64,000 bases of DNA from contig NZ_CP042906.1 in NCBI RefSeq assembly GCF_008728855.1, positions 4,081,570 to 4,145,569 on the forward strand, given 5' to 3'. This DNA is from Hypericibacter terrae. GTDB taxonomy: Bacteria > Pseudomonadota > Alphaproteobacteria > Dongiales > Dongiaceae. Positions within the stretch are counted from its first letter, which is position 1. Every line of letters begins with the position of its first letter. Positions 1-64,000 of the stretch are shown here, piece by piece. The position numbers and the translations under genes are program-made. A model generated the notes under the pieces. It had not been told where the DNA came from. It was given only the letters and a program-made list of their open reading frames with translations, and searched no databases.

Positions 1-1809
1 CGCGAGCTGCGTCAGTTCGGCCATCACGTCGGCGCCGAGCCGGTAATAGGCGGCCGCCGCCATGCCGCGGCGCTGGCAGTAATTCACGAACTGGTCGAGG
101 CTCGCCTTCACCTCTCCCTCGAGCTGCTTCAGCGCGTCCTCGCTGCGGAAGCTGGAGGAATCGATTTCGCCGACGCGCAGGAAAATATAGTTCTTGAAGC
201 GGTCGCCGAAGAGCTTGCGGGCGGTCAGCAGCGTATGCATGCCCGAACCCGTATTGGCGCCGATCAGGAAGACCGCGGTCGGCTTCTTGGGATCGAGCGG
301 CGGCGGCTTGTCGACCGGGCCGCCGGGTGCGGTCGCCGCGAAGAGCGCGTCGACCTTCGCCATCTGACGGCGATGCTCCTCGTAATACTGCCGGATCATC
401 AGACAGAGGCCGATCACGAGGCCCGTGATCAGGATCGTCATCCAGGCGCCTTGCGTGAACTTGGTATAGACCGTGACGCCCAGGATGCCGCCGGTCACGA
501 CGGTGCCGAGGATCGCCAGCAGCAGGCGTCCGATGCGCGGGCGGCCGTGGCGCAGCTCGGCCAGCCAATGCACCAGGAGGCCGGCGAAGCTGAGCGCGAA
601 GCTGATGAAGACGTTGATGCTGTAGAGCACGACGATGATGCTGACCTGGCCGCCGGTCAGGATCAGCACCCCCACCGCCGAGAGGCCCATCATCAGCACG
701 CCGTTCTGCGTCACCAGCCGGTTCGAGAACTGGGAGAACTGATGCGGAACCCAGCGGTCGGCCGCCATGTTGGCGAGCACCGCGGGGCCCCCGAGGAAAC
801 CGGTATTGGCGGCGACGAACAGCAGGCCGGCCGCGAAAGCGAGGGTCATCAGCATGACGACCGGCAGCACCGGCGAATCCGCGCCCAGCAATTGCTCGAG
901 GATCAGGCGGAAGGTCGCGGCGTTGAGGGTCCGGCCATGCTCGGGCACCACCGCCCAGAGCAGATAGAGGATGATCAGGCCGCCGGCGGTGAAGGCCAGC
1001 GAGGTCGCCATATAGGCCATGGTCCATCGCGCGCTGCGGACCCGCGGCTCCTTCAGCATATGGACGTTGTTCGAGACCGCCTCGATGCCGGTATAGGTGC
1101 CGCCGCCCAGCGCGAAGGCCTGCAGCACGACAGCGAGCATCGCCGGCAGCCCGATGGCGCCGACCAGATTGCGGGTTTCCGTGATCGTGTCCGGAACCAG
1201 GGTCGGCAACCGGTCCGCATGCATCGACATGCCGAGCACGATCAGGCCGCCATGGGTGACCAGGAATCCCAGGAAGATCGGCATCAGCACCAGCACGACC
1301 TCCTTGATGCCGCGCAGGTTCGCGACCAGGAGCGCCAATGTGATGACAATTTCGACCGGCAGCTTCCAGGGCTGCCATTCCACCGGAAGCAGGCTGAAGA
1401 GCGCGTCGACACCGCTGGCGATCGAGATGGCGATCGTCAGCATGAAATTGACGATCAGCGCCGAGCCCGAGACCAGGCCGGCCTTCGGGCCCAGCAGCAC
1501 CGAGGCGATGCGGTAACCGCCGCCGCCCTGGGGGAAGAGCTCGATGACCTGGATATAGCCGAGGCAGATGATGAAGACGGTGATCGCCGTCGCCACGGCG
1601 AGATAGAGCGCCAGATGGTTGTAGCCCATCAGCGCGAGGAAGGATTCCTCGGGTCCGTAGTTGGCCGACGAGAGTCCGTCCGCGCCCAGCCCGACCCAGG
1701 CCAGGAAGGCGACCAGCAGCATGCCTTCGCGATGCTGGCTCGCCAGCGGATTGCGCGGCGCACCGATCACGATGCGCTTCAGGCGCTTGAAGTAGGCCCT
1801 TCCAAACAT
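1..1809 (-). CDS. APC superfamily permease with C-terminal cytoplasmic domain (3' end outside window)
   Basis: I translated this minus-strand frame from ATG at 1809; it stays open to base 1, giving about 602 residues without a stop. The first two thirds is strongly hydrophobic with roughly 12 membrane segments. Near residue 45 is GLSSANYGPEE, a motif typical of APC-superfamily carriers and close to the SSVAYGPE signature of KimA-type potassium/proton symporters. After the last membrane segment comes a charged linker (RQYYEEHRRQMAKVD) and a soluble domain beginning AVFLIGANTGSGMHTL, which resembles a nucleotide-binding universal-stress-type fold. It acts in the inner membrane; whether the substrate is K+ or an amino acid cannot be settled. 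The frame on the plus strand at 235-1923 is its shadow. Confidence 0.8.
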   Translation of the reverse strand, partial: MFGRAYFKRLKRIVIGAPRNPLASQHREGMLLVAFLAWVGLGADGLSSANYGPEESFLALMGYNHLALYLAVATAITVFIICLGYIQVIELFPQGGGGYRIASVLLGPKAGLVSGSALIVNFMLTIAISIASGVDALFSLLPVEWQPWKLPVEIVITLALLVANLRGIKEVVLVLMPIFLGFLVTHGGLIVLGMSMHADRLPTLVPDTITETRNLVGAIGLPAMLAVVLQAFALGGGTYTGIEAVSNNVHMLKEPRVRSARWTMAYMATSLAFTAGGLIILYLLWAVVPEHGRTLNAATFRLILEQLLGADSPVLPVVMLMTLAFAAGLLFVAANTGFLGGPAVLANMAADRWVPHQFSQFSNRLVTQNGVLMMGLSAVGVLILTGGQVSIIVVLYSINVFISFALSFAGLLVHWLAELRHGRPRIGRLLLAILGTVVTGGILGVTVYTKFTQGAWMTILITGLVIGLCLMIRQYYEEHRRQMAKVDALFAATAPGGPVDKPPPLDPKKPTAVFLIGANTGSGMHTLLTARKLFGDRFKNYIFLRVGEIDSSSFRSEDALKQLEGEVKASLDQFVNYCQRRGMAAAAYYRLGADVMAELTQLA

Positions 1810-1861
1810 GCTTGCCGGCCGGCGCGGGCGCCGGCCATCCCTTGTCGTTTCTTTGGTCTTC

Positions 1862-2980
1862 TTATCGGCGCAACAGGAACTCGCGGCCGACCTTCACCAT
1901 CGGCTTGCCGTCATATTCGATGATGTCGGCTGTCGCATAGGTTTCGGTCCAGCGCTGTGGCAAATAGGAGCCCGTCCCGATCACGTCGATCGGCGCCTTG
2001 GCGTCGGCCATCACCTTGCATTTGGCCGGATCGAATCCGGAGGAGGCCACCAGTTTGACTTTCTGGAAGCCCGCATTGTCGAGCGCGTCGCGCATATGCC
2101 AGCAGGCCGCAGCCGAGACTCCGGCGCCGACGAGATAGCGCAGTTCAGCCTCGCTGCGATAACCGCGGATCGCGGCCGGCGCATGGCGCTCGAGCGCCGC
2201 ATAGGACGCCGGCGGATCGAGCCCTTCGATGAAGCGGCTGCCGGGCGTATCGATCCGCACGCCCAGTTTCCCGGCCTCGGCCAATTCCGGAAAGCGGCGG
2301 CAGACCGCGAGCGAGTCCGTGACCTCGCGCGCGAAATAATCGACCAGCACGGTCATGTCCTGGTCGGGGAAGCTCTCATGGAACATCTCGGCGGCGCGCA
2401 AGGTGGAGCCCGCATAGCCGATGAAGGCATGCGGCATGGTGCCGAGCCCCTGCGTCAGGCCGAAATAGCCTGCGGTCGCGGTGGTGGCGTTGCCGATGAA
2501 GCCCTTGGCATTCACCTTGCGCCGCGCGCGGGCCGAACCGACGCTCGCGGCATAGGCCATGATCTCGGCCATCTCGAGCCCGGCGCAATGGCGCGCATCC
2601 ATGGCGAGGAAGGCCACCTTCGGCAGATCGGCGCACATGGTATAGGCGTTGAAGGCGGCGACGCAGGCGGGTCCCAGCTTCTGCAGGAAGATGGTCTCGA
2701 GATCGCAGAGATGGAACAGCGAGCCGCCGATATAGAGGATCGGCTCGCCGGCGCCGACCCAGCGGCCTTCGGCATAATTCACGTCGATCTTGAATTCGGT
2801 TCCGCGCGCCTTGGCCATCCCCTGGAGCCACTCGACCGCGAGGCGCGGTGCGGAGACGACCGGGCGGCGCATGAACACGGCATAGGTCACGCGCCGGTCC
2901 CCGAAGCGGCCCACCGCCTCCTTGGTGCGCATGAAATACTGGTCGGTCCAGGCCGCTATCTCGTCGGGCTCGGGATTCAT
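1862..2980 (-). CDS. pncB: nicotinate phosphoribosyltransferase-like protein
   Basis: A 372-residue protein with landmarks of the NAPRTase family: NAKGFIGNATTATAG near residue 155, GTMPHAFIGYAGS near 180, RIDTPGSRF near 242, LVASSGFD near 310 and the phosphate-loop-like DVIGTGSYL near 334. The family converts nicotinate and PRPP to nicotinate mononucleotide in NAD salvage, in the cytosol. It is somewhat shorter than the usual 400-430 residues, with a short N-terminal region. The start ATG has no strong Shine-Dalgarno sequence. It lies 38 bp downstream of the DAHP synthase gene on the same strand, so the two may be co-transcribed. Confidence 0.8.
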   Translation of the reverse strand: MNPEPDEIAAWTDQYFMRTKEAVGRFGDRRVTYAVFMRRPVVSAPRLAVEWLQGMAKARGTEFKIDVNYAEGRWVGAGEPILYIGGSLFHLCDLETIFLQKLGPACVAAFNAYTMCADLPKVAFLAMDARHCAGLEMAEIMAYAASVGSARARRKVNAKGFIGNATTATAGYFGLTQGLGTMPHAFIGYAGSTLRAAEMFHESFPDQDMTVLVDYFAREVTDSLAVCRRFPELAEAGKLGVRIDTPGSRFIEGLDPPASYAALERHAPAAIRGYRSEAELRYLVGAGVSAAACWHMRDALDNAGFQKVKLVASSGFDPAKCKVMADAKAPIDVIGTGSYLPQRWTETYATADIIEYDGKPMVKVGREFLLRR

Positions 2981-3018
2981 GACCGCGTCGCTGTTGGAGC
3001 GGGGACGATCGGGTTCGA

Positions 3019-4401
3019 TCAGGAAGCCTGGGCGACGCGCTTGCCCGCGGCCAGCCGTTCACGCTTGAGCGACTCCGCGATGAGGAAGGCCAGTTCGAGC
3101 GACTGGCTGGCATTGAGACGCGGATCGCAGTGGGTGTGATAGCGATCCGCGAGCCGCTCGTCGGTGATCGCCTGGGCGCCACCGATGCATTCGGTCACGT
3201 CCTGGCCGGTCATCTCGAAATGGACGCCGCCGGCATGGGTGCCCTCGGCCTGATGCACGGCGAAGAAGCCGCGCACCTCGGACAGGATGCGGTCGAAGGG
3301 CCGGGTCTTGTATCCGGACGAGGATTTGACCGTGTTGCCATGCATCGGATCGCAGGACCAGACCACCTTGGCGCCGGCACGCTCGACCGCGCGGATCAGG
3401 GCCGGCAGCTTCGCCTCGACCTTGTCGTGGCCCATGCGGGCGATCAGCGTCAGGCGGCCCGGGATGTTCTGCGGGTTGAGGATCTCGATCAGCCGCAGCA
3501 GATCGTCCGTCGGCATGGTCGGGCCGCATTTGAGCCCGATCGGATTCTGCACGCCGCGCAGGAACTCGACATGAGCGCCGTCGGGCTGGCGGGTGCGATC
3601 GCCGATCCAGAGCATATGGGCCGAGCAGTCGTACCACTGTCCGGTCAGGCTGTCGACGCGCGTCAGGGCCTGCTCATAGACCAGCAGCAGCGCTTCGTGG
3701 CTGGTGAAGAACTCGGTCTCGCGGATCTGCGGCGTGGTCTCGCCGGTCAGCCCGCAGGCCGCCATGAAGTCCAAAGTCTCGCTCAAACGGTCCGCCAGCT
3801 CGGCATAGCGATGGCCTTGCGCGCTGTCGGAGACGAAGTCGAGATTCCAGCGATGGACCTTGTGCAGGTCGGCGAAGCCGCCTTGCGCGAAGGCGCGCAG
3901 CAGGTTGAGCGTCGCCGCCGACTGGTTGTAGCTCTGCACCAGCCGCTCGGGGTCCGGACGGCGGGCGTCGGGTGTGAACTCGATGCCGTTGATGTTGTCG
4001 CCGCGATAGCTCGGCAGCTCGACGCCATCGATGGTCTCGGTCGGGGCCGAGCGCGGCTTGGCGAACTGGCCGGCCATGCGCCCGACCTTCACGATCGGGC
4101 AGGCGGCGCCGAAGGTCAGCACCACCGCCATCTGCAGCATGACGCGGAAGGTGTCGCGGATGTTGTTGGCGTTGAATTCGGCGAAGCTTTCCGCGCAGTC
4201 GCCGCCCTGGAGCAGGAAAGCCCGCCCCTCGGCCACGGCACCCAGCCGCTCGGTCAGCCGCCGGGCCTCGCCCGCGAAGACCAGCGGCGGAAAGGCACGC
4301 AGCCGGCGCTCGACATCGTCGAGCTTGGCCGGGTCCGGATATTCCGGCACCTGGCTGATCGGCTTGGCGCGCCAACCGTCGGGCATCCACTTCGCGGTCA
4401 T
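3019..4401 (-). CDS. aroG: 3-deoxy-7-phosphoheptulonate synthase, class II (plant type)
   Basis: Catalyses condensation of phosphoenolpyruvate and erythrose 4-phosphate, the first step of the shikimate pathway. The 460-residue sequence carries class II signatures: [11 protein letters not shown] near residue 70, [13 protein letters not shown] near 110, the GDNINGIEF region near 140, [14 protein letters not shown] near 220, and CDPMHGNT near 360 with metal-binding Cys/His residues. I chose the ATG at 4401 because AGGAA lies seven bases upstream; a longer frame to 4434 lacks such a site. Class II enzymes are the usual DAHP synthase of many alphaproteobacteria. Downstream on the same strand is the nicotinate phosphoribosyltransferase gene. 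Confidence 0.93.
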
Positions 4402-4594
4402 GAAAGTTCCTTTCCTGCCCCCATTCCCGAGCAAGGTCCCCGCATATACGCCCTCGCGCCTGTCATTTCAACCAACCCCCGGGAGCCTTCCCCCGGTGCC
4501 CGAAGCCGATGGCTGGCGGGCATCGGCCGACTTGGCCCGCACTCTCGTTTAGGAGTTGGAATCGCTAGATTTTCAAGGAGCCAAGCGGATGGGT

Positions 4595-4936
4595 TCAGCG
4601 ACCGGGGCCGCCGCCCGCGAGCAGCTCAGGATCCACCTTCAGAGCCTTCGCCAGCTTCCGGACGAGCGCCCGCCCCGCCTCCCGTTCGCCTCGCTCGATC
4701 TGCGAGATGTAAACCGGGCTCGTACCCGCCGCCCGCGCCAGGCGCGCCTGGGTCAAGCCGCGATGCTCGCGCAGCGCCTTGATGGGAGGGGTGCCATCGA
4801 GGATGGCGGCCAGCACGGCATCGGGGAAAGCCTCGCCCGGCTGATCGAGATAGGCCTGGACGGAAGCGGCGTCGGCGCGATCTTCGAGTGCCGCTTCGAT
4901 CCGCTGCCATTCGGCGATCGGAACCACCACCGCCAC
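4595..4936 (-). CDS. XRE-family helix-turn-helix protein with antitoxin-like N-terminus, start unclear
   Basis: From GTG at 4936 the protein is 113 residues. The C-terminal half is a clear XRE DNA-binding domain (EHRGLTQARLARAAGTSPVY, then ISQIERG). The N-terminal half resembles Phd/RelB-type antitoxins. The family pattern of an acidic N-terminal strand continues upstream of 4936 in the same frame: the codons from about 4978 read STSGRQIIAKNGRPV directly into AVVVPIAEW. No ATG, GTG or TTG exists in that extension, so either a rare start is used, the gene is 5'-truncated, or a frameshift separates it from the GTG at 4985. It lies just after the glutathione reductase gene on the same strand. 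No toxin gene is visible beside it. Confidence 0.6.
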   Translation of the reverse strand: MAVVVPIAEWQRIEAALEDRADAASVQAYLDQPGEAFPDAVLAAILDGTPPIKALREHRGLTQARLARAAGTSPVYISQIERGEREAGRALVRKLAKALKVDPELLAGGGPGR

Positions 4937-4995
4937 CGGCCGTCCATTCTTTGCGATGATTTGTCGTCCGCTCGTGGATACCCACTCCGTACCGG

Positions 4996-6363
4996 CTACG
5001 CCTTGGGATCGGGCTCCGGCGTGCGCAGGGTTACGAACTCTTCGGCGGCGGTCGGATGGAGGGCGACCGTGGCGTCGAACTGGGCCTTGGTCGCGCCCAT
5101 TTTCACGGCGATGGCGATGGCCTGGATGATCTCCGGGGCATCAGCTCCCACCATATGGGCGCCCAGGACCCGCTGGCTGGCGCGATCGACCACCAGCTTC
5201 ATCAAGGTGCGCTCCTCGCGGCCGGTGAGGGTGTGTTTCAGCGGCCGGAAGCTGGTCTTGTAGATGTCGAGCGCGCCATGGCGCCCGCGCGCGATCTCTT
5301 CGCTCAGGCCCACCGTCCCGACCGGCGGCTGGCTGAAGACGGCCGAGGGCACGGTCTCATGGCTCATGCGCCAGGACTTCTTGCCGAAGACCGTGTCGGC
5401 GAAGGCATGGCCCTCGCGGATCGCGACCGGCGTCAGATTGATGCGGTTGGTCACGTCGCCGATCGCATAGATATGCGGCACGCTCGAGCGCGATTCCTCG
5501 TCCACCGCCACCGCGCCCTGGCCGGCGAGCTTCACTCCCACCGCCTCCAGCCCCATCCCTTCCGTGTTGGCCACGCGGCCCGTGGCATAGAGGACCTGGT
5601 CCACTTCCAGGCGCGTGCCGTCCCAAAGCACCGCGATCAAACCGGGGCCCTCGCGCGTCAGCGATTTGAGGTCGGTGCCGAGGCGCAGATCGATGCCTTT
5701 CTTGCCGATCTCACCGGCCAGGAAATGCCGGATATCCTTGTCGAAGCCGCGCAGGATCTGCTCGCCGCGATAGATCAGGGTGGTCTTGGAGCCGAGCCCG
5801 TGAAAGATGCCGGCGAACTCGACCGCGATGTAGCCGCCGCCGACGACCAGCACGCGCTCCGGCAGGCGATCGAGATGGAACGCCTCGTTCGAGGTGATGC
5901 CGAGCTCGGCGCCGGGATGGCCGGGGCGCTGCGGCCGGCCTCCGGTCGCAATCAGGATCGTGCCGGCGGTGAAGCGACGGCCCTCGAGATCGATCGTGTG
6001 CGGATCGGCGAGACGCGCGCGGCCCTCGAACACGTCGGCGCCGGCGCTGGTGAGGATCTTGCGATAGATCGCGGAGAGCCGGTCGATCTCCTTGTCTTTG
6101 TTGGCGATGAGCCGGCCCCAGTCGAAGCTGGGCTCGCCCGGCAGATCCCAGCCATAGGCGGCGGAATCCGCAAAATCCTCGCGGTAATGCGACGCGTAGA
6201 CCAGGAGCTTCTTGGGAATGCAGCCGCGGATGACGCAGGTGCCGCCATAGCGGTATTCCTCGGCGACGGCGACGCGCGCGCCATGGGTGGCGGCGATGCG
6301 TCCGGCCCGGACGCCGCCCGAGCCGCCGCCGATGACGAAAAGATCGTAATCGTAGCCCGCCAT
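4996..6363 (-). CDS. gor: glutathione-disulfide reductase
   Basis: An NADPH-dependent flavoenzyme that reduces oxidised glutathione in the cytosol. The 455 residues show the N-terminal FAD-binding motif IGGGSGGVRAGR (about residues 11-22), the redox-active disulfide in GGTCVIRGCIPKK (Cys43 and Cys48), the NADPH-binding GGGYIAVEFAGIF near residue 175, the second FAD motif YAIGDVTNR near 300, and the C-terminal catalytic ALHPTAAEEF. CVIRGC and the Arg-rich NADPH pocket favour glutathione over lipoamide as substrate. The start ATG is only 10 bp from the stop of the upstream ABC permease gene, so it is probably part of the same minus-strand transcription unit. Confidence 0.93.
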   Translation of the reverse strand: MAGYDYDLFVIGGGSGGVRAGRIAATHGARVAVAEEYRYGGTCVIRGCIPKKLLVYASHYREDFADSAAYGWDLPGEPSFDWGRLIANKDKEIDRLSAIYRKILTSAGADVFEGRARLADPHTIDLEGRRFTAGTILIATGGRPQRPGHPGAELGITSNEAFHLDRLPERVLVVGGGYIAVEFAGIFHGLGSKTTLIYRGEQILRGFDKDIRHFLAGEIGKKGIDLRLGTDLKSLTREGPGLIAVLWDGTRLEVDQVLYATGRVANTEGMGLEAVGVKLAGQGAVAVDEESRSSVPHIYAIGDVTNRINLTPVAIREGHAFADTVFGKKSWRMSHETVPSAVFSQPPVGTVGLSEEIARGRHGALDIYKTSFRPLKHTLTGREERTLMKLVVDRASQRVLGAHMVGADAPEIIQAIAIAVKMGATKAQFDATVALHPTAAEEFVTLRTPEPDPKA

Positions 6364-6373
6364 CCCGGGTCTC

Positions 6374-7765
6374 CTACGCGGCTTGCGGCTGCGCCCTGGC
6401 CAGATCCGAAGGCATCGGGCGCGGCGCCAGGGCGCGCCAGCGCCGCCAGGTCAGCAATGCCATCACGACCACCTCGGCCAGCGGCAGGCCGATCGCGACC
6501 AGAGGGCCTTCGAGCGGCCAGGGCAGGAACAGCGCCTGGATCCAGCCGTGCCCGAGAAATCCGAGAATACCCGGGATCACCCAATAGAGGATCGCCAGAT
6601 AGATGAGCGCGGCCAGATCCGGGCTGCGGGCACGCTTGCCGAAATTGAGGAACAGCAGGATCAGGAGATCGCGCAGCGCGAACAGGAGCGCGGCGATGGC
6701 CCAGGCGGTCGCCGCCAGGATCTTCACATCGGCGATCCTGAAGATGTCGTAGAAGAGCGGCTGGATCAGCGCCGGATCGGTCTGATCGGTGCGAAGCCCC
6801 AGCGCGATCACGAACCAGGCCATCAGCGGCAGCGAGGGCAGCCAGAGCGGCATCAGCCGCGCGGCGCGGCCCCAGTCGCCGGTCTTGAGCGAGATCAGGA
6901 ACCAGCGATAGCGCACGCTGTCCTTGCTGTCGGCGAAGATCGCCACGTAGAACAACAGGGCCGAAAGCGGCACCGCCACCACCAGCCAGTCGATGCCCTT
7001 CGCCTTCGCCGCGGCATCGGTGAAGCCGGCGAAGAAGGCGATCACATAGATGGAGAACAGCGTCCAGGCCCAGGGCCAGACCGGCTTCTGCAGGTCGGCG
7101 CAGAGCGCGCGATAGACGGCGAAGAGCGCCCAGGCAAGGAAACCGGCGGCGGCGGCCAGGAAGAAATTATTCGGCCGCGCCTCGAGCCCGTACCAGTCGA
7201 CCATGAAGCTGACTTCGATGTGGCTCAGATCGAGCAGACCGGGGCCTGCCGGCGAGAGCAGCACGCCCGCGACGATGCCGAGGCCCTGCGCGATCAGCGA
7301 GGAGCCGCGCCCGCCCGCCCGTGCGCGTCCGCGCCGCAGGAGGACGGCCAGCAGCGCGACGGCGAGCGCGGTGGCACCGGCGATCGGATGCAGCAGGAAG
7401 ACCTGCCAGCTCTGGTCGCTCTCCACCGCCATCACGGCGAGACAGATCAGGCCGCAATACCAGACATAGCTGGTGGCGCCGAAGAGCTTGCCCCAGGCCA
7501 TCGAGAGCGGCCCCAGCGCCGACATGCGCTGGCTGTCCCAGGTGCCGTTGGAAATCTCATCGCCGAGCGAGGCCGCGGCGCGGCGCGTACCCCAGAGCAG
7601 CATGATGATGTAATAGGCCCAGAGCGCCACATGCGAGACCTCGCCCATGTCACGCCCGCCGATATACCAGGCGAGCAGGAAAATGGCGCCCAGCACCAGC
7701 GGCGCCGCGATCAGCCGCGGCAGGGTCATTTCGAGCCAGAGATTGCGCAGGAATTCCGGATTCAT
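6374..7765 (-). CDS. ABC transporter permease, ABC-2-like
   Basis: A 463-residue, very hydrophobic protein with about 11-12 predicted membrane segments. Its start overlaps the stop of the upstream ATPase gene by four bases (ATGA), which indicates translational coupling and makes it the membrane partner of that ATPase. The N-terminal motif GDEISNGTWDSQRMSALGPL near residue 70 is characteristic of ABC-2-type export permeases that recall the ABC-2 signature E-x-x-x-G-T/W. The exported substrate cannot be inferred. Glutathione reductase follows 10 bp downstream. Confidence 0.75.
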   Translation of the reverse strand: MNPEFLRNLWLEMTLPRLIAAPLVLGAIFLLAWYIGGRDMGEVSHVALWAYYIIMLLWGTRRAAASLGDEISNGTWDSQRMSALGPLSMAWGKLFGATSYVWYCGLICLAVMAVESDQSWQVFLLHPIAGATALAVALLAVLLRRGRARAGGRGSSLIAQGLGIVAGVLLSPAGPGLLDLSHIEVSFMVDWYGLEARPNNFFLAAAAGFLAWALFAVYRALCADLQKPVWPWAWTLFSIYVIAFFAGFTDAAAKAKGIDWLVVAVPLSALLFYVAIFADSKDSVRYRWFLISLKTGDWGRAARLMPLWLPSLPLMAWFVIALGLRTDQTDPALIQPLFYDIFRIADVKILAATAWAIAALLFALRDLLILLFLNFGKRARSPDLAALIYLAILYWVIPGILGFLGHGWIQALFLPWPLEGPLVAIGLPLAEVVVMALLTWRRWRALAPRPMPSDLARAQPQAA

Positions 7766-8739
7766 GGGCGGGCTGCCGGGGCTGTTGGCGCCGCGGCCGG
7801 CGGGGGCAGCGCGTGGCCGCGGGCCCGGTTGTCCTTGAGCAGCGTGAGATAGGCATCCTGCAGATCGGATTTGGCCGCGGCAAAGCTCGCGACCGGCAGG
7901 CCCGCTTCGATCAGGCGGCGCAGCAAGGCGGCCTGGGCGGCCGCATCGCCGGTCGCGACGAAGCGCGCCATCGGGCCTTCGACCAGGACCTCGCCGACCC
8001 CGATCGAGGTGAGCACCGCCGAGAGATCGCTGCGCGGCTCGGCCAGTGTCAGTTCGAAGCGCCGCGCGCCGCCCGGCGCCACGGTACCGTCGAGGGCGCG
8101 ATGTTCGAGGATGCGGCCCTGCTCCATCACCAGGAGATGGGTCGAATAATCCTCGAGCTCCGCCAGGATGTGGGAGGAGACCACCAGGGTCATGCCCTCG
8201 TCCTTCAACCCACGCAGCACCGCGGCGAGGCCGAAGCGGGCTTCCGGATCGAGACCGGAGGCGGGCTCGTCGAGCAGGATCACTGCCGGCTCATGCACGA
8301 TCGCCTGGGCGATGGCGAGACGCTGGCGCAGGCCGCGCGACAGCTCACCCGCCCGCTGCTTGAGGCGGTCGGAGAGGCCGAGCCGCTCGGCGGCGCGCTG
8401 GACCGCGGCGGCGCGGCGTGCCGAGGGAATGGCTTGCGCCCGCGCGCGATAATCCAGGCAGCGCGCGACCGTCAGCTCGGCATAGAGGCCGAAGAAATCG
8501 GAGAGATAGCCCATGCGCGCATGGGCCTGACGCGGCACCCGATGGACATCGATCGCATCGAGATAGACATGGCCATGGGCCGGCAGAGCCAGCCCCGCCA
8601 TGCAATTGAGGAGCGTGGTCTTGCCGGCACCGTTCGGTCCGACCAGGGCGGTGATGGAATGCGGCTCGATGGCGAAGGTCACGCCATCGAGGGCCCGAAA
8701 TCCCGGATAGTCGAAGACTAGATCCTCGACCCGGATCAT
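7762..8739 (-). CDS. ABC transporter ATP-binding protein
   Basis: A 325-residue cytoplasmic ATPase that energises the adjacent permease. Walker A is GPNGAGKTT at residues 34-42, Walker B is ILLDEP at about 154-159, followed by SGLD and the switch His in VVSSHILAELED. The signature is LSRGLRQR at about 133-140, rather than canonical LSGGQ; LSRGx variants are common in ABC-2 exporters. Residues after 220 form an extra domain of about 100 residues ending in a Pro/Ala-rich tail. It overlaps the permease gene by four bases. Confidence 0.88.
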   Translation of the reverse strand: MIRVEDLVFDYPGFRALDGVTFAIEPHSITALVGPNGAGKTTLLNCMAGLALPAHGHVYLDAIDVHRVPRQAHARMGYLSDFFGLYAELTVARCLDYRARAQAIPSARRAAAVQRAAERLGLSDRLKQRAGELSRGLRQRLAIAQAIVHEPAVILLDEPASGLDPEARFGLAAVLRGLKDEGMTLVVSSHILAELEDYSTHLLVMEQGRILEHRALDGTVAPGGARRFELTLAEPRSDLSAVLTSIGVGEVLVEGPMARFVATGDAAAQAALLRRLIEAGLPVASFAAAKSDLQDAYLTLLKDNRARGHALPPPAAAPTAPAARP

Positions 8740-8779
8740 CGGGCCCCCAGACTCATGGCGCGAACGCGCGGTCTGTCGA

Positions 8780-10264
8780 TCAGACGCCGCCCATGCAGAG
8801 ATATTTGATCACCAGGAAGTCATCCATGCCGTACTTCGAGCCTTCGCGGCCGAAGCCCGACTCCTTGACTCCGCCGAACGGGGCGACCTCGGTCGAGATG
8901 ATGCCGGTGTTGATGCCGACGATCCCGCTTTCCAGGCCCTCGGCGACGCGCCAGACGCGGCCGATATCGCGGGCATAGAAATAGTTGGCGAGACCGAACT
9001 CGGTGTCGTTGGCGAGCTTGAGGGCTTCCTCGTCGGTCTTGAAGCGGAACAGCGGCGCCACGGGGCCGAAGGTCTCCTCGCGCGCCACCGCCATGTCGGT
9101 GGTGACGCCGGTGAGCACCGTCGGCTCGAAGAAGGAACCGCCCAGCGCGTGACGATGACCGCCGGCGATGATCTTGGCGCCCTTCTTCACGGCATCGGCG
9201 ATATGCTCTTCGACCTTATCGACTGCCTTCATGTTGATCAGCGGACCCTGCTGGGTCTCGCCCTTGAGGCCGTCGCCGACCTTCATCTTCGCGACCGCGG
9301 CCGCGAGTTTCTTGGCGAAGGCGTCATAGACGCTATCCTGCACCAGGATGCGGTTGGCGCACACGCAGGTTTGTCCGGTGTTGCGGTATTTCGACATCAT
9401 CGCGCCTTCGACCGCGGCATCGAGATCCGCGTCGTCGAACACGATGAAGGAGGCATTGCCGCCGAGCTCCATGGACATCTTCTTGACGGTGTCGGCGCCC
9501 TGCTTCAGCAGGATCTTGCCGACCTCGGTCGAGCCGGTGAAGGAGATCTTGCGCACGATCGGGTTCGAGGTGATCTCGGCGCCGATCTCGCGGGCCGAGC
9601 CGGAGATGATGTTGATGACGCCGGCCGGGAAGCCCGCGCGCTCGGCGAGATCGGCCAGCGCGAAGGCCGAATAGGGGGTCTCGGTCGCCGGCTTGATCAC
9701 GACGGGGCAACCGGCCGCCAACGCCGGGGCGCATTTGCGGGTGATCATCGCGTTCGGGAAGTTCCAGGGCGTGATGGCGCCCACGACCCCGACCGGCTCC
9801 TTTATCACGACGATGCGCTTGTCCGGCTGATGGCCCGGGATGGTGTCGCCATAGACGCGCTTGGCTTCCTCGGCGAACCACTCGACGAAGGAGGCACCAT
9901 AGGCGATCTCGCCCTTGGCCTCGGCCAACGGCTTGCCCTGCTCGGCGGTCAGGATGACGGCCAGGTCGTCCTGGTTTTCCATCATCAGGTTGAACCATTT
10001 GCGCAGGATGTTGGCCCGCTCCTTGGCGGTTTTCTTGCGCCAGGCCGGCCAGGAGGCGTTGGCCGCCTCGATCGCGCGGCGGGTCTCGGCCGTTCCCATG
10101 AGCGGGATGGTGCCCAGCACCTCGCCCGTGGCCGGGTTGGTCACGTCGACGGTCTTGCCGGAATCGGCATTGGCCCATTTGCCGTTGATATAGCCCTGCT
10201 GACGGAAAAGCCGCGGGTCCTTCAGCGGCAGCTGAGAGGCAACCTTCATGGCGACCTGTTGCAT
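8780..10264 (-). CDS. gabD: NAD(P)-dependent succinate-semialdehyde dehydrogenase
   Basis: Oxidises succinate semialdehyde to succinate, the second step of GABA degradation. The 494-residue aldehyde dehydrogenase has the cofactor pocket ([27 protein letters not shown]), the catalytic Glu in MELGGNASF, the catalytic Cys in [10 protein letters not shown] and the [13 protein letters not shown] motif. The ATG at 10264 is chosen because GAGGA sits eight bases upstream; the frame extends to 10342 but that extension is Arg-rich and unlike the family. The gene is divergent from gabT, which makes the substrate assignment firm. Confidence 0.92.
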
Positions 10265-10583
10265 GGTGGGTCCTCGAAACAAGGGGTTGGCGGGAGGTTG
10301 GCCGGAGTATAGCCGCCGGCTGCGCAGGCGCAATCCGGTCAATTCCCTGAACTATCGACCATCGCTGAAGTAGACATCTGGCCGCATCCACCCAAATGGG
10401 GAGGCGGGCCTCCACCCGCAAATCCCTTGACGCATGACAGGAATGCCGCCCGGGGGTGGCGGCAATGGCCGGATTCGTGCTATCGCCGGGGCCGGTTTTT
10501 CACGCCCACGCCATCCGGCAGGCCCTCCCTGCCGCTGTTCTGAACCATGACGATGGCCGGCGTTTCTCCAAGGAGACATGACC
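10265..10583. promoter_or_regulatory. gabD-gabT divergent intergenic region with inverted repeats and a sigma-54-like promoter
   Basis: About 310 bp separate the two divergent GABA genes. Two perfect inverted repeats are visible: TGCCGCC/GGCGGCA at 10444-10464 with a 7-nt spacer, and GGAGGC/GCCTCC at 10400-10413 with a 2-nt spacer. Facing gabT, TGGCCGGATTCGTGCT at 10466-10481 places GG and GC exactly ten bases apart, as in -24/-12 promoters read by sigma-54, although the inner bases deviate from consensus. Regulation of GABA use by nitrogen would fit, but this is inference. Confidence 0.35.
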
Positions 10584-11867
10584 ATGGCGACGAATCAGGA
10601 AATGTTGCAGCGCCGCGCCAATGCGGTTCCCCGGGGTGTGGGCACGGCAATGCCGTTCTATGCCGCCAAGGCCGAGAACGCCGAACTGTGGGATATCGAG
10701 GGCAACCGCTATATCGACTTCGCCGGCGGCATCGCCGTGCTGAACACCGGCCATCGTCACCCGAAGGTGATGAAGGCGGTCGAGCAGCAGATGGGCAAGT
10801 TCACCCACACGGCCTTCCAGGTCGTCGCCTATGACGGCTACATCACGCTGGCCGAGCGCCTGAACAAGGCGGCACCGGGCAATTTCGCCAAGAAGACGAT
10901 TTTCTTCACCACCGGCGCCGAGGCGCTGGAGAACGCGGTCAAGATCTCGCGCCACTACACCAACCGCCCCGGCGTCATCACCTTCGCCGGCGCCTTCCAT
11001 GGCCGCACCAGCCTGACCATGGCAATGACCGGCAAGGTCCAGCCCTACAAGGTCGGCGGGCCGTTCGTGCCCGAGGTCTATCACGTCCCCTTCCCCAACG
11101 CGCTCCACGGCGTCACCGTCGAGCAGGCGCTGGCGGCGCTCCAGACCCTGTTCAAGGCCGACATCGATCCGTCGCGCGTCGCCTGCATCGTGATCGAGCC
11201 GGTGCAGGGCGAAGGCGGCTTCAACATCGCGCCGAAGGACTTCGTCCAGGCGCTGCGCAAGATCTGCGACGAGCACAAGATCCTGCTGGTCTCGGACGAG
11301 GTCCAGGCCGGCATCGCGCGCACGGGTAAGATGTTCGCGATCGAGCATAGCGGCATCGCCCCCGACATCATCGCCTCGGCCAAGAGCCTGGCCGGCGGCT
11401 TCCCGCTCTCGGCCGTGATCGGCCGCGCCGAGGTGATGGATTCGGTGCCCCCGGGCGGCCTGGGCGGCACCTATGCCGGCAGCCCGCTGGGTGTTGCCGC
11501 CGGCAATGCCGTGCTCGAAGTGATCGAGGAGGAGAAGCTGCTGGAGCGGGCCGACAAGATGGGCAAGCTCATGACCGAGCGGCTCAACGCCATGGCGAAG
11601 AAGAACCGCTTCTCCTGCATCGGCGACGTGCGCGGCCTGGGCGCCATGATCGCGGTCGAGCTGGTCAAGGACCGCACCACCAACGAGCCCGACGCCGACC
11701 TGACCAAGAAGGTCGTGACCAAGGCCCAGGAGAACGGGCTGATCCTTCTCTCCTGCGGCGTCTACAGCAACGTGCTGCGCCTGTTGGTGCCGCTGACCGC
11801 CAGCGACGCGCTGGTCAATGAAGGCCTCGACATCATCGAGAAGTCGATCGATCAGAGCCTGAATTGA
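10584..11867 (+). CDS. gabT: 4-aminobutyrate aminotransferase
   Basis: Transfers the amino group of GABA to 2-oxoglutarate, giving succinate semialdehyde for the divergent gabD product. It is a PLP-dependent class III aminotransferase of 427 residues: TGAEALENAVKISRHYT near 115, EPVQGEGGFN near 205, SDEVQAGIARTGKMFA near 235, and the PLP-binding Lys in ASAKSLAGGFPLSAVIG near 265. Two in-frame ATGs exist; the one at 10578 lies only two bases after AAGGAG, whereas the one at 10584 has the proper eight-base spacing, so I prefer 10584. A rho-independent terminator follows the stop codon. Confidence 0.94.
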   Translation: MATNQEMLQRRANAVPRGVGTAMPFYAAKAENAELWDIEGNRYIDFAGGIAVLNTGHRHPKVMKAVEQQMGKFTHTAFQVVAYDGYITLAERLNKAAPGNFAKKTIFFTTGAEALENAVKISRHYTNRPGVITFAGAFHGRTSLTMAMTGKVQPYKVGGPFVPEVYHVPFPNALHGVTVEQALAALQTLFKADIDPSRVACIVIEPVQGEGGFNIAPKDFVQALRKICDEHKILLVSDEVQAGIARTGKMFAIEHSGIAPDIIASAKSLAGGFPLSAVIGRAEVMDSVPPGGLGGTYAGSPLGVAAGNAVLEVIEEEKLLERADKMGKLMTERLNAMAKKNRFSCIGDVRGLGAMIAVELVKDRTTNEPDADLTKKVVTKAQENGLILLSCGVYSNVLRLLVPLTASDALVNEGLDIIEKSIDQSLN

Positions 11868-11891
11868 TCTGATCGCTCGCCCCAGAACGAC

Positions 11892-11925
11892 AAAGGCGGC
11901 GTTCCCTCGGGAGGGCCGCCTTTTT
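11892..11925 (+). terminator. rho-independent terminator after gabT
   Basis: AAAGGCGGC at 11892-11900 pairs with GCCGCCTTT at 11915-11923 around a loop that itself contains CCCTC/GAGGG. A run of five T follows at 11921-11925. It sits 25 bp after the gabT stop codon and faces the convergent glmS gene; the A-rich 5' arm may let it work in both directions. Confidence 0.85.
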
Positions 11926-11948
11926 CTTTGCCTGAATGAAGAGCTTGG

Positions 11949-13769
<1,821 letters not shown>

Positions 13770-13824
13770 GTTCCGATCTCCTCGATCTGTCCGCCCCGCA
13801 CCGGAGCGCGGGGCGGCGGCTCAA

Positions 13825-15234
13825 TCACTTGCCTGACTTGCGTTTCGCCCCGGATCTGGCGCCGGCTTTCTTGGCCGGTTTCGCCTTGGTCGTTGTCTTC
13901 GTCTTCTTGCGCTTGGCGCGGAAGGTCTGGGCCCGGCCGGTCATATTCACCTGGCGGCCGCGCGCGATCGCCATCGCATCGGCCGGCACATTCTCGGTGA
14001 TGACGCTGCCGGCGCCGACGATGGCCCCTGCCCCGATCGTCACCGGCGCCACCAGCGAGCTGTTCGAGCCGATGGAAACGTTCGGGCCGATCACGGTGCG
14101 CGACTTGCAGAAGCCGTCATAATTCACGGTAATGGTCCCCGCACCGATATTGGTGCCGCCGCCGATCTCCGCATCGCCGATATAGGTCAGATGGTTGGCC
14201 TTGGCGCCGGGCCCGAGCCGCGCGTTCTTCACCTCGACGAAATTGCCGATGTGGACATCGGGCCCGATCGCCGCCCCGGGGCGGAGCCGCGCGAAGGGAC
14301 CGATGCGGGCACCGGCCGAGATGCGGGCGCCCTCGATATGGCAGAAGCCCTTGATCTCGACCTCGTTCTCGACCGTGACGCCCGGCCCGAAATAGACATG
14401 GGGCCCGATCACGACATCCTGGCCCAGCCGCGTGTCATGGCTGAAAAAGACGCTTCCCGGCTCGAGCAGCGTGACGCCGCCTTCCATCGCCGCGGCACGG
14501 GCGCGATCCTGATAGACCTGCTCGGCCGCCGCCAAGTCGGCGCGGCTGTTGATGCCCATCAGCTCCGCGACCGACGCCTCGACCACGGCGCAGTCCCAGC
14601 CGCGACCGCGGGCCAGCGCCACCAGGTCGGTCAAATAGTACTCGCCCTTGGCATTGTCGTTCCGCAGCTCCTTCAGGAGCGGCAGCATGCGCTCGGCATC
14701 GAGCGCCATGACGCCCGAATTGCACAGGCCGATGGCGCGCTGCTCGGGCGTCGCGTCGCGCGCCTCCACGATGGCGTCGAGCCCGCCGGACGCGCCCAGC
14801 ACCAATCTTCCATAGCCACCCGGCTCGTCGGGCCGGAATCCCAGCACCACCACCGCCGGATCGTCCGTTCCCCGGCGGCGCTTCAGCATCGCCTCCAGCG
14901 TCGCGGTGGCGATGAAGGGCGTATCGCCATAGAGCACCAGGAGATCGCCCGAGACCGATTTGAGGGCGGCGCGTGCCGCCATGACCGCATGACCGGTGCC
15001 GAGCTGCTCGCGCTGGACGGCGATCTGCGCCGACACCGCCGCTTCCGCCACGTCTTCCATGCCCGGCGCCACCACCAGCACCACCGGATCGCAATGCAGG
15101 GGCTTCAGGGCCGCCATCACGTGGCCGATCATCGGCCGGTTGGCGATCTCGTGCATGACCTTGGGCTTGCGCGATTTCATGCGGGTGCCCTTGCCAGCGG
15201 CGAGGACGATGGCAGCGGTTCGAGACTTCGGCAT
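13825..15234 (-). CDS. glmU: bifunctional UDP-N-acetylglucosamine pyrophosphorylase / glucosamine-1-phosphate N-acetyltransferase
   Basis: Produces UDP-GlcNAc from glucosamine 1-phosphate, two steps after GlmS. The N-terminal uridyltransferase domain starts with LAAGKGTRMKSRKPKVMH (about residues 10-27). The C-terminal half is a left-handed beta-helix of hexapeptide repeats with the acetyltransferase motifs GNFVEVKNA and LTYIGDAEIGGG. The ATG at 15234 is chosen because MPKSRTAAIVLAAGKG matches family N-termini; a 58-residue extension to 15408 does not. The last 30 residues are an unusual Lys/Arg/Thr/Ala-rich basic tail. Product length is 469 residues, a little over the usual 450-460. Confidence 0.95.
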   Translation of the reverse strand: MPKSRTAAIVLAAGKGTRMKSRKPKVMHEIANRPMIGHVMAALKPLHCDPVVLVVAPGMEDVAEAAVSAQIAVQREQLGTGHAVMAARAALKSVSGDLLVLYGDTPFIATATLEAMLKRRRGTDDPAVVVLGFRPDEPGGYGRLVLGASGGLDAIVEARDATPEQRAIGLCNSGVMALDAERMLPLLKELRNDNAKGEYYLTDLVALARGRGWDCAVVEASVAELMGINSRADLAAAEQVYQDRARAAAMEGGVTLLEPGSVFFSHDTRLGQDVVIGPHVYFGPGVTVENEVEIKGFCHIEGARISAGARIGPFARLRPGAAIGPDVHIGNFVEVKNARLGPGAKANHLTYIGDAEIGGGTNIGAGTITVNYDGFCKSRTVIGPNVSIGSNSSLVAPVTIGAGAIVGAGSVITENVPADAMAIARGRQVNMTGRAQTFRAKRKKTKTTTKAKPAKKAGARSGAKRKSGK

Positions 15235-15455
15235 GGGAGACGCTTCTGGGCTCCAATCGGGGCCGGGTCGGCCCATTTCTCGCCGGGAGGTCGCCTCCGC
15301 CCGGACGATAGGGTCTTGTCGGCCGAGGCGCGATCCGGCAAGAACGCCGAAACCAAGCACCCTCAACGCCGCTTGGGGCACCCTGCCACAGCCGCAAGGC
15401 CGCTCCAAGAGAGCATGCTTGCGCGCGCCCGTGGCGTTTTCATGGCGGATGGAAT

Positions 15456-16136
15456 TTGTCCCAAAGACGCGACGCTCTGGCTTTCGACCTCGACGGCACG
15501 CTGATCGACAGCGCGCCCGATATCGCTATCGCGGTGAACCGGCTCCTGGCCGACCTCGGACGGCCCGAGCTCGACCTGCCGGACATCCGCCGCATGATCG
15601 GCGACGGCGCCGGCACGCTGGTGGAGCGGGCCTTGACCGCCGCCTCGGTGCCGCATCGCGCCGAGGAGCTCAACGGCTATCTCAAGCGGTTCCTGGCGCA
15701 TTACGAGGCCGAGCCGGTGCGGCTGACGCGGGCCTATGCCGGCGTGCCGGAAACCCTGGCGGTCTTGCGGGCGGCCGGCTATCGCTGCACGGTCTGCACC
15801 AACAAGCCGCAGCGCGCGACCGACATGATCCTCGAGGCGCTGGGCCTGGCCTCCTATTTCGGCGCCATCCTCGGCGCCGACGCGGTCCAGAACCGCAAAC
15901 CCCATCCCGATCACCTGGCGGCGGCGCTGACCGCCATCGGCGCCACGTCCGGCGAGGCGGTGATGATTGGCGACAGCGCCAATGACGTGGCCCCTGCCCG
16001 CGCCCTCTCGATGCCCTCGATCGTCATGGCCTATGGCTATGGCCGGGCGCCGCTGAGCGAACTCGGGGCCGATCTCATCCTCGAGGATTTCGCAGGCCTG
16101 CCCGACGCGTTGGATCAACTGGAAACGGCACGCTGA
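15456..16136 (+). CDS. gph: phosphoglycolate phosphatase (HAD superfamily)
   Basis: A 226-residue HAD hydrolase expected to dephosphorylate 2-phosphoglycolate from DNA repair or photorespiration-type chemistry. Motif I is AFDLDGTLIDSAPD with nucleophile Asp11 and Asp13, motif II is CTVCTNKP, motif III includes NRKPHPD, and motif IV is MIGDSANDVAPAR. The helical cap (residues 20-85) has the type seen in Gph. The only start that keeps the whole motif I is TTG at 15456, with a weak GGA-rich region upstream; no ATG or GTG in frame precedes it closely. It is divergent from glmU with about 220 bp between them, in which nothing else is evident. Confidence 0.88.
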   Translation: MSQRRDALAFDLDGTLIDSAPDIAIAVNRLLADLGRPELDLPDIRRMIGDGAGTLVERALTAASVPHRAEELNGYLKRFLAHYEAEPVRLTRAYAGVPETLAVLRAAGYRCTVCTNKPQRATDMILEALGLASYFGAILGADAVQNRKPHPDHLAAALTAIGATSGEAVMIGDSANDVAPARALSMPSIVMAYGYGRAPLSELGADLILEDFAGLPDALDQLETAR

Positions 16137-16156
16137 TCCAAGTTGGTGCGGTCAGG

Positions 16157-16984
16157 TCAAGGCGTAGCGCTGGCAACGGTGGTGGCCTGGACCAGCTCCA
16201 CTCGCATCAGTCCCATCTGGCTCTGCGCCAGAACCCGGACCGGTAGCAGCGGGACGTCCTTGACGGCCTGCCCCAGCCAGAGATCGGTCTTGCTCGGATA
16301 GAAGCTGGAGCTGACGGCGTTCGATTGGAAACCCGCGATCAGCTTTGCCGTCGCGGCGCAGTGCAGCGCCTGGCCCTGATAGGTCGAGAACAGAGTCTTC
16401 TCGATGACGTCGGGCCCGATCGAGACGAAATCCAGGTCGTAGCGGCGCGCGCCATCGAAGATCGGCAGGGATATGTCGCAGCCGCCGGTGCGCAGCACCG
16501 TATCGACGATCGCGACGGCGGCGCTCAGCGGATCCATCGTGCTGAGGCCCAGATTCTGCTCGCGCGCGACGCGGGCCTCGACGGTCGGCGGCTCGCTGTG
16601 GATGTCGACTTCGCCGTTCGGGTGATAGGCCAGCGCCATGGTCTCGTGGGTGCCCATGAGATCCATCTGGCTCTGGTAAGTCGACGGACGCACACTTCTG
16701 CTGGTGGCGCCGCCACGCGCCTGTCCTTGCCATTGGAACGCCACCATCTTGGCATAGACGGGCGAGAGCGTGACGCTGGCGGTGATGTCGTAGTCCTTGG
16801 CCGGCCGCGGGCCCGGCGCCATCTCGATCATGAGGTCGATCTGGCCGACCTGGAGCGTGCCCAAATAGCCGTAGTAGCTGAGCCGCACCAGCCGGCTCTC
16901 CTCGGCCTGGGCCTGCGGGATCAGACCCGACAGAACAAGGGCGAAGGCCAGGCCGGTCAGCATGGGCGTCAGGCGGCGAATCAT
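16157..16984 (-). CDS. DUF3108 domain-containing exported protein
   Basis: A 275-residue protein with a typical Sec signal peptide: MIRRLTPML, a hydrophobic core, and a cleavage site around AQAEE at residues 25-27. The mature part matches the DUF3108 pattern of envelope proteins, with a tandem of beta strands beginning VRLSYYGYLGTLQVG and a conserved central PLSAAVAIVDTVLRTGGC. Its function is unknown; the family is thought to be periplasmic. The ATG at 16984 is chosen because it begins the signal peptide and has GAGAGG upstream; the frame extends to 17140 through non-family sequence. It converges on gph. Confidence 0.78.
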   Translation of the reverse strand: MIRRLTPMLTGLAFALVLSGLIPQAQAEESRLVRLSYYGYLGTLQVGQIDLMIEMAPGPRPAKDYDITASVTLSPVYAKMVAFQWQGQARGGATSRSVRPSTYQSQMDLMGTHETMALAYHPNGEVDIHSEPPTVEARVAREQNLGLSTMDPLSAAVAIVDTVLRTGGCDISLPIFDGARRYDLDFVSIGPDVIEKTLFSTYQGQALHCAATAKLIAGFQSNAVSSSFYPSKTDLWLGQAVKDVPLLPVRVLAQSQMGLMRVELVQATTVASATP

Positions 16985-17150
16985 CGGAAAGCCTCTCGAG
17001 CCGGGGGTCCCTTGAGATCGGCCTCCCAGGGATAACCGGCAAATGCGGAAAGATCGGGGCAGATTATAACCATAGTCGGCCCTGCGAAGGGGCTCGAGGC
17101 GGGCACAAGGCCTTTCGCTCGAAGGGTTTTTCGCCATCATCCCGGTCCGG

Positions 17151-17179
17151 TTGACAGGGGACGCCGGCTTGGCTTAAAG
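17151..17179 (+). promoter_or_regulatory. sigma-70-type promoter for tRNA-Val
   Basis: A perfect -35 TTGACA at 17151-17156 is followed after a 17-base spacer by TTAAAG at 17174-17179. Transcription would start near 17186, about 55 bp before the tRNA gene, with no other gene between. Confidence 0.6.
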
Positions 17180-17240
17180 CTGCGCGCCTTCGCGAACCGG
17201 GGACGGCGTTGTCCCGCTTCGCATTTTCCGCATCCGGGAC

Positions 17241-17315
17241 GGGCGCGTAGCTCAGCGGGAGAGCACTCCCTTCACACGGGAGGGGTCACAGGTTCAATCC
17301 CTGTCGCGCCCACCA
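17241..17315 (+). tRNA. tRNA-Val (CAC)
   Basis: The 75-nt sequence folds into a full cloverleaf. The acceptor strands GGGCGCG and CGCGCCC pair, the D-arm is GCTC...GAGC, the anticodon stem CTCCC/GGGAG encloses loop TTCACAC with anticodon CAC, and the T-arm ACAGG-TTCAATC-CCTGT is complete. The discriminator A and CCA are encoded (17312-17315). It reads GUG codons, which are frequent in this genome. The following 194 bp to the next gene show no integrated element. Confidence 0.96.
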
Positions 17316-17509
17316 TTCCCTCCCTTGCGATCTCCCCGATACGTCCGGAGCCGGTCGGCTGGCCGCGGCATCGGCGCTGAACCCGGATTCATTTGCTTTC
17401 CCGGTCTTCGCGATGTGGCAAGGCCCGTTCCAGCGACAAGCGTCGGATCCAAGCCCCGACGCATCCCGAACGATAGACTCGCCGATCTGTTCCCCCAAGG
17501 GAGGCCGAC

Positions 17510-18085
17510 ATGCGCCTGAAGCTTCTCCCGCCATCCGCCCTCAGCCCCGACCAGCGGCCCCTCTATGACGATATGCGCCAGGGGATCGAAACCAATTTCA
17601 AAGGGTTCACGGCCATCGGCGAGGGGGGCGAACTGATCGGCCCCTGGAATCTCTGGCTGCATTTTCCGAAGTTCGGGAAGCCCGTCTGGGAGCTGGTGAA
17701 GGCGCTGTCGACCTCGCCGTCGCTGCCACGGCCGGTGCGCGAAGTCGCGATCCTCGTCACCGGCGCCAAGTTCAAATCCGCCTACGAGATCTATGCCCAT
17801 GTGCTGGTGGCCGAGCTGCGCGGCATCGCGGACGAGAAGATCGCGACCATCATCGCCGGCCAGCGACCCGGCGATCTCACCCGCGAGGAAGCCGTCGCCT
17901 ATGACATGGCCTCGGCCCTGGTCTCGGGCGGGGTCTTGCCGCAACTCACCTATCAACAGGCCGTGACTTTCTTCGGCGAGGGCGGAACGGCGGAGCTGAT
18001 CAGCCTGGTCGGGCTCTACTGCATGGTCTCGGTCACGCTGAACGGCTACGACGTGCCGGTGCCCGAGGTCGAATCGCGCGGTTGA
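17510..18085 (+). CDS. carboxymuconolactone decarboxylase family protein
   Basis: A 191-residue protein of the AhpD/CMD-like fold. The conserved helix pair reads REVAILVTGAKFKSAYEIYA, then HVLVAELRGI (about residues 78-107). The usual redox CxxC of AhpD is absent: the corresponding position reads YEIYAH, as in gamma-carboxymuconolactone decarboxylase-type members, so peroxidase activity by the AhpD mechanism is unlikely. The substrate is unknown. Start ATG follows GGGAGG at a suitable distance. Confidence 0.8.
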   Translation: MRLKLLPPSALSPDQRPLYDDMRQGIETNFKGFTAIGEGGELIGPWNLWLHFPKFGKPVWELVKALSTSPSLPRPVREVAILVTGAKFKSAYEIYAHVLVAELRGIADEKIATIIAGQRPGDLTREEAVAYDMASALVSGGVLPQLTYQQAVTFFGEGGTAELISLVGLYCMVSVTLNGYDVPVPEVESRG

Positions 18086-18386
18086 TCCGCGCGACGCGCT
18101 GCGGAAACCGCGCGGGCTCCTGCCTGACGACGATAAGCGGTTGATAATCATGCAGGTCCTGGCGCCTCGGCGAGAGCGCGCCCTGCCCGGCCATATTCCT
18201 CCCCATCCTCCCGAATCGCTGCGGAACGCCGGCGCCACCGGCGTCGTTCATGAACTGTCCGGCTGGCACCACCTTGGCCAGCCGGGATCCCCGATCACGC
18301 CCGGTGACAGATCCGCTTGGACGAGCCAGCGCAATCTTTCACCCAAGTGCCGCCACCCGTCGCTGGCAGCGAAATGGAGCAGGAAA
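18086..18386. other. intergenic region upstream of the ferritin-like gene, with a Fur-box-like site
   Basis: This 301-bp stretch is formally open as an in-frame extension of the downstream gene from 18141, but its composition does not look coding. At 18143-18154, GATAATCATGCA matches 10 of 12 bases of the inner two hexamers of the classical Fur box, with a further GATAAG at 18132. It also contains small inverted repeats (GGCTGG/CCAGCC near 18261-18284). Iron-dependent control of a ferritin-like gene would be reasonable but is inferred. Confidence 0.3.
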
Positions 18387-18944
18387 ATGAACGACACCAA
18401 AACGCCGTTTCTGACCGATGTGAAGACGCTCCGCGAACGCGCCCGCCAGCATCTCGATCGCGGCGGCGTCACGCAGACCTACAAGGGCGACGTGAAGAAG
18501 ACCGTGGAAATCCTGCAGAACGTCCTGGCGACGGAGATCGTCTGCGTCCTGCGCTACACCATGCACGCCGTCACAGCGACCGGCATTTCGAGCGAAGGCG
18601 TCAAAGCCGAGTTCGCCCAGCATGCCAAGGAGGAGAAGGAACACATGATGTCCGTCGCCGAGCGGATCAACCAGCTTGGCGGCAAGCCGAACTTCAACCC
18701 CGAGGGATTGCTGGGGCGTTCCGCTTCCCAGTATGTCGAAGGTGAGAATCTGGTCGACATGATCAAGGAGAATCTGATCGCGGAGCGGATCGCCGTCGAC
18801 CACTACCGCGAGCTGATCCGTTACTTCGGTGACAACGATCCCGGCACGCGCGCCCTGCTGGAAGGGATCCTGATGGTCGAGGAAGAGCATGCCAACGACA
18901 TGCACGACCTGCTGGTGGCCCATGAGGGCCGCCCCATGCTCTGA
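18387..18944 (+). CDS. ferritin-like / bacterioferritin-type protein
   Basis: A 185-residue four-helix ferritin-like protein. The di-iron ligands are visible as Glu in LATEIVCVLRYTMHAV, the ExxH in HAKEEKEHMMSVAERI, Glu in ENLIAERIAVDHYREL and ExxH in MVEEEHANDMHDLL. The arrangement fits iron storage or detoxification in the cytosol. The N-terminal extension (TPFLTDVKTLRERARQHL) is seen in a subfamily distinct from classical Bfr, and the haem-ligand Met is not certain, so I leave the symbol blank. ATG at 18387 is preceded by GGAGCAGGA; the longer frame from 18141 is rejected. Confidence 0.85.
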   Translation: MNDTKTPFLTDVKTLRERARQHLDRGGVTQTYKGDVKKTVEILQNVLATEIVCVLRYTMHAVTATGISSEGVKAEFAQHAKEEKEHMMSVAERINQLGGKPNFNPEGLLGRSASQYVEGENLVDMIKENLIAERIAVDHYRELIRYFGDNDPGTRALLEGILMVEEEHANDMHDLLVAHEGRPML

Positions 18945-19038
18945 GGCGCGGCGCTCCGGCAGGACATAGCCTCACCTTCTTGCCGGCGTTGTCCGGCGAG
19001 ACGGCCGCTCGAGGTCAAACGAAGGGTTGCGAAGCCGC

Positions 19039-21840
19039 TCAGACGGTCGCGGTATGCACGACCACGCCGCTTTCGACGGCGACGTCATGCCCGCCGGCAT
19101 CCTGATAGACATTGTAGCTTACAGCCGCGCCGCCATAGGCCGCACCGAGATGCACCCCGGTGGCTACCGAGGTGAAGCTGGTGCTCGAGAGATCGACGGA
19201 ATCCGCCGCGGTACCGCGAACGACCAGCTCGACCGCGTGGCCGGCGACCGTCTCGCCCGTATTGTTCCCAGTCGCGAGGTCCAGCACGTCGCTGGCATCG
19301 AGCGTCACGGCCTGGGCGCCCGCCGGCCGGAGATCCAACATCTCGATGCTCTGGAAATGCCCGGCGGGCAGCGTGGTGAAATCGACGGACTGGCCCAGCT
19401 CCAGCGCATCGATCCCATTGCCGCCATCATAGACGTTGTCCGAATTGTTGAAGACCAGCGTGTCGCTTCCGTTCTCGCCCAGGAGCGTGTCGACGCCGGC
19501 GCCCTCGCTCGTATCGTGACCGCCGCCATCGAGCCGGTCATTGCCATCGCCGCCAAGAAGCTGGTCGGCCCCGCCGCCGCCATTGAGCGTGTCGTTGTCG
19601 GCGCCGCCCAGCAGCGAATCGTTGCCACCGCCGCCGAGGATGGAATCGTTGCCATTGCCGCCGTCGATCGTGTCGTCGCCGTCATTGCCGACGACCTGGC
19701 CGCCCACGACGTTGAAGACCCAGTTGCCGTCCGGATCGGTGCCGGGATTGCTCGTCGTCTCGAGCCCGAGCATCGCGTCCTGATTGCCCGATTGCGGGAG
19801 CTCGAAGAAATCCGAGCCGTCGCCGGAGTTCCAGCCCGCGCGCGCGACGGTGCCGCCCAGGCCGCCGGAGCCGCCGCTGGCGTCGCCCGTGGTCCAGTCG
19901 ATGTTCTCATAGCGGAACTCGAAGGCGAAGTTGCCGTCGCCGGTGTTCTGGATAACGAGCTGGAACGCATCGAGCTTGTCGGTATGCCCTCCGAAATAGC
20001 CCACATCGTCCCAGGTGATGGTGATCCTGCCGTTCTCAGGGTCCAGGTCGTAATAAACCTCGTTGCTTCCGGTCGAGGTTCCGCCCGGCGTGGGCGTCAG
20101 ATGATGAGCGGCGTCCGTGCCATCGCCGCGCGTGTCCACGTCCGCGAAGAACGGCGCGATCATGGGATTGTTGGTGGCCCCCGTCAGCGAGAAGGGGGTG
20201 AAGGTGCCCAGCGGCGCGGCGAAGGTGATGTTGCCGTTGTTGTTGATGTAGAACCCGTTATAGGTCGTGCCGAAGAAGTTCATCCCGGTGGGGAAGACCG
20301 AGGAGATGTCGATCAATCCCGTCGACCCGTCGTCGTTCGGGCTCAAGACTCCTTCGCCGAAACCGGCCGGCCCGCCCAGGCCGTTGATCAGCGCGTTGCC
20401 GCCGGTTCCGAGTTCCGGGACCGCTGCCGCCGCCAGGAGGTGCGGCGCTTCCTCCCCATTGCCGCCCGTGGTGTCGCCGCCGACGAGAATATCGTTGCCG
20501 TCGCCGCCGCTGATGCTGTCGTTGCCGTCGCCGCCATGGACCGTGTCGTCGCCGTTCCCGCCGTCGAGACGATCGGCGCCCGCCGAGCCCAGAATCGAAT
20601 CGTTGCCGTTGTTGCCGGCGAGAGAATCGTCGCCCGGGCCGCCCACCAGGGTGTCGTTGCCGTCCTCTCCCAGCGCCGTGTCGTTGCCGGATCCGGCGTC
20701 GATCGAGTCGTTGCCGGGTCCGCCATCGATCGAGTCTGCACCGTTGCCCGCGACCACCGTGTCGTTGCCGCCTCCGGCCAGAATCGTGTCGTTGCTGTCC
20801 TCACCAAGGATGAGCTCGTTGTGGGGTCCGCCCACCAGCGTGTCGGGGCCGGGCGTGCCGGTGATGGTGTCGCTCTCGGCCCCGTGAAGCGTATGCTGCT
20901 CAGGATTGGGCGGCGGCACCGGCGGTTCGAGATTGGGGAGGAAGGTGCTTTCGAGCGGATGCAGCGGTCCGCCCGGCCCGGTTTCGCCCGCTCCGCCCAG
21001 GCCCGTCAGGCCGGGCAGCCCGAGCAGCGAATCGAACAGCTGCGACAGGAAGGCGGCGTTGATGCCGCCATTGTGGAACGGGCCGGCGCCACCGCCCGCA
21101 GCCGGAACGATCAGATTCTCGAGCTCGGTGTGCTTCTCATAGCTTTCGTTCTGCAGATCGAGCTCCGGATCCAACTGCAACAGCGGGCCGAAGAATTGCT
21201 GAATCTGCTCGAGTGTGAGCTTGAATGCCGTCTGTGGCGGCGTCTGCTGGTCATGCAGCACGGTGGCTTCGAACAATTCGTCGAGCTCGACCTGACCGGC
21301 GGCATTGAAGACGACGACATGCCCGACATGCCCTGCGATGTCGCGCAGCAGCGCCAGCAGGAGGCCATGCTCGGTCTCGGACAGCTGGCCGGCGACGGAG
21401 GTCCCGCGCACGCCGATCGAACCGGCCGGGGTGTTGACCGTCATGCCATCACCGGCGCTCCCGGCGATGGATCCGGTGACGAACACGAAGGCGCCGGCCA
21501 CGGCCACGGTCATGGCGTTGTCCGATGCCGACGGATCGTAGATCAGCTTGTCGATGGTCATTTCGGCGTTGCCGCCGAGCACGAAATCGGTTCCGTCGAC
21601 GAAGCGGATCTGAACCCCTCCCTCGGGGTCGGTCCGGATCGTGTCGTCGGCATAGACCTTATCGCCGACCGCCAGCGTGGCTTCGTTGCCGTCGGCATGC
21701 TTCACATGAATGGCGCCCTCGGCCGTCGCGATCTGGCCGATCGCCTGGCCCTGCAACTGCGCCAGTTGAACTCCCGGAGCGGCGATGCCCGGACTTTCCA
21801 ATCCAGAACCCGTGTTGCCGCCAAGCGCTCCGTCTGCCAT
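19039..21840 (-). CDS. FecR-domain / RTX calcium-binding / nidogen-like secreted protein
   Basis: A 933-residue acidic protein without an N-terminal signal peptide. Residues about 45-150 resemble the FecR domain (VGDKVYADDTIRTDPEG, then TPAGSIGVRGT). Residues 325-456 hold about 14 Gly/Asp-rich RTX nonapeptides (GGxGxDxhx). Residues about 505-715 form a nidogen-like NIDO domain (GMNFFGTTYNGFYINNNGNI, then MIAPFFADVDTRG, then ITWDDVGYF). A second RTX block covers 718-815, and a beta-rich C-terminus without Lys/Arg follows, as in type I secretion substrates. It probably binds Ca2+ outside the cell as an adhesin or surface protein. No type I secretion gene is adjacent. GGGGGAG lies upstream of the ATG. 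Confidence 0.85.
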   Translation of the reverse strand: MADGALGGNTGSGLESPGIAAPGVQLAQLQGQAIGQIATAEGAIHVKHADGNEATLAVGDKVYADDTIRTDPEGGVQIRFVDGTDFVLGGNAEMTIDKLIYDPSASDNAMTVAVAGAFVFVTGSIAGSAGDGMTVNTPAGSIGVRGTSVAGQLSETEHGLLLALLRDIAGHVGHVVVFNAAGQVELDELFEATVLHDQQTPPQTAFKLTLEQIQQFFGPLLQLDPELDLQNESYEKHTELENLIVPAAGGGAGPFHNGGINAAFLSQLFDSLLGLPGLTGLGGAGETGPGGPLHPLESTFLPNLEPPVPPPNPEQHTLHGAESDTITGTPGPDTLVGGPHNELILGEDSNDTILAGGGNDTVVAGNGADSIDGGPGNDSIDAGSGNDTALGEDGNDTLVGGPGDDSLAGNNGNDSILGSAGADRLDGGNGDDTVHGGDGNDSISGGDGNDILVGGDTTGGNGEEAPHLLAAAAVPELGTGGNALINGLGGPAGFGEGVLSPNDDGSTGLIDISSVFPTGMNFFGTTYNGFYINNNGNITFAAPLGTFTPFSLTGATNNPMIAPFFADVDTRGDGTDAAHHLTPTPGGTSTGSNEVYYDLDPENGRITITWDDVGYFGGHTDKLDAFQLVIQNTGDGNFAFEFRYENIDWTTGDASGGSGGLGGTVARAGWNSGDGSDFFELPQSGNQDAMLGLETTSNPGTDPDGNWVFNVVGGQVVGNDGDDTIDGGNGNDSILGGGGNDSLLGGADNDTLNGGGGADQLLGGDGNDRLDGGGHDTSEGAGVDTLLGENGSDTLVFNNSDNVYDGGNGIDALELGQSVDFTTLPAGHFQSIEMLDLRPAGAQAVTLDASDVLDLATGNNTGETVAGHAVELVVRGTAADSVDLSSTSFTSVATGVHLGAAYGGAAVSYNVYQDAGGHDVAVESGVVVHTATV

Positions 21841-22056
21841 GCGCCACTCCCCCGGACGTCGCGAACCGACGTCAGCCTACGGCCGATTGCGAACCCCATT
21901 TCATATCTATTGTTAAGGTCATGCCGAATTCAGAAGGAGAATGAACGACCCGGATTCTCGCTTCGTGAATTCTCGTTCATGCGCCGGAGCCATGGGAAAG
22001 GCCGGGCGACAGGGCGGACTCGCGGCGTAGGAAAAAAATCTGGACCGAGGGGCCCG

Positions 22057-22752
22057 TCACTTTGCCGGCGCGCGCCGCCTTGTGGCCAGCAGCAGGATTC
22101 CGACCAGCAGGAACCCGGCCAGGGCCCCGAGCCCGGCCTGCCAGACCTGGAGAAAGTGACAAAGCCGCTGAAGGAAGGTCGGTGCCGGCGGCTTTTCGGC
22201 GGCGGGCGGCTTGACGAATTCGGCCCACAGCCCGTTGCCGGTGCGCCGCGCCTCGGCCTCGGCCTGGTCGTAGCGCTCGGCCAGCTGCGGATCCGCATCC
22301 TTGGCGCGTGTCGCATAGCGATCGACGGTACCCACCCCGGCTAGCAGCAGGGCTTCGCTCAAGTCGATGTCGCCCAACCGGCAGACGGCGAATTTATGGA
22401 GCTGCAGGTCGCGCGCAGCGACCACGCAATGGACCCGGCCGTCGCCGCCGAGCAGGCCGTCGAGTGCCAGGCGCGCCTTGATGCCGCCGGGCGCCGCCAT
22501 GGCCGGAACCTGGATGCCGAACAGAATCAGGCGCTCTTCGCCCAATTGCAGCGTGCCGCCGTCGAGCACGATGGCGGAGCCCTCGAATTCCTGCGGCGGC
22601 GGCGGCGCCAGCGGCGCGGTCTGGACCGGCGTCGCGGGCATGGCCGGGGGGACGGGTGGGTTGTCGGCGCGCGCGGTGAGGCTCGCCGCGGTCATGAGCG
22701 CCGCCAGCGAAGCGGCCGCGGCGAAACTCTGCAGGGAAGGACGGATTTTCAT
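22057..22752 (-). CDS. staphylococcal-nuclease-fold protein, probably non-catalytic, membrane anchored
   Basis: A 231-residue protein with an N-terminal signal sequence (residues 1-29), a Pro-rich linker (31-53), an SNase-like domain (about 55-180) and a C-terminal membrane segment (about 207-223) followed by RRR. The fold pattern is visible (LFGIQVPA, GRVHCVVAARD, VCRLGDIDLSEALLLAGVG, YDQAEAEARRTGNGLWAE). The catalytic signatures DAPE and D-x-YGR are replaced by QVPAMA and RDLQLHKF, so nuclease activity is unlikely. It may bind nucleic acid or protein at the envelope. ATG at 22752 is chosen for the signal peptide; its Shine-Dalgarno is weak. It reads towards the RTX gene, 216 bp away. Confidence 0.65.
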   Translation of the reverse strand: MKIRPSLQSFAAAASLAALMTAASLTARADNPPVPPAMPATPVQTAPLAPPPPQEFEGSAIVLDGGTLQLGEERLILFGIQVPAMAAPGGIKARLALDGLLGGDGRVHCVVAARDLQLHKFAVCRLGDIDLSEALLLAGVGTVDRYATRAKDADPQLAERYDQAEAEARRTGNGLWAEFVKPPAAEKPPAPTFLQRLCHFLQVWQAGLGALAGFLLVGILLLATRRRAPAK

Positions 22753-23411
22753 GCGCCGGCAATGTGACCGGTGCCACCGGGCGGGGCAAGCGCCGAAGGA
22801 ATCGTTACAGGCTCGATCCGGACCGACCGGCAAAGAAAGGGCCTCGCCCCGCCGGACCGATGGCCGGCGGTGGCTGTCATCGTCTTGTGGGGTAGGGCCG
22901 GACGAGCCGGAAGGAACCGAGGCCGGATCGCCCCGCGGGCGCGAAAAGCGCGATCCTTGAGCCACCGCCGCAGCCGCCGCCGACAGAGAGGGGACTCTGT
23001 CAGCGGGTTAGGCCACAGGGAGAGACGGAAGACGCCGCCTTGCATGGGCTTGCAGGGACCGCTCCTCGCGTCGGGATCGACCATAAAGGCCGGGCGCTGA
23101 ACAAAGGATGAAGCGCGATCGTGGCATCGAAAGTTTTGCCGATGAAATCTCGCTTTTCTCGACTCCCGAGATCATGGATTTTGGGCGCGCACGCAATGTG
23201 AGAAATCAATGACAGAACACAAGCGATTGACTCGCCGTGGAATCCCTTATGCTAGACAAGAGCCGCCGCGCGCCTATCATCACGCGCCGATCGACCTGCG
23301 GGCACAGAAAATTTTCTCGGGCGCTCACTTCATGGAACAGACGATGTCATCGACGACCGCCTGGCTGCCGCTCACGACACCCCGACAGCCTGGAATGAAA
23401 GAGGACCGGCG
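22753..23411. other. 659-bp divergent intergenic region
   Basis: No gene that I can support lies here. The part from about 23100 to 23340 is poorer in GC than the flanks. Two short frames chain by ATGA overlaps into cysQ (23108-23212 and 23209-23415), but their third-codon positions are not G/C-biased and they resemble nothing. A promoter candidate sits at 23227-23253. Confidence 0.5.
23227..23253 (+). promoter_or_regulatory. candidate promoter for cysQ
   Basis: TTGACT at 23227-23232 and TATGCT at 23248-23253 resemble -35 and -10 elements with a short 15-base spacer; TGCTAG at 23250 would give 17 bases. The surrounding DNA is AT-richer than average. It lies about 160 bp before the cysQ start. 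Confidence 0.35.
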
Positions 23412-24227
23412 ATGAACGCGCAGGCGGGCGAGACCGCCGAGCTGCTCGAACGGCTGGCGGGCCTCGCCGAGCAGGCCGGCGACGAGATTCTGCGCCATTA
23501 TCAGGGTCCGATCGCGGTGACGCGAAAGGCCGACGCCTCACCGGTCACGGCGGCGGACCAGGCGGCGGAAGCGATCATCCTCGAGACGCTGGCCCCGCTC
23601 CTGCCCGGTGTCCCGGTGATCGCCGAGGAAGCCAGCGCTGCGGGAAACACGCCGGCGATCGGCCCCAATAGGTCGCCCGACCGGCGCTTCTGGTTGGTCG
23701 ATCCGCTCGACGGGACCAAGGAGTTCCTGAGCCGCAACGGGCAATTCACCGTCAATATCGCCCTGATCCAGGGCAGCCGGCCGATCCTGGGCGTGGTGCA
23801 TCTGCCGGCGCTGGGGACGACCTATACCGGCAGCGCACCCGCCACGGGCGGCGCCGGCATCGCCATGCTGGCCCATCGCGGCGACCGGCCCCGGCCCATC
23901 GCCTGCCGCCAACAGCCCAAGGACGGGGCGATCGTGCTCGCCAGCCGCTCCCATGCCAACGAGGCGGCACTCCAGGCCTTTCTCTCGACCGAGCAGGTGG
24001 CGACGCTCGAAAATGCCGGCAGCTCGCTCAAATTCTGCCGCGTCGCCGAGGGCCTCGCCGACATCTATCCCCGGCTGGGCCGCACCATGGAGTGGGACAC
24101 GGCCGCAGGCCAGGCGGTACTGACCGCGGCGGGCGGCTCGGTCCGGACCTTGGACGGCAAGGAACTCGGCTATGGCAAGCCGGGCTTCGAGAACCCGCAT
24201 TTCGTGGCGCGCGGTCGGGACGCGTGA
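23412..24227 (+). CDS. cysQ: 3'(2'),5'-bisphosphate nucleotidase CysQ
   Basis: Hydrolyses 3'-phosphoadenosine 5'-phosphate to AMP and phosphate, clearing a by-product of sulfate assimilation. The 271-residue protein belongs to the inositol monophosphatase superfamily: metal ligands in VIAEEAS (about 75-81), WLVDPLDGTKEFLSRNGQFT (about 95-114) and MEWDTAAGQAVLTAAGG (about 226-242). KEF and NGQFTVN after DPLDGT are typical of CysQ rather than inositol monophosphatase. GAGGA precedes the ATG. The stop overlaps the GTG start of the next gene. Confidence 0.92.
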   Translation: MNAQAGETAELLERLAGLAEQAGDEILRHYQGPIAVTRKADASPVTAADQAAEAIILETLAPLLPGVPVIAEEASAAGNTPAIGPNRSPDRRFWLVDPLDGTKEFLSRNGQFTVNIALIQGSRPILGVVHLPALGTTYTGSAPATGGAGIAMLAHRGDRPRPIACRQQPKDGAIVLASRSHANEAALQAFLSTEQVATLENAGSSLKFCRVAEGLADIYPRLGRTMEWDTAAGQAVLTAAGGSVRTLDGKELGYGKPGFENPHFVARGRDA

Positions 24228-25207
24228 GCAAGCCGGCGTCACGGATTCTGCCGCCGACCGACGCCGCGATCGCCGAAGCCGCGGCCCTGCTCGGAGCGGG
24301 TGCGCTGGTCGCCCTGCCGACCGAGACGGTCTACGGCCTCGCCGGCGACGCCACCTCCGACCTCGCGGTCGCGGCCATCTTCGCCGCCAAGGAACGGCCG
24401 CAGTTCAATCCGCTGATCGCGCATTACCCATCCGCCGGCGAAGCCGCCCGCGATGTGACGTTCGACGAGAAGGCCAGCGAGCTGGCACGACGGTTCTGGC
24501 CGGGCCCGCTGACCTTGGTGCTGCCCCGCCGCGCGGACTGCCGTGTGAGCCTGCTCGCCAGCGCCGGCCTCGACAGCCAGGCGGTGCGCGTCCCGCGCCA
24601 TGAGGTGGCGCAGCGCCTGCTCGCCAAATTCGGAAAACCCCTCGCCGCCCCCAGCGCCAACCGCTCCGGCCGTATCAGCCCCACCCAGCCCTCTCATGTC
24701 GCTGAGGAGCTGGGCGAGCGCGTCGCGCTGATCCTCGATGGCGGCCCCTGCAAGATCGGAATCGAATCCACCGTGGTGGCGCTTCTCGGCGGCGGACCGC
24801 TGCTGCTCCGCCCGGGCGCCGTCACCGAAGAAGAAATCGAAGCGGCGATCGGTCCGATCGCTCATGCCGGCGAGGGCGGACAGCCGCGGGGACCCGGCAT
24901 GCTGGCCAGCCATTACGCGCCGGACCTGCCGTTGCGACTCGATGCCAGGGAGCTGCGTGAAGGCGAGGCCCTGCTGGGATTCGGACCGCTGACAATCGGA
25001 GAAGCGAAGCTGGCGATCAATCTCAGCCCCCGCGGCGATCTCGAGGAGGCGGCGGCGCAGCTCTTCGCGGCGCTGCGGCGCCTGGACCGGCAGGGGCGCA
25101 AGCAGGGGCTCACCGGCATCGCCGCCATGCCGATCCCCGAGCGCGGACTCGGGCGCGCGATCAACGATCGTCTGCGGCGCGCGGCAGCGCCCCGCTCGGG
25201 CCGCTGA
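24224..25207 (+). CDS. L-threonylcarbamoyladenylate synthase (Sua5/YciO/YrdC family)
   Basis: Forms threonylcarbamoyl-AMP from threonine, bicarbonate and ATP for the t6A modification of ANN-decoding tRNAs. The 327-residue protein has the YrdC domain (PTETVYGLAGDA, KERPQFNPLIAHY, SANRSGRISPTQPSHV, then STVVAL and LLRPGAVT) and an additional C-terminal Sua5 domain (PRGPGMLASHYAP onwards), so it is of Sua5 rather than TsaC length. GTG at 24224 overlaps the cysQ stop (GTGA), so the genes are translationally coupled; the in-frame extension to 24092 lies inside cysQ and is rejected. Confidence 0.9.
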   Translation: MSKPASRILPPTDAAIAEAAALLGAGALVALPTETVYGLAGDATSDLAVAAIFAAKERPQFNPLIAHYPSAGEAARDVTFDEKASELARRFWPGPLTLVLPRRADCRVSLLASAGLDSQAVRVPRHEVAQRLLAKFGKPLAAPSANRSGRISPTQPSHVAEELGERVALILDGGPCKIGIESTVVALLGGGPLLLRPGAVTEEEIEAAIGPIAHAGEGGQPRGPGMLASHYAPDLPLRLDARELREGEALLGFGPLTIGEAKLAINLSPRGDLEEAAAQLFAALRRLDRQGRKQGLTGIAAMPIPERGLGRAINDRLRRAAAPRSGR

Positions 25208-25309
25208 TTCCCGGCGTCGATCGTCGCGACTCGCCCGAAGAGCGCTGTTCGATGCCAAGGCGCGCGATTAAGCTTGGGTAACGCCCCGCCATCGGAAGGA
25301 TCCCGAGTC

Positions 25310-27106
25310 ATGACGGACTATGTCGCGCCCCTGGCCGAAATGCGTTTCGTGCTGGACGAGACGGTGGGCCTCGATGCCATCGCAAAGCTGCCGGGGTTCG
25401 AGGATGCGACGCCCGAACTGGTCGAGCAGGTCCTGACCGAGGCCGGCAAGTTCGCCGCCGGCATGCTGGCACCGCTCAATCGCATCGGCGACGAGGAGGG
25501 CAGCCGTCTCGAGAATGGCGCCGTCGTCACGCCAAAGGGATTCCGCGAGGGCTATCGGGCCTTCGTCGAAGGCGGCTGGAACAGCGTGCCGTTCGACGCC
25601 GAATGGGGCGGACAAGGCCTGCCCTGGTCGATCGCCACCGCGCTGCAGGAGATGTGGTCGTCGGCGAGCCTGGCATTCTCGCTCTGCTCCCTGCTGACGC
25701 AAGGTGCCGTCGAGGCGTTGCAGCGCCATGGCTCGCCGGAGCAGAAAGCCGCCTATCTGCCGAAGCTGATCTCGGGCGAATGGTCCGGGACGATGAATCT
25801 GACCGAGCCCCAGGCGGGATCGGATGTCGGCGCCTTGCGCACCCGCGCGGTCAAGGAAGGCGACCGCTATCGCATCACCGGGCAGAAGATCTTCATCACC
25901 TATGGCGAGCAGGATCTCAGCGAGAACATCGTCCATCTGGTGCTGGCGCGTACCCCCAACGCGCCGGCCGGCACCAAGGGCATCTCGCTCTTCATCGTGC
26001 CGAAGTTCCTGCCCAATCCGGACGGGAGCCTGGGTGCCCGCAACGATCTGCGATGTCTCTCGCTCGAGCATAAGCTCGGTATCAAGGCGAGCCCCACCTG
26101 CGTGATGGCCTATGGCGAGAGCGATGGCGGCGCCATCGGCTTCCTGGTCGGCGAGGAGCAGCGCGGCATGGAGTACATGTTCACGATGATGAACAATGCG
26201 CGGCTCAATGTCGGGGTCCAGGGGCTCGCGGTCGCCGAACGTGCGCTGCAACAGGCGCGCAGCTATGCGCGCGAGCGCGTGCAGAGCCGGCCGGTCGATG
26301 CAAAAGGCGGCGCGCCCGCCGCCATCATCCATCATCCCGACGTGCGCCGGATGCTGATGACCATGCGGGCCCTGGTAGAGGCGATGCGCGCCCTCATCTA
26401 TCTGAATGCGGCGGCGCTCGATCGCGCCAAACGCGCCACGGACGAAGCGGCCCGCTCCCAGGCGCTGATGCGCGCCGAGCTGCTGACGCCGCTCTCCAAG
26501 GCCTGGAGCACCGATCGCGGCGTCGACGTCGCCTCGCTCAACATCCAGATCCATGGCGGCCTCGGCTTCATCGAGAGCACCGGTGCGGCCCAGCATCTGC
26601 GCGACGTGCGCATCACGCCGATCTATGAAGGCACCAACGGCATCCAGGCGATCGATCTCGTCGGAAGGAAGCTCGGTCGCGACCAGGGCGCGGCCATGAC
26701 GGCGCTGATCGCCGAGATGCGCGCCGACCTGGCGAGCCTGAACGGCGATGGCGACAAGGACCTGGCGACATTGGCGAAGGCGCTGGCGCCCGCACTCGAC
26801 GATCTCGCCAAAGCGACGCAATGGCTCGTGGAGCGGCTCAAGAGCGGCCTGCCCCAGGTTCTCGCGGGCGCCACGCCCTATCTCGATCTCGCCGGAACGA
26901 CGGTGGGCGCCTGGCAGCTGGCGCGGCAGGCGCAAGCGGCGCGCCGCCGTCTGGCTGCGGGCGGCGAGGATGGCAACTATCTTTCGGCCAAGATCGCCAC
27001 GGCGCTGTTCTTCGCGGCCCATATCCTGCCGCACAGCCAGGGGCTTGCCGCGGCCGTGACCGCGGGCGCCGACAGCACCCTTCGCCTCGCGCCCGATCAG
27101 ATCTGA
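25310..27106 (+). CDS. acyl-CoA dehydrogenase with C-terminal extension (DmdC-like)
   Basis: A 598-residue FAD enzyme of the long acyl-CoA dehydrogenase subfamily that includes 3-methylmercaptopropionyl-CoA dehydrogenase. Visible motifs are an N-terminal helical part, FAD-contacting MNLTEPQAGSDVG (about 162-174), GQKIFITYGEQD (about 195), the QIHGGLGFIESTGA flavin motif near 412 and the catalytic Glu in IYEGTNGIQAIDLVGRKL near 440. A C-terminal four-helix extension (about 460-598) defines the subfamily. The exact acyl substrate is unknown. ATG at 25310 follows GGAAGGA; the upstream extension to 25274 is not supported. Confidence 0.87.
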   Translation: MTDYVAPLAEMRFVLDETVGLDAIAKLPGFEDATPELVEQVLTEAGKFAAGMLAPLNRIGDEEGSRLENGAVVTPKGFREGYRAFVEGGWNSVPFDAEWGGQGLPWSIATALQEMWSSASLAFSLCSLLTQGAVEALQRHGSPEQKAAYLPKLISGEWSGTMNLTEPQAGSDVGALRTRAVKEGDRYRITGQKIFITYGEQDLSENIVHLVLARTPNAPAGTKGISLFIVPKFLPNPDGSLGARNDLRCLSLEHKLGIKASPTCVMAYGESDGGAIGFLVGEEQRGMEYMFTMMNNARLNVGVQGLAVAERALQQARSYARERVQSRPVDAKGGAPAAIIHHPDVRRMLMTMRALVEAMRALIYLNAAALDRAKRATDEAARSQALMRAELLTPLSKAWSTDRGVDVASLNIQIHGGLGFIESTGAAQHLRDVRITPIYEGTNGIQAIDLVGRKLGRDQGAAMTALIAEMRADLASLNGDGDKDLATLAKALAPALDDLAKATQWLVERLKSGLPQVLAGATPYLDLAGTTVGAWQLARQAQAARRRLAAGGEDGNYLSAKIATALFFAAHILPHSQGLAAAVTAGADSTLRLAPDQI

Positions 27107-27292
27107 TCGAATCCCGCCGATAGGATTCTCAGCCAACCCAACTGTTCTGCGCCGTAAATGGCGCGGAATTGGTTCAGGCGGTATGGTTCTGGCTTGCCAA
27201 GGGCCAGCCATCCGCGCTTTCATTCCTGCGGCAAACAGGCGCTGGAACGGATGACCGCAACCGGCACCAAGAATTCCAAGGGAGGAATCATT

Positions 27293-28270
27293 ATGGCGAA
27301 AGGCTTCAAGGCCCTCGCTGGCGCTGCAACCGTCATCGGCGGTCTGGCGTTGGCGGCGGGATGGGCTTCATCGGCCAAGGCCGAAGTGCCGGAATCGACC
27401 GACCCGATCAAGATCGCCCTGTTCGACTGGACCAGCGTCAACATCAACGCGAAGATCCTGGGCACCATCCTGACGCGGTTGGGATACAACGTCGAATATC
27501 CGACGGCCGACTATCTTTCGAGCCTGACGACGGGCCTAACCAATGGCGACCTCGATGTCGGCCTGGAGTTCTGGGACACGACCGCGGGCGAAGCCATGAA
27601 GGCGTCGGACGCGACCGGCCAGACCGAACGGCTGGGCGCGCTCGGCCCCAAGGCGAAGGAAGAGTGGTGGTACCCGATGTACATGAAGGAGAAGTGCCCC
27701 GGTCTGCCGGACTGGAAGGCGCTGCTCGATCCGAAATGCGCCGAAGCCTTCTCGACGCCGGAGACGGCGCCGAAGGGCCGCTATCTCGGCGGCCCCGTGA
27801 CCTGGGAAGGGTTCGACGACGAGCGTGTCGAGGCGCTGAAGCTGCCCTTCGTGGTGGTGCATGCGGGCACCGACGCGGCGATGTTCGCCGAGCTCGATTC
27901 CGCCTATCAGCGCAAGGCCCCGATCATGCTGTGGATCTACTCACCGCATTGGGCGCCGGCAAAGTATCAGGGCGAATGGGTGCAGTTCCCGGAATATACG
28001 CCCGAGTGCTACAACGACCCGAAATGGGGTGTGAACCCCGACCTCGCGCATGATTGCGGCAAGCCGCATGGCGAGATCTGGAAATATGCGTGGGCGGGCA
28101 TGAAGGACAAGTGGCCGGTCGCCTATAAGGTGGCGAAGGCCTATGTCATCGACGTCAACGATCTGAACCAGCTGAGCGGCCAGGTCGATCTCGATGGCAA
28201 GTCCATCGACGACGTTGCCACGGCCTGGGTCGATGCGCATGAATCGACTTGGAAGGCGTGGGCCCAGTAA
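27293..28270 (+). CDS. glycine betaine/choline-type ABC transporter substrate-binding protein
   Basis: Periplasmic binding protein of 325 residues in the ProX/OpuAC family. A Sec signal peptide (MAKGFKALAG onward, cleavage near SAKAEVPES at 29-30) precedes a mature domain starting IKIALFDWTSVNI. Aromatic residues expected for the quaternary ammonium cage are present (FWDTT near 95, WWYPMY near 122, WIYSPHW near 217). ATG at 27293 has GGAGGAA six bases upstream; the frame reaching back to 27158 is not used. A strong hairpin separates it from the ATPase and permease genes that complete the importer. Confidence 0.9.
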   Translation: MAKGFKALAGAATVIGGLALAAGWASSAKAEVPESTDPIKIALFDWTSVNINAKILGTILTRLGYNVEYPTADYLSSLTTGLTNGDLDVGLEFWDTTAGEAMKASDATGQTERLGALGPKAKEEWWYPMYMKEKCPGLPDWKALLDPKCAEAFSTPETAPKGRYLGGPVTWEGFDDERVEALKLPFVVVHAGTDAAMFAELDSAYQRKAPIMLWIYSPHWAPAKYQGEWVQFPEYTPECYNDPKWGVNPDLAHDCGKPHGEIWKYAWAGMKDKWPVAYKVAKAYVIDVNDLNQLSGQVDLDGKSIDDVATAWVDAHESTWKAWAQ

Positions 28271-28332
28271 GCAGTCGCTTCGACTTGAGAACGCGCGCAA
28301 GCGCCGGGCTTGAGTCCAACGCCGGAAGCAGG

Positions 28333-28370
28333 GACCGGTTCGAGGGTTGAAACACCTCGAACCGGTCTTT
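28333..28370 (+). terminator. intercistronic hairpin between binding-protein and ATPase genes
   Basis: GACCGGTTCGAG at 28333-28344 and CTCGAACCGGTC at 28356-28367 form a perfect 12-bp stem with an 11-nt loop, followed by only three T. It may partly terminate transcription or protect the 3' end of the binding-protein message, giving that component in excess over the membrane subunits, as is common in ABC importer operons. Confidence 0.6.
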
Positions 28371-28422
28371 CCGGTTAACGGGCCGGTTATCGGGCAGGCA
28401 ACGGCATCGGAGACATGAATCG

Positions 28423-29526
28423 ATGCCGCCGTGGGGGGCGGGAACGGACCGGATGAATGCAACGCGATCCGCAATGAAAGTGACGACGGCGCTGGATCAG
28501 CGCCCGGTGATGCTCGCCAGCCGGAATGTGTGGAAGGTCTATGGGCGCGGCGCGCAGGAGGTCATGGCGGCTGCGGGCGGCAAGCCCAGCGCCGCGGATT
28601 TGAACGCGGCAGGGCTGATCGGCGCGGTGCGCGACGCCAGCGTCGAGGTCAAGGAAGGCGAGATTTTCATCATCATGGGGCTGTCAGGGTCGGGAAAGTC
28701 GACCCTGCTGCGCTGCATGGCGCGGCTCATCGAGCCGACCGCCGGCGAAGTCATGTTCGAAGGACGCAATCTCCTCGAGGCGACGGAGCGGGAACTGATC
28801 GAGATCCGCCGGCACCGCATGGGCATGGTGTTCCAGCATTTCGCCCTGCTACCACATCTGACCGTGCTCGAGAATGTCGCCTTTCCCCTCTCGGTCCAGG
28901 GCAGGCCCAGGGCGGAGCAGAGGAAGCGCGCCCAGGAGATGGTCGACCTGGTCGGCCTCAAGGGCCGCGAGAACTATTACCCGCGCGAATTGTCGGGCGG
29001 CCAGCAGCAGCGTGTCGGCATCGCCCGCAGCCTCGCGGTCGAACCGCAGATCTGGTTCCTGGACGAGCCCTTCTCGGCGCTCGATCCGCTGATCCGGCGC
29101 GAGATGCAGCAGGAGCTGATGCGCCTGCAGAACGTGCTGCACAAAACCATCGTCTTCATCACCCACGATTTCGACGAGGCCATCCGGCTCGCCGATCGCA
29201 TCGCCATCATGAAAGACGGCGAGATCATCCAGATCGGCACGCCCGAGGACCTGGTCACGAAGCCGGCGACCGATTATGTGGCGGAGTTCACCCGCGACGT
29301 GCAGCGCTCGAAGGTGCTTTCGGCCCGAACGCTGATGACGCCCGCAAGCGCCGATTCCGCCGCCGCGCGGAAGGTCGCCGCCACGGCGAAGATCGCCAGC
29401 TTTGCCGCCGACATCGTCGCGGCCGGCCGGCCCTTCGCGGTCGCCGACGAGAACGGCGCCGTCATCGGCCAGGTGACGCCGGCCGCCGTCATCAATCTCC
29501 TGGCGGGTCGCGAGGGCGCGGCGTGA
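28423..29526 (+). CDS. proV: glycine betaine/proline-type ABC transporter ATP-binding protein
   Basis: Cytoplasmic ATPase of the importer. Of its 367 residues, Walker A is GLSGSGKST near residue 86, the Q-loop FQHF is near 137, the signature LSGGQQQR near 190, Walker B IWFLDEPFSALDP near 211 and the H-loop ITHDFDEA near 245. As in ProV/OpuAA, the N-terminus carries a 45-residue insertion before the core and the C-terminus has about 90 residues with a single CBS-like segment (PFAVADENGAVIGQVTPAAV). I use ATG at 28423, with GGAG nine bases upstream; ATG at 28453 or 28474 is possible. The stop overlaps the GTG start of the permease gene. Confidence 0.9.
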   Translation: MPPWGAGTDRMNATRSAMKVTTALDQRPVMLASRNVWKVYGRGAQEVMAAAGGKPSAADLNAAGLIGAVRDASVEVKEGEIFIIMGLSGSGKSTLLRCMARLIEPTAGEVMFEGRNLLEATERELIEIRRHRMGMVFQHFALLPHLTVLENVAFPLSVQGRPRAEQRKRAQEMVDLVGLKGRENYYPRELSGGQQQRVGIARSLAVEPQIWFLDEPFSALDPLIRREMQQELMRLQNVLHKTIVFITHDFDEAIRLADRIAIMKDGEIIQIGTPEDLVTKPATDYVAEFTRDVQRSKVLSARTLMTPASADSAAARKVAATAKIASFAADIVAAGRPFAVADENGAVIGQVTPAAVINLLAGREGAA

Positions 29527-31499
29527 CGGCGATCGCCCACGGCTCCGGCGCCCGGCGCGCCGCGACCGACCCCTGGGTCTGGGTATGGCTGGGTGCGCTC
29601 CTGCTGTCGGCCCTGCTCTACATCTTCCGCGACGTCGCGCCCTGGGCCGTCGACTACCCGAAGGAATGGATCGTTCCGCTCAGCGCCTGGATCAGCGCCG
29701 TGATGGGCTGGATCAAGACCAATTTCACCTGGCTGACGCGCGGCTTCTCCGGCCTCGTTGCAATCCCGCTCGACGCCGCCTTCGGCCTGCTCGCCAAGAG
29801 CTTCAAGATCGGCCATGGCGCCGACGCCCTGGTGATCCCACGTCTGTCCTGGGTGGGCATCGTGATCGCGGTGGCGCTGGCGGGATTGGCGCTGGGCGGC
29901 CGGTCGATCGGCATCGTCGCCGGCGCCTGCTTCCTCTATCTGGCGATCTTCGGCCAATGGGAAAGCTCGATGCTGACCCTGGCCCTGATCGCGATCTGCG
30001 TTCCCTTCTGCGTCGTCACCGGCATCCTGGTCGGCATCTGGGGCTATCGCAGCCCGGCGATCGACCGGCTGCTGATCACGCCGATCCTCGACCTGATGCA
30101 GACCATGCCGACCTTCGCCTATCTGGTGCCGATGCTGCTGCTGTTCGGCAACAACCCGGTCTCGGCCCTGCTCGCCACCGGCATCTTCGCCACGCCCCCG
30201 ATGGTGCGCGCGACCATTCTCGCCCTCAATCGCGTGCCGCAGGAGATCGGCGATTTCGGCACCATGGCGGGCTGCACCCGCTTGCAGAAGCTGTGGCGCG
30301 TGCTGGTCCCGGCCGCGCGCCCCACCCTCATGGTCGGCGTCAACCAGGTGATCATGCTGTCGCTCAACATGGTGATCATCTCCTCGATGATCGGCGCCGG
30401 CGGCCTCGGCTATGACGTGCTCCTCGCCATGCGCGCGCTCAAAGTAGGGCAGGCCCTCGAGGCCGGGCTCGCCATCGTGGCGCTCGCGATCGCCCTCGAC
30501 CAGTTGAGCCAGGCCGCCGCCCGCCGGCGCCCGACGCACCGCATCGAGGGCACGCTCTGGCAGCGCCATCCTTATCTGGTCTCGGCCCTGGCGGCGCTCG
30601 CCGTGACGACGCTGATCAGCCTCGGCTGGCCGGCGCTCTACAAGGTGCCGGGCTCGATCACCATCAGTACCGCGCCGATCTGGAAGTCGATGGTGGATTG
30701 GATCAATTTGAACTTCTTCGACATTATCGAGGTGGTTCGCACCTTCATGCTGCTGCATATCCTCAATCCGGTGCGCGCCTTCCTGGACGGCATGCCTTGG
30801 CTCGCGGCGACGGGATTGCTGGGACTGGCAGGCTGGCGGCTGGGCGGCGCTAAGCTGGCGATTCTCGCGGCAGGGCTGACCTTCTTCTGCGCGGCCGTGG
30901 GCCTGTGGGACAAGACCATGGCCACGGTCTATCTCTGCGGCATCGGCTCGATCATCGCGGCGCTGATCGGCATTCCCATCGGCGTGCTGGGTGCGCGCAG
31001 CGACACCGCGCACCGCATCATCACGCCGATCATCGACACGCTGCAGACCCTACCCTCCTTCGTCTTCCTGATCCCGGTGGTGATGCTGTTCCGCGTCGGC
31101 GACGTGACGGCCCTGATCGCGGTGGTGTCCTTCGCGATCGTGCCGGCGATCCGCTACACCGACCACGGCATCCGGCAGGTGCCGCCGGCCCTGATCGAGG
31201 CCGCCCGGGTCTCCGGCTGCACGCGCCAGCAGATCTTCCGCCGCGTCCAGCTCCCCCTGGCCCTGCCCGAGATCATGCTCGGCATCAACCAGACGATCCT
31301 GCTGGCGCTCAGCATGCTGATCATCGCCGCCATGGTCGGCACCCGCGACCTGGGCCAGGAGGTCTTCATCTCGCTGGCGAAGGCGGATTCGGGTCGCGGC
31401 ATCGTGGCCGGCCTCGCCGTCGCCTTCATCGGCATCGTCGCCGACCGGCTGATCGGCGCCGGCAGCGCCCGCGCGCGCCGGCGCCTGGGTCTCGCTTGA
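29523..31499 (+). CDS. proW: glycine betaine/proline-type ABC permease, two fused permease halves
   Basis: A 658-residue inner-membrane protein containing two consecutive ProW-like permease domains. The first (about 20-330) has its coupling loop at GDFGTMAGCTRLQKLWRVLVP; the second (about 350-650) has IEAARVSGCTRQQIFRRVQLP. Both carry a LQT(L/M)P(S/T)F segment (LMQTMPTFAYLVP and LQTLPSFVFLIP). Standard ProW is about 350 residues and works as a homodimer; here one chain supplies both halves. GTG at 29523 overlaps the ATPase stop (GTGA), indicating coupled translation; the frame opens earlier (28431) but that part is a shadow of the ATPase gene. Confidence 0.88.
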   Translation: MTAIAHGSGARRAATDPWVWVWLGALLLSALLYIFRDVAPWAVDYPKEWIVPLSAWISAVMGWIKTNFTWLTRGFSGLVAIPLDAAFGLLAKSFKIGHGADALVIPRLSWVGIVIAVALAGLALGGRSIGIVAGACFLYLAIFGQWESSMLTLALIAICVPFCVVTGILVGIWGYRSPAIDRLLITPILDLMQTMPTFAYLVPMLLLFGNNPVSALLATGIFATPPMVRATILALNRVPQEIGDFGTMAGCTRLQKLWRVLVPAARPTLMVGVNQVIMLSLNMVIISSMIGAGGLGYDVLLAMRALKVGQALEAGLAIVALAIALDQLSQAAARRRPTHRIEGTLWQRHPYLVSALAALAVTTLISLGWPALYKVPGSITISTAPIWKSMVDWINLNFFDIIEVVRTFMLLHILNPVRAFLDGMPWLAATGLLGLAGWRLGGAKLAILAAGLTFFCAAVGLWDKTMATVYLCGIGSIIAALIGIPIGVLGARSDTAHRIITPIIDTLQTLPSFVFLIPVVMLFRVGDVTALIAVVSFAIVPAIRYTDHGIRQVPPALIEAARVSGCTRQQIFRRVQLPLALPEIMLGINQTILLALSMLIIAAMVGTRDLGQEVFISLAKADSGRGIVAGLAVAFIGIVADRLIGAGSARARRRLGLA

Positions 31500-31512
31500 A
31501 CGCTTGGGATGG

Positions 31513-32286
31513 CTAAGCCGCCGCCCGTTCGGCGATCAGCACCGTCGCTTCGGCGCGGCGCAGCCGGTCCTGGAACGGGGCTCGCAGCGGCTGGTCGGTG
31601 ATCAGGGTCTGAACGGAGGCCAGCGGACACACGCTGACCAGCGCGCGGCGCCCGAATTTCGTGTGATCGGCGACGATGATCGTGCGCTCGGCCCGGCGCA
31701 TCGCGACGCGCGAGAACTCGGCCTCCTCCAGATGGAAATCCATCGGCCCGTCCTCCAGGTCGATGGCGCCGATCGAAAGGAAGCAGAGCCGAACCCGGAA
31801 CTGCTGGACGAAGGCGGTGGCCGACACGCCCAGAGCCGCGCCATCGTCCGCACGCAGCTCGCCGCCCGCCATATAGACCCGGTTGCCGTTGCGGGTCGCC
31901 AGCGTCCGGGCGATGTCGACGGAGTTCGTCACCACCAGAAGGTTGCGATGACCGTGAAGCGCGCGCGCGACATAGGCGGTCGTGCTGCCGGTATCGAGCA
32001 GGATGGCATCGCCATCGCGCACCTGTGCCGCGGCCGATCGGGCAATCGCCTTCTTCGCCTCGGTTTCCTGGCTCATGCGGCGATCGAAGCGCGGCTCGCC
32101 GAGCGGCTCGGGCGGGATGACGGCCCCGTGGATTTTCTGCACCAGGCCCTCGGCCTCGAGATCCTTCAGGTCGCGGCGGATGGTCTCGTCCGACACGCGC
32201 AAGCGCGTGGCGAGTTCCAGAACCCGGGCCTGCCCCGCCTGCGAAACCGCTTCCAGAATGGAGCGACGCCGCGTCTGACGATCCAT
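31513..32286 (-). CDS. DeoR/GlpR-family transcriptional regulator
   Basis: A 257-residue repressor-type protein. The N-terminal winged helix-turn-helix is typical (RRRSILEAVSQAGQARVLEL, then LRVSDETIRRDLKDLEAEG). The C-terminal sugar-phosphate-sensing domain includes ILLDTGSTTAYVARAL and IIVADHTKFGRRAL. ATG at 32286 has GGGAG eight bases upstream; the ATG at 32310 has none. It is divergent from the choline-kinase-like gene and is the best candidate regulator of that cluster. The effector is unknown, probably a phosphorylated small molecule. Confidence 0.87.
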   Translation of the reverse strand: MDRQTRRRSILEAVSQAGQARVLELATRLRVSDETIRRDLKDLEAEGLVQKIHGAVIPPEPLGEPRFDRRMSQETEAKKAIARSAAAQVRDGDAILLDTGSTTAYVARALHGHRNLLVVTNSVDIARTLATRNGNRVYMAGGELRADDGAALGVSATAFVQQFRVRLCFLSIGAIDLEDGPMDFHLEEAEFSRVAMRRAERTIIVADHTKFGRRALVSVCPLASVQTLITDQPLRAPFQDRLRRAEATVLIAERAAA

Positions 32287-32632
32287 GTGTTGAAACTCCC
32301 ACATAGCCACAGCGATGATTTACACTAACATATTGATAATATGTACCACTAGTTGGTAATTGGTCAAACTCCACCGATGATATTTGGAGATATGTGGGAA
32401 TTTTCGGAATCGAATGGTTCGCGGCGGGCAATCACCGGAAGGTATGGCTCTTGCGAGTGAGTGGGGGCAATCACCCGTCAAGAAACGCCTTTCAAAGGGC
32501 GACCGTGACGGCAGCGCGGCGGGGGGCCGCGATACCGGAGCGTTGGGGGCGCGGCGAAGCGGTGGGCGGGGGGTCCATGCTTCGCCGCTGCCTGAAGCAC
32601 CAAGAACAAGAACAGCCTCGGCAAGGGTGGCG
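32287..32632. promoter_or_regulatory. AT-rich divergent regulatory region with palindromic operator candidate
   Basis: This 346-bp region between the DeoR-type gene and the phosphotransferase gene is locally AT-rich from 32310 to 32410. A perfect palindrome, CATATT-GAT-AATATG, lies at 32329-32343, and an imperfect one (ACCACTAGTTGGT) follows at 32345-32357. TTTACA at 32319 could serve as a -35 element. The layout suits an autoregulated DeoR operator. The remainder up to 32632 is GC-rich with no gene I can support. Confidence 0.45.
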
Positions 32633-33514
32633 ATGACGACGCTCGATCCGCTGGCCCGGGCTGCGGCCCTGAGGTTCTGGTCGGGACCCGTGGAGCCGAT
32701 CGCGCTCAAGGGCGGAATCACCAACGCCAATTTCGAGGTCCGGGATCGCGGACGGCGCTTTTTCGTCCGGATCGGTGACGACATCCCGGTCCATGGCGTG
32801 ATGCGCTTCGCGGAGCTGGCCGCGAGCCGGGCGGCCCATGCGGCCGGATTGGCACCGGCGGTGCTCCATCACGAGCCGGGTGCCATCGTGTTCGACTTCA
32901 TCGAGGGTACGACGCTGACGCCCGAAGCGGTGCGCCCGCGCCCGATGCTGGAGCGGATCCTGCCGCTGGTGAAGCGCTGCCATTACGAGCTGCCACGGCA
33001 TCTGCGAGGACCGGTGCTGATGTTCTGGCCGTTTCATATTTTCCGCGACTATGCGGCGAGCCTGCGCGACGCCGGCAGCCCGCGCGTCAAGGAGCTGCCG
33101 CCCCTCCTCGCCATCGCCGAGGATCTCGAAAGGCGGCTGGGCCCTGTCGAGCTGGTCTTCGGCCATAACGACCTGCTCTGCGGCAATCTCATCGACGACG
33201 GACGCCGACTCTGGCTGATCGACTACGACTATGCCGGCTATTCGAGCGCGCTCTTCGACCTCGGCAATCTCTGCTCCAACAACGAGGTGGCGCCGGCGGA
33301 CGAGGAATGGCTGCTGGGCGCCTATTTCGAGCGGCCGGTCGACGACCAGCTGCGCCATCGCTACCAGGCGATGAAATGCGCCTCGCTCCTGCGCGAGACG
33401 CTATGGAGCATGATCGCGGAGTCCTTCTCGACTCTCGATTTCGACTATGCCGCCTACACCGCCGATTACCGCGCAAGATTTCAGCAAGCCTACGATTCAT
33501 TGAAACATCATTGA
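32633..33514 (+). CDS. choline/ethanolamine kinase-like phosphotransferase
   Basis: A 293-residue aminoglycoside-phosphotransferase-fold kinase. The catalytic loop is HNDLLCGNLI (His178, Asp180, Asn185) and the metal-binding Asp197 lies in LIDYDYAGYSSALFDLGN. The N-terminal GGITNANFEVRD resembles the GGxTNxxF nucleotide loop of choline kinase/LicA proteins. Substrate is probably choline or another small amino alcohol, but other hydroxyl acceptors cannot be excluded. ATG at 32633 begins family-like sequence; an extension to 32384 is rejected. The next gene starts 12 bp downstream, so the two are co-transcribed. Confidence 0.82.
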   Translation: MTTLDPLARAAALRFWSGPVEPIALKGGITNANFEVRDRGRRFFVRIGDDIPVHGVMRFAELAASRAAHAAGLAPAVLHHEPGAIVFDFIEGTTLTPEAVRPRPMLERILPLVKRCHYELPRHLRGPVLMFWPFHIFRDYAASLRDAGSPRVKELPPLLAIAEDLERRLGPVELVFGHNDLLCGNLIDDGRRLWLIDYDYAGYSSALFDLGNLCSNNEVAPADEEWLLGAYFERPVDDQLRHRYQAMKCASLLRETLWSMIAESFSTLDFDYAAYTADYRARFQQAYDSLKHH

Positions 33515-33525
33515 GGTTGACGAGA

Positions 33526-35970
33526 ATGGCGTCGTTTCCCACCCATGCCCGCGCCGTCATTATCGGCGGCGGCATCGTCGGCTGCAGCACGGCCTATCAT
33601 CTGGCCAAGCTGGGCTGGAAAGAGGTCGTGCTGCTGGAGCGCAACAAACTCACCAGCGGCTCGACCTGGCATGCGGCGGGGCTCGTGGGCCAACTCCGCA
33701 CCTCGGCCAACATCACCCAGCTCCTGAAAAACTCGGTCGAGCTCTATCGCAGGCTCGAGTCGGAAACCGGCCTGTCGACCGGCTGGAAGATGAATGGCGG
33801 CCTGCGCCTCGCCTGCAATCCAGAGCGTCTGACCGAGATCAAGCGCCAGGCCACCACCGCGCACAGCTTCGGCCTCGCCATGGAGGTGCTGACACCGTCG
33901 GAAGCGCAGAAGCTCTGGCCGCCGATGCGCGTCGACGATGTGGTGGGAGCCGCCTTCCTGCCGACCGACGGCCAGGCCAATCCCGCAGACATCACCCAGG
34001 CGCTGGCGAAGGGTGCGCGCGCCGGCGGCGTCACCATCATCGAGGATTGCCGCGTCACCGCGATTGCTACGAAACAAGGTCGGGTGACGGGTGTCGTCAC
34101 CGCCCAGGGCGCCATCGCGGCCGATGTGGTCGTCAATTGCGCCGGACAATGGGCGCGCGAGGTCGGCAGGCTCTGCGGCGTCAATGTCGCGTTGCAGTCG
34201 GTGCAGCATCAGTATCTGGTGACCGAGCCGATCGACGGCGTGCCGCGCAATCTCCCCACCCTGCGCGATCCCGATCGGCTCATCTATGGCAAGGAAGAGG
34301 TCGGCGGGCTGGTGGTGGGCGGCTACGAACCCAATCCCATCGCCTGGGCCCTGAAGGGCATTCCCGAGGGATTCCATTTCTCGCTGCTGGAATCCGACTG
34401 GGACCATTTCGAGCCGATGATGGGGCGTCTGCTGGGCCGCATCCCGGCGCTCGAGACTGCCGGCATCAAACAGCTCATCAACGGCCCCGAATCCTTCACG
34501 CCCGACGGCAATTTCATCCTGGGCGAGGCGCCCGAGCTGAAGAACTTCTATGTCGGCGCCGGCTTCAACGCCTTCGGCATCGCGTCGGGCGGTGGTGCCG
34601 GCAAGGCGCTGGCCGAATGGGTCGCGGCGGGCGAGCCGCCGATGGATCTCTGGCCGGTCGATATCCGCCGCTTCGGCTCGGTGCATCAGGACCCGCAATG
34701 GGTGCTGACCCGCACGCTCGAGGCCTATGCCCATCACTACAGCATGGCCTGGCCGCATGAAGAGCTCGAAAGCGCGCGGCCGGTGCGCGTCTCGCCGCTC
34801 TATGAGCGGCTGAAGGCCCAAGGCGCCTGCTTCGGCTCGAAGCTCGGCTGGGAGCGCCCCAACTGGTTCGCGCCCGACGGCGTCGAGCCCAAGGACATCT
34901 ACAGCTATGAGCGCCAGAACTGGTTCGAGCATGTCGGCGCCGAGCATCGGGCGGTGCGCGAGCGCGTCGGCGTCTTCGACCAGACCTCCTTCGCGAAATT
35001 CATGATGATCGGGCGCGATGCGGAGCTGGCCATGAGCTGGATCTGCGCCAACGATGTCGCCAAGGCGCCGGGACGGCTGATCTATACGCAGATGCTGAAC
35101 CGCCAGGGCGGAATCGAGTGCGATGTCACGGTCACCCGCCTGACCGACGAAAGCTACTACATCATCACCGGGACCGGCTTCGCGACGCACGATTTCTCCT
35201 GGATCGAGCGGGCCATCCCGCAGGGGCTCGACGCCCGGCTGATCGACGTGACCTCGGCCTTCGCCGTGCTGTCGGTCATGGGTCCGCGCTCGCGCGACAC
35301 GCTGAGCGCCGTGTCGGGCGCCGATTTCTCCAATGCGGCCTTTCCCTTCGGCAGTTGGCAGACCGTCATGATCGCGGGGACCCCGGTCAGGGCTCTGCGC
35401 GTCACCTATGTCGGCGAACTGGGCTGGGAGTTGCATTTCCCGGTCGAATGCGCCGGTGCCGTCTATGACGCGGTCATGGGGGCGGGCCAGCCGCACGGGA
35501 TCGTCAATGCCGGCTATCGGGCGATCGAATCGCTGCGGCTCGAAAAGGGCTACCGCGCCTGGGGGTCGGATATCGGGCCCGACCATACGCCGCTCGAGGC
35601 CGGACTCGGCTGGGCGGTCAAGCTCAAGCAGAACACGCCCTTCCTCGGCCGCGAGGCTCTCACCAAGCAGGCCCTGGGCCCGCTCAAGAAACGGTTGGCC
35701 GGATTCAGCATCCAGGACCCGGCCATCGTGCTGCTGGGCCGTGAGACCATCTTCCGCGACGGCAAGCAGGTCGGCTGGCTGACCAGCGCCGGCTGGGGCT
35801 ACACCGTCGACCGGAACATCGGCTATGGCTATGTGCGCAATCCCGAGGGCGTGCCGACCGACTGGCTGAAGTCGGGACGCTACGAGCTCGAGGTGGCGGC
35901 CGAGCGCGTGCCGGCGCAGATCCATCTCGACGCGCTTTACGACCCGTCCATGTCACGAATCAAGGCGTGA
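33526..35970 (+). CDS. dimethylglycine/sarcosine dehydrogenase-like FAD and folate-binding oxidoreductase
   Basis: An 814-residue fusion of a D-amino-acid-oxidase-type FAD domain and a glycine-cleavage T-protein-type folate domain. The FAD motif is VIIGGGIVGCSTAYHLAKLG (about residues 11-30); GSTWHAAGLVGQLR near 47 includes the position used for covalent FAD attachment in family members. Residues 430-814 resemble GcvT (GVFDQTSFAKF, SVMGPRSRDTL, VTYVGELGWELHFPVE, EKGYRAWGSDIGPDHTPLEA). The family oxidatively demethylates dimethylglycine or sarcosine, passing formaldehyde to tetrahydrofolate. Its position beside betaine import and a choline-kinase-like gene supports quaternary amine catabolism. 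Confidence 0.88.
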   Translation: MASFPTHARAVIIGGGIVGCSTAYHLAKLGWKEVVLLERNKLTSGSTWHAAGLVGQLRTSANITQLLKNSVELYRRLESETGLSTGWKMNGGLRLACNPERLTEIKRQATTAHSFGLAMEVLTPSEAQKLWPPMRVDDVVGAAFLPTDGQANPADITQALAKGARAGGVTIIEDCRVTAIATKQGRVTGVVTAQGAIAADVVVNCAGQWAREVGRLCGVNVALQSVQHQYLVTEPIDGVPRNLPTLRDPDRLIYGKEEVGGLVVGGYEPNPIAWALKGIPEGFHFSLLESDWDHFEPMMGRLLGRIPALETAGIKQLINGPESFTPDGNFILGEAPELKNFYVGAGFNAFGIASGGGAGKALAEWVAAGEPPMDLWPVDIRRFGSVHQDPQWVLTRTLEAYAHHYSMAWPHEELESARPVRVSPLYERLKAQGACFGSKLGWERPNWFAPDGVEPKDIYSYERQNWFEHVGAEHRAVRERVGVFDQTSFAKFMMIGRDAELAMSWICANDVAKAPGRLIYTQMLNRQGGIECDVTVTRLTDESYYIITGTGFATHDFSWIERAIPQGLDARLIDVTSAFAVLSVMGPRSRDTLSAVSGADFSNAAFPFGSWQTVMIAGTPVRALRVTYVGELGWELHFPVECAGAVYDAVMGAGQPHGIVNAGYRAIESLRLEKGYRAWGSDIGPDHTPLEAGLGWAVKLKQNTPFLGREALTKQALGPLKKRLAGFSIQDPAIVLLGRETIFRDGKQVGWLTSAGWGYTVDRNIGYGYVRNPEGVPTDWLKSGRYELEVAAERVPAQIHLDALYDPSMSRIKA

Positions 35971-36069
35971 CCTGACACATCGATAGGCTAGGCTGGGGGC
36001 TGCTCCGGAATCACGCCGCGAGCGGCCCCGCGCTCCGCTCGCCCCGTTCAAGAAGAAACGCGACCGATC

Positions 36070-37632
36070 ATGTCCGACCTGCCGATCCGCAAGGTGCTTT
36101 TCATCAGCGCCGACCAGTGGCGCGCCGAATGCCTCTCCGCCGTCGGCCATCCGGTCGTCAAGACCCCGCATCTCGACGCGCTGGCGAGCGAGGGGGTGCT
36201 GTTCCGCCGCCATTACGCGCAAGCTTCGCCCTGCGGGCCGTCGCGGACCAGCATGCTGACCGGCATGTATCTGATGAATCACCGCTCGGGCCGCAATGGC
36301 ACGCCGCTCGACAGCCGCCACACCAACATCGCGCTGGAAGTGCGCAAGGCGGGCTACGATCCCACCCTGTTCGGCTATACCGACACGACGCCCGACCCGC
36401 GCCGCTACGCGCCGGACGATCCGGTCCTGAAGACTTATGAAGGCGTGCTGCCAGGCATGACGGTTGGGCTTCAACTGCCCGACCATATGGCGCCCTGGAT
36501 CGCCGACCTGAAGGCGAAGGGCTATGAATTCCGCGATCGCTGGGATGTCTATAAGCCGAGGGCCGGCTTCGTCCGGCCGCCCGGTCGCGGGCACTCGTTC
36601 GCGCCGACGCTGTTCTCGGCGGAAGACAGCGAAACGACCTTCATGGCGAATGCCGTGCTGCGCTGGCTTTCGGTGCGAAGCGACCAGCCCTGGTTCGTCC
36701 ATGCGGTGTTCCTGCGCCCGCATCCGCCAGTCATCGCGCCGGAACCCTATAATGCGCTTTACGATCCGGCACAGCTCGCCATGGCGGTGCGCGCGAGCGA
36801 TGCCGAGGAAGAAGGAAAGCAGCATCCCTTCCTCAAGCTGGCGCTGGCCAGCCTGCGCGAGAAAGGGGCCTTCGACGAGCATTACCCGGATGACCTGCTG
36901 GAGATCGGGGAGCCCGAAGTTCGCCAGCTGCGGGCGACCTATTACGGCATGATGACCCAGGTGGACGACCAGATCGGTCGCATCATGGCGCACCTCAAGG
37001 CCACCGGCGAAGACCGGCATACCCTGGTGATCTTCACCTGCGATCATGCCGAGATGCTCGGCGATCACTGGATGTGGGGAAAATCGGGCTATTTCGATCA
37101 GGCCTATCACATCCCGCTCATCATCCGCGATCCGCGGCGCGTCGCCGACGGCACCCGCGGCCAGCAGATCGACCGCTTCACCGAAGCCGTGGATCTGATG
37201 CCGACCATCCTCGAATGGCTCGGGCGGGATATCCCGCATCAATGCGACGGCCGCTCGCTGATCCCGATGCTGGAGGGCGAGCCGGTCGCGCCCTGGCGCG
37301 AGGAAGCTCATTACGAGTTCGATTTCCAGGACATCGTTCACCAGATCCCGGAATCGACCCTGGGCATCTCCAGCGACCAGTGCAAGCTGGCGGTGCTGCG
37401 TGGGCGACGGTTCAAATATGTCCATTTCGCAGCATTGCCGCCGCTGCTGTTCGACCTGGAGAAGGACCCGTTCGAGCAGAAGAATCTTGCCGGCGATCCG
37501 GCCTATGCCGGCGAGATGCTGGCTTGCGCCCAGAAGATGCTCTCCTGGCGCATGGAGCATGCCGAGCATGTGCTGAGCCGGCAGTTCGTCACCGAGCGAG
37601 GCATGGCCGAGACGCCCCCGCGCCGTCGGTAG
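36070..37632 (+). CDS. phosphonate monoester hydrolase / phosphodiesterase-like sulfatase-superfamily enzyme
   Basis: A 520-residue alkaline-phosphatase-superfamily hydrolase. The CGPSR motif at Cys55 is the C-x-P-S-R signature whose cysteine becomes formylglycine. Metal ligands are visible as Asp14 in ISADQWR and as CDHAEMLGDH near residue 324. Features shared with rhizobial phosphonate monoester hydrolase are MYLMNHRSGRNGTPLDSRH, GYTDTTPDPR, FKYVHFAALPPLLFDLEKDP and a C-terminal SWRMEHAEH helix; a choline sulfatase is less likely. These enzymes hydrolyse phosphonate monoesters and phosphodiesters. It lies 99 bp after the dehydrogenase gene and may belong to the same unit. Confidence 0.82.
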   Translation: MSDLPIRKVLFISADQWRAECLSAVGHPVVKTPHLDALASEGVLFRRHYAQASPCGPSRTSMLTGMYLMNHRSGRNGTPLDSRHTNIALEVRKAGYDPTLFGYTDTTPDPRRYAPDDPVLKTYEGVLPGMTVGLQLPDHMAPWIADLKAKGYEFRDRWDVYKPRAGFVRPPGRGHSFAPTLFSAEDSETTFMANAVLRWLSVRSDQPWFVHAVFLRPHPPVIAPEPYNALYDPAQLAMAVRASDAEEEGKQHPFLKLALASLREKGAFDEHYPDDLLEIGEPEVRQLRATYYGMMTQVDDQIGRIMAHLKATGEDRHTLVIFTCDHAEMLGDHWMWGKSGYFDQAYHIPLIIRDPRRVADGTRGQQIDRFTEAVDLMPTILEWLGRDIPHQCDGRSLIPMLEGEPVAPWREEAHYEFDFQDIVHQIPESTLGISSDQCKLAVLRGRRFKYVHFAALPPLLFDLEKDPFEQKNLAGDPAYAGEMLACAQKMLSWRMEHAEHVLSRQFVTERGMAETPPRRR

Positions 37633-37878
37633 AACGCCTCGTCGCCAGGGGACCGATTCCGGCCGCGCCGGCACAGTTGAGGTCCCCGCCGGGCGGGCAT
37701 ATTGCATTTATGTGACAGCGGCGTTATGCCGTTCGACAGCGCTCCGACGGGCATCGACTTCGGCCAGTGCCGGCCGCCGCGATGATCCAGGCAACGGCGC
37801 TTCGACCCGCGCTGTCCTTCCGCCGCCGGCCTCGCCCGAGGTCGAAACAGCGCCCGCAGGCCAATCAAGGAGGCCAGC
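37633..37878. other. intergenic region before the Na/Pi cotransporter gene
   Basis: No gene is apparent. TTATGTGACAGCG near 37707 is AT-richer than the rest, but I cannot define a promoter. At the right edge, AAGGAGG at 37867-37873 is the strongest Shine-Dalgarno sequence of the region and governs the start of the next gene. Confidence 0.4.
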
Positions 37879-37899
37879 ATCAACGGCACCGACTTTCTC

Positions 37900-39561
37900 G
37901 TGAACCTGCTGGGCGCGGCGGCGCTGCTGGTTTGGGGCTTGCGCATGGTTCGCACCGGCGTCATGCGCGCCTTCGGCGGCGATCTGCGCCGGCGGTTGGG
38001 CCGCAGCCTGCGCAACCGGTTCGCCGCCTTCGCGGCCGGGTTGGGGATCACGATCCTGCTGCAAAGCGCCACTGCGACCGGGCTGCTGACCGCGTCCTTC
38101 GCCTCCCACGGGCTGATGGGAACCGCCTCCGCCCTGGCCGTGATGCTGGGGGCCGATGTCGGCTCGACCGTCGTGGCCCAGATCGTGTCCCTTCTGCCCC
38201 ATGGGCTGGCGCCGCTCATGATCCTGGCGGGCGTGGTGGTTTTCACCATGAGCCGCGGCACCCGGCTGAAAGATATCGGGCGGACCATCGTGGGGGTGGG
38301 GCTGATGCTGCTCTCCCTGCGGCTCATTGCCATGGCGGCGGAACCCGTGCGCAGCTCGGGCATCCTGCTTGAGGTCTTCGAGGCGCTGGGCAACGAGCCG
38401 CTCCTGGCGGCCCTCATGGCCGTCCTGCTGACCGTTCTCTCGACCTCGAGCCTGGCCGTGGTCCTGCTGGTGATCGCCTTCGTCAGCGGCGGATTGATCC
38501 AGTTGCCGCTGGCGCTCGCGCTGATCCTGGGCGCCAATCTGGGCTCGACCCTGATGCCGCTGATCGGGACCGCAACCTCGGGCCCCGAAGCCCGGCGCGT
38601 GCCGCTCGCCAACCTGATCTTCCGCCTGACCGGCGTGGTGATCGCCCTGCCGTTGCTGTCCTGGATCACGCCCTGGGTCGCGCGGATAGAACCCGAGCCC
38701 TGGCGGCAGGTCGCGGATTTCCACACCGCCTTCAATCTGGCGATCGCGATCCTGTTCCTGCCCTTGATCGGCCTCGTGGCGCGCCTCTGCACCAAGCTGC
38801 TGCCCGAGCGTCCGCGGGGCGAGGAGACCGGCAAGCCGCATTATCTCGACATCGCGGCACTCGATTCGCCGGCGGTCGCCATCGCCAATGCCGCGCGCGA
38901 GACCCTGCGGATGGGCGACATCATCGAGAAGATGCTGCGCCAGACGCTCGAAGTGTTTCGCAATGACGACCGCAAGCTGCTGCGCGAGGTGGAAGCGCTC
39001 GACGACGATGTCGACAAGCTGCACCATGCCATCAAGCTCTATCTGACCGAGATGAGCCGCGACGCGGTCGACAAGGGCGACCAGAAGCGCTCGATCGACG
39101 TCATCACCTTCACCACCAACCTCGAGCATATCGGCGACATCATCGACAAGAACCTGATGGAGCTCGCGGCCAAGAAGATCAAGAACAAGCTGCATTTCTC
39201 GGCGGAAGGCTTCGCCGAGATCTGCAACATGCATGCCCGCGTCGAGAACAACCTCAAGCTCGCCCTCAACGTGTTCGTCTCGAACGATGTGAAGCTCGCT
39301 CGCCGCCTCCTCGAAGAGAAAGTGGCGTTTCGCGAGATGGAATGGGCGGCGTCGGAAGGCCACTATGGCCGGTTGCGCAGCGGCAAGACCGAGAGCATCG
39401 AGACGTCGAGTCTGCATCTCGACATCCTGCGCGACCTGAAGCGTATCAACTCGCACCTCACGTCGGTCGCCTATCCGATCCTGGAAGCGACCGGAGAACT
39501 GACGCAGAGCCGCTTGCGCAAACAGGACGGCGAGATCGGCACCCCTGCCAAAGTCTCTTGA
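37900..39561 (+). CDS. Na/phosphate cotransporter with PhoU-like domain
   Basis: An inner-membrane sodium-phosphate cotransporter of the NptA/PNaS family. Two QSAT-like repeats appear: ILLQSATATGLLTASF (about 50-65) and LSTSSLAVVLLVIAFVSGG (about 183-201). About ten membrane segments are followed by a PhoU-like helical domain (about 330-540, MGDIIEKMLRQTLEVF). The first standard start is GTG at 37900, but the perfect AAGGAGG at 37867-37873 is 26 bases away. In the same frame ATC at 37879 lies five bases after it and would add seven residues (MNGTDFL), so initiation at 37879 on ATC is plausible. Confidence 0.87.
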   Translation: MNLLGAAALLVWGLRMVRTGVMRAFGGDLRRRLGRSLRNRFAAFAAGLGITILLQSATATGLLTASFASHGLMGTASALAVMLGADVGSTVVAQIVSLLPHGLAPLMILAGVVVFTMSRGTRLKDIGRTIVGVGLMLLSLRLIAMAAEPVRSSGILLEVFEALGNEPLLAALMAVLLTVLSTSSLAVVLLVIAFVSGGLIQLPLALALILGANLGSTLMPLIGTATSGPEARRVPLANLIFRLTGVVIALPLLSWITPWVARIEPEPWRQVADFHTAFNLAIAILFLPLIGLVARLCTKLLPERPRGEETGKPHYLDIAALDSPAVAIANAARETLRMGDIIEKMLRQTLEVFRNDDRKLLREVEALDDDVDKLHHAIKLYLTEMSRDAVDKGDQKRSIDVITFTTNLEHIGDIIDKNLMELAAKKIKNKLHFSAEGFAEICNMHARVENNLKLALNVFVSNDVKLARRLLEEKVAFREMEWAASEGHYGRLRSGKTESIETSSLHLDILRDLKRINSHLTSVAYPILEATGELTQSRLRKQDGEIGTPAKVS

Positions 39562-39797
39562 TTTTTCAATACCGTAGAGACCTGCGACCGGGGCGTGTGC
39601 CGGTGTCGGCGCCGCCAAGTGGGTTGATCGCGTTCTCCCGGCTTTCTATGGTAGGTGCGCCCATGATCGAACGGTTCGCCGGTGCGAACCTCACGCGGTC
39701 GGACCAAAGGGCCTGCCGGCAGAAGATAGAGAAAGTCCGAACGGACCCCCGGGGCCGGCCCGGTCTTGGCGAATGAACAGACAGGAGGCATTTCATC

Positions 39798-40880
39798 ATG
39801 AACCGTTTTTCGGCACCCCGTTTCTCGCGTCGCAATTTCCTCGCCGGCACCGGCGCCGCCGCCGTTGGCGTCAGCCTGAGCACCTTTGCGAAGAAGGGGT
39901 GGGCTGAAGAGGCGAAGAAGCTCAACGTCTATAACTGGGACACCTATATCGGCCAGACGACGTTGCAGACCTTCACCAACAAAACCGGCATCGCGGTCCA
40001 GTACGACCTTTATGCCAACAACGAGGAGCTGTTCGCCAAGCTCAAGGCCGGCAATCCGGGCTATGACGTGATCTTCCCGTCCGACTACATGATCGAATCC
40101 ATGGCGAAGCTCAACATGCTGATGGCGATCGATCATTCCAAGATCCCGAACCTGGCGAACATCAATCCCGCCAAGCAGTTCTCGGATCCCGCCTTCAACC
40201 CTGGCCTGAAGTTCGGCGTGCCTTACATGTGGGGCACGATCGGCATCGGCTACCGCAAGTCGAAGGTCCAGGAACCGAAGAGCTGGAAGGTGTTGTTCGA
40301 AGATTCGAGCCATGCCGGCAAGATCGCGCTCCTGGCCGACATGCGCTCGGTGTTGGGTATCGCGCTGATCTATCTCGGCTACAGCATCAACTCCACCAAC
40401 GAGGCCGAGGTCCAGAAGGCCAAGGAACTGCTGATCAAGCAGAAGCCGAACATCAAGGCCTTCGCCCCCGACAGCGGCCAGGACATGCTCCTCTCGGGCG
40501 AATGCGACCTGGTCATGGAATGGAACGGCGACATCATCTCGGTCATGGCCGAAGATCAGGATCTGGCTTATGTAGTCCCCGATGAAGGCACCCAGGTGTG
40601 GACCGACAATGTCTGCATCCCGACCGGCGCACCCCATCCGGACAACGCCCATGCCTTCCTCAATCACCTGCTCGATGCGCAGGTGAATGCCGAGATCGCG
40701 AACACGATCAAATATGCGACCGCCGACAAGGCGGCGCAGGCCTATATCGCCAAGGAAGACCTGGAGAACCCCGCCATCTATCCGCCCGAGGAAGTCGTCG
40801 CCAAGAGCGAATCGCTGGTGGATGTGGGCGAGTTCACCCCGATCTACGACAAAGCCTGGACGGAAATTCAGGCTTCCTAA
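39798..40880 (+). CDS. potD: spermidine/putrescine ABC transporter substrate-binding protein
   Basis: A 360-residue periplasmic polyamine-binding protein with a Tat-type leader: SRRNFLAG at about residues 10-17, a hydrophobic stretch and a cleavage region near WAEEAK at 35-40. The mature protein begins LNVYNWDTYIGQTT, typical of PotD/PotF, and continues with YDVIFPSDYMIESM, VPYMWGTIGIGY and the ligand-pocket GECDLVMEWNGDI. AGGAGG lies nine bases before the ATG. It heads the potDBCA order. A twin-arginine leader on a polyamine binding protein is common in alphaproteobacteria. Confidence 0.93.
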   Translation: MNRFSAPRFSRRNFLAGTGAAAVGVSLSTFAKKGWAEEAKKLNVYNWDTYIGQTTLQTFTNKTGIAVQYDLYANNEELFAKLKAGNPGYDVIFPSDYMIESMAKLNMLMAIDHSKIPNLANINPAKQFSDPAFNPGLKFGVPYMWGTIGIGYRKSKVQEPKSWKVLFEDSSHAGKIALLADMRSVLGIALIYLGYSINSTNEAEVQKAKELLIKQKPNIKAFAPDSGQDMLLSGECDLVMEWNGDIISVMAEDQDLAYVVPDEGTQVWTDNVCIPTGAPHPDNAHAFLNHLLDAQVNAEIANTIKYATADKAAQAYIAKEDLENPAIYPPEEVVAKSESLVDVGEFTPIYDKAWTEIQAS

Positions 40881-40932
40881 TCGGTAGAGAGCCGAAAGAG
40901 AGCCGGAAACCGGTCGGGGGATCGCTTAAGTC

Positions 40933-41826
40933 ATGCAGGATTGGCGCAGGAACAAACTGGTCTTTTTTGTCCTGCTGATTCCCCCGACTGCCTGGCTCGT
41001 CATCTTCTTCACCATCCCGCTCGCCGTCGTCTGGGTCTACAGCTTCGGCGAGCGCGGCCCCTTGGGCCAGACCCTGCTCGCATTCTCGTTCGCCAATTAT
41101 GCACGGACGATGGAATGGGTGAATCTCTACATCACCCTCAAATCGTTGTGGATCGCCACGGTCACGACGGCCATCTGCCTGGCGATGGGTTTCCCGCTGG
41201 CGATGGGCGTCGCCTTCGCCCCGCCGCGCTACAAGAACCTGCTGCTGCTGCTGGTCATCCTGCCCTTCTGGACTAACCTCCTGATCCGCACCTACGCCTG
41301 GATCGCGGTCCTGCGCACCAACGGCTATGTCAATTTCTTCCTGGAATGGGTCTGGAGCGGGCTCGACTGGGTCTTCGGCGGCCTTCTCGGCGAATTCCAA
41401 CCGCTGGAGCTGCTCTATAACCAGGGCGCCGTCATCGTCGGCCTGGTCTATGTCAACCTTCCCTTCATGGTGCTGCCGCTCTACGCGACCCTGGAGAAGC
41501 TCGACAAGTCCTATCTCGAAGCGAGCCTCGACCTCGGTGCCAGCCAGTGGCGCACGCTCTTCTCGGTCACCGTGCCGCTCGCCTTGCCGGGCATCTTCAC
41601 GGGCGGTCTGCTCAGCTTCATCCTGGCGCTCGGCAGCTATCTGACGCCCGATCTCCTGGGCGGCACCGACAGCATCATGATCGGCAACCTGATCGCGCAG
41701 CAGTTCGGGCCGGCGCGCGACTGGGCCTTCGGGTCCGCGATCTCCTTCATCCTGATGTATGTGACCTTCATCTGCCTCTGGGTGAAGGCCGTGCTGGCGG
41801 GCCGCGAAGGCGCGGTGAACTACTGA
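40933..41826 (+). CDS. potB: spermidine/putrescine ABC transporter permease PotB
   Basis: A 297-residue inner-membrane permease with six membrane segments. The cytoplasmic EAA coupling loop is EASLDLGASQWRTLFSVTVPLALPG (about residues 195-219, shown by its residues in that order) and PFWTNLLIRTYAWI near residue 111 is typical of PotB/PotH. It lies 52 bp after potD and two bases before potC. Confidence 0.93.
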   Translation: MQDWRRNKLVFFVLLIPPTAWLVIFFTIPLAVVWVYSFGERGPLGQTLLAFSFANYARTMEWVNLYITLKSLWIATVTTAICLAMGFPLAMGVAFAPPRYKNLLLLLVILPFWTNLLIRTYAWIAVLRTNGYVNFFLEWVWSGLDWVFGGLLGEFQPLELLYNQGAVIVGLVYVNLPFMVLPLYATLEKLDKSYLEASLDLGASQWRTLFSVTVPLALPGIFTGGLLSFILALGSYLTPDLLGGTDSIMIGNLIAQQFGPARDWAFGSAISFILMYVTFICLWVKAVLAGREGAVNY

Positions 41827-41827
41827 C

Positions 41828-42680
41828 ATGACCGACACCGCGCTCCCCCTCCGCACCCGCCCCCGTCGCCGCCGCGAGGCCATCGCGCCGCTCGACTTCA
41901 CGCGCCGCCGCTGGCTCAAGGCCGTGCTGCTGGCGAACTTCATCTTCCTCTATTTCCCGATCGTCGCGCTCATCGCCTTCAGCTTCAACGACAGCAAGCG
42001 CAACATCACCTGGCAGGGCTTCACCTTCAAATATTACGAGAAGGCCTTCAACAACACCGGCCTGCACGACGCCTTCATGAACACGATCACCATCGCCTCG
42101 ATGTCGACGGTGGTCTCGACGATCCTGGGCACGATGCTGGGGCTGATCCTGCATCGTTACAAATTCCCCGGCAAAGGGCCCTTCGACAGCTGGATCCATC
42201 TGCCGATCGTCATTCCCGAGGTCTGCCTCGGCGTGGCGATGCTGGCCTTCTTCACCATGTTCAAGATCCCGCTCGGGCTCTTCACCGTCACCGTCAGCCA
42301 CATCGCCTTTTCGGCCCCCTTCGTCGCGGTCGTGATCCGCTCCCGCATGTCGGGCTTCGATCCTGCGCTGGAGGAGGCGTCGCGCGATCTGGGCGCCAGC
42401 GAATGGCAGACCTTCTGGGGCGTGACCTTCCCTTACATGATCCCGGGCGTGGTCGCGGGCGCCCTTCTGGCCCTCACCCTGTCGCTCGACGACTTCGTGA
42501 TCACCTTTTTCACGACCGGCCCGGGCTCGACCACCTTCCCGATCAAGATCTATTCGATGGTCCGTTTCAGCGTGACGCCGGAAGTCAACGCCGCCTCGAC
42601 CGTGCTCATCGTCCTGACCCTGACCCTGACGATCCTCGCCTTGTGGATACAGGCTCGCTCCGACAAGAAGGCCAAAGCCG

Positions 42681-42688
<8 letters not shown>
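41828..42688 (+). CDS. potC: spermidine/putrescine ABC transporter permease PotC
   Basis: A 286-residue permease partner of PotB. After an Arg-rich cytoplasmic N-terminus (about 30 residues) there are six membrane segments, with the EAA loop EASRDLGASEWQTFWGV near residue 180 and LSLDDFVITFFTTGPGSTT near 218, the PotC/PotI signature. The start follows the potB stop by one base, and its last eight bases overlap potA, so the whole operon is translated in a coupled way. Confidence 0.93.
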
Positions 42689-43772
<1,084 letters not shown>

Positions 43773-43788
43773 CGCCCGTGCTGCTGTC

Positions 43789-43833
43789 CCCTCTCCCGCT
43801 TGCGGGAGAGGGCCAGGGAGAGGGCAGATGAAC
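43789..43833. repeat. REP-like palindromic element
   Basis: CCCTCTCCCGC at 43789-43799 and GCGGGAGAGGG at 43802-43812 form a perfect 11-bp stem with a TT loop, followed by a GGGAGAGGG tail at 43817-43825. Elements of this composition are dispersed in many alphaproteobacterial genomes. It lies just after potA and may help end that transcript. A second, inverted palindrome 50 bp away has been hit by an insertion sequence. Confidence 0.75.
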
Positions 43834-43866
43834 CGAGCAGCCCCCTCCCTCACCCTCCCCCGTTCC

Positions 43867-45158
43867 GGCAGGGCTGTCCGGGGAATGAGTCGATAGGTCG
43901 CGGGCGCATGCCCGGTTTTCCGGAGGTTTTCCGGGTACTTTCTGGTTGTCGAGACTCAGAAAGGGAACCGGGCATGCAGTACATGGGTAGCATCTTCGTG
44001 AGCCTGCTGAAACCCATCGATCGGCGTCAATTCCGCACGCTGGTGGAGCGCCACGACGGCGATGCCTACGACAAATCCTTCAAGAGCTGGGATCATCTGG
44101 TGGCGCTGATCTACGCCCAGCTCAGCCACGCCAAGAGCCTGCGGGGGGTGGAGGCGGGTTTCAACGCCAACTCCCAGCATCACTACCATCTGGGGGTCGG
44201 GAAGCTGGTTCGTTCGACCTTGTCGGATGCCAATGCGCGCCGTCCAGTGAGTGTGTTTGCGGGGCTGTTTGGCACGCTTTCCCAGGAGGTGGATCGGCTG
44301 GCTCGCCAGGAAGGGAACGAGATGCTGCGTTTGATCGACGCCTCGCCGATTCCGCTGGGCAAGGTCTGCGCCTGGGCGGACTGGAACGGCCGGATCCGCG
44401 GCATGAAGATGCATGTCGTCTACGATCCCAAGGCCGATCGCCCCTGCTCGGTCGAGGTCACGCCGGCCACCATCAACGACATCGAGGTGGGCCGGCGCGT
44501 GCCGATCGAGGCCGGAGCCACCTATGTCTTCGACAAAGGCTATTGTCGCTACAGTTGGTGGTGCCAGATCGACGCCGCCGAGGCGGTCTTCGTCACGCGC
44601 GCGAAGTCCAACATGCGCTTGCGCGCCACCAAGCGGCGCAAGCTCCGGAAGATTGTCGGCGACGGCTTCAGGATCATCGACGACGCCGAGGTCCGCCTCG
44701 TCAGTAAGGGCGATTCCAAGCTGGCGATCCGGCTGCGTCGGATCCGGGTCCGGCGCGAAAAAGGCGGCGTCATCACCCTCATCACCAACGATATGACCCG
44801 CTCGGCCGTGGAAATCGCCACCCTCTACAAGACCCGGTGGCAGATCGAGCTGCTGTTCCGCTGGATCAAGCAGCATCTCGATATTCGCAAGTTCCTTGGC
44901 AACAACGAAAATGCCATCCGGCTGCAGGTCCTCGCCGCCATGATCGCCTATCTGCTCCTGCGCATCGGCGCGCGCCTCCACAGCGTGAAAATCCCCCTCC
45001 TGCGACTGGCCGAACTCGTCGGCCAGTCGCTCTTTACCAGGAAAACCTTCCACCGTATCGATCGCCCGCCGCCCGTCAATCCAAGCAAGCCATCTCCCAA
45101 AGTCCCAGCCAACCAGATGGCGTTCTGTTATGCATGAGTTTCCCCGGACAGCCCTGCC
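43867..45158 (+). mobile_element. IS4-type insertion sequence, 1292 bp, complete
   Basis: Both ends carry the identical 19-bp terminal inverted repeat GGCAGGGCTGTCCGGGGAA, left at 43867-43885 and right at 45140-45158. The direct repeat GTTCC flanks the element at 43862-43866 and 45159-45163, consistent with a 5-bp target duplication (the shared G/C at the border leaves an ambiguity of one base). One intact transposase gene fills the element. Removing the element and one GTTCC restores CCCTCCCC-CGTTCC-GGGGAGGG, a REP-like palindrome, so insertion took place in its loop. Confidence 0.9.
43974..45137 (+). CDS. IS4-family transposase (DUF4372 plus DDE domain)
   Basis: A 387-residue DDE transposase. 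The N-terminal DUF4372-like region starts GSIFVSLLKPIDRRQFRTL and includes DHLVALIYAQLSHAKSLRGV. The catalytic core has the first Asp in LRLIDASPIPLG, the second in TYVFDKGYCRYSWW, and the Y-x2-R-x3-E motif in YKTRWQIELLFRWIKQHLDI (the Glu supplies the third acidic residue). No frameshift or stop interrupts it, so it may be active. ATG at 43974 follows AAAGGGAA; ATG at 43983 is an alternative. The frame reaches back to 43803 through the inverted repeat and REP, which is not coding. Confidence 0.9.
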   Translation: MQYMGSIFVSLLKPIDRRQFRTLVERHDGDAYDKSFKSWDHLVALIYAQLSHAKSLRGVEAGFNANSQHHYHLGVGKLVRSTLSDANARRPVSVFAGLFGTLSQEVDRLARQEGNEMLRLIDASPIPLGKVCAWADWNGRIRGMKMHVVYDPKADRPCSVEVTPATINDIEVGRRVPIEAGATYVFDKGYCRYSWWCQIDAAEAVFVTRAKSNMRLRATKRRKLRKIVGDGFRIIDDAEVRLVSKGDSKLAIRLRRIRVRREKGGVITLITNDMTRSAVEIATLYKTRWQIELLFRWIKQHLDIRKFLGNNENAIRLQVLAAMIAYLLLRIGARLHSVKIPLLRLAELVGQSLFTRKTFHRIDRPPPVNPSKPSPKVPANQMAFCYA

Positions 45159-45182
45159 GTTCCGGGGAGGGGAAGAGAGTGC

Positions 45183-47192
45183 TCAGGCTGCCCCCGCCGT
45201 CGCCAGCCGGGGCCGGCCGAAGGCCGTGGCCCGAATGCGCGATTCGATGAAGAGCGTCATGCCCTGGACCGCGGGAACGACCTTGTCCTCGCGCTCGAGC
45301 TTGATCTCCGGCTCGGCGGCGCCGGCCTCGTGGGCGAGACGTCTCGCCTGCGCCGAGGCGACCGCCTCGGCCTTCTCGACCGCGGCCGCGAGCTGGTTGA
45401 AGTCGGCAACACCGTCGGGCAGATGGACGCGGAAGCGGCCTTCGGTCGGTTGCGAGATCAGGAGCTCGACCCGCTGCAGCACGCCGCCGGCGACCGCGCC
45501 CACCGCGTTGCAGACATCGGCATGCGGCGGGACGATGAGCTCGGTCCCGAGCCGGCGCGCGATTTCCGGATAATAGGTCGCCGCCGGCGCGCCGATCCCG
45601 ACCAGGGGTCGCTTGAGATTCATGTCGAGGGTGACGAGCGGCGAATCCGAAGCCGTCCCCGCGGCCATCCGCGCCATCACCAGCTCGCCGAGCGCGCCCA
45701 TCTTGTCGGGGGCGATCCCGAGGGACTGATCGAATGTGGTTCCAAGGATTGCGGCCACCGACTGCCGCACGGCCTGCTCGACGATGCGGCGGCAAAAGGG
45801 CTCGATTTCCTTGAGCTTCTCGCCGCCCAGCGCATCGAGGCGCCGGATCCAGAGCCGTGCGCCCAGCACCGAGGCTTCCTGCGACCAGGTCTGCTGCAGG
45901 CCCAGCGCATGGGCCGCATCGCTGGGCGTGAAGCTCGACAGAGCGGCGAGGCCACGGTCGAGGAGGCGCTTCATGGCGCGCTGGCGCGCCGGCCCCTGCA
46001 GGATGTCGGAAAGGGCCAAGGGTCCCGCCTCGAGCGCTTCCCAGAGGTCCAGCTCGTCCGGGCGCAATCCGGATTCCTTGGTATCGAGACGGCGCAGGCG
46101 CAGCAGGAACTGCCCGTCATAGCCGACCCGGACCGCCTCCTCGACCTGATGCTTCAGCTTCTCGATCGTGCCGGGATGCTGGGCGCCGAGCAGAGCCAAG
46201 GGCACGGACCGGCGCGGGCCCAGGATCAGCCCGCCGGTCTCGTCGAGCCTGAGCTCGCTGTCGCCGCCGAGGCCATAGGAATGGACTGCGACCGCCTCGA
46301 CCATGGTGCGCCAACCGCCGACGATCGCGCCTTCGCGGTTCAGCACCGGACGACCGCCCGACAGCATCGCCACATCGGTGGTGGTTCCGCCCATGTCGGA
46401 CACGACCACATCGCCCGAGCCGCAGAGATGATGCGCGCCGACCAGGCTCGCGGCCGGACCCGACAGGATGGTCTCGACAGGGCAGTTCAGCGCGACCTCG
46501 GCCGCGATCAGCGAGCCATCGCCCTTCACCACCATCAGCGGCGCCTCGATCGACTGCGATTTGAGGATCCCCTCGACGGCGCGAATCAATTGCTGGAGCT
46601 GAGGGATGAGCCGCGCATTGAGCGCCACGGTCAAAGCGCGACGCGGCGCATCGAGCTTCGAGGTCAGCTCATGGCCGCAGGTGACCGGAAGGCCTGCGAT
46701 GTCGCGAACCATGGCCTTGACCGCCAGCTCATGAGCGGGATTGCGGACCGAGAAATAGCCCGAGACCGCGAAGGCGGCGACCTTCGGCGCATAAGCCCGG
46801 ATCGCCTTTTCGACGGCGCCGCGATCGAGCGGCGCCTGTTCGTCGCCCATCGGCCCATGGCCGCCGGCGATGAACTCGACCGGATCCGAGCCCATCGCCT
46901 GGCGCAGCCCCGCGCGCTCCAGCGCCTGGCGCTCATAGCCCAGCAGGAGCAGACAGATCGGGCTGCCCTGCCCTTCCACCAGCGCGTTGGTCGCGAGCGT
47001 CGTGGAGAGCGAAACCATCACGATCGGCTCGGACGCCAATGGCAGCACCTGCGCAATGGCGCCGCCCACCCCGATCGAGAGGTCATGCTTGGTGGTCAGC
47101 GACTTGGCGGCCGCCAGCACACCGCGTGCGGGATCGAACAGGGCGGCGTCCGTGTAGGTACCGCCGGTATCAAGGCCGAGGAGAACGGGCAA
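45183..47192 (-). CDS. hydantoinase A / N-methylhydantoinase A-type protein
   Basis: A protein of about 669 residues in the HyuA/oxoprolinase family, which uses ATP in an actin-like fold to open cyclic amides. The N-terminus has LLGLDTGGTYTDAALFD, then STTLATNALVEGQG, VVSDMGGTTTDVAML near residue 285 and YGLGGDSELRLDE near 325. The best start is TTG at 47192, which places GLDTGGTYTD at the usual distance; the frame is open to 47279 but that part looks unlike the family, and no Shine-Dalgarno is evident. No HyuB partner is adjacent. The insertion sequence ends 25 bp beyond its stop codon. Confidence 0.82.
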   Translation of the reverse strand: MPVLLGLDTGGTYTDAALFDPARGVLAAAKSLTTKHDLSIGVGGAIAQVLPLASEPIVMVSLSTTLATNALVEGQGSPICLLLLGYERQALERAGLRQAMGSDPVEFIAGGHGPMGDEQAPLDRGAVEKAIRAYAPKVAAFAVSGYFSVRNPAHELAVKAMVRDIAGLPVTCGHELTSKLDAPRRALTVALNARLIPQLQQLIRAVEGILKSQSIEAPLMVVKGDGSLIAAEVALNCPVETILSGPAASLVGAHHLCGSGDVVVSDMGGTTTDVAMLSGGRPVLNREGAIVGGWRTMVEAVAVHSYGLGGDSELRLDETGGLILGPRRSVPLALLGAQHPGTIEKLKHQVEEAVRVGYDGQFLLRLRRLDTKESGLRPDELDLWEALEAGPLALSDILQGPARQRAMKRLLDRGLAALSSFTPSDAAHALGLQQTWSQEASVLGARLWIRRLDALGGEKLKEIEPFCRRIVEQAVRQSVAAILGTTFDQSLGIAPDKMGALGELVMARMAAGTASDSPLVTLDMNLKRPLVGIGAPAATYYPEIARRLGTELIVPPHADVCNAVGAVAGGVLQRVELLISQPTEGRFRVHLPDGVADFNQLAAAVEKAEAVASAQARRLAHEAGAAEPEIKLEREDKVVPAVQGMTLFIESRIRATAFGRPRLATAGAA

Positions 47193-47360
47193 GGGTTTCG
47201 GATCGCGTAAGGAGGGGAAGGAAAGGCACCAGACTGCGGACCGTGCGGCCGGTCCGGAGCAAGGCTCTACCTGCCCCATTGCGGCATGGTCAAGCCTCGT
47301 CCGTGCCGCAATGACCGCAATGGATGTGAGGCTATCGGCGCGATGGCCGTTGCGGCGGGA

Positions 47361-48215
47361 CTAAGGACCCTGCAACGACAGGGATTCGCGATGTTCGAGT
47401 TGCGGCTTGAAAGCGGCGACTTGGCGCTTGGCCGCAGCCAGTTTCTCGGGCTCCAGCTGGCTGGCCGTCAGGGATTGTCCGCGCCGCGCCAACTCCTGCT
47501 CCTCCCCGCCGGGCAATCCGTCGGCCGCCAGGGAGAACCATTTATAGGCCTCGGTCCGGTCGGGCTCGACCCCTTCGCCGTGAAGATAAAGGGTGGCCAG
47601 GCCGAACTGCGCACGGGCAAATCCCTGCTCGGCAGCGCGCCGATACCACGACGCCGCCTGATGAAGATCGCGCGGAATGGTCTGGCCGGCATCGTAGATC
47701 TGGGCCAGCGCGAACTGAGCATCGATCAGCCCCTGATCCGCCGCCGCGCGATACCAGGCGAGCGCCTTCGCCATGTCGGCGTCGCGCCCCAGGCCCGCCT
47801 CATAGATGATGCCCAGGCCATATTTGGCGCGCCGGTCACCCGCCCCCGCCGCCTGGCTCAGCAAAGCGTAGGCGCGATCCGCATCGGGCGTGACACCCTC
47901 GCCGGTCAGATACTGCGTGCCCAGGGCCGATTGCGCGTCGATGTTGCCGGCGGTCGCGGCCTTGTCGAACCATGAGGCCGCGCGCGAGGGGTTCATCGGC
48001 ACGCCCTTGCCCTGCTGATAGCAGAGCCCCAGCAGAAACTGCGCCTGCGGGTCGCCCGCCTCGGCGAGCGGCCGGAATTGATCGACGGCGCGATCGTAAT
48101 CCCCCTGCTGCGCCGCCTTCAGCCCTTCATCAACGCCGGTCGCGCTTGCCGCCGGCACCGCCGCCAGCAGGCTCAGGCCGAGAAGCAAGGCGACCGACAA
48201 GCATCGACCAATCAT
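47361..48215 (-). CDS. Sel1-like repeat (SLR) exported protein
   Basis: A 284-residue protein with a Sec signal peptide (MIGRCLSVALLLG to about ASATG at 25-26) and then six or so Sel1-like helical repeats of about 36 residues, for example AQFLLGLCYQQGKGV, SALGTQYLTGEGV, AKYGLGIIYEAGLG, AQFALAQIYDAGQT and AQFGLATLYLHGEGV. Such solenoids mediate protein-protein contacts in the periplasm. The partner is unknown. It is divergent from the DUF1491 gene with 87 bp between. Confidence 0.87.
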   Translation of the reverse strand: MIGRCLSVALLLGLSLLAAVPAASATGVDEGLKAAQQGDYDRAVDQFRPLAEAGDPQAQFLLGLCYQQGKGVPMNPSRAASWFDKAATAGNIDAQSALGTQYLTGEGVTPDADRAYALLSQAAGAGDRRAKYGLGIIYEAGLGRDADMAKALAWYRAAADQGLIDAQFALAQIYDAGQTIPRDLHQAASWYRRAAEQGFARAQFGLATLYLHGEGVEPDRTEAYKWFSLAADGLPGGEEQELARRGQSLTASQLEPEKLAAAKRQVAAFKPQLEHRESLSLQGP

Positions 48216-48302
48216 GGGATGACCTGGGAACCGGGCTCAGGCACCCTAGCGCCCGGGCCCGGACCGGGCCAGAGGCCGACAGCGGATTTCGAGACAGGGG
48301 CG

Positions 48303-48638
48303 ATGGAAGAAAGACTGCCCACGGAGATCTGGTTGACGGCGCAGATCCGTCAAGGCCATGCCGCGGGTACCCCGGTTTATCTCCTGCGCCGGGGCGAGCC
48401 GCGGGCGGGTGCCGTGCTGGTGAAGGTGAACCTGATGGGCCCCGGCTGTCGGGTGCTGTCGCAGGTGCGCGACGGGCTGGGACGGCTGGGCTGGATGAGC
48501 GCGCTGGGCGAAGCCCCGGCGACCGAGGCCGACGCCGACGCCTATATCGAGCGGGCCGTGAAGCGCGACCCCGACCTCTGGGTGGTGGAGGTCGAGAGCC
48601 GTGACGGCAAGCACCCGTTCGAGGTCGCGGGCGCCTGA
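48303..48638 (+). CDS. DUF1491 family protein
   Basis: A 111-residue cytosolic protein matching the DUF1491 pattern found in alphaproteobacteria: TEIWLTAQIRQGHAAGTPVY near the N-terminus, LRRGEPRAGAVLVKVN, and ADAYIERAVKRDPDLWVVEV near the C-terminus. The function is not known. ATG at 48303 is chosen because the family starts there; the frame is open upstream to 48078 inside the divergent gene. Confidence 0.82.
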   Translation: MEERLPTEIWLTAQIRQGHAAGTPVYLLRRGEPRAGAVLVKVNLMGPGCRVLSQVRDGLGRLGWMSALGEAPATEADADAYIERAVKRDPDLWVVEVESRDGKHPFEVAGA

Positions 48639-48650
48639 GGCCCGGGCGGC

Positions 48651-50285
48651 TCAGCGGGGTGCCGGCGCGTGACGGAGAAACAGGACGATCCCCAGGCAGA
48701 TGATCGTGCCGAAGCCGATCACCACGAAGCCGTCGATGTAGGCCAGCACATAGGATTGCGCCTGCACCGCGTGGGCAAGCAACAGCAGCGCACGCTTGGC
48801 CGCATCGACGGTCCCGGCCGAGTAACCTCGGACCAGGGCCTCATACTGCGCCAGCCGCTCGAACGTGACGCCGGATTCCCCCGTGACATGCAAGCCCAGC
48901 AGATGGGAATGGACCTGCTCGCGTACCCGCACATAGGTCTGAATGAAGGACGTTCCGGCCTCGCCGCCGAACAATCTTGCGCTCTGGATGATCGTGCCGA
49001 AGGTCAGGGCATCCTGCGGCCGGAGCAGGCGAAGATTGTAGGCGACGATCGAGGTCAGGGCGAGGGACTGGCCCAAGGCCTGGGTGATCTGTGACGGCAT
49101 GAAATCGTCGCTGCCCCACTCCACTGTCAAGCTGGAGGAAACGCTGAAGCAGGCATAGCCGATCAGCGTGAAGCCGAGGGCGATCGTTGTCCGGGGATCG
49201 ACGATGCGCAGTGCCGTGCCGATCAGGGGCGCCAGCAGCAGCTGCGGCAAGGCGATCAACAGCAGGACATCGCCGACCTGGAGCGCGCGATAGCCTTGCA
49301 CCGTGGTGAGATATTGCGGAATGATGTAGGAGGTTGACAGGATCGAGAACCGCAGGAAGAACAGCATGATCACCAGCAGACCCAGATTGCTGCGCACGAA
49401 GATGCGCAGATCGAGCCACGGCGTCTTGCAGATCATCTCCTGCAGGATGAAGGCCAAGAGCATCAGCCCGCCCGCGAGCAACAGCCCGCAGATCAACCCG
49501 TCATTCAGCCAATCCAGCCGGTTCCCCTGGTCGAGCGCCGCATAGAACAGGCTGAATGCCAGGCTGAAATAGATCATCCCGAACCGCTCGACGCCGCGCG
49601 CCGCATCGCGATCCACCGGCCGCCGCGGAATGCCGATGTAGACGGCGACCCACATCAGCACGGCCAGCACCGCGTTCTGCCAGAAGATCCATTTCCACGA
49701 CCAGTGATCGAGATAGAAGCCCTCGAGCGAGGCCGAGATGTTCGTCGAGAGTTCCAGATTCATCGCGTAGGCGGCGATGCCATAGATGAGGTATCGCGGC
49801 GGCAGGTTGCGGACCACGAAGCTGATGGTCAGCGGCAGGAAGGTGCCCATCGCGACGCCGCTGATGAATTGCATGATCAGCACGCCCTGCAAGGTCGTGG
49901 CGGCCGGCAAGAGCAGGGAGGAAAGCATCAGGACGAAGGTCGCCGCCAGCAGGACCCGGCGGGGACCGAGCACATTGCCCAGCCACACCGTCGGGGCGCA
50001 CATCAGCATTTGACCAACGGTATTGGCGGTGGTGATCCAGGCGCCCTCGTCGACGCCGGCGTGAATGGCCCCGCGCAGATCGTTGAGGCCGAAGGTGGTG
50101 ACGCGCCCGCCCAGCGTCACGATGAAGGCGCCCAGCAGAACGGCACCGATGCCGACCAGCGGGTGCGGACTGACCGGCGGCCTCAGCGCGACCCGGTCGC
50201 CCAGGCTGCTCAGCGACAAGGAGCCGAATCTCGGGATCCCAAGTCGCGGAACGCCGAATCTGTCGAAGAATCCCGTCGACGCCAC
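48651..50285 (-). CDS. emrB: MFS multidrug efflux transporter, DHA2 family (EmrB-type)
   Basis: A 544-residue inner-membrane proton antiporter with about 14 membrane segments. Segments typical of EmrB are visible: DLRGAIHAGVDEGAWITTA near residue 68, MQFISGVAMGTFLPLTISFV near 133 and the WRWIF-like WSWKWIFWQNAVL near 182. The 60-residue cytoplasmic N-terminus is longer than in E. coli EmrB. It follows the membrane fusion gene by 11 bp, so the two make an inner-membrane/periplasmic export pair that would need an outer-membrane channel encoded elsewhere. Confidence 0.88.
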   Translation of the reverse strand: MASTGFFDRFGVPRLGIPRFGSLSLSSLGDRVALRPPVSPHPLVGIGAVLLGAFIVTLGGRVTTFGLNDLRGAIHAGVDEGAWITTANTVGQMLMCAPTVWLGNVLGPRRVLLAATFVLMLSSLLLPAATTLQGVLIMQFISGVAMGTFLPLTISFVVRNLPPRYLIYGIAAYAMNLELSTNISASLEGFYLDHWSWKWIFWQNAVLAVLMWVAVYIGIPRRPVDRDAARGVERFGMIYFSLAFSLFYAALDQGNRLDWLNDGLICGLLLAGGLMLLAFILQEMICKTPWLDLRIFVRSNLGLLVIMLFFLRFSILSTSYIIPQYLTTVQGYRALQVGDVLLLIALPQLLLAPLIGTALRIVDPRTTIALGFTLIGYACFSVSSSLTVEWGSDDFMPSQITQALGQSLALTSIVAYNLRLLRPQDALTFGTIIQSARLFGGEAGTSFIQTYVRVREQVHSHLLGLHVTGESGVTFERLAQYEALVRGYSAGTVDAAKRALLLLAHAVQAQSYVLAYIDGFVVIGFGTIICLGIVLFLRHAPAPR

Positions 50286-50296
50286 CGATATTTCCT

Positions 50297-51439
50297 CTAA
50301 GGCGCGGGGTTGGCGGCGATGGGGCTGCCGGTGTCGACGGTCGCAATGACCGACATGCCCGGGCGCAACAGATCGCTCAAGGGATTGGGCTGGTCGATGG
50401 TGATCTTGACCGGCACGCGCTGCACCACCTTGGTGAAATTGCCGGTCGCATTGTCGGGCGGCAGGAGGCTGAACTGGCTGCCGGTCGCGGGGGCGAAGGC
50501 CAGCACATGTCCGGTGAGCTTCACGCCCGGATAGGAATCGACCGTGACGACCGCTGTCTGCCCGACGCCCATATGGGTGAGCTGGGTTTCCTTGTAGTTG
50601 GCGAGCACGAAGACGTCGGGCAGCGGAACCAGGGTGATCACCGTCATTCCGCTGGTCACATATTGTCCGGGGTTCACCTGCCGGCGGCCCACGACGCCGC
50701 GATTGGGCGCGAGGATCCGGGTGTCGCGCAGCGAAATCTGCGCCAGATCGAGGGCCGCCTGCTGGGCCGCAAGCTGGGCCCGCGCCTGCAGCTCCTGGGT
50801 ATCAAGCACCGTCAGCTGCCCGCGCTGTTGGGCCAGTTGGGCTTTGCTCAGGTCGACCGCCGCCTGGGAGCGCTGCATCGCGGCCATCGCGCGCTCGACG
50901 AGCTGGTTCGTGCCGGCGATATGGCTGGCGAGCAGCTCCTGCTGGCGCTTTGATTCGAGACTGTCGCGCGTCAAGTCGGATTGGGCCGCCGCGACATTGG
51001 CCGTGGCCTGATCGATGATGGCCTGCTGAACCTGTTTCTGAACCGCCAGATTCGCGAGCGCGGCTTGGGTCGCCTGCACATTCGCCCCGGCCTGCGCGAC
51101 CTGGGCCCGATAATCGTCATCGACGATCTCGACGAGGAGATCGCCGGCCTCGACCTTCTGAAAATCCGTCACGGGAACCGAACGCACATAACCGGAGACC
51201 CGGCTTCCCAGGGGAGCCAGGTCGGATTGCAGATAGGCATCGTCGGTCGATTGCAGCCGGGAGGAACCGACCCACCAGTTCCATTCGATGGCGAAGCTCG
51301 CGACCAGGAAGGCCGCCAGCAGGATCACGAAAATGCGGAGCGGCAGGCCGGACCACCGCCGCCACCGGGAGGGCGCCTTGGCCGCTGCGGGCGGCGGCGC
51401 ATCATTCGCAGGGGGCTGCAACGCATCGGGCGACATCAA
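50297..51439 (-). CDS. emrA: HlyD-family membrane fusion protein (EmrA-type)
   Basis: A 380-residue periplasmic adaptor. It has a cytoplasmic Pro-rich N-terminus, one membrane segment (about residues 33-50), a biotinyl-lipoyl-like half-motif (GSRVSGYVRSVPVTDFQKVE), long Ala/Gln-rich coiled-coil helices (about 105-215) and a beta-barrel (PNRGVVGRRQVNPGQYVT). It links the EmrB-type pump to an outer-membrane channel. Two adjacent ATG codons occur at 51439 and 51436. Confidence 0.88.
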   Translation of the reverse strand: MMSPDALQPPANDAPPPAAAKAPSRWRRWSGLPLRIFVILLAAFLVASFAIEWNWWVGSSRLQSTDDAYLQSDLAPLGSRVSGYVRSVPVTDFQKVEAGDLLVEIVDDDYRAQVAQAGANVQATQAALANLAVQKQVQQAIIDQATANVAAAQSDLTRDSLESKRQQELLASHIAGTNQLVERAMAAMQRSQAAVDLSKAQLAQQRGQLTVLDTQELQARAQLAAQQAALDLAQISLRDTRILAPNRGVVGRRQVNPGQYVTSGMTVITLVPLPDVFVLANYKETQLTHMGVGQTAVVTVDSYPGVKLTGHVLAFAPATGSQFSLLPPDNATGNFTKVVQRVPVKITIDQPNPLSDLLRPGMSVIATVDTGSPIAANPAP

Positions 51440-51743
51440 CGCGCTCCCGGCACGGGAAACCCGTGAAAGAAGGCGCTGTCTCGCGACGACAAGATACCCT
51501 CTCTCGAAGCCACCTTATCATGTCCCCAATCCTCGGCCTTATGGGAGCCGGCAACCCGGCTGGGCCTCGAGGTGGCGTCAATATCGGAGGGCCGGACTGG
51601 CCGCGGCTAGAACGATTCCAGCGACAAAAACTATGTTGGCGGGGAACCCGGGGGCGAGGGCGAGAGAGGGAGGTGGCGCTGAAACGAACGGGGGCATACC
51701 GGCCCGTCGGCCGGTACGCCCCCCCGTCCTGTGTGAGCGGAAT
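51440..51743. other. intergenic region between emrA and the chemoreceptor gene
   Basis: This 304-bp stretch contains the upstream region of emrA (right-to-left transcription starting near 51450-51550; no clear promoter motif found) and, at its right end, the chemoreceptor terminator hairpin at 51688-51727. I see no gene in it. Confidence 0.4.
51688..51727 (-). terminator. strong hairpin after the chemoreceptor gene
   Basis: The arms at 51688-51704 and 51709-51725 pair over about 16 of 17 positions (ACGGGGGC-A-TACCGGCC with GGCCGGTA-C-GCCCCC) around a 4-nt loop. It begins 17 bp after the stop codon. On the minus strand the following sequence (GTTCGTTT) has few T in a row, so termination efficiency is uncertain. 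Confidence 0.5.
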
Positions 51744-53420
51744 TTAAGCCGCGCGGATGGCGCCGAGGAAGCGATCGAGCTCCGAACGCAGGGTCTCCGA
51801 CTGCTTCGACAGATCGCGCGCCGACCCCAGAACCTGGCTGGCCGCGGCGCCGGTATCGTCGGCAGCCTTGCTGACATGCGCGATGTTCGACGACACGTCG
51901 TTGGTGCCCTGGGCCGCCTGCTGCACGTTGCGGGCGATTTCCTGGGTGGAAGCCGACTGCTCTTCCACCGCCGCCGAGATGGTGGTGGCGATGGTGTTGA
52001 TGGAAGCGATCGTCTTGCCGATGCTGGCGATCGCCTGCACCGAGCCCTGGGCCGCCTGCTGGATGCCCGTGATCTGAGCCGAGATATCCTCGGTCGCCTT
52101 CGCCGTCTGATTGGCGAGGGTCTTGACCTCGGAGGCCACGACGGCGAAGCCCTTGCCGGCTTCGCCGGCGCGCGCCGCTTCGATCGTGGCATTGAGCGCC
52201 AGGAGGTTGGTCTGGCTGGCGATGTCGTTGATCAGCCCGACCACGTCGCTGATCTTCTTCGCGGCCTCGTCGAGCACCTTGACCTGGCTGTTGGTCTGCT
52301 CGGCTTCGGCAACCGCCGAGTTGGCGACCCGCGTCGATTCCGAGACCTGGCGGGTAATCTCCTGGACCGAGGCCGAGAGTTCCTCGGCCGCGGCCGCCAC
52401 GGTCTGGACATTGGCCGTCGCTTCCTGGGCGCCGGCGGCAACCGCCTGCGACTGCTTGGAAGCCTCCTCGGCCGAGCCCTGCATCGTCTCTGCCGCCGCC
52501 TGCAGCTCGGTCGCGGCGGAGGCCAGCGTCTTGACCACGCCGCCGACGGCCAATTCGAAATCGTTGGCCATTTTCAGCATGTCGGCCTTGCGCCGGGTCT
52601 CGGCGGTCTTCTTGGCCTCTTCCTGCTCGGCACGCAGGCGATCGGCCTCGATCATCTTGTCCTTGAACACCTGCACCGCCTGCGACATCGCACCGATCTC
52701 GTCGGCACGTTCGGTGCCGGGTATGGCGACGGTCTTGTCGCCCGAAGCGAGGCTCGACATGGCGCTCGTCATGCCGATCACGGGGCGGGAGATGCCGCGC
52801 ACCAGCAGGAAGGAAACCACCAGATTGAGCAGGACGCCCACGATCGACAGGATCAGGCTGATCATGCTGCTGGTCCGGCCCCTGGAATCGGATTCCGCAT
52901 CCGCAGCCTTGGCATTGGCGATCTCGATGTCGCGGACTTTGTATATCGGATCGGCCATGCGGCTCACGACCTCGTCGATCTGACCGTCCATGTCGCGGAT
53001 CTCGGGGGTCATCTCCGTCGTCGCCTCGAGCGCCGGCATCATCTTGGTCTCGAACAATGCGATCAGATCCCGATATGCGGTCTGCGATTGCTGCAGCAGG
53101 GCCTTTTCCTCGTCGCTCTGCGCCACGGCCGTCATGCTCGTGAAGTTGACCTCGACGTTCTTCTTCCTTTCCGCCCAATCCTTGCGGGTGGTATCGAGTT
53201 CCCGGTTGATCTCGGCGTCGGCAATGATGCGATAGAGTTCCGCGCCGTCGCCGGCCGAAGCCGTCGCGACCGTCGCGTTCGCCGCACTCATGGCGCCGAT
53301 ATCCTGCAAGCTGCGGAAGCGATCCAAAGAGACATAGCCCCAACCGGCGAGGGCAAGAAGGATCGCGACATTGAGCGTAGCCGCCAGCATCATCTTGCCG
53401 GCGATTTTCATGCTGAGCAT
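51744..53420 (-). CDS. methyl-accepting chemotaxis protein
   Basis: A 558-residue transmembrane chemoreceptor. An N-terminal membrane helix (about 7-27) is followed by a roughly 160-residue helical periplasmic sensor of the 4HB type, a second membrane helix (about 190-212), a HAMP domain ([20 protein letters not shown]) and a long coiled-coil signalling domain whose hairpin tip reads [20 protein letters not shown]. It signals to CheA/CheW. No C-terminal CheR-tethering pentapeptide is present. ATG at 53420 has AGGAA six bases upstream; the frame extends to 53459. Its ligand is unknown. Confidence 0.92.
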
Positions 53421-53668
53421 GGAAGTTCCTCGTGAGACCAGAATTGGAAACACGCGCACGCAGGATTCCGACAGCGCAAGGGCGGGAATGAGGGGCGCGA
53501 TTTCGCCAATCTAGGCGGACGTCTCTCAAGGAATGATAAACGCGTTCGAACGACGCGGGGCGGGGAAGCATGGGGAGGAGCGGAACCGCTCGAGAACCGC
53601 GGCGTGGCGCGGGTTCCCTGCGGAACCGACGCGACCGGGAGCGGCCATGATCTCGGGGAGGGGGAAGT

Positions 53669-53713
53669 GGTGCCCAGGGACGGAATTGAACCGCCGACAC
53701 GGGGATTTTCAGG
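53669..53713 (-). other. tRNA-Phe 3' fragment, presumed prophage attachment site (att)
   Basis: Read on the minus strand, these 45 nt match the 3' half of an alphaproteobacterial tRNA-Phe: the anticodon loop from CTGAAAA (anticodon GAA), stem strand TCCCC, variable loop, the T-arm GGCGG-TTCAATT-CCGTC, acceptor strand CCTGGGC, discriminator A and CCA. Upstream of the anticodon loop nothing pairs: no GGGGA, D-arm or GCCCAGG acceptor strand exists. This is the form left when an integrase recombines in the anticodon loop. Host DNA lies to the left and phage genes to the right, matching the expected geometry. Confidence 0.75.
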
Positions 53714-53826
53714 CGTCGGCGTTCTGTTCCAGTTCAATGGCTTACCGGGTCGATCCATGGAAAACCGCCCGACCGCATCAAAGGCTTATGGCGATTCTGG
53801 CAAACATCACCAAGGTCCAGAAACGC

Positions 53827-53859
53827 AAAAAGACCCGGCCCCCTTTCGGGAGCCGGGTC
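53827..53859 (-). terminator. rho-independent terminator of the phage late operon
   Basis: GACCCGGC at 53832-53839 and GCCGGGTC at 53852-53859 form an 8-bp stem; read on the minus strand it is followed by TTTTTGCG. It lies 28 bp after the last phage gene (stop at 53887) and close to the att site, which fits the end of a late-gene transcript. Confidence 0.85.
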
Positions 53860-53886
53860 CGGCTGGCAGGCGCGCGCGATCGCGCG

Positions 53887-54099
53887 TCAATAGCCGACGA
53901 GGATCCTATACCCCTTCCCCCGCATGCAATCCGTCACCGGATTCCCGAGCGCGATGAAGGGCTGGTTGTTCACGCACCAGGCCATGTCGCGGTTGTATTG
54001 GACCTGGGCGACGCCCTCCATGTCGACGATCGGCTGCGGCGTCGCCTGGCAGCCCGCCAGGAGCGCGGCCATGGCCGCCAGCATCAAGACCCTTCGCAT
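53887..54099 (-). CDS. small lipoprotein, prophage
   Basis: A 70-residue protein with a lipoprotein signal: MRRVLMLAAMAALLAGC, lipobox LLAGC with Cys17. The mature part has two further Cys (MAWCVNN and TDCMRGKGY) that could form a disulfide. Function unknown; as the last gene of the lysis cassette it may act in the outer membrane. ATG at 54099 has GGGGAGAG upstream; the longer frame to 54225 is not supported. Confidence 0.65.
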   Translation of the reverse strand: MRRVLMLAAMAALLAGCQATPQPIVDMEGVAQVQYNRDMAWCVNNQPFIALGNPVTDCMRGKGYRILVGY

Positions 54100-54190
54100 C
54101 GTCTCTCCCCATCCCTGCCCGTCCAGGTTGCCCCAGGGACGCCCCGGGCGGCAAGGGGAACGCGACCGCCGCCGTCCCCTCGGCCGTCGC

Positions 54191-54457
54191 TCACCACCCC
54201 GGCCAGAGCAGCCGCCGCACGCCATGGCCGATCGCGGCGCCGACCAGGCAGAAGCCCCAGTCCAGCGCGCTGTCGCTCACCGAGGGCGTGTTGAGCGTCT
54301 TCCATTGCTCGCCCTCGCGCACGGCGCCATAGAACGCGGCCGCACCCATCGCCTCGATCCAGCCCGCGCAGAGCAGCCCGGCGGCGGCCCCGAACAGGAT
54401 ATGCAGCCCCTGGTCCCTGACCTGGTGCCAGAACCGCGTCGGCGAGCCATCGGGCAT
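54191..54457 (-). CDS. small phage membrane protein
   Basis: An 88-residue protein with two hydrophobic segments (about 19-40 and 64-84) separated by a polar stretch. It starts two bases after the stop codon of the o-spanin-like gene, as the other lysis genes do. I do not recognise a family; a second holin or antiholin is possible from size and position. Confidence 0.55.
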   Translation of the reverse strand: MPDGSPTRFWHQVRDQGLHILFGAAAGLLCAGWIEAMGAAAFYGAVREGEQWKTLNTPSVSDSALDWGFCLVGAAIGHGVRRLLWPGW

Positions 54458-54459
54458 GG

Positions 54460-54678
54460 TCAGCCCTCGCCCCGGCAGGCGCGGACCTGGTCGCGCAGGC
54501 TCTTGTAATCCCGCACCACGACCACGATGGGGTCGTCGTTCGGCAGCGGCGCCAGCTCGTCGGCGAGCCGGGTCTGGAAATCCTGGCCATACTCGACCAC
54601 CGGCGGGCAGCCCGTGACATAGCTCGGCGCGCAGCCGGCCAGCAGCGCGCAGGCCGCGAGCATGAGGAAGGTGCGCAT
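54460..54678 (-). CDS. Rz1-like outer-membrane lipoprotein (o-spanin candidate)
   Basis: A 72-residue lipoprotein: MRTFLMLAACALLAGC with lipobox LLAGC and Cys16, then CPPVVEYGQDFQTRLADEL and a C-terminal RDQVRACRG. The short mature chain after the lipid anchor and the position directly after a one-TM protein resemble Rz/Rz1 spanin pairs, which fuse inner and outer membranes at lysis. ATG at 54678 has GGGGAAG upstream and lies one base from the previous stop. The long upstream extension (to 54786) is Arg/Pro-rich shadow of the i-spanin gene. Confidence 0.65.
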   Translation of the reverse strand: MRTFLMLAACALLAGCAPSYVTGCPPVVEYGQDFQTRLADELAPLPNDDPIVVVVRDYKSLRDQVRACRGEG

Positions 54679-54679
54679 G

Positions 54680-54898
54680 TCAGAACTTCCCCTTCCGCAG
54701 CGTGTCGATGACCGCCGCCTTGTCCGCCGGCGCCTTGGCGGCGGCTTCCTGCTCCCGCGCTCGGGTCTCGGCCGTCGCGTCGGCATTGCCGGCGCGCTGG
54801 TCTGACCCGCCCTTGCCGCGGCCGGCGAGATAGGCGAGCCAGATCACGGCGAGGATCAGGACGAAGCCGCCGCCGATGATGGCGTAGGTGGTCATCAT
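54680..54898 (-). CDS. single-TM protein with charged C-terminus (i-spanin candidate)
   Basis: A 72-residue protein: one N-terminal membrane helix (about 5-25, IIGGGFVLILAVIWLAYLAG) followed by a charged, Ala/Glu-rich helical tail. This is the expected layout of an Rz-type inner-membrane spanin, though it is shorter than lambda Rz. AGGAA precedes the ATG at 54898 at eight bases; a second ATG follows at once. Start and stop overlap with neighbours by a few bases. Confidence 0.55.
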   Translation of the reverse strand: MMTTYAIIGGGFVLILAVIWLAYLAGRGKGGSDQRAGNADATAETRAREQEAAAKAPADKAAVIDTLRKGKF

Positions 54899-55035
54899 GT
54901 CGGTGTTCCTCGGACGCGGTTTCGGATCCCGCGGTTCAGCTCGCGGCGGATCAGCCACAAGACCAGCAGGAAGAACCCGGCGCCGCCGGCCAGCAGGCAG
55001 ACGGCGGCGACCGGGATCAGGACCCACCAGGGCAT
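54895..55035 (-). CDS. 46-residue membrane peptide of the lysis cassette
   Basis: A short frame from ATG at 55035 encodes MPWWVLIPVAAVCLLAGGAG and continues with a second hydrophobic stretch (FFLLVLWLI) and a basic tail (RRELNRG). Its stop overlaps the start of the i-spanin candidate (ATGA), and it begins three bases after the holin-like gene, so it is part of the coupled series. Function is unknown; it might act with the holin. No close family is recognised. Confidence 0.5.
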   Translation of the reverse strand: MPWWVLIPVAAVCLLAGGAGFFLLVLWLIRRELNRGIRNRVRGTPT

Positions 55036-55038
55036 CGA

Positions 55039-55209
55039 TCAGGCCTTGGGCGGCAGGTTCGGCACGACATAGACCAGCAGCGTCGTGATGACGCCGCCGA
55101 TCGCGGTCACCAGCTCGGGCGTCGCCCAGTCGGTCGGCAGCCCGAACACGCCGGCGAGCGTGATGGCGCCGCCGAGGAACGCAACGATGGCCTTGTTGTA
55201 GGCACCCAT
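55039..55209 (-). CDS. putative holin
   Basis: A 56-residue protein with two hydrophobic helices (about 6-24 and 34-50) joined by a short polar turn with Pro (GLPTDWATPEL) and ending VVPNLPPKA. Size, topology and place between lysozyme and spanins fit a small class II-type phage holin that permeabilises the inner membrane. AGGAG lies seven bases before the ATG at 55209. Assignment rests on context. Confidence 0.6.
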   Translation of the reverse strand: MGAYNKAIVAFLGGAITLAGVFGLPTDWATPELVTAIGGVITTLLVYVVPNLPPKA

Positions 55210-55211
55210 GG

Positions 55212-55427
55212 TCAGTCTCCTTTGGTTTGGCCTTTGTCGGCCGGGGTGATGTCGATCCAGTAGTCGCGGCCCAGCACCCACCGGGCGCGGTCCTGCGAGG
55301 TGACGCGCGCCGGAATCGTGATCCGGATCGGCCGGCGGTCCAGATGGTCGGGATCGCCGAACGACACGACGAGGGCGCCGTCGCTGTCCTCGAGCGCGGT
55401 TGCCGTCATGCGGAAGCGCGTCTTCAT
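55212..55427 (-). CDS. small phage protein of unknown function
   Basis: A 71-residue soluble protein, Arg/Asp-rich, with no membrane segment or recognised domain. It sits three bases after the lysozyme gene and two before the holin candidate, so it is translated as part of the same series. The sequence looks beta-strand-like (GALVVSFGDPD, PIRITIPARV, DYWIDITP). Confidence 0.5.
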   Translation of the reverse strand: MKTRFRMTATALEDSDGALVVSFGDPDHLDRRPIRITIPARVTSQDRARWVLGRDYWIDITPADKGQTKGD

Positions 55428-55430
55428 GGT

Positions 55431-55907
55431 TCAATCCTCGAGATAGAGGGCGGCCTCGGCGAAGCGCCGGCGCAGCAGGCCGCGCAGCTCGGCGCCGCCG
55501 GCCCGGTCCCAGTTCGGGAATTCCCGGGCGGCCCGCAGCCGGAGCCCCTGGTTGTGCAGGTAGAGCAGCGTCGAATCGCCGAGCCCTTCGGGCTTGGTAT
55601 CGGCGTCGATATCGCTCCCGACATTGAAGGCGAACGACACCAGCGCGTCGAACTCGCTGGGCCGCGTGTCGCGCCGCACCAGGCTTGTCACGTCGGCCTC
55701 GAAACGCGCCAGGTCGGCCACCAGCGCCGCGTCGGCCTGCGCCTGGGTCCAGACCAAGCCCGCCACGACCTCCGGCCCGGTATGGCCCCAGCCGATGGTC
55801 CAGCGGGGATCCTTGGCGCGGGCATCGAGATAGGCCGTCAGCCGGCATTGCTCGAACGACTTGATCAGGGCGAGGCCGCGCGGCCCGAGCTTCATCGCCG
55901 CCGTCAC
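55431..55907 (-). CDS. GH24 phage lysozyme (endolysin)
   Basis: A 158-residue T4-lysozyme-type muramidase that cleaves peptidoglycan at lysis. The catalytic core reads SFEQCRLTAYLDARAKDPRW, then TIGWGHTG; Glu19 is the acid, with Asp28 and Thr37 completing the E-D-T set. FDALVSFAFNVG near residue 85 is the conserved helix of the family. There is no signal sequence, so it depends on a holin to cross the membrane. It overlaps the previous gene by four bases; Met5 is an alternative start. Confidence 0.9.
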   Translation of the reverse strand: MTAAMKLGPRGLALIKSFEQCRLTAYLDARAKDPRWTIGWGHTGPEVVAGLVWTQAQADAALVADLARFEADVTSLVRRDTRPSEFDALVSFAFNVGSDIDADTKPEGLGDSTLLYLHNQGLRLRAAREFPNWDRAGGAELRGLLRRRFAEAALYLED

Positions 55908-56257
55908 CAGCCGCTCGCCTTGACGAACAGGTAGCCGCAGATGCTGAGCAGAAACAGGATCGTCGAGCCGCCGATGGTAAAGAGGATGGCGTTGATCCGG
56001 CTATGGATCCGGGAGTTGCTCGATTTGGCGCCGTCGAAGCCGCTCTGCACCTCGCTGCGCAGGGTGCCGAGCGTCAGCGCCATCTCGGCCCGGAAATCAT
56101 GCCGCTGCTTCGCGGCCTGCCGCCGCTCCTCCATGCAGTCTTCCTCATGTCGGGTCATGCGCCTGTCCAGGCTTTCCGCGAGCGCATGTGATTTCATCGC
56201 CAGCTCGATTGCCCGCGTGTCGAGTTGCCGCTGGGCCGTTTCCGCTTGATCACCCAT
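55904..56257 (-). CDS. phage protein with coiled coil and C-terminal membrane helix
   Basis: A 117-residue protein: a long charged helical part (residues 1-85, rich in Arg, Glu, Gln and Ala) and a C-terminal membrane helix (about 92-113, LFTIGGSTILFLLSICGYLFV). Such proteins next to endolysins are often called holin-like or Rz-like. It overlaps the lysozyme start (ATGA). ATG at 56257 is chosen as the first sensible start; the frame is open upstream through the tail fibre gene. Confidence 0.5.
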   Translation of the reverse strand: MGDQAETAQRQLDTRAIELAMKSHALAESLDRRMTRHEEDCMEERRQAAKQRHDFRAEMALTLGTLRSEVQSGFDGAKSSNSRIHSRINAILFTIGGSTILFLLSICGYLFVKASGW

Positions 56258-56310
56258 TCCCGCACGCCCCCATGCCCTTGAGCCGGTCCCGCCAGACCGG
56301 TGCCCATCCC

Positions 56311-57615
56311 TTACGCCAGCTTCTCGAACTCCAGCACGCGATAGACCTCGACCTCGCCGGTCGTCAGCGCCGCGCCGAGACTGGCCGAGGTCGAGTTGCA
56401 CCAATATTGCAGCTCGAGCGCCTTCGAGCCCGCGACGGTGAAGATCCCCTCGAGCGGCGTGGTCATGACGATATTGCCGGTGCTGCCGCCGACGCTGTGC
56501 CCGCCGACCAGGACCGTGGTGCCGTCGGTGATATTCCGCAGCCGGATGCCGAAGCCGACGCCGGCCGCCAGCATCGGGCCGAAGGTGCACCAGCCCCGGA
56601 CCCGGTAGGTGCCGGCGGCCAGCGTCACGCGGTTGGCCGACAGCGCGCCGACGCCGTCCGGATCGCTGTCCTCGGTATTGAGCGCGAGCTGCGTCCAGGC
56701 GTTGGCCGCGACGCCGCCGCCGCCGCTGGTGCCCGACGAGACGGTATAGCTGTATTTGGCGTAGCTCAGCTTCGCCTGGAACAGCGCCGCCACCGCCGTC
56801 TTGAGGTTGGCCCAGGTGAACTTGCGTCGGTTGCCGGCCGAGGCCTTCTGCTTCGCGAACTGGTCGTCGTCGGCGAAAGTGGATTCGCCGGTCAGCCCGT
56901 CGATATTCAGGACGAACTGCACCTGCTCGTTGCTGCCGCCATTGATGGTCGAGACGCCGACGCCGCTGGTGCCCGACAGCTTCGCCCCGATATAGCCCTC
57001 GGTCGTGTCGGTGCCCGAGACCAGCACCTTCTTGTTGTCGGCCGAGCCCGAGCCCGAGGCGATCTTCCAGCCGGTCGAGGCGTCGAGCACCAGCTCGAGC
57101 GTCTCGCCCGGCGCCACCGCGACCGAGGTCGCGCCGTCGACCGTGTCGCTGGTCGCGTCGGCCCGCTGCACCGTCAGATCGTTGCCGGTGCCGTCATTGC
57201 GGAAGCCGATGGCGAAGCCCGCGAGCGCCGCCGAGGCCGCCGGCAGCTTGATGGTGAAGGCGGCCGAGGTCGGGTCGGCCAGCACGAAGGCGCCCTGGTC
57301 GGCGACCGTCGCGGTATAGGCCGCGGTCTTGCTCAGGATCCGGCGGCGGATACGCGGGCGCGTGACGGCGGCGCTGGAATCGATCTCGGCAATGATCGGC
57401 CAGTTGGCCAGGTCCGAGACCGTGCCGCCCTTGAACTTGCGCTCGTACCAGAGCGGATCGGCGCTGTCGTCGGTCCAGGTATACCCGGCCTCGGCATAGC
57501 TGGGCGGCGAGGCCCCCTTATGCGCCGTGTTCGCGGCGCTCTTGCCGCTGTTGTCCAGGCCGCGATAGCTGGTCCCGGTCTCGCCCGAGCCGATGGTCGG
57601 CGTCGCTTGGCTCAT
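56311..57615 (-). CDS. tail fibre / distal tail-like protein
   Basis: A 434-residue Gly/Ser/Thr/Ala-rich, beta-strand protein with low charge, placed directly downstream of the gpJ homologue. The start and the J stop share one base (TAATG). Repeated short motifs (SGTSG, GVGVSTINGG, STFADDDQFAKQK) suggest a trimeric fibre with a linker and a C-terminal jelly-roll-like domain (GTYRVRGWCTFGP, then LELQYWCNS). It probably contacts the host surface. No close homologue is recognised by eye. Confidence 0.6.
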   Translation of the reverse strand: MSQATPTIGSGETGTSYRGLDNSGKSAANTAHKGASPPSYAEAGYTWTDDSADPLWYERKFKGGTVSDLANWPIIAEIDSSAAVTRPRIRRRILSKTAAYTATVADQGAFVLADPTSAAFTIKLPAASAALAGFAIGFRNDGTGNDLTVQRADATSDTVDGATSVAVAPGETLELVLDASTGWKIASGSGSADNKKVLVSGTDTTEGYIGAKLSGTSGVGVSTINGGSNEQVQFVLNIDGLTGESTFADDDQFAKQKASAGNRRKFTWANLKTAVAALFQAKLSYAKYSYTVSSGTSGGGGVAANAWTQLALNTEDSDPDGVGALSANRVTLAAGTYRVRGWCTFGPMLAAGVGFGIRLRNITDGTTVLVGGHSVGGSTGNIVMTTPLEGIFTVAGSKALELQYWCNSTSASLGAALTTGEVEVYRVLEFEKLA

Positions 57616-60600
57616 TATTGCTCCTGTCCCCTGCCCACCGCGATCCAGTCATAGGTGCGGCTGATTCCGGTGCCTGCGCTGTTGAAGAAGCGGATGCTGA
57701 AGCCGGTCCGGCTCTTGCTCGTGATCGCGTAATAGTCGCCGGTCGCCATGTCCTGCGCGTTGATCCCCACCGATGGCGAGGTGTGGAACGGACTGGCATA
57801 GGTGATCGTGTCGCCGGCGGCGTTCGAGACCACATCCTCCGCATGCGCCGTATCCAGCGGCAGCGTCGCCGTGACGCTGAGTTCCTCGGCGACCGGCCGC
57901 ACGCCCGCGTCGAGGCTCTCGAGCTGGGCCCGGAACTCGGCGCCCCAGAAGAGATAGTCGCCCACGGTGAATGGCAGCCAGTCGCCCCAGGTCGGGGTTC
58001 CGCCGGGATCGTCGAGCGTCAGCCGGATCTCGAGCCGGATCCGCCATTGCGACGGATCGGCGCCGTCCCAGTTCGTGATCGCGTCGACATCGGTCCAGTC
58101 GTCGATCAGGTTGTTGAGTGATTCGCCGAAGGCCTTGACATGCGCGATCAGCCGCGCGCGATAGACCCCGCCCAGGTCGATCGCGTTGGCGAAGACATAG
58201 GTGCCGCTGGTCTCGCCGTCGGCGAGCGTGAGCTGGTCGGCGATCACCTGGGTATTCGTGCCGCTGCCGGCGAAGGCCGTCTCCTCGGTCGCCGTCTCGG
58301 TCGCCGTCAGGTCGATGCCGGCGACGGTCGAGACGATCAGCGTGGCGTTGGCGCTCTCTAGCCCGTCGCCCACCGCCTTGATCAGATAGCTGCCGACCAG
58401 CAGCGGCGCGTTGACCGAGGTCGCGTCGCGCCCGATCTGCTCGATCAGCACCGAGGCCGAGCCCCAGTCGGCGGCGACCGTCACCGGCGAGAAGCGCAGC
58501 TCGTAATGGGTCCGGTTGAGATTGACGCCGGCGATCCAGGTCAGATGCGCTTCGGCGTTCAAGGCCTGGATCGAGAAGCCCGCCACGTCGTCGAGCGGCC
58601 CCATCGTGCCGGTCAGGTAGACGTCGCGCCGCTCCAGCCAGCCCGAGCGCTGGCCGATGTTCGAGATCGCCCGCACCCGGAACGACCACAGCCCCGGCTC
58701 GGTGTCGAGGATCTGCAGGGACGTGCCCTGGATCCTCTCGTTCGCGATCTGGTACTGCTGCCCCGGCCGCTTCGCCTGCAGCTCATAGAACTGGCTGCGC
58801 CCGTCGCCGCCGTCCTTCCAGGACACGGTCACCGCCGCGCGCACCGAGGGGCCCGCGGAATAGAGCGATTCCTGCAGCGCCATGTCGCTCGGCAGGCGCG
58901 GCGGCAGCCCCAGGATCGACGTCGGCGGCGGGTCCAGCACCAGCCCCAGCTCGATGCGATCGTATTTGGTGGGGTCGTGCCGATTCCCGGTGATCTCGAC
59001 CTGATCCTGTTCGATCTCGCGTAGACTCAGAATGTTGATCGGAATCGGTTTGATATCCGAGCTGGTTAGCACCCATACCGCCCCCGATGCCGGCGCCGCC
59101 GAGAAGGGCGGATCGACCTCGATCGTATCGGTGTCGCCGGCGCCCGTCGTCACGTCGCGATCCTCGGGCGCGTTGTCGGCCATGACAACTGACAGCGTAT
59201 AGGTCTGGTCCGCGAACAGCGTCACCGCGGCGTCGAGCGTGATCGCGCTGTCGGTCGAGCCCGACTTGACGCGCCCGCCATAGCGCACGCCCGAGATCAC
59301 CGGGTCTGCCACGGCCACCAGCATGCCCGGCGTCAGGTCGGCCTGGTCCCAGCCCGCGCGCCAGGTACAGAGCTCGCCCTCGCTCTTCTCGGTCTCCAGC
59401 ACCCACAGTCCGGCTCGGTGCGACTGCCCCTGCGAGGTCGAACCATAGGCCAGCACATCGACCTGCCGCAGCCCCAGCGTGGCGATCCCGTCATCGTCCT
59501 CGACCGGCTCGATCGCCGCGCGATAGCCGTCGCCCGGGTCGTTCCATGTCACCGCGGCATAGGTATGCCGGGCCTTGAGCGCCGTCCCCTGCCAGTCGAA
59601 GCGCCCGCCGATGACGTTCGCCGGCGTGATCAGCCGCTCGACGTCGCGCGGCCGGTCCTGCACGACCGTCACGGTGCCCGAGGCCCAGAAGACCATGCAG
59701 CGGCAATTCGAGGCCACCGCCTGGATGACGCGATAGGCCTCCTCGCCGGTATTCAGCAGCCCGTTGAAGGTGAAGCGCGGCTCGGTGCCGCCGAAGCCGT
59801 CGGGCACCAGCTCGTCGTTATAGACGCCGATCTCGTAGAGCGCCCACTTGTCGACATTCTCGGCCGGGATGCCGCAGCCCCAGCGGGTGTTGGTCAGCAG
59901 CGCATAGAGGAACCAGGCCGGGTTGTTGGTCCAGGCCATCTGGAAGGTCCCATCCCAGATGCCGTCATAGGTCCGCGCCTCCGGATCGTAATTGGCGGGC
60001 ACCTCCATGATCAGCCATTTGCCCTCGACGCCGCGCGAGGGCACCTGGTCGCCGAACTGCTCGGCGTCGACCGTGTATTTGATCAGCGCCGAATCCGGAT
60101 AGATCAGCCGGTCGTCGATGATCTCGGTGTAGCGCGACCAGAAGCCGGCATTCTGGACCTGGGCGCTGTCGGAATCCGGCGTCAGCCGCGAGACCCGGAT
60201 GTCCCAGGGCCCCGTGCCGGTGATGTCGATCCGGTAGCTGATCTCGTAGGGCGACATGGTCTTGCCGGTGATGACCGCGCCCTGCGGCACCAGCCCCAGC
60301 TTGGCGACCACGGTCCCGACCGTCGCGCGGACCTCGTATTCGTCCTCGGACAGCCCGGCGATCTCGAAGGTGGCGGACCCTGCTGTCGGCAGGAAGGCGG
60401 CCACCACGTCGTCGCGGGCCCCGCCGGCGCGCCGCGTGGCGTTCAGCACGGTGACGGTCTTCGACCCCAGCGCCGTCCAGCTCACATCGCCGACCGCGCG
60501 ATATTCGGCGGCGACATCGACGGTCTGAGTTTTGGCGCCGCCCGCGGTCGTCGCCTGCACCGTGACTTGCAGGCCCGACGCGGTGTCGAGCGTCGTGTCG

Positions 60601-61160
60601 TCGAACGCCTCCCATTTGAGGTTGGTCGTCGAGCGGATCCAGGGCCCGCCATTGTCGCGCCACTCGATCAGATGCTCGACCTCGGACCCCACCAGGTCGC
60701 CGTTGGTCTTCTGCTCGAACAGCGCCGACAGCCGGATCGTGACCCGCACCGCGTCGAGGTCGGGATTGGTGATCGTCCGCGTGATCGGCGTGTCGAACTT
60801 GACCTCGACCCCGACCACCTGCTCGGATTCCAGCGCCGGATCGCCGGTGAAGGGCGCCTGGTCGGTCGTACCGGTGCGGAATTCCCAGGTGATGCCCTGG
60901 AAATTATACGACCCGTCGACCGCCTGCAGCTTCGTGTCCTCGAGCAGGATCGACTGCGAATCGTTCAACGGCCCGACCACCGGCCCCTCGCAGAGCAGGT
61001 CCGTCAGCCGCACCACCGACTTCGACCGCAGCGAGTTCGGATCCTCGCGCGGGGTATAGACCGTGCCGCCCGCCGCCTTGCCGCCGCCCTTGCGACCCCT
61101 GACGATCGCATCGGCCCCGGGCGCGCTGATCCGGTCGCCGCGGCCTTGCATGACGGGCAT
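57615..61160 (-). CDS. phage host specificity / tail tip protein J
   Basis: A 1181-residue homologue of lambda gpJ, which forms the tail tip and contacts the receptor. The N-terminus has the family-like GRKGGGKAAGGTVYTPREDP and SKSVVRLTDLLCEGPVVGPL. The mid part (about 480-700) contains the phage-tail domain with PRFTFNGLLNTGEEAYRVIQ and YAAVTWNDPGDGYR. Residues about 760-950 include fibronectin-type III-like strands, and the C-terminal 220 residues are the variable receptor-binding part. Lambda gpJ is 1132 residues, so the length fits. It lies 74 bp after the I gene. Confidence 0.88.
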   Translation of the reverse strand: MPVMQGRGDRISAPGADAIVRGRKGGGKAAGGTVYTPREDPNSLRSKSVVRLTDLLCEGPVVGPLNDSQSILLEDTKLQAVDGSYNFQGITWEFRTGTTDQAPFTGDPALESEQVVGVEVKFDTPITRTITNPDLDAVRVTIRLSALFEQKTNGDLVGSEVEHLIEWRDNGGPWIRSTTNLKWEAFDDTTLDTASGLQVTVQATTAGGAKTQTVDVAAEYRAVGDVSWTALGSKTVTVLNATRRAGGARDDVVAAFLPTAGSATFEIAGLSEDEYEVRATVGTVVAKLGLVPQGAVITGKTMSPYEISYRIDITGTGPWDIRVSRLTPDSDSAQVQNAGFWSRYTEIIDDRLIYPDSALIKYTVDAEQFGDQVPSRGVEGKWLIMEVPANYDPEARTYDGIWDGTFQMAWTNNPAWFLYALLTNTRWGCGIPAENVDKWALYEIGVYNDELVPDGFGGTEPRFTFNGLLNTGEEAYRVIQAVASNCRCMVFWASGTVTVVQDRPRDVERLITPANVIGGRFDWQGTALKARHTYAAVTWNDPGDGYRAAIEPVEDDDGIATLGLRQVDVLAYGSTSQGQSHRAGLWVLETEKSEGELCTWRAGWDQADLTPGMLVAVADPVISGVRYGGRVKSGSTDSAITLDAAVTLFADQTYTLSVVMADNAPEDRDVTTGAGDTDTIEVDPPFSAAPASGAVWVLTSSDIKPIPINILSLREIEQDQVEITGNRHDPTKYDRIELGLVLDPPPTSILGLPPRLPSDMALQESLYSAGPSVRAAVTVSWKDGGDGRSQFYELQAKRPGQQYQIANERIQGTSLQILDTEPGLWSFRVRAISNIGQRSGWLERRDVYLTGTMGPLDDVAGFSIQALNAEAHLTWIAGVNLNRTHYELRFSPVTVAADWGSASVLIEQIGRDATSVNAPLLVGSYLIKAVGDGLESANATLIVSTVAGIDLTATETATEETAFAGSGTNTQVIADQLTLADGETSGTYVFANAIDLGGVYRARLIAHVKAFGESLNNLIDDWTDVDAITNWDGADPSQWRIRLEIRLTLDDPGGTPTWGDWLPFTVGDYLFWGAEFRAQLESLDAGVRPVAEELSVTATLPLDTAHAEDVVSNAAGDTITYASPFHTSPSVGINAQDMATGDYYAITSKSRTGFSIRFFNSAGTGISRTYDWIAVGRGQEQ

Positions 61161-61234
61161 GGTTTTCCGATGTCGAGAATGTGGGCGGGATGGGGCGCGA
61201 AACGAGATCGAAGCTAGAAATCAGAGCGAAGCGA

Positions 61235-61954
61235 TCAACCAATCTGTTCGGGCGTGATGCCGGCGGACACGACCTTCGAGCCGATCAGGAAGATCCCGAC
61301 CGCAATCGGCACCGGCGAGCCTTCCTCCGAGGTGTTGACGACGCCGTTGGTGAGGAAGGAGGGGCGCTGATCCGGACGCTCGCGGTTGCCGTAATTGCCC
61401 GCATGGGGCTGCTGCGACAGCAGCGACGACACGCCCGACAGCACCATCGCCACGCCGAACAGCGCGATCTGGCCGTAGGAGATCGCGAGGCCGCCGACGG
61501 TGAAAGCCGTGGCCGCCAGGCCGGCGCTGCCCACAGCAACGCCGCCCGCCACCGAGCCGCCCAGCGAGGCCGCGCCGATCGCGCCGGCGGCCGCCAGCGA
61601 GGTGCCCGCCGTGAAGACCGCCGTCGCGATCAGGATCACCCCGATCACGATCTTGCCGATCATCATGCCGCTGCCCTTGGCGCCGGCGACGACCGGCACG
61701 ATATGCAGGTCGGCATCGCCCAGTCGCAGCGAGATATCCTCGGGCCCGAGCGCCATGGCGGGCCGCGGCAAGAGCGGCGGCTGCACCCGCGGCTGGCGGA
61801 TGACGCGGAACGCGCCGTCGATCATCGCCTTGCGGAAGCCCTTGAGCTGCGCCGCCAGGGCCCGCGCCGCCTCGCGCGGCGTGGCGACATCGAGCCTGAA
61901 TTCAGGCCCGAACTGCGCCGCGAGCGAGCCATGCAGATGGACGGTGCGCATCAT
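61235..61954 (-). CDS. phage tail assembly protein I
   Basis: A 239-residue lambda gpI-like protein. Residues 1-95 form a ubiquitin-like fold domain (RTVHLHGSLAAQFGPEFRLD, then LRLGDADLHIVPVVAG); the rest is Gly/Ala-rich and hydrophobic with several possible membrane-like stretches. It is needed for tail tip assembly, between K and J. The start overlaps the K stop (ATGA). Confidence 0.85.
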   Translation of the reverse strand: MMRTVHLHGSLAAQFGPEFRLDVATPREAARALAAQLKGFRKAMIDGAFRVIRQPRVQPPLLPRPAMALGPEDISLRLGDADLHIVPVVAGAKGSGMMIGKIVIGVILIATAVFTAGTSLAAAGAIGAASLGGSVAGGVAVGSAGLAATAFTVGGLAISYGQIALFGVAMVLSGVSSLLSQQPHAGNYGNRERPDQRPSFLTNGVVNTSEEGSPVPIAVGIFLIGSKVVSAGITPEQIG

Positions 61955-62730
61955 GAGCCGGAGCTTTCATGCCGCAGGCAATGGGTGATGAAGGGCATCC
62001 AGCGCGCGACCGGCTCCTCGATCGACAGCCGGCTCGGATCGAAGCCCAGCCGCCCGGCCTTGTGATGCAGGATCAGCCCGCGCCCGAGATAGACCGCGCC
62101 ATGGTTCGGCACCGTCGTCTTCAGTCCGGCCTTGGCCAGGAAGACGTCGCCGCGCTGCGCCGTCGCCTTGTCGACGACGGTGAAGCCCGCCGGCCCGAAA
62201 TTCTCCAGATAGAGATTGCGCCCCTCGGCGCCTTCGGGCTTCGCCCACCAGTCCCAGTCGCGCGGGCCCACCGGCAGCGTGACCCCGCGCTCCTGGCGAT
62301 ACCAGTCGCGGATCAGGCTCATGCAGTCGGTGACGCCATGCCGGAATGGCCGGCCCTTGAGCTTCGGCATCGGCACCGCGTCGCCCCACCAGAAGGGCGG
62401 CACCGCGCTTTCCTTGCCCGCGACGACGATGCCCCAGGGCAGGTCGGTCGCGATCTGGGCGCGCATGTCCGAGGCCGAGGGCCAGGCGACGGGATACTGC
62501 CCGTCCAGCACCGGATGCGAATGAACGATGCCCTGCAACCCGCGCGAGACCGCATCGAGATAGGCCGCGTCGGTCACTGCGAAAGTCTCGGCGCTCTCGA
62601 TGGCGATGTTCGCCTGCGGCTCATAGACGCCCGCGACGACGAAGCCCACGGCCTCATTCGGCCAGGCCGCGACCGCATGCGCCCGCGCCGCCGCGCTCAC
62701 CGCCTCGGTGTTGCAATCCTCGAATGACAT
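61951..62730 (-). CDS. phage tail protein K (JAMM plus NlpC/P60 peptidase)
   Basis: A 259-residue lambda gpK-like protein with two domains. The N-terminal JAMM metalloprotease motif is complete: Glu26, HSHP at 70-73, Ser85 and Asp88. The C-terminal NlpC/P60 domain has Cys136 in GVTDCMSLIRDWYRQ and His210 in VPNHGAVYLG. It likely cuts peptidoglycan or processes tail proteins during assembly or entry. ATG at 62730 has GGAG five bases upstream; the earlier ATG at 62748 falls in the REP-like sequence. It overlaps the I gene by four bases. Confidence 0.9.
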   Translation of the reverse strand: MSFEDCNTEAVSAAARAHAVAAWPNEAVGFVVAGVYEPQANIAIESAETFAVTDAAYLDAVSRGLQGIVHSHPVLDGQYPVAWPSASDMRAQIATDLPWGIVVAGKESAVPPFWWGDAVPMPKLKGRPFRHGVTDCMSLIRDWYRQERGVTLPVGPRDWDWWAKPEGAEGRNLYLENFGPAGFTVVDKATAQRGDVFLAKAGLKTTVPNHGAVYLGRGLILHHKAGRLGFDPSRLSIEEPVARWMPFITHCLRHESSGS

Positions 62731-62742
62731 GGGACTCCAAAA

Positions 62743-62785
62743 CATCACGCCCCCTCCCCTTGCGGGAGGGGGTAGGGGGAGGGGT
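62743..62785. repeat. REP-like palindrome, copy 1 in prophage
   Basis: Between the L and K tail genes lies a 43-bp element identical to that at 63506-63548. CCCCCTCCC and GGGAGGGGG pair over 9 bp around CTTGC, followed by TAGGGGGAGGGG. It occupies nearly all the gap between the L stop and the K ribosome-binding site. Confidence 0.85.
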
Positions 62786-62790
62786 ACTTC

Positions 62791-63498
62791 TCAGCGCACG
62801 CGGGCCACGCCAGGGAATCCCGAGAACGGCAACGGCTCGCTGCCGAACCGCAACGCGCAGTCCGCCAGCTTCTTTCCGCAGGAATCACTCTCGATCGACA
62901 CCGGATTCCCGGCCTTGTCGAAATAGAGCGTGCCGGCATAGGGACAGGTCGCGCCGGTGTAATCCCAATCGCCGTCTACGAAACGCCGGTAGCGGAAGCG
63001 GCACCGGTTCCGCAGGATCTGGCGCGCCGGCAGGATCTTGCCTTCCTGGTCCAGCTTGGCCGACAGCTCGAACTCGACGAAGAACTTGTTGAGGCTCGAC
63101 TTGCGCTCGACCGTGAAGATGTCGGGCCCGAAGAAGGCATCGGGCGACGGCGAATCGCCATTGTCGAGGAACTGCCGGAAGGTCCGGATGCGCGTCAGCG
63201 TCGCGCCGCGCAGGTCGCCGGCCTGCTGCACCAGCGCCGACATGGCGCGGGTCACGTTCTGCACCGTGATCTTCGGCGTCGGCAGCGCCCCGCGCCCGTT
63301 CCACTCGAACCCCTCGGCCATGATGTCCATGGGCGTGTAATCGAGCCCGTTGAACAGGATCGGCTGGCCGCGGTCCGAGGTCGGCGAGAAGCGATAGATC
63401 TCCGGCGCCCCCTGCGCCACCGCGTCGAGCGTGAAGAGATGCACGCGATCGCCAACCGACGGCGACTGCACCGCCTGCTCAAGGGTCTCGGTCATCAT
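62791..63498 (-). CDS. phage minor tail protein L
   Basis: A 235-residue homologue of lambda gpL. It starts with LEQAVQSPSVGDRVHLFTLD and FNGLDYTPMDIMAEGFEWNG. Four Cys near the C-terminus (NRCRFR, GATCPY, SDSCGKK, ADCALRF) match the cysteines that bind an iron-sulfur cluster in lambda gpL. It is a tail tip component. Two ATGs at 63498 and 63495. Confidence 0.88.
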   Translation of the reverse strand: MMTETLEQAVQSPSVGDRVHLFTLDAVAQGAPEIYRFSPTSDRGQPILFNGLDYTPMDIMAEGFEWNGRGALPTPKITVQNVTRAMSALVQQAGDLRGATLTRIRTFRQFLDNGDSPSPDAFFGPDIFTVERKSSLNKFFVEFELSAKLDQEGKILPARQILRNRCRFRYRRFVDGDWDYTGATCPYAGTLYFDKAGNPVSIESDSCGKKLADCALRFGSEPLPFSGFPGVARVR

Positions 63499-63505
63499 TC
63501 ACCAT

Positions 63506-63548
63506 CATCACGCCCCCTCCCCTTGCGGGAGGGGGTAGGGGGAGGGGT
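63506..63548. repeat. REP-like palindrome, copy 2 in prophage
   Basis: Identical over 43 bp to the copy at 62743-62785, and situated between the M stop (63553) and the L start (63498). It has the same 9-bp stem and tail. Both copies have the same orientation. Confidence 0.85.
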
Positions 63549-63552
63549 TATC

Positions 63553-63912
63553 TCAGAGATCGAAGACTTCTTTGAACGACGCCTGCACGCCCTCATGCCG
63601 CCCGCTGTCCTGGCGGCCGGAGCGGGCCCACTTCATGACGATGAAGACGCGGGCCGAACCTTCGCCGGACGGCGTCCAGTCGAAGGCGTCGTCAGTGCCG
63701 GTGCGCGCCTCGAAGAAGGCCTCGATCTCGTCGGCCTGGTCCGACGTCAGGGCCGACCAGGACACGTCGCGCATCTGCGGCATGGTGTTGAGCCCGTCGC
63801 CGCTGCGCTGGGTATAGCCGTCGCCGAACTCGTTGACGATCCGCCGCGGCTCGACGCTCTTGGCCGAGGGCCGATCCTCGGCTTTCGGCGGGGAAAAGGT
63901 GGGACGCGCCAT
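63553..63912 (-). CDS. phage tail protein M
   Basis: A 119-residue lambda gpM-like minor tail protein, with FGDGYTQRSGDGLNTMPQMR near the N-terminal third and DAFDWTPSGEGSARVFIV near the C-terminal third, both features of the family. It lies directly upstream of L, as in lambda. AGGAAG precedes the ATG. Confidence 0.85.
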   Translation of the reverse strand: MARPTFSPPKAEDRPSAKSVEPRRIVNEFGDGYTQRSGDGLNTMPQMRDVSWSALTSDQADEIEAFFEARTGTDDAFDWTPSGEGSARVFIVMKWARSGRQDSGRHEGVQASFKEVFDL

Positions 63913-63921
63913 GGTTCTTCC

Positions 63922-64000
63922 TTACGCCGGCGAGATGGGTTGGCGGGCGGCATCGAGCCGGCGGAAATACACTACATCCCCGTGTTGAGCATTCCACCCG
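63922..64000 (-). CDS. C-terminus of an upstream phage gene, perhaps tape measure (partial)
   Basis: In the frame ending TAA at 63922-63924 the last 25 residues read GWNAQHGDVVYFRRLDAARQ followed by PISPA. The stop lies nine bases before the M start, as expected of coupled tail genes. In lambda order the gene before M is the tape measure H, so that is the best guess, based on position only. Confidence 0.4.
   Translation of the reverse strand, partial: GWNAQHGDVVYFRRLDAARQPISPA

Follow-up and report, generated by a model that had tools for sequence, protein, structure and literature searches.

A tRNA-Phe 3′ fragment marks the left end of a 44-kb prophage integrated, probably at the anticodon loop, in the apparently single tRNA-Phe(GAA) gene of Hypericibacter terrae

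The 45 nt at positions 53668–53712 (minus strand) of the window, the 64,000-nt stretch at 4081570–4145569 of the Hypericibacter terrae genome analyzed here, are almost certainly the attL core of a 44,158-bp temperate prophage that a tyrosine recombinase inserted at the anticodon loop of the host's only tRNA-Phe(GAA) gene. The reverse complement of this displaced 3′ part (CTGAAAATCCCCGTGTCGGCGGTTCAATTCCGTCCCTGGGCACCA) comprises the anticodon loop, the 3′ anticodon stem, the variable loop, a perfect T-arm, the 3′ acceptor strand and the CCA; it runs from the first anticodon-loop base to the terminal CCA and equals positions 32–76 of the intact tRNA-Phe. The original prediction had correctly named the anticodon loop, variable loop, T-arm and CCA and the size of 45 nt, but its coordinates (53669–53713) were one base off: the T at 53668 lies inside the repeat, and the G at 53713 lies outside, where the intact gene has a T. 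It had also stated that the fragment lacks the tRNA sequence 5′ of the anticodon loop, and this was borne out. At 53668–53712, ARAGORN called no tRNA and Rfam found none, and the 76-nt stretch composed of the fragment and its new 5′ neighbor did not fold as a cloverleaf, whereas the intact gene did.

An intact tRNA-Phe(GAA) gene with the same 3′ half, accompanied by an integrase, had been predicted beyond position 64000, and both were found. ARAGORN identified the gene at genome positions 4179395–4179470 (minus strand); its 3′ 45 nt form a second core (4179395–4179439) that is 100% identical to the fragment core (genome 4135237–4135281), and the gene of a tyrosine integrase stops 29 bp short of it. 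Measured from any point of one core to the same point of the other, the offset is 44,158 bp, with the second copy to the right, and sequence identity breaks off exactly at either end of the 45 nt. In the whole 5,894,118-bp single contig, the core occurs exactly twice and in the same orientation; given an expectation of 8.6e-17 for an exact 45-nt repeat in this 5.89-Mb genome, it is not a chance repeat. A pattern of the tRNA-Phe anticodon and T arm matched only the places of the two cores in a whole-genome search, and no other tRNA-Phe gene was found in the genome. Because the next-best genome matches to the gene were tRNA-Met, -Lys and -Thr, the tRNA-Phe(GAA) gene appears to be single-copy.

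tRNA genes are frequent targets of tyrosine integrases, the seven bases of the anticodon loop and the palindromic stem around them resembling a 7-bp overlap flanked by core sites, and the integrating phage brings its own copy of the portion of the gene it displaces (PMC4383910, PMC8371274). The sequence GGGGA-CTGAAAA-TCCCC is such a 7-base loop with a palindromic stem, and the crossover probably took place within this loop. The attP of the phage would have brought a copy of the 3′ part of the tRNA-Phe gene; at the right end (attR), this copy would have been joined to the host 5′ part, restoring a working tRNA-Phe, and the original host 3′ part would have been shifted to the left end, still attached to the DNA that formerly followed the gene. 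The geometry thus points to the left copy as the host original and to the right copy as phage-borne, an assignment that sequence cannot prove because the two copies are identical. The arrangement agrees with that of Islander islands of anticodon class A with a 3′ fragment (PMC4383910): the intact tDNA and its end fragment lie on the same replicon in the same orientation and mark the ends, the 3′ fragment lies downstream of the minus-strand tRNA gene, a tyrosine integrase gene is located inside the interval, and the size is within 2–200 kb. Of the 3919 islands compiled there, 2083 use the anticodon-centered site, and a 3′ fragment accompanies 3760. There is no difference in principle; the tRNA gene used here is a single-copy tRNA-Phe(GAA).

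Close to both cores, a short sequence recurs that we take as a candidate arm-type site of the integrase. TGGAAAACCG is located at 53758–53767 (plus strand), 45 bp from the left core, and in two tandem direct copies on the left side of the right-hand core, at a distance of 45–66 bp (L013 14829–14838 and 14841–14850). The shorter GGAAAACCG occurs about 57 times in the 5.89-Mb genome; within the element, it is present only three times (window 53759, L013 14830 and 14842), each copy at most 70 bp from one of the two cores, and this exclusive proximity suggests that it represents arm-type sites. The left core is also spanned by a 7-bp inverted repeat, which was dismissed as chance because 45 of 300 shuffles reached it. 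Just inside the left end, between attL and the leftmost prophage gene, a strong inverted repeat (GACCCGGCCCCCTTTCGGGAGCCGGGTC, window 53830–53860) could form a terminator-like hairpin; Rfam matches at 53822–53955 were sub-threshold.

The left 10.3 kb of the prophage lie in the window (53713–64000), as judged from gene content and the flanking core repeat, and the element runs on to genome position 4179394, directly left of the second core. All genes assigned in the window part are on the minus strand. The leftmost encodes a small lipoprotein-like product (53887–54084) with only a weak PHROG match, followed by an Rz-like spanin (54680–54898; phrog_1026, E 2.7e-4), a holin-like membrane protein (55039–55209; weak matches to phrog_17495 and phrog_9752), a phage lysozyme (endolysin, 55431–55907; PF00959, E 3.7e-33; phrog_7), the tail tip/host specificity protein J (57615–61160; PF24801, PF13550; phrog_31, E 1.6e-247) and lambda-like tail proteins I, K (NlpC/P60 + JAB), L and M (61235–63912; PF06805 [weak], PF00877, PF14464, PF05100 and PF05939). 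Between the two cores, these tail, lysozyme, spanin- and holin-like genes are complemented by those for the small and large terminase, portal, S78 protease, capsid, a tape measure-type tail protein and an HTH-S24 (CI-like) repressor. With packaging, head, tail, lysis and repressor genes all present, the element is, judged by its genes, a complete prophage of a siphovirus-type temperate phage. The same prophage has been independently catalogued as a virus in IMG/VR (UViG_2883291878_000001) with a 100% identical integrase. This call of 43,606 bp extends exactly as far as the stop codon of the integrase gene and therefore lacks attR; if collinear, it would start near window position 54191, about 0.5 kb inside attL.

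A comparison with a same-genus genome (G001) identified the prophage as an insertion. G001 is collinear with window 29977–48638 at 80–89% nucleotide identity, with gaps. One of these (window 43775–45195) holds an ORF (43800–45137) that reads as an IS4-type transposase. About 360 bp past the collinear stretch, G001 carries an intact tRNA-Phe gene, which contains its single copy of the core, with no phage between; beyond it follow the same right-hand genes as in the source genome, which we take from reading to be yacG-, RNase G-, Maf- and IF-1-like. A query with the RNase G gene against the genome contigs returned only distant actinobacterial loci of no use as neighbors. The same left- and right-hand genes are thus joined at tRNA-Phe without a phage, which together with the gene content fits the expectation of host DNA left and the element right of the fragment. 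The expected prophage-free relative was thereby found, syntenic and with an intact tRNA-Phe gene, but not with a base-exact empty site, because the 5.0 kb left of the fragment (48639–53667) are missing from G001 as well as the prophage; among the genomes compared, none offered a phage-free counterpart of the junction 53667/53668. This host-side block contains MFS, HlyD-like and methyl-accepting chemotaxis protein (MCP) genes, the last one left of the junction being the MCP gene (51744–53420, minus strand; PF00015, PF00672). It sits between a small ORF ending at 48638 and the prophage, where G001 goes on to tRNA-Phe.

Two other explanations of the left junction were considered. If the prophage, or an island that had used this tRNA gene before it, had brought in the MFS-HlyD-MCP block, the element would be larger or composite and 53668 would be the edge of the prophage only. 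The absence of the block at this place in G001 would fit, as would the low identity of its relatives (28–29% for the MFS protein in the related genomes searched, at most 59% for all G001 MCPs); however, a third tRNA-Phe fragment left of the block was not found, the G+C content of the block (64.8%) equals that of neighboring host DNA (65.0%) and differs from that of the prophage (67–69%), and a loss of the block in G001 is equally possible, so that we consider a composite element improbable. An origin of the fragment as a tRNA-Phe pseudogene in decay, or as a fortuitous tRNA-like sequence with no tie to the phage, has a negligible probability. tRNA-Phe 3′ parts are conserved between species, and weak matches are therefore easily found, but the fragment has abrupt ends, is identical over exactly 45 nt to the single genomic tRNA-Phe gene and borders on the phage genes, the second copy being accompanied by an integrase. 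The exact repeat at both ends of the phage gene block refutes this explanation and supports the original assignment of the fragment as the left boundary of the prophage.

The integrase gene (plus strand, genome 4178247–4179365; L013 13747–14862 for genome 4178247–4179362) lies inside the right end of the element, convergent with tRNA-Phe, and encodes a 372-aa protein. Profile searches matched phrog_1 (E 6.4e-21) and PF00589 (below the Pfam cut-off), and an AlphaFold model (mean pLDDT 77) showed a lambda-integrase-like fold with lambda Int (1z1b/1z1g) as best structural matches. A small ORF without family match overlaps the integrase start; from its position only, one may guess at an excisionase. 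The tyrosine recombinase family is defined by an R...HxxR...Y catalytic tetrad (PMC8371274). The integrase has retained HGLR (300–303), Lys226 and Tyr335 in an intact frame, and the first catalytic Arg is replaced by Thr200 (motif AGLTEGD), at a position where aligned relatives mostly have Arg (e.g. GLREGD or GQREGD); Gln326 is found where the box-III His is expected. The protein thus belongs to the tyrosine recombinase family by fold and homology and is, by its tetrad, a noncanonical or inactive member. The Arg is retained in 40–42% identical IMG/VR relatives and in the 29% identical integrase of Paracoccus phage vB_PsuS_Psul1 (MK291443); the annotated att site of this phage likewise lies in a tRNA gene immediately past the integrase 3′ end, although that gene is tRNA-Trp(CCA). 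It is missing in a diverged IMG/VR sequence (L185), in a short copy in another genome (G266, L174) and in a 37–38% identical integrase beside tRNA-Lys in G015, where it is replaced by Ser. A displaced tRNA-Lys fragment was not found in the fragmented G015 assembly, which hence does not show whether an Arg-less integrase works. A query with the integrase against the genome contigs returned no relatives.

Since Thr200 stands where most relatives carry the first catalytic Arg, the present activity of the integrase is doubtful; the enzyme may be dead or slow, and the prophage may then be locked in. On the simplest reading, the Arg was lost after integration, in which case the prophage would have lost the means to excise on its own. 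Whether it is a dead relic in this sense is about evenly balanced. The contrast between AGLTEGD and the Arg of most relatives argues for a relic, as does the family-defining role of the tetrad (PMC8371274); the remaining catalytic residues in an intact frame, the still identical cores and the intact structural genes among those examined argue against it, and the Ser-containing G015 relative hints at a variant that is perhaps tolerated. It is rather unlikely that the integrase stems from a minor lineage of phage tyrosine recombinases able to work without the first catalytic Arg (Thr here, Ser in the G015 relative); if so, the exact tRNA-Phe junctions of the prophage would demonstrate it.

Displaced tRNA-Phe 3′ parts were also found in other genomes. 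G003 and G038 each contain a second such part, at a distance of 10.6 and 10.9 kb, respectively, from the complete tRNA-Phe gene, the identity extending five more bases into the anticodon stem in G003; lone fragments with the same cut point are present in G023 and G027. The tRNA-Phe anticodon loop is thus a common target of several elements. Those between the intact gene and the displaced fragment in G003 (L048, 2835–13553) and G038 (L075, 3120–14064) are other elements, and in G003 the integrase is located on the side of the fragment instead of that of the tRNA gene. In G023, an integrase gene (L051, 1307–2416) lies on a 3.7-kb contig beside a tRNA-Phe 3′ part without 5′ half, which could be an unintegrated attP.

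The integration described here is an ordinary Islander-type event at a tRNA gene, of a well-known kind, and adds a clean case with one curious feature that can be tested: the missing catalytic Arg, through which the prophage could have become fixed in place. Both ends of the 44-kb prophage are now fixed to the base, which corrects the trimmed public call. The only tRNA-Phe gene of the host would rely on a phage-supplied 3′ half, and the same anticodon-loop boundary in unrelated elements of other alphaproteobacteria-type relatives makes tRNA-Phe a shared target.
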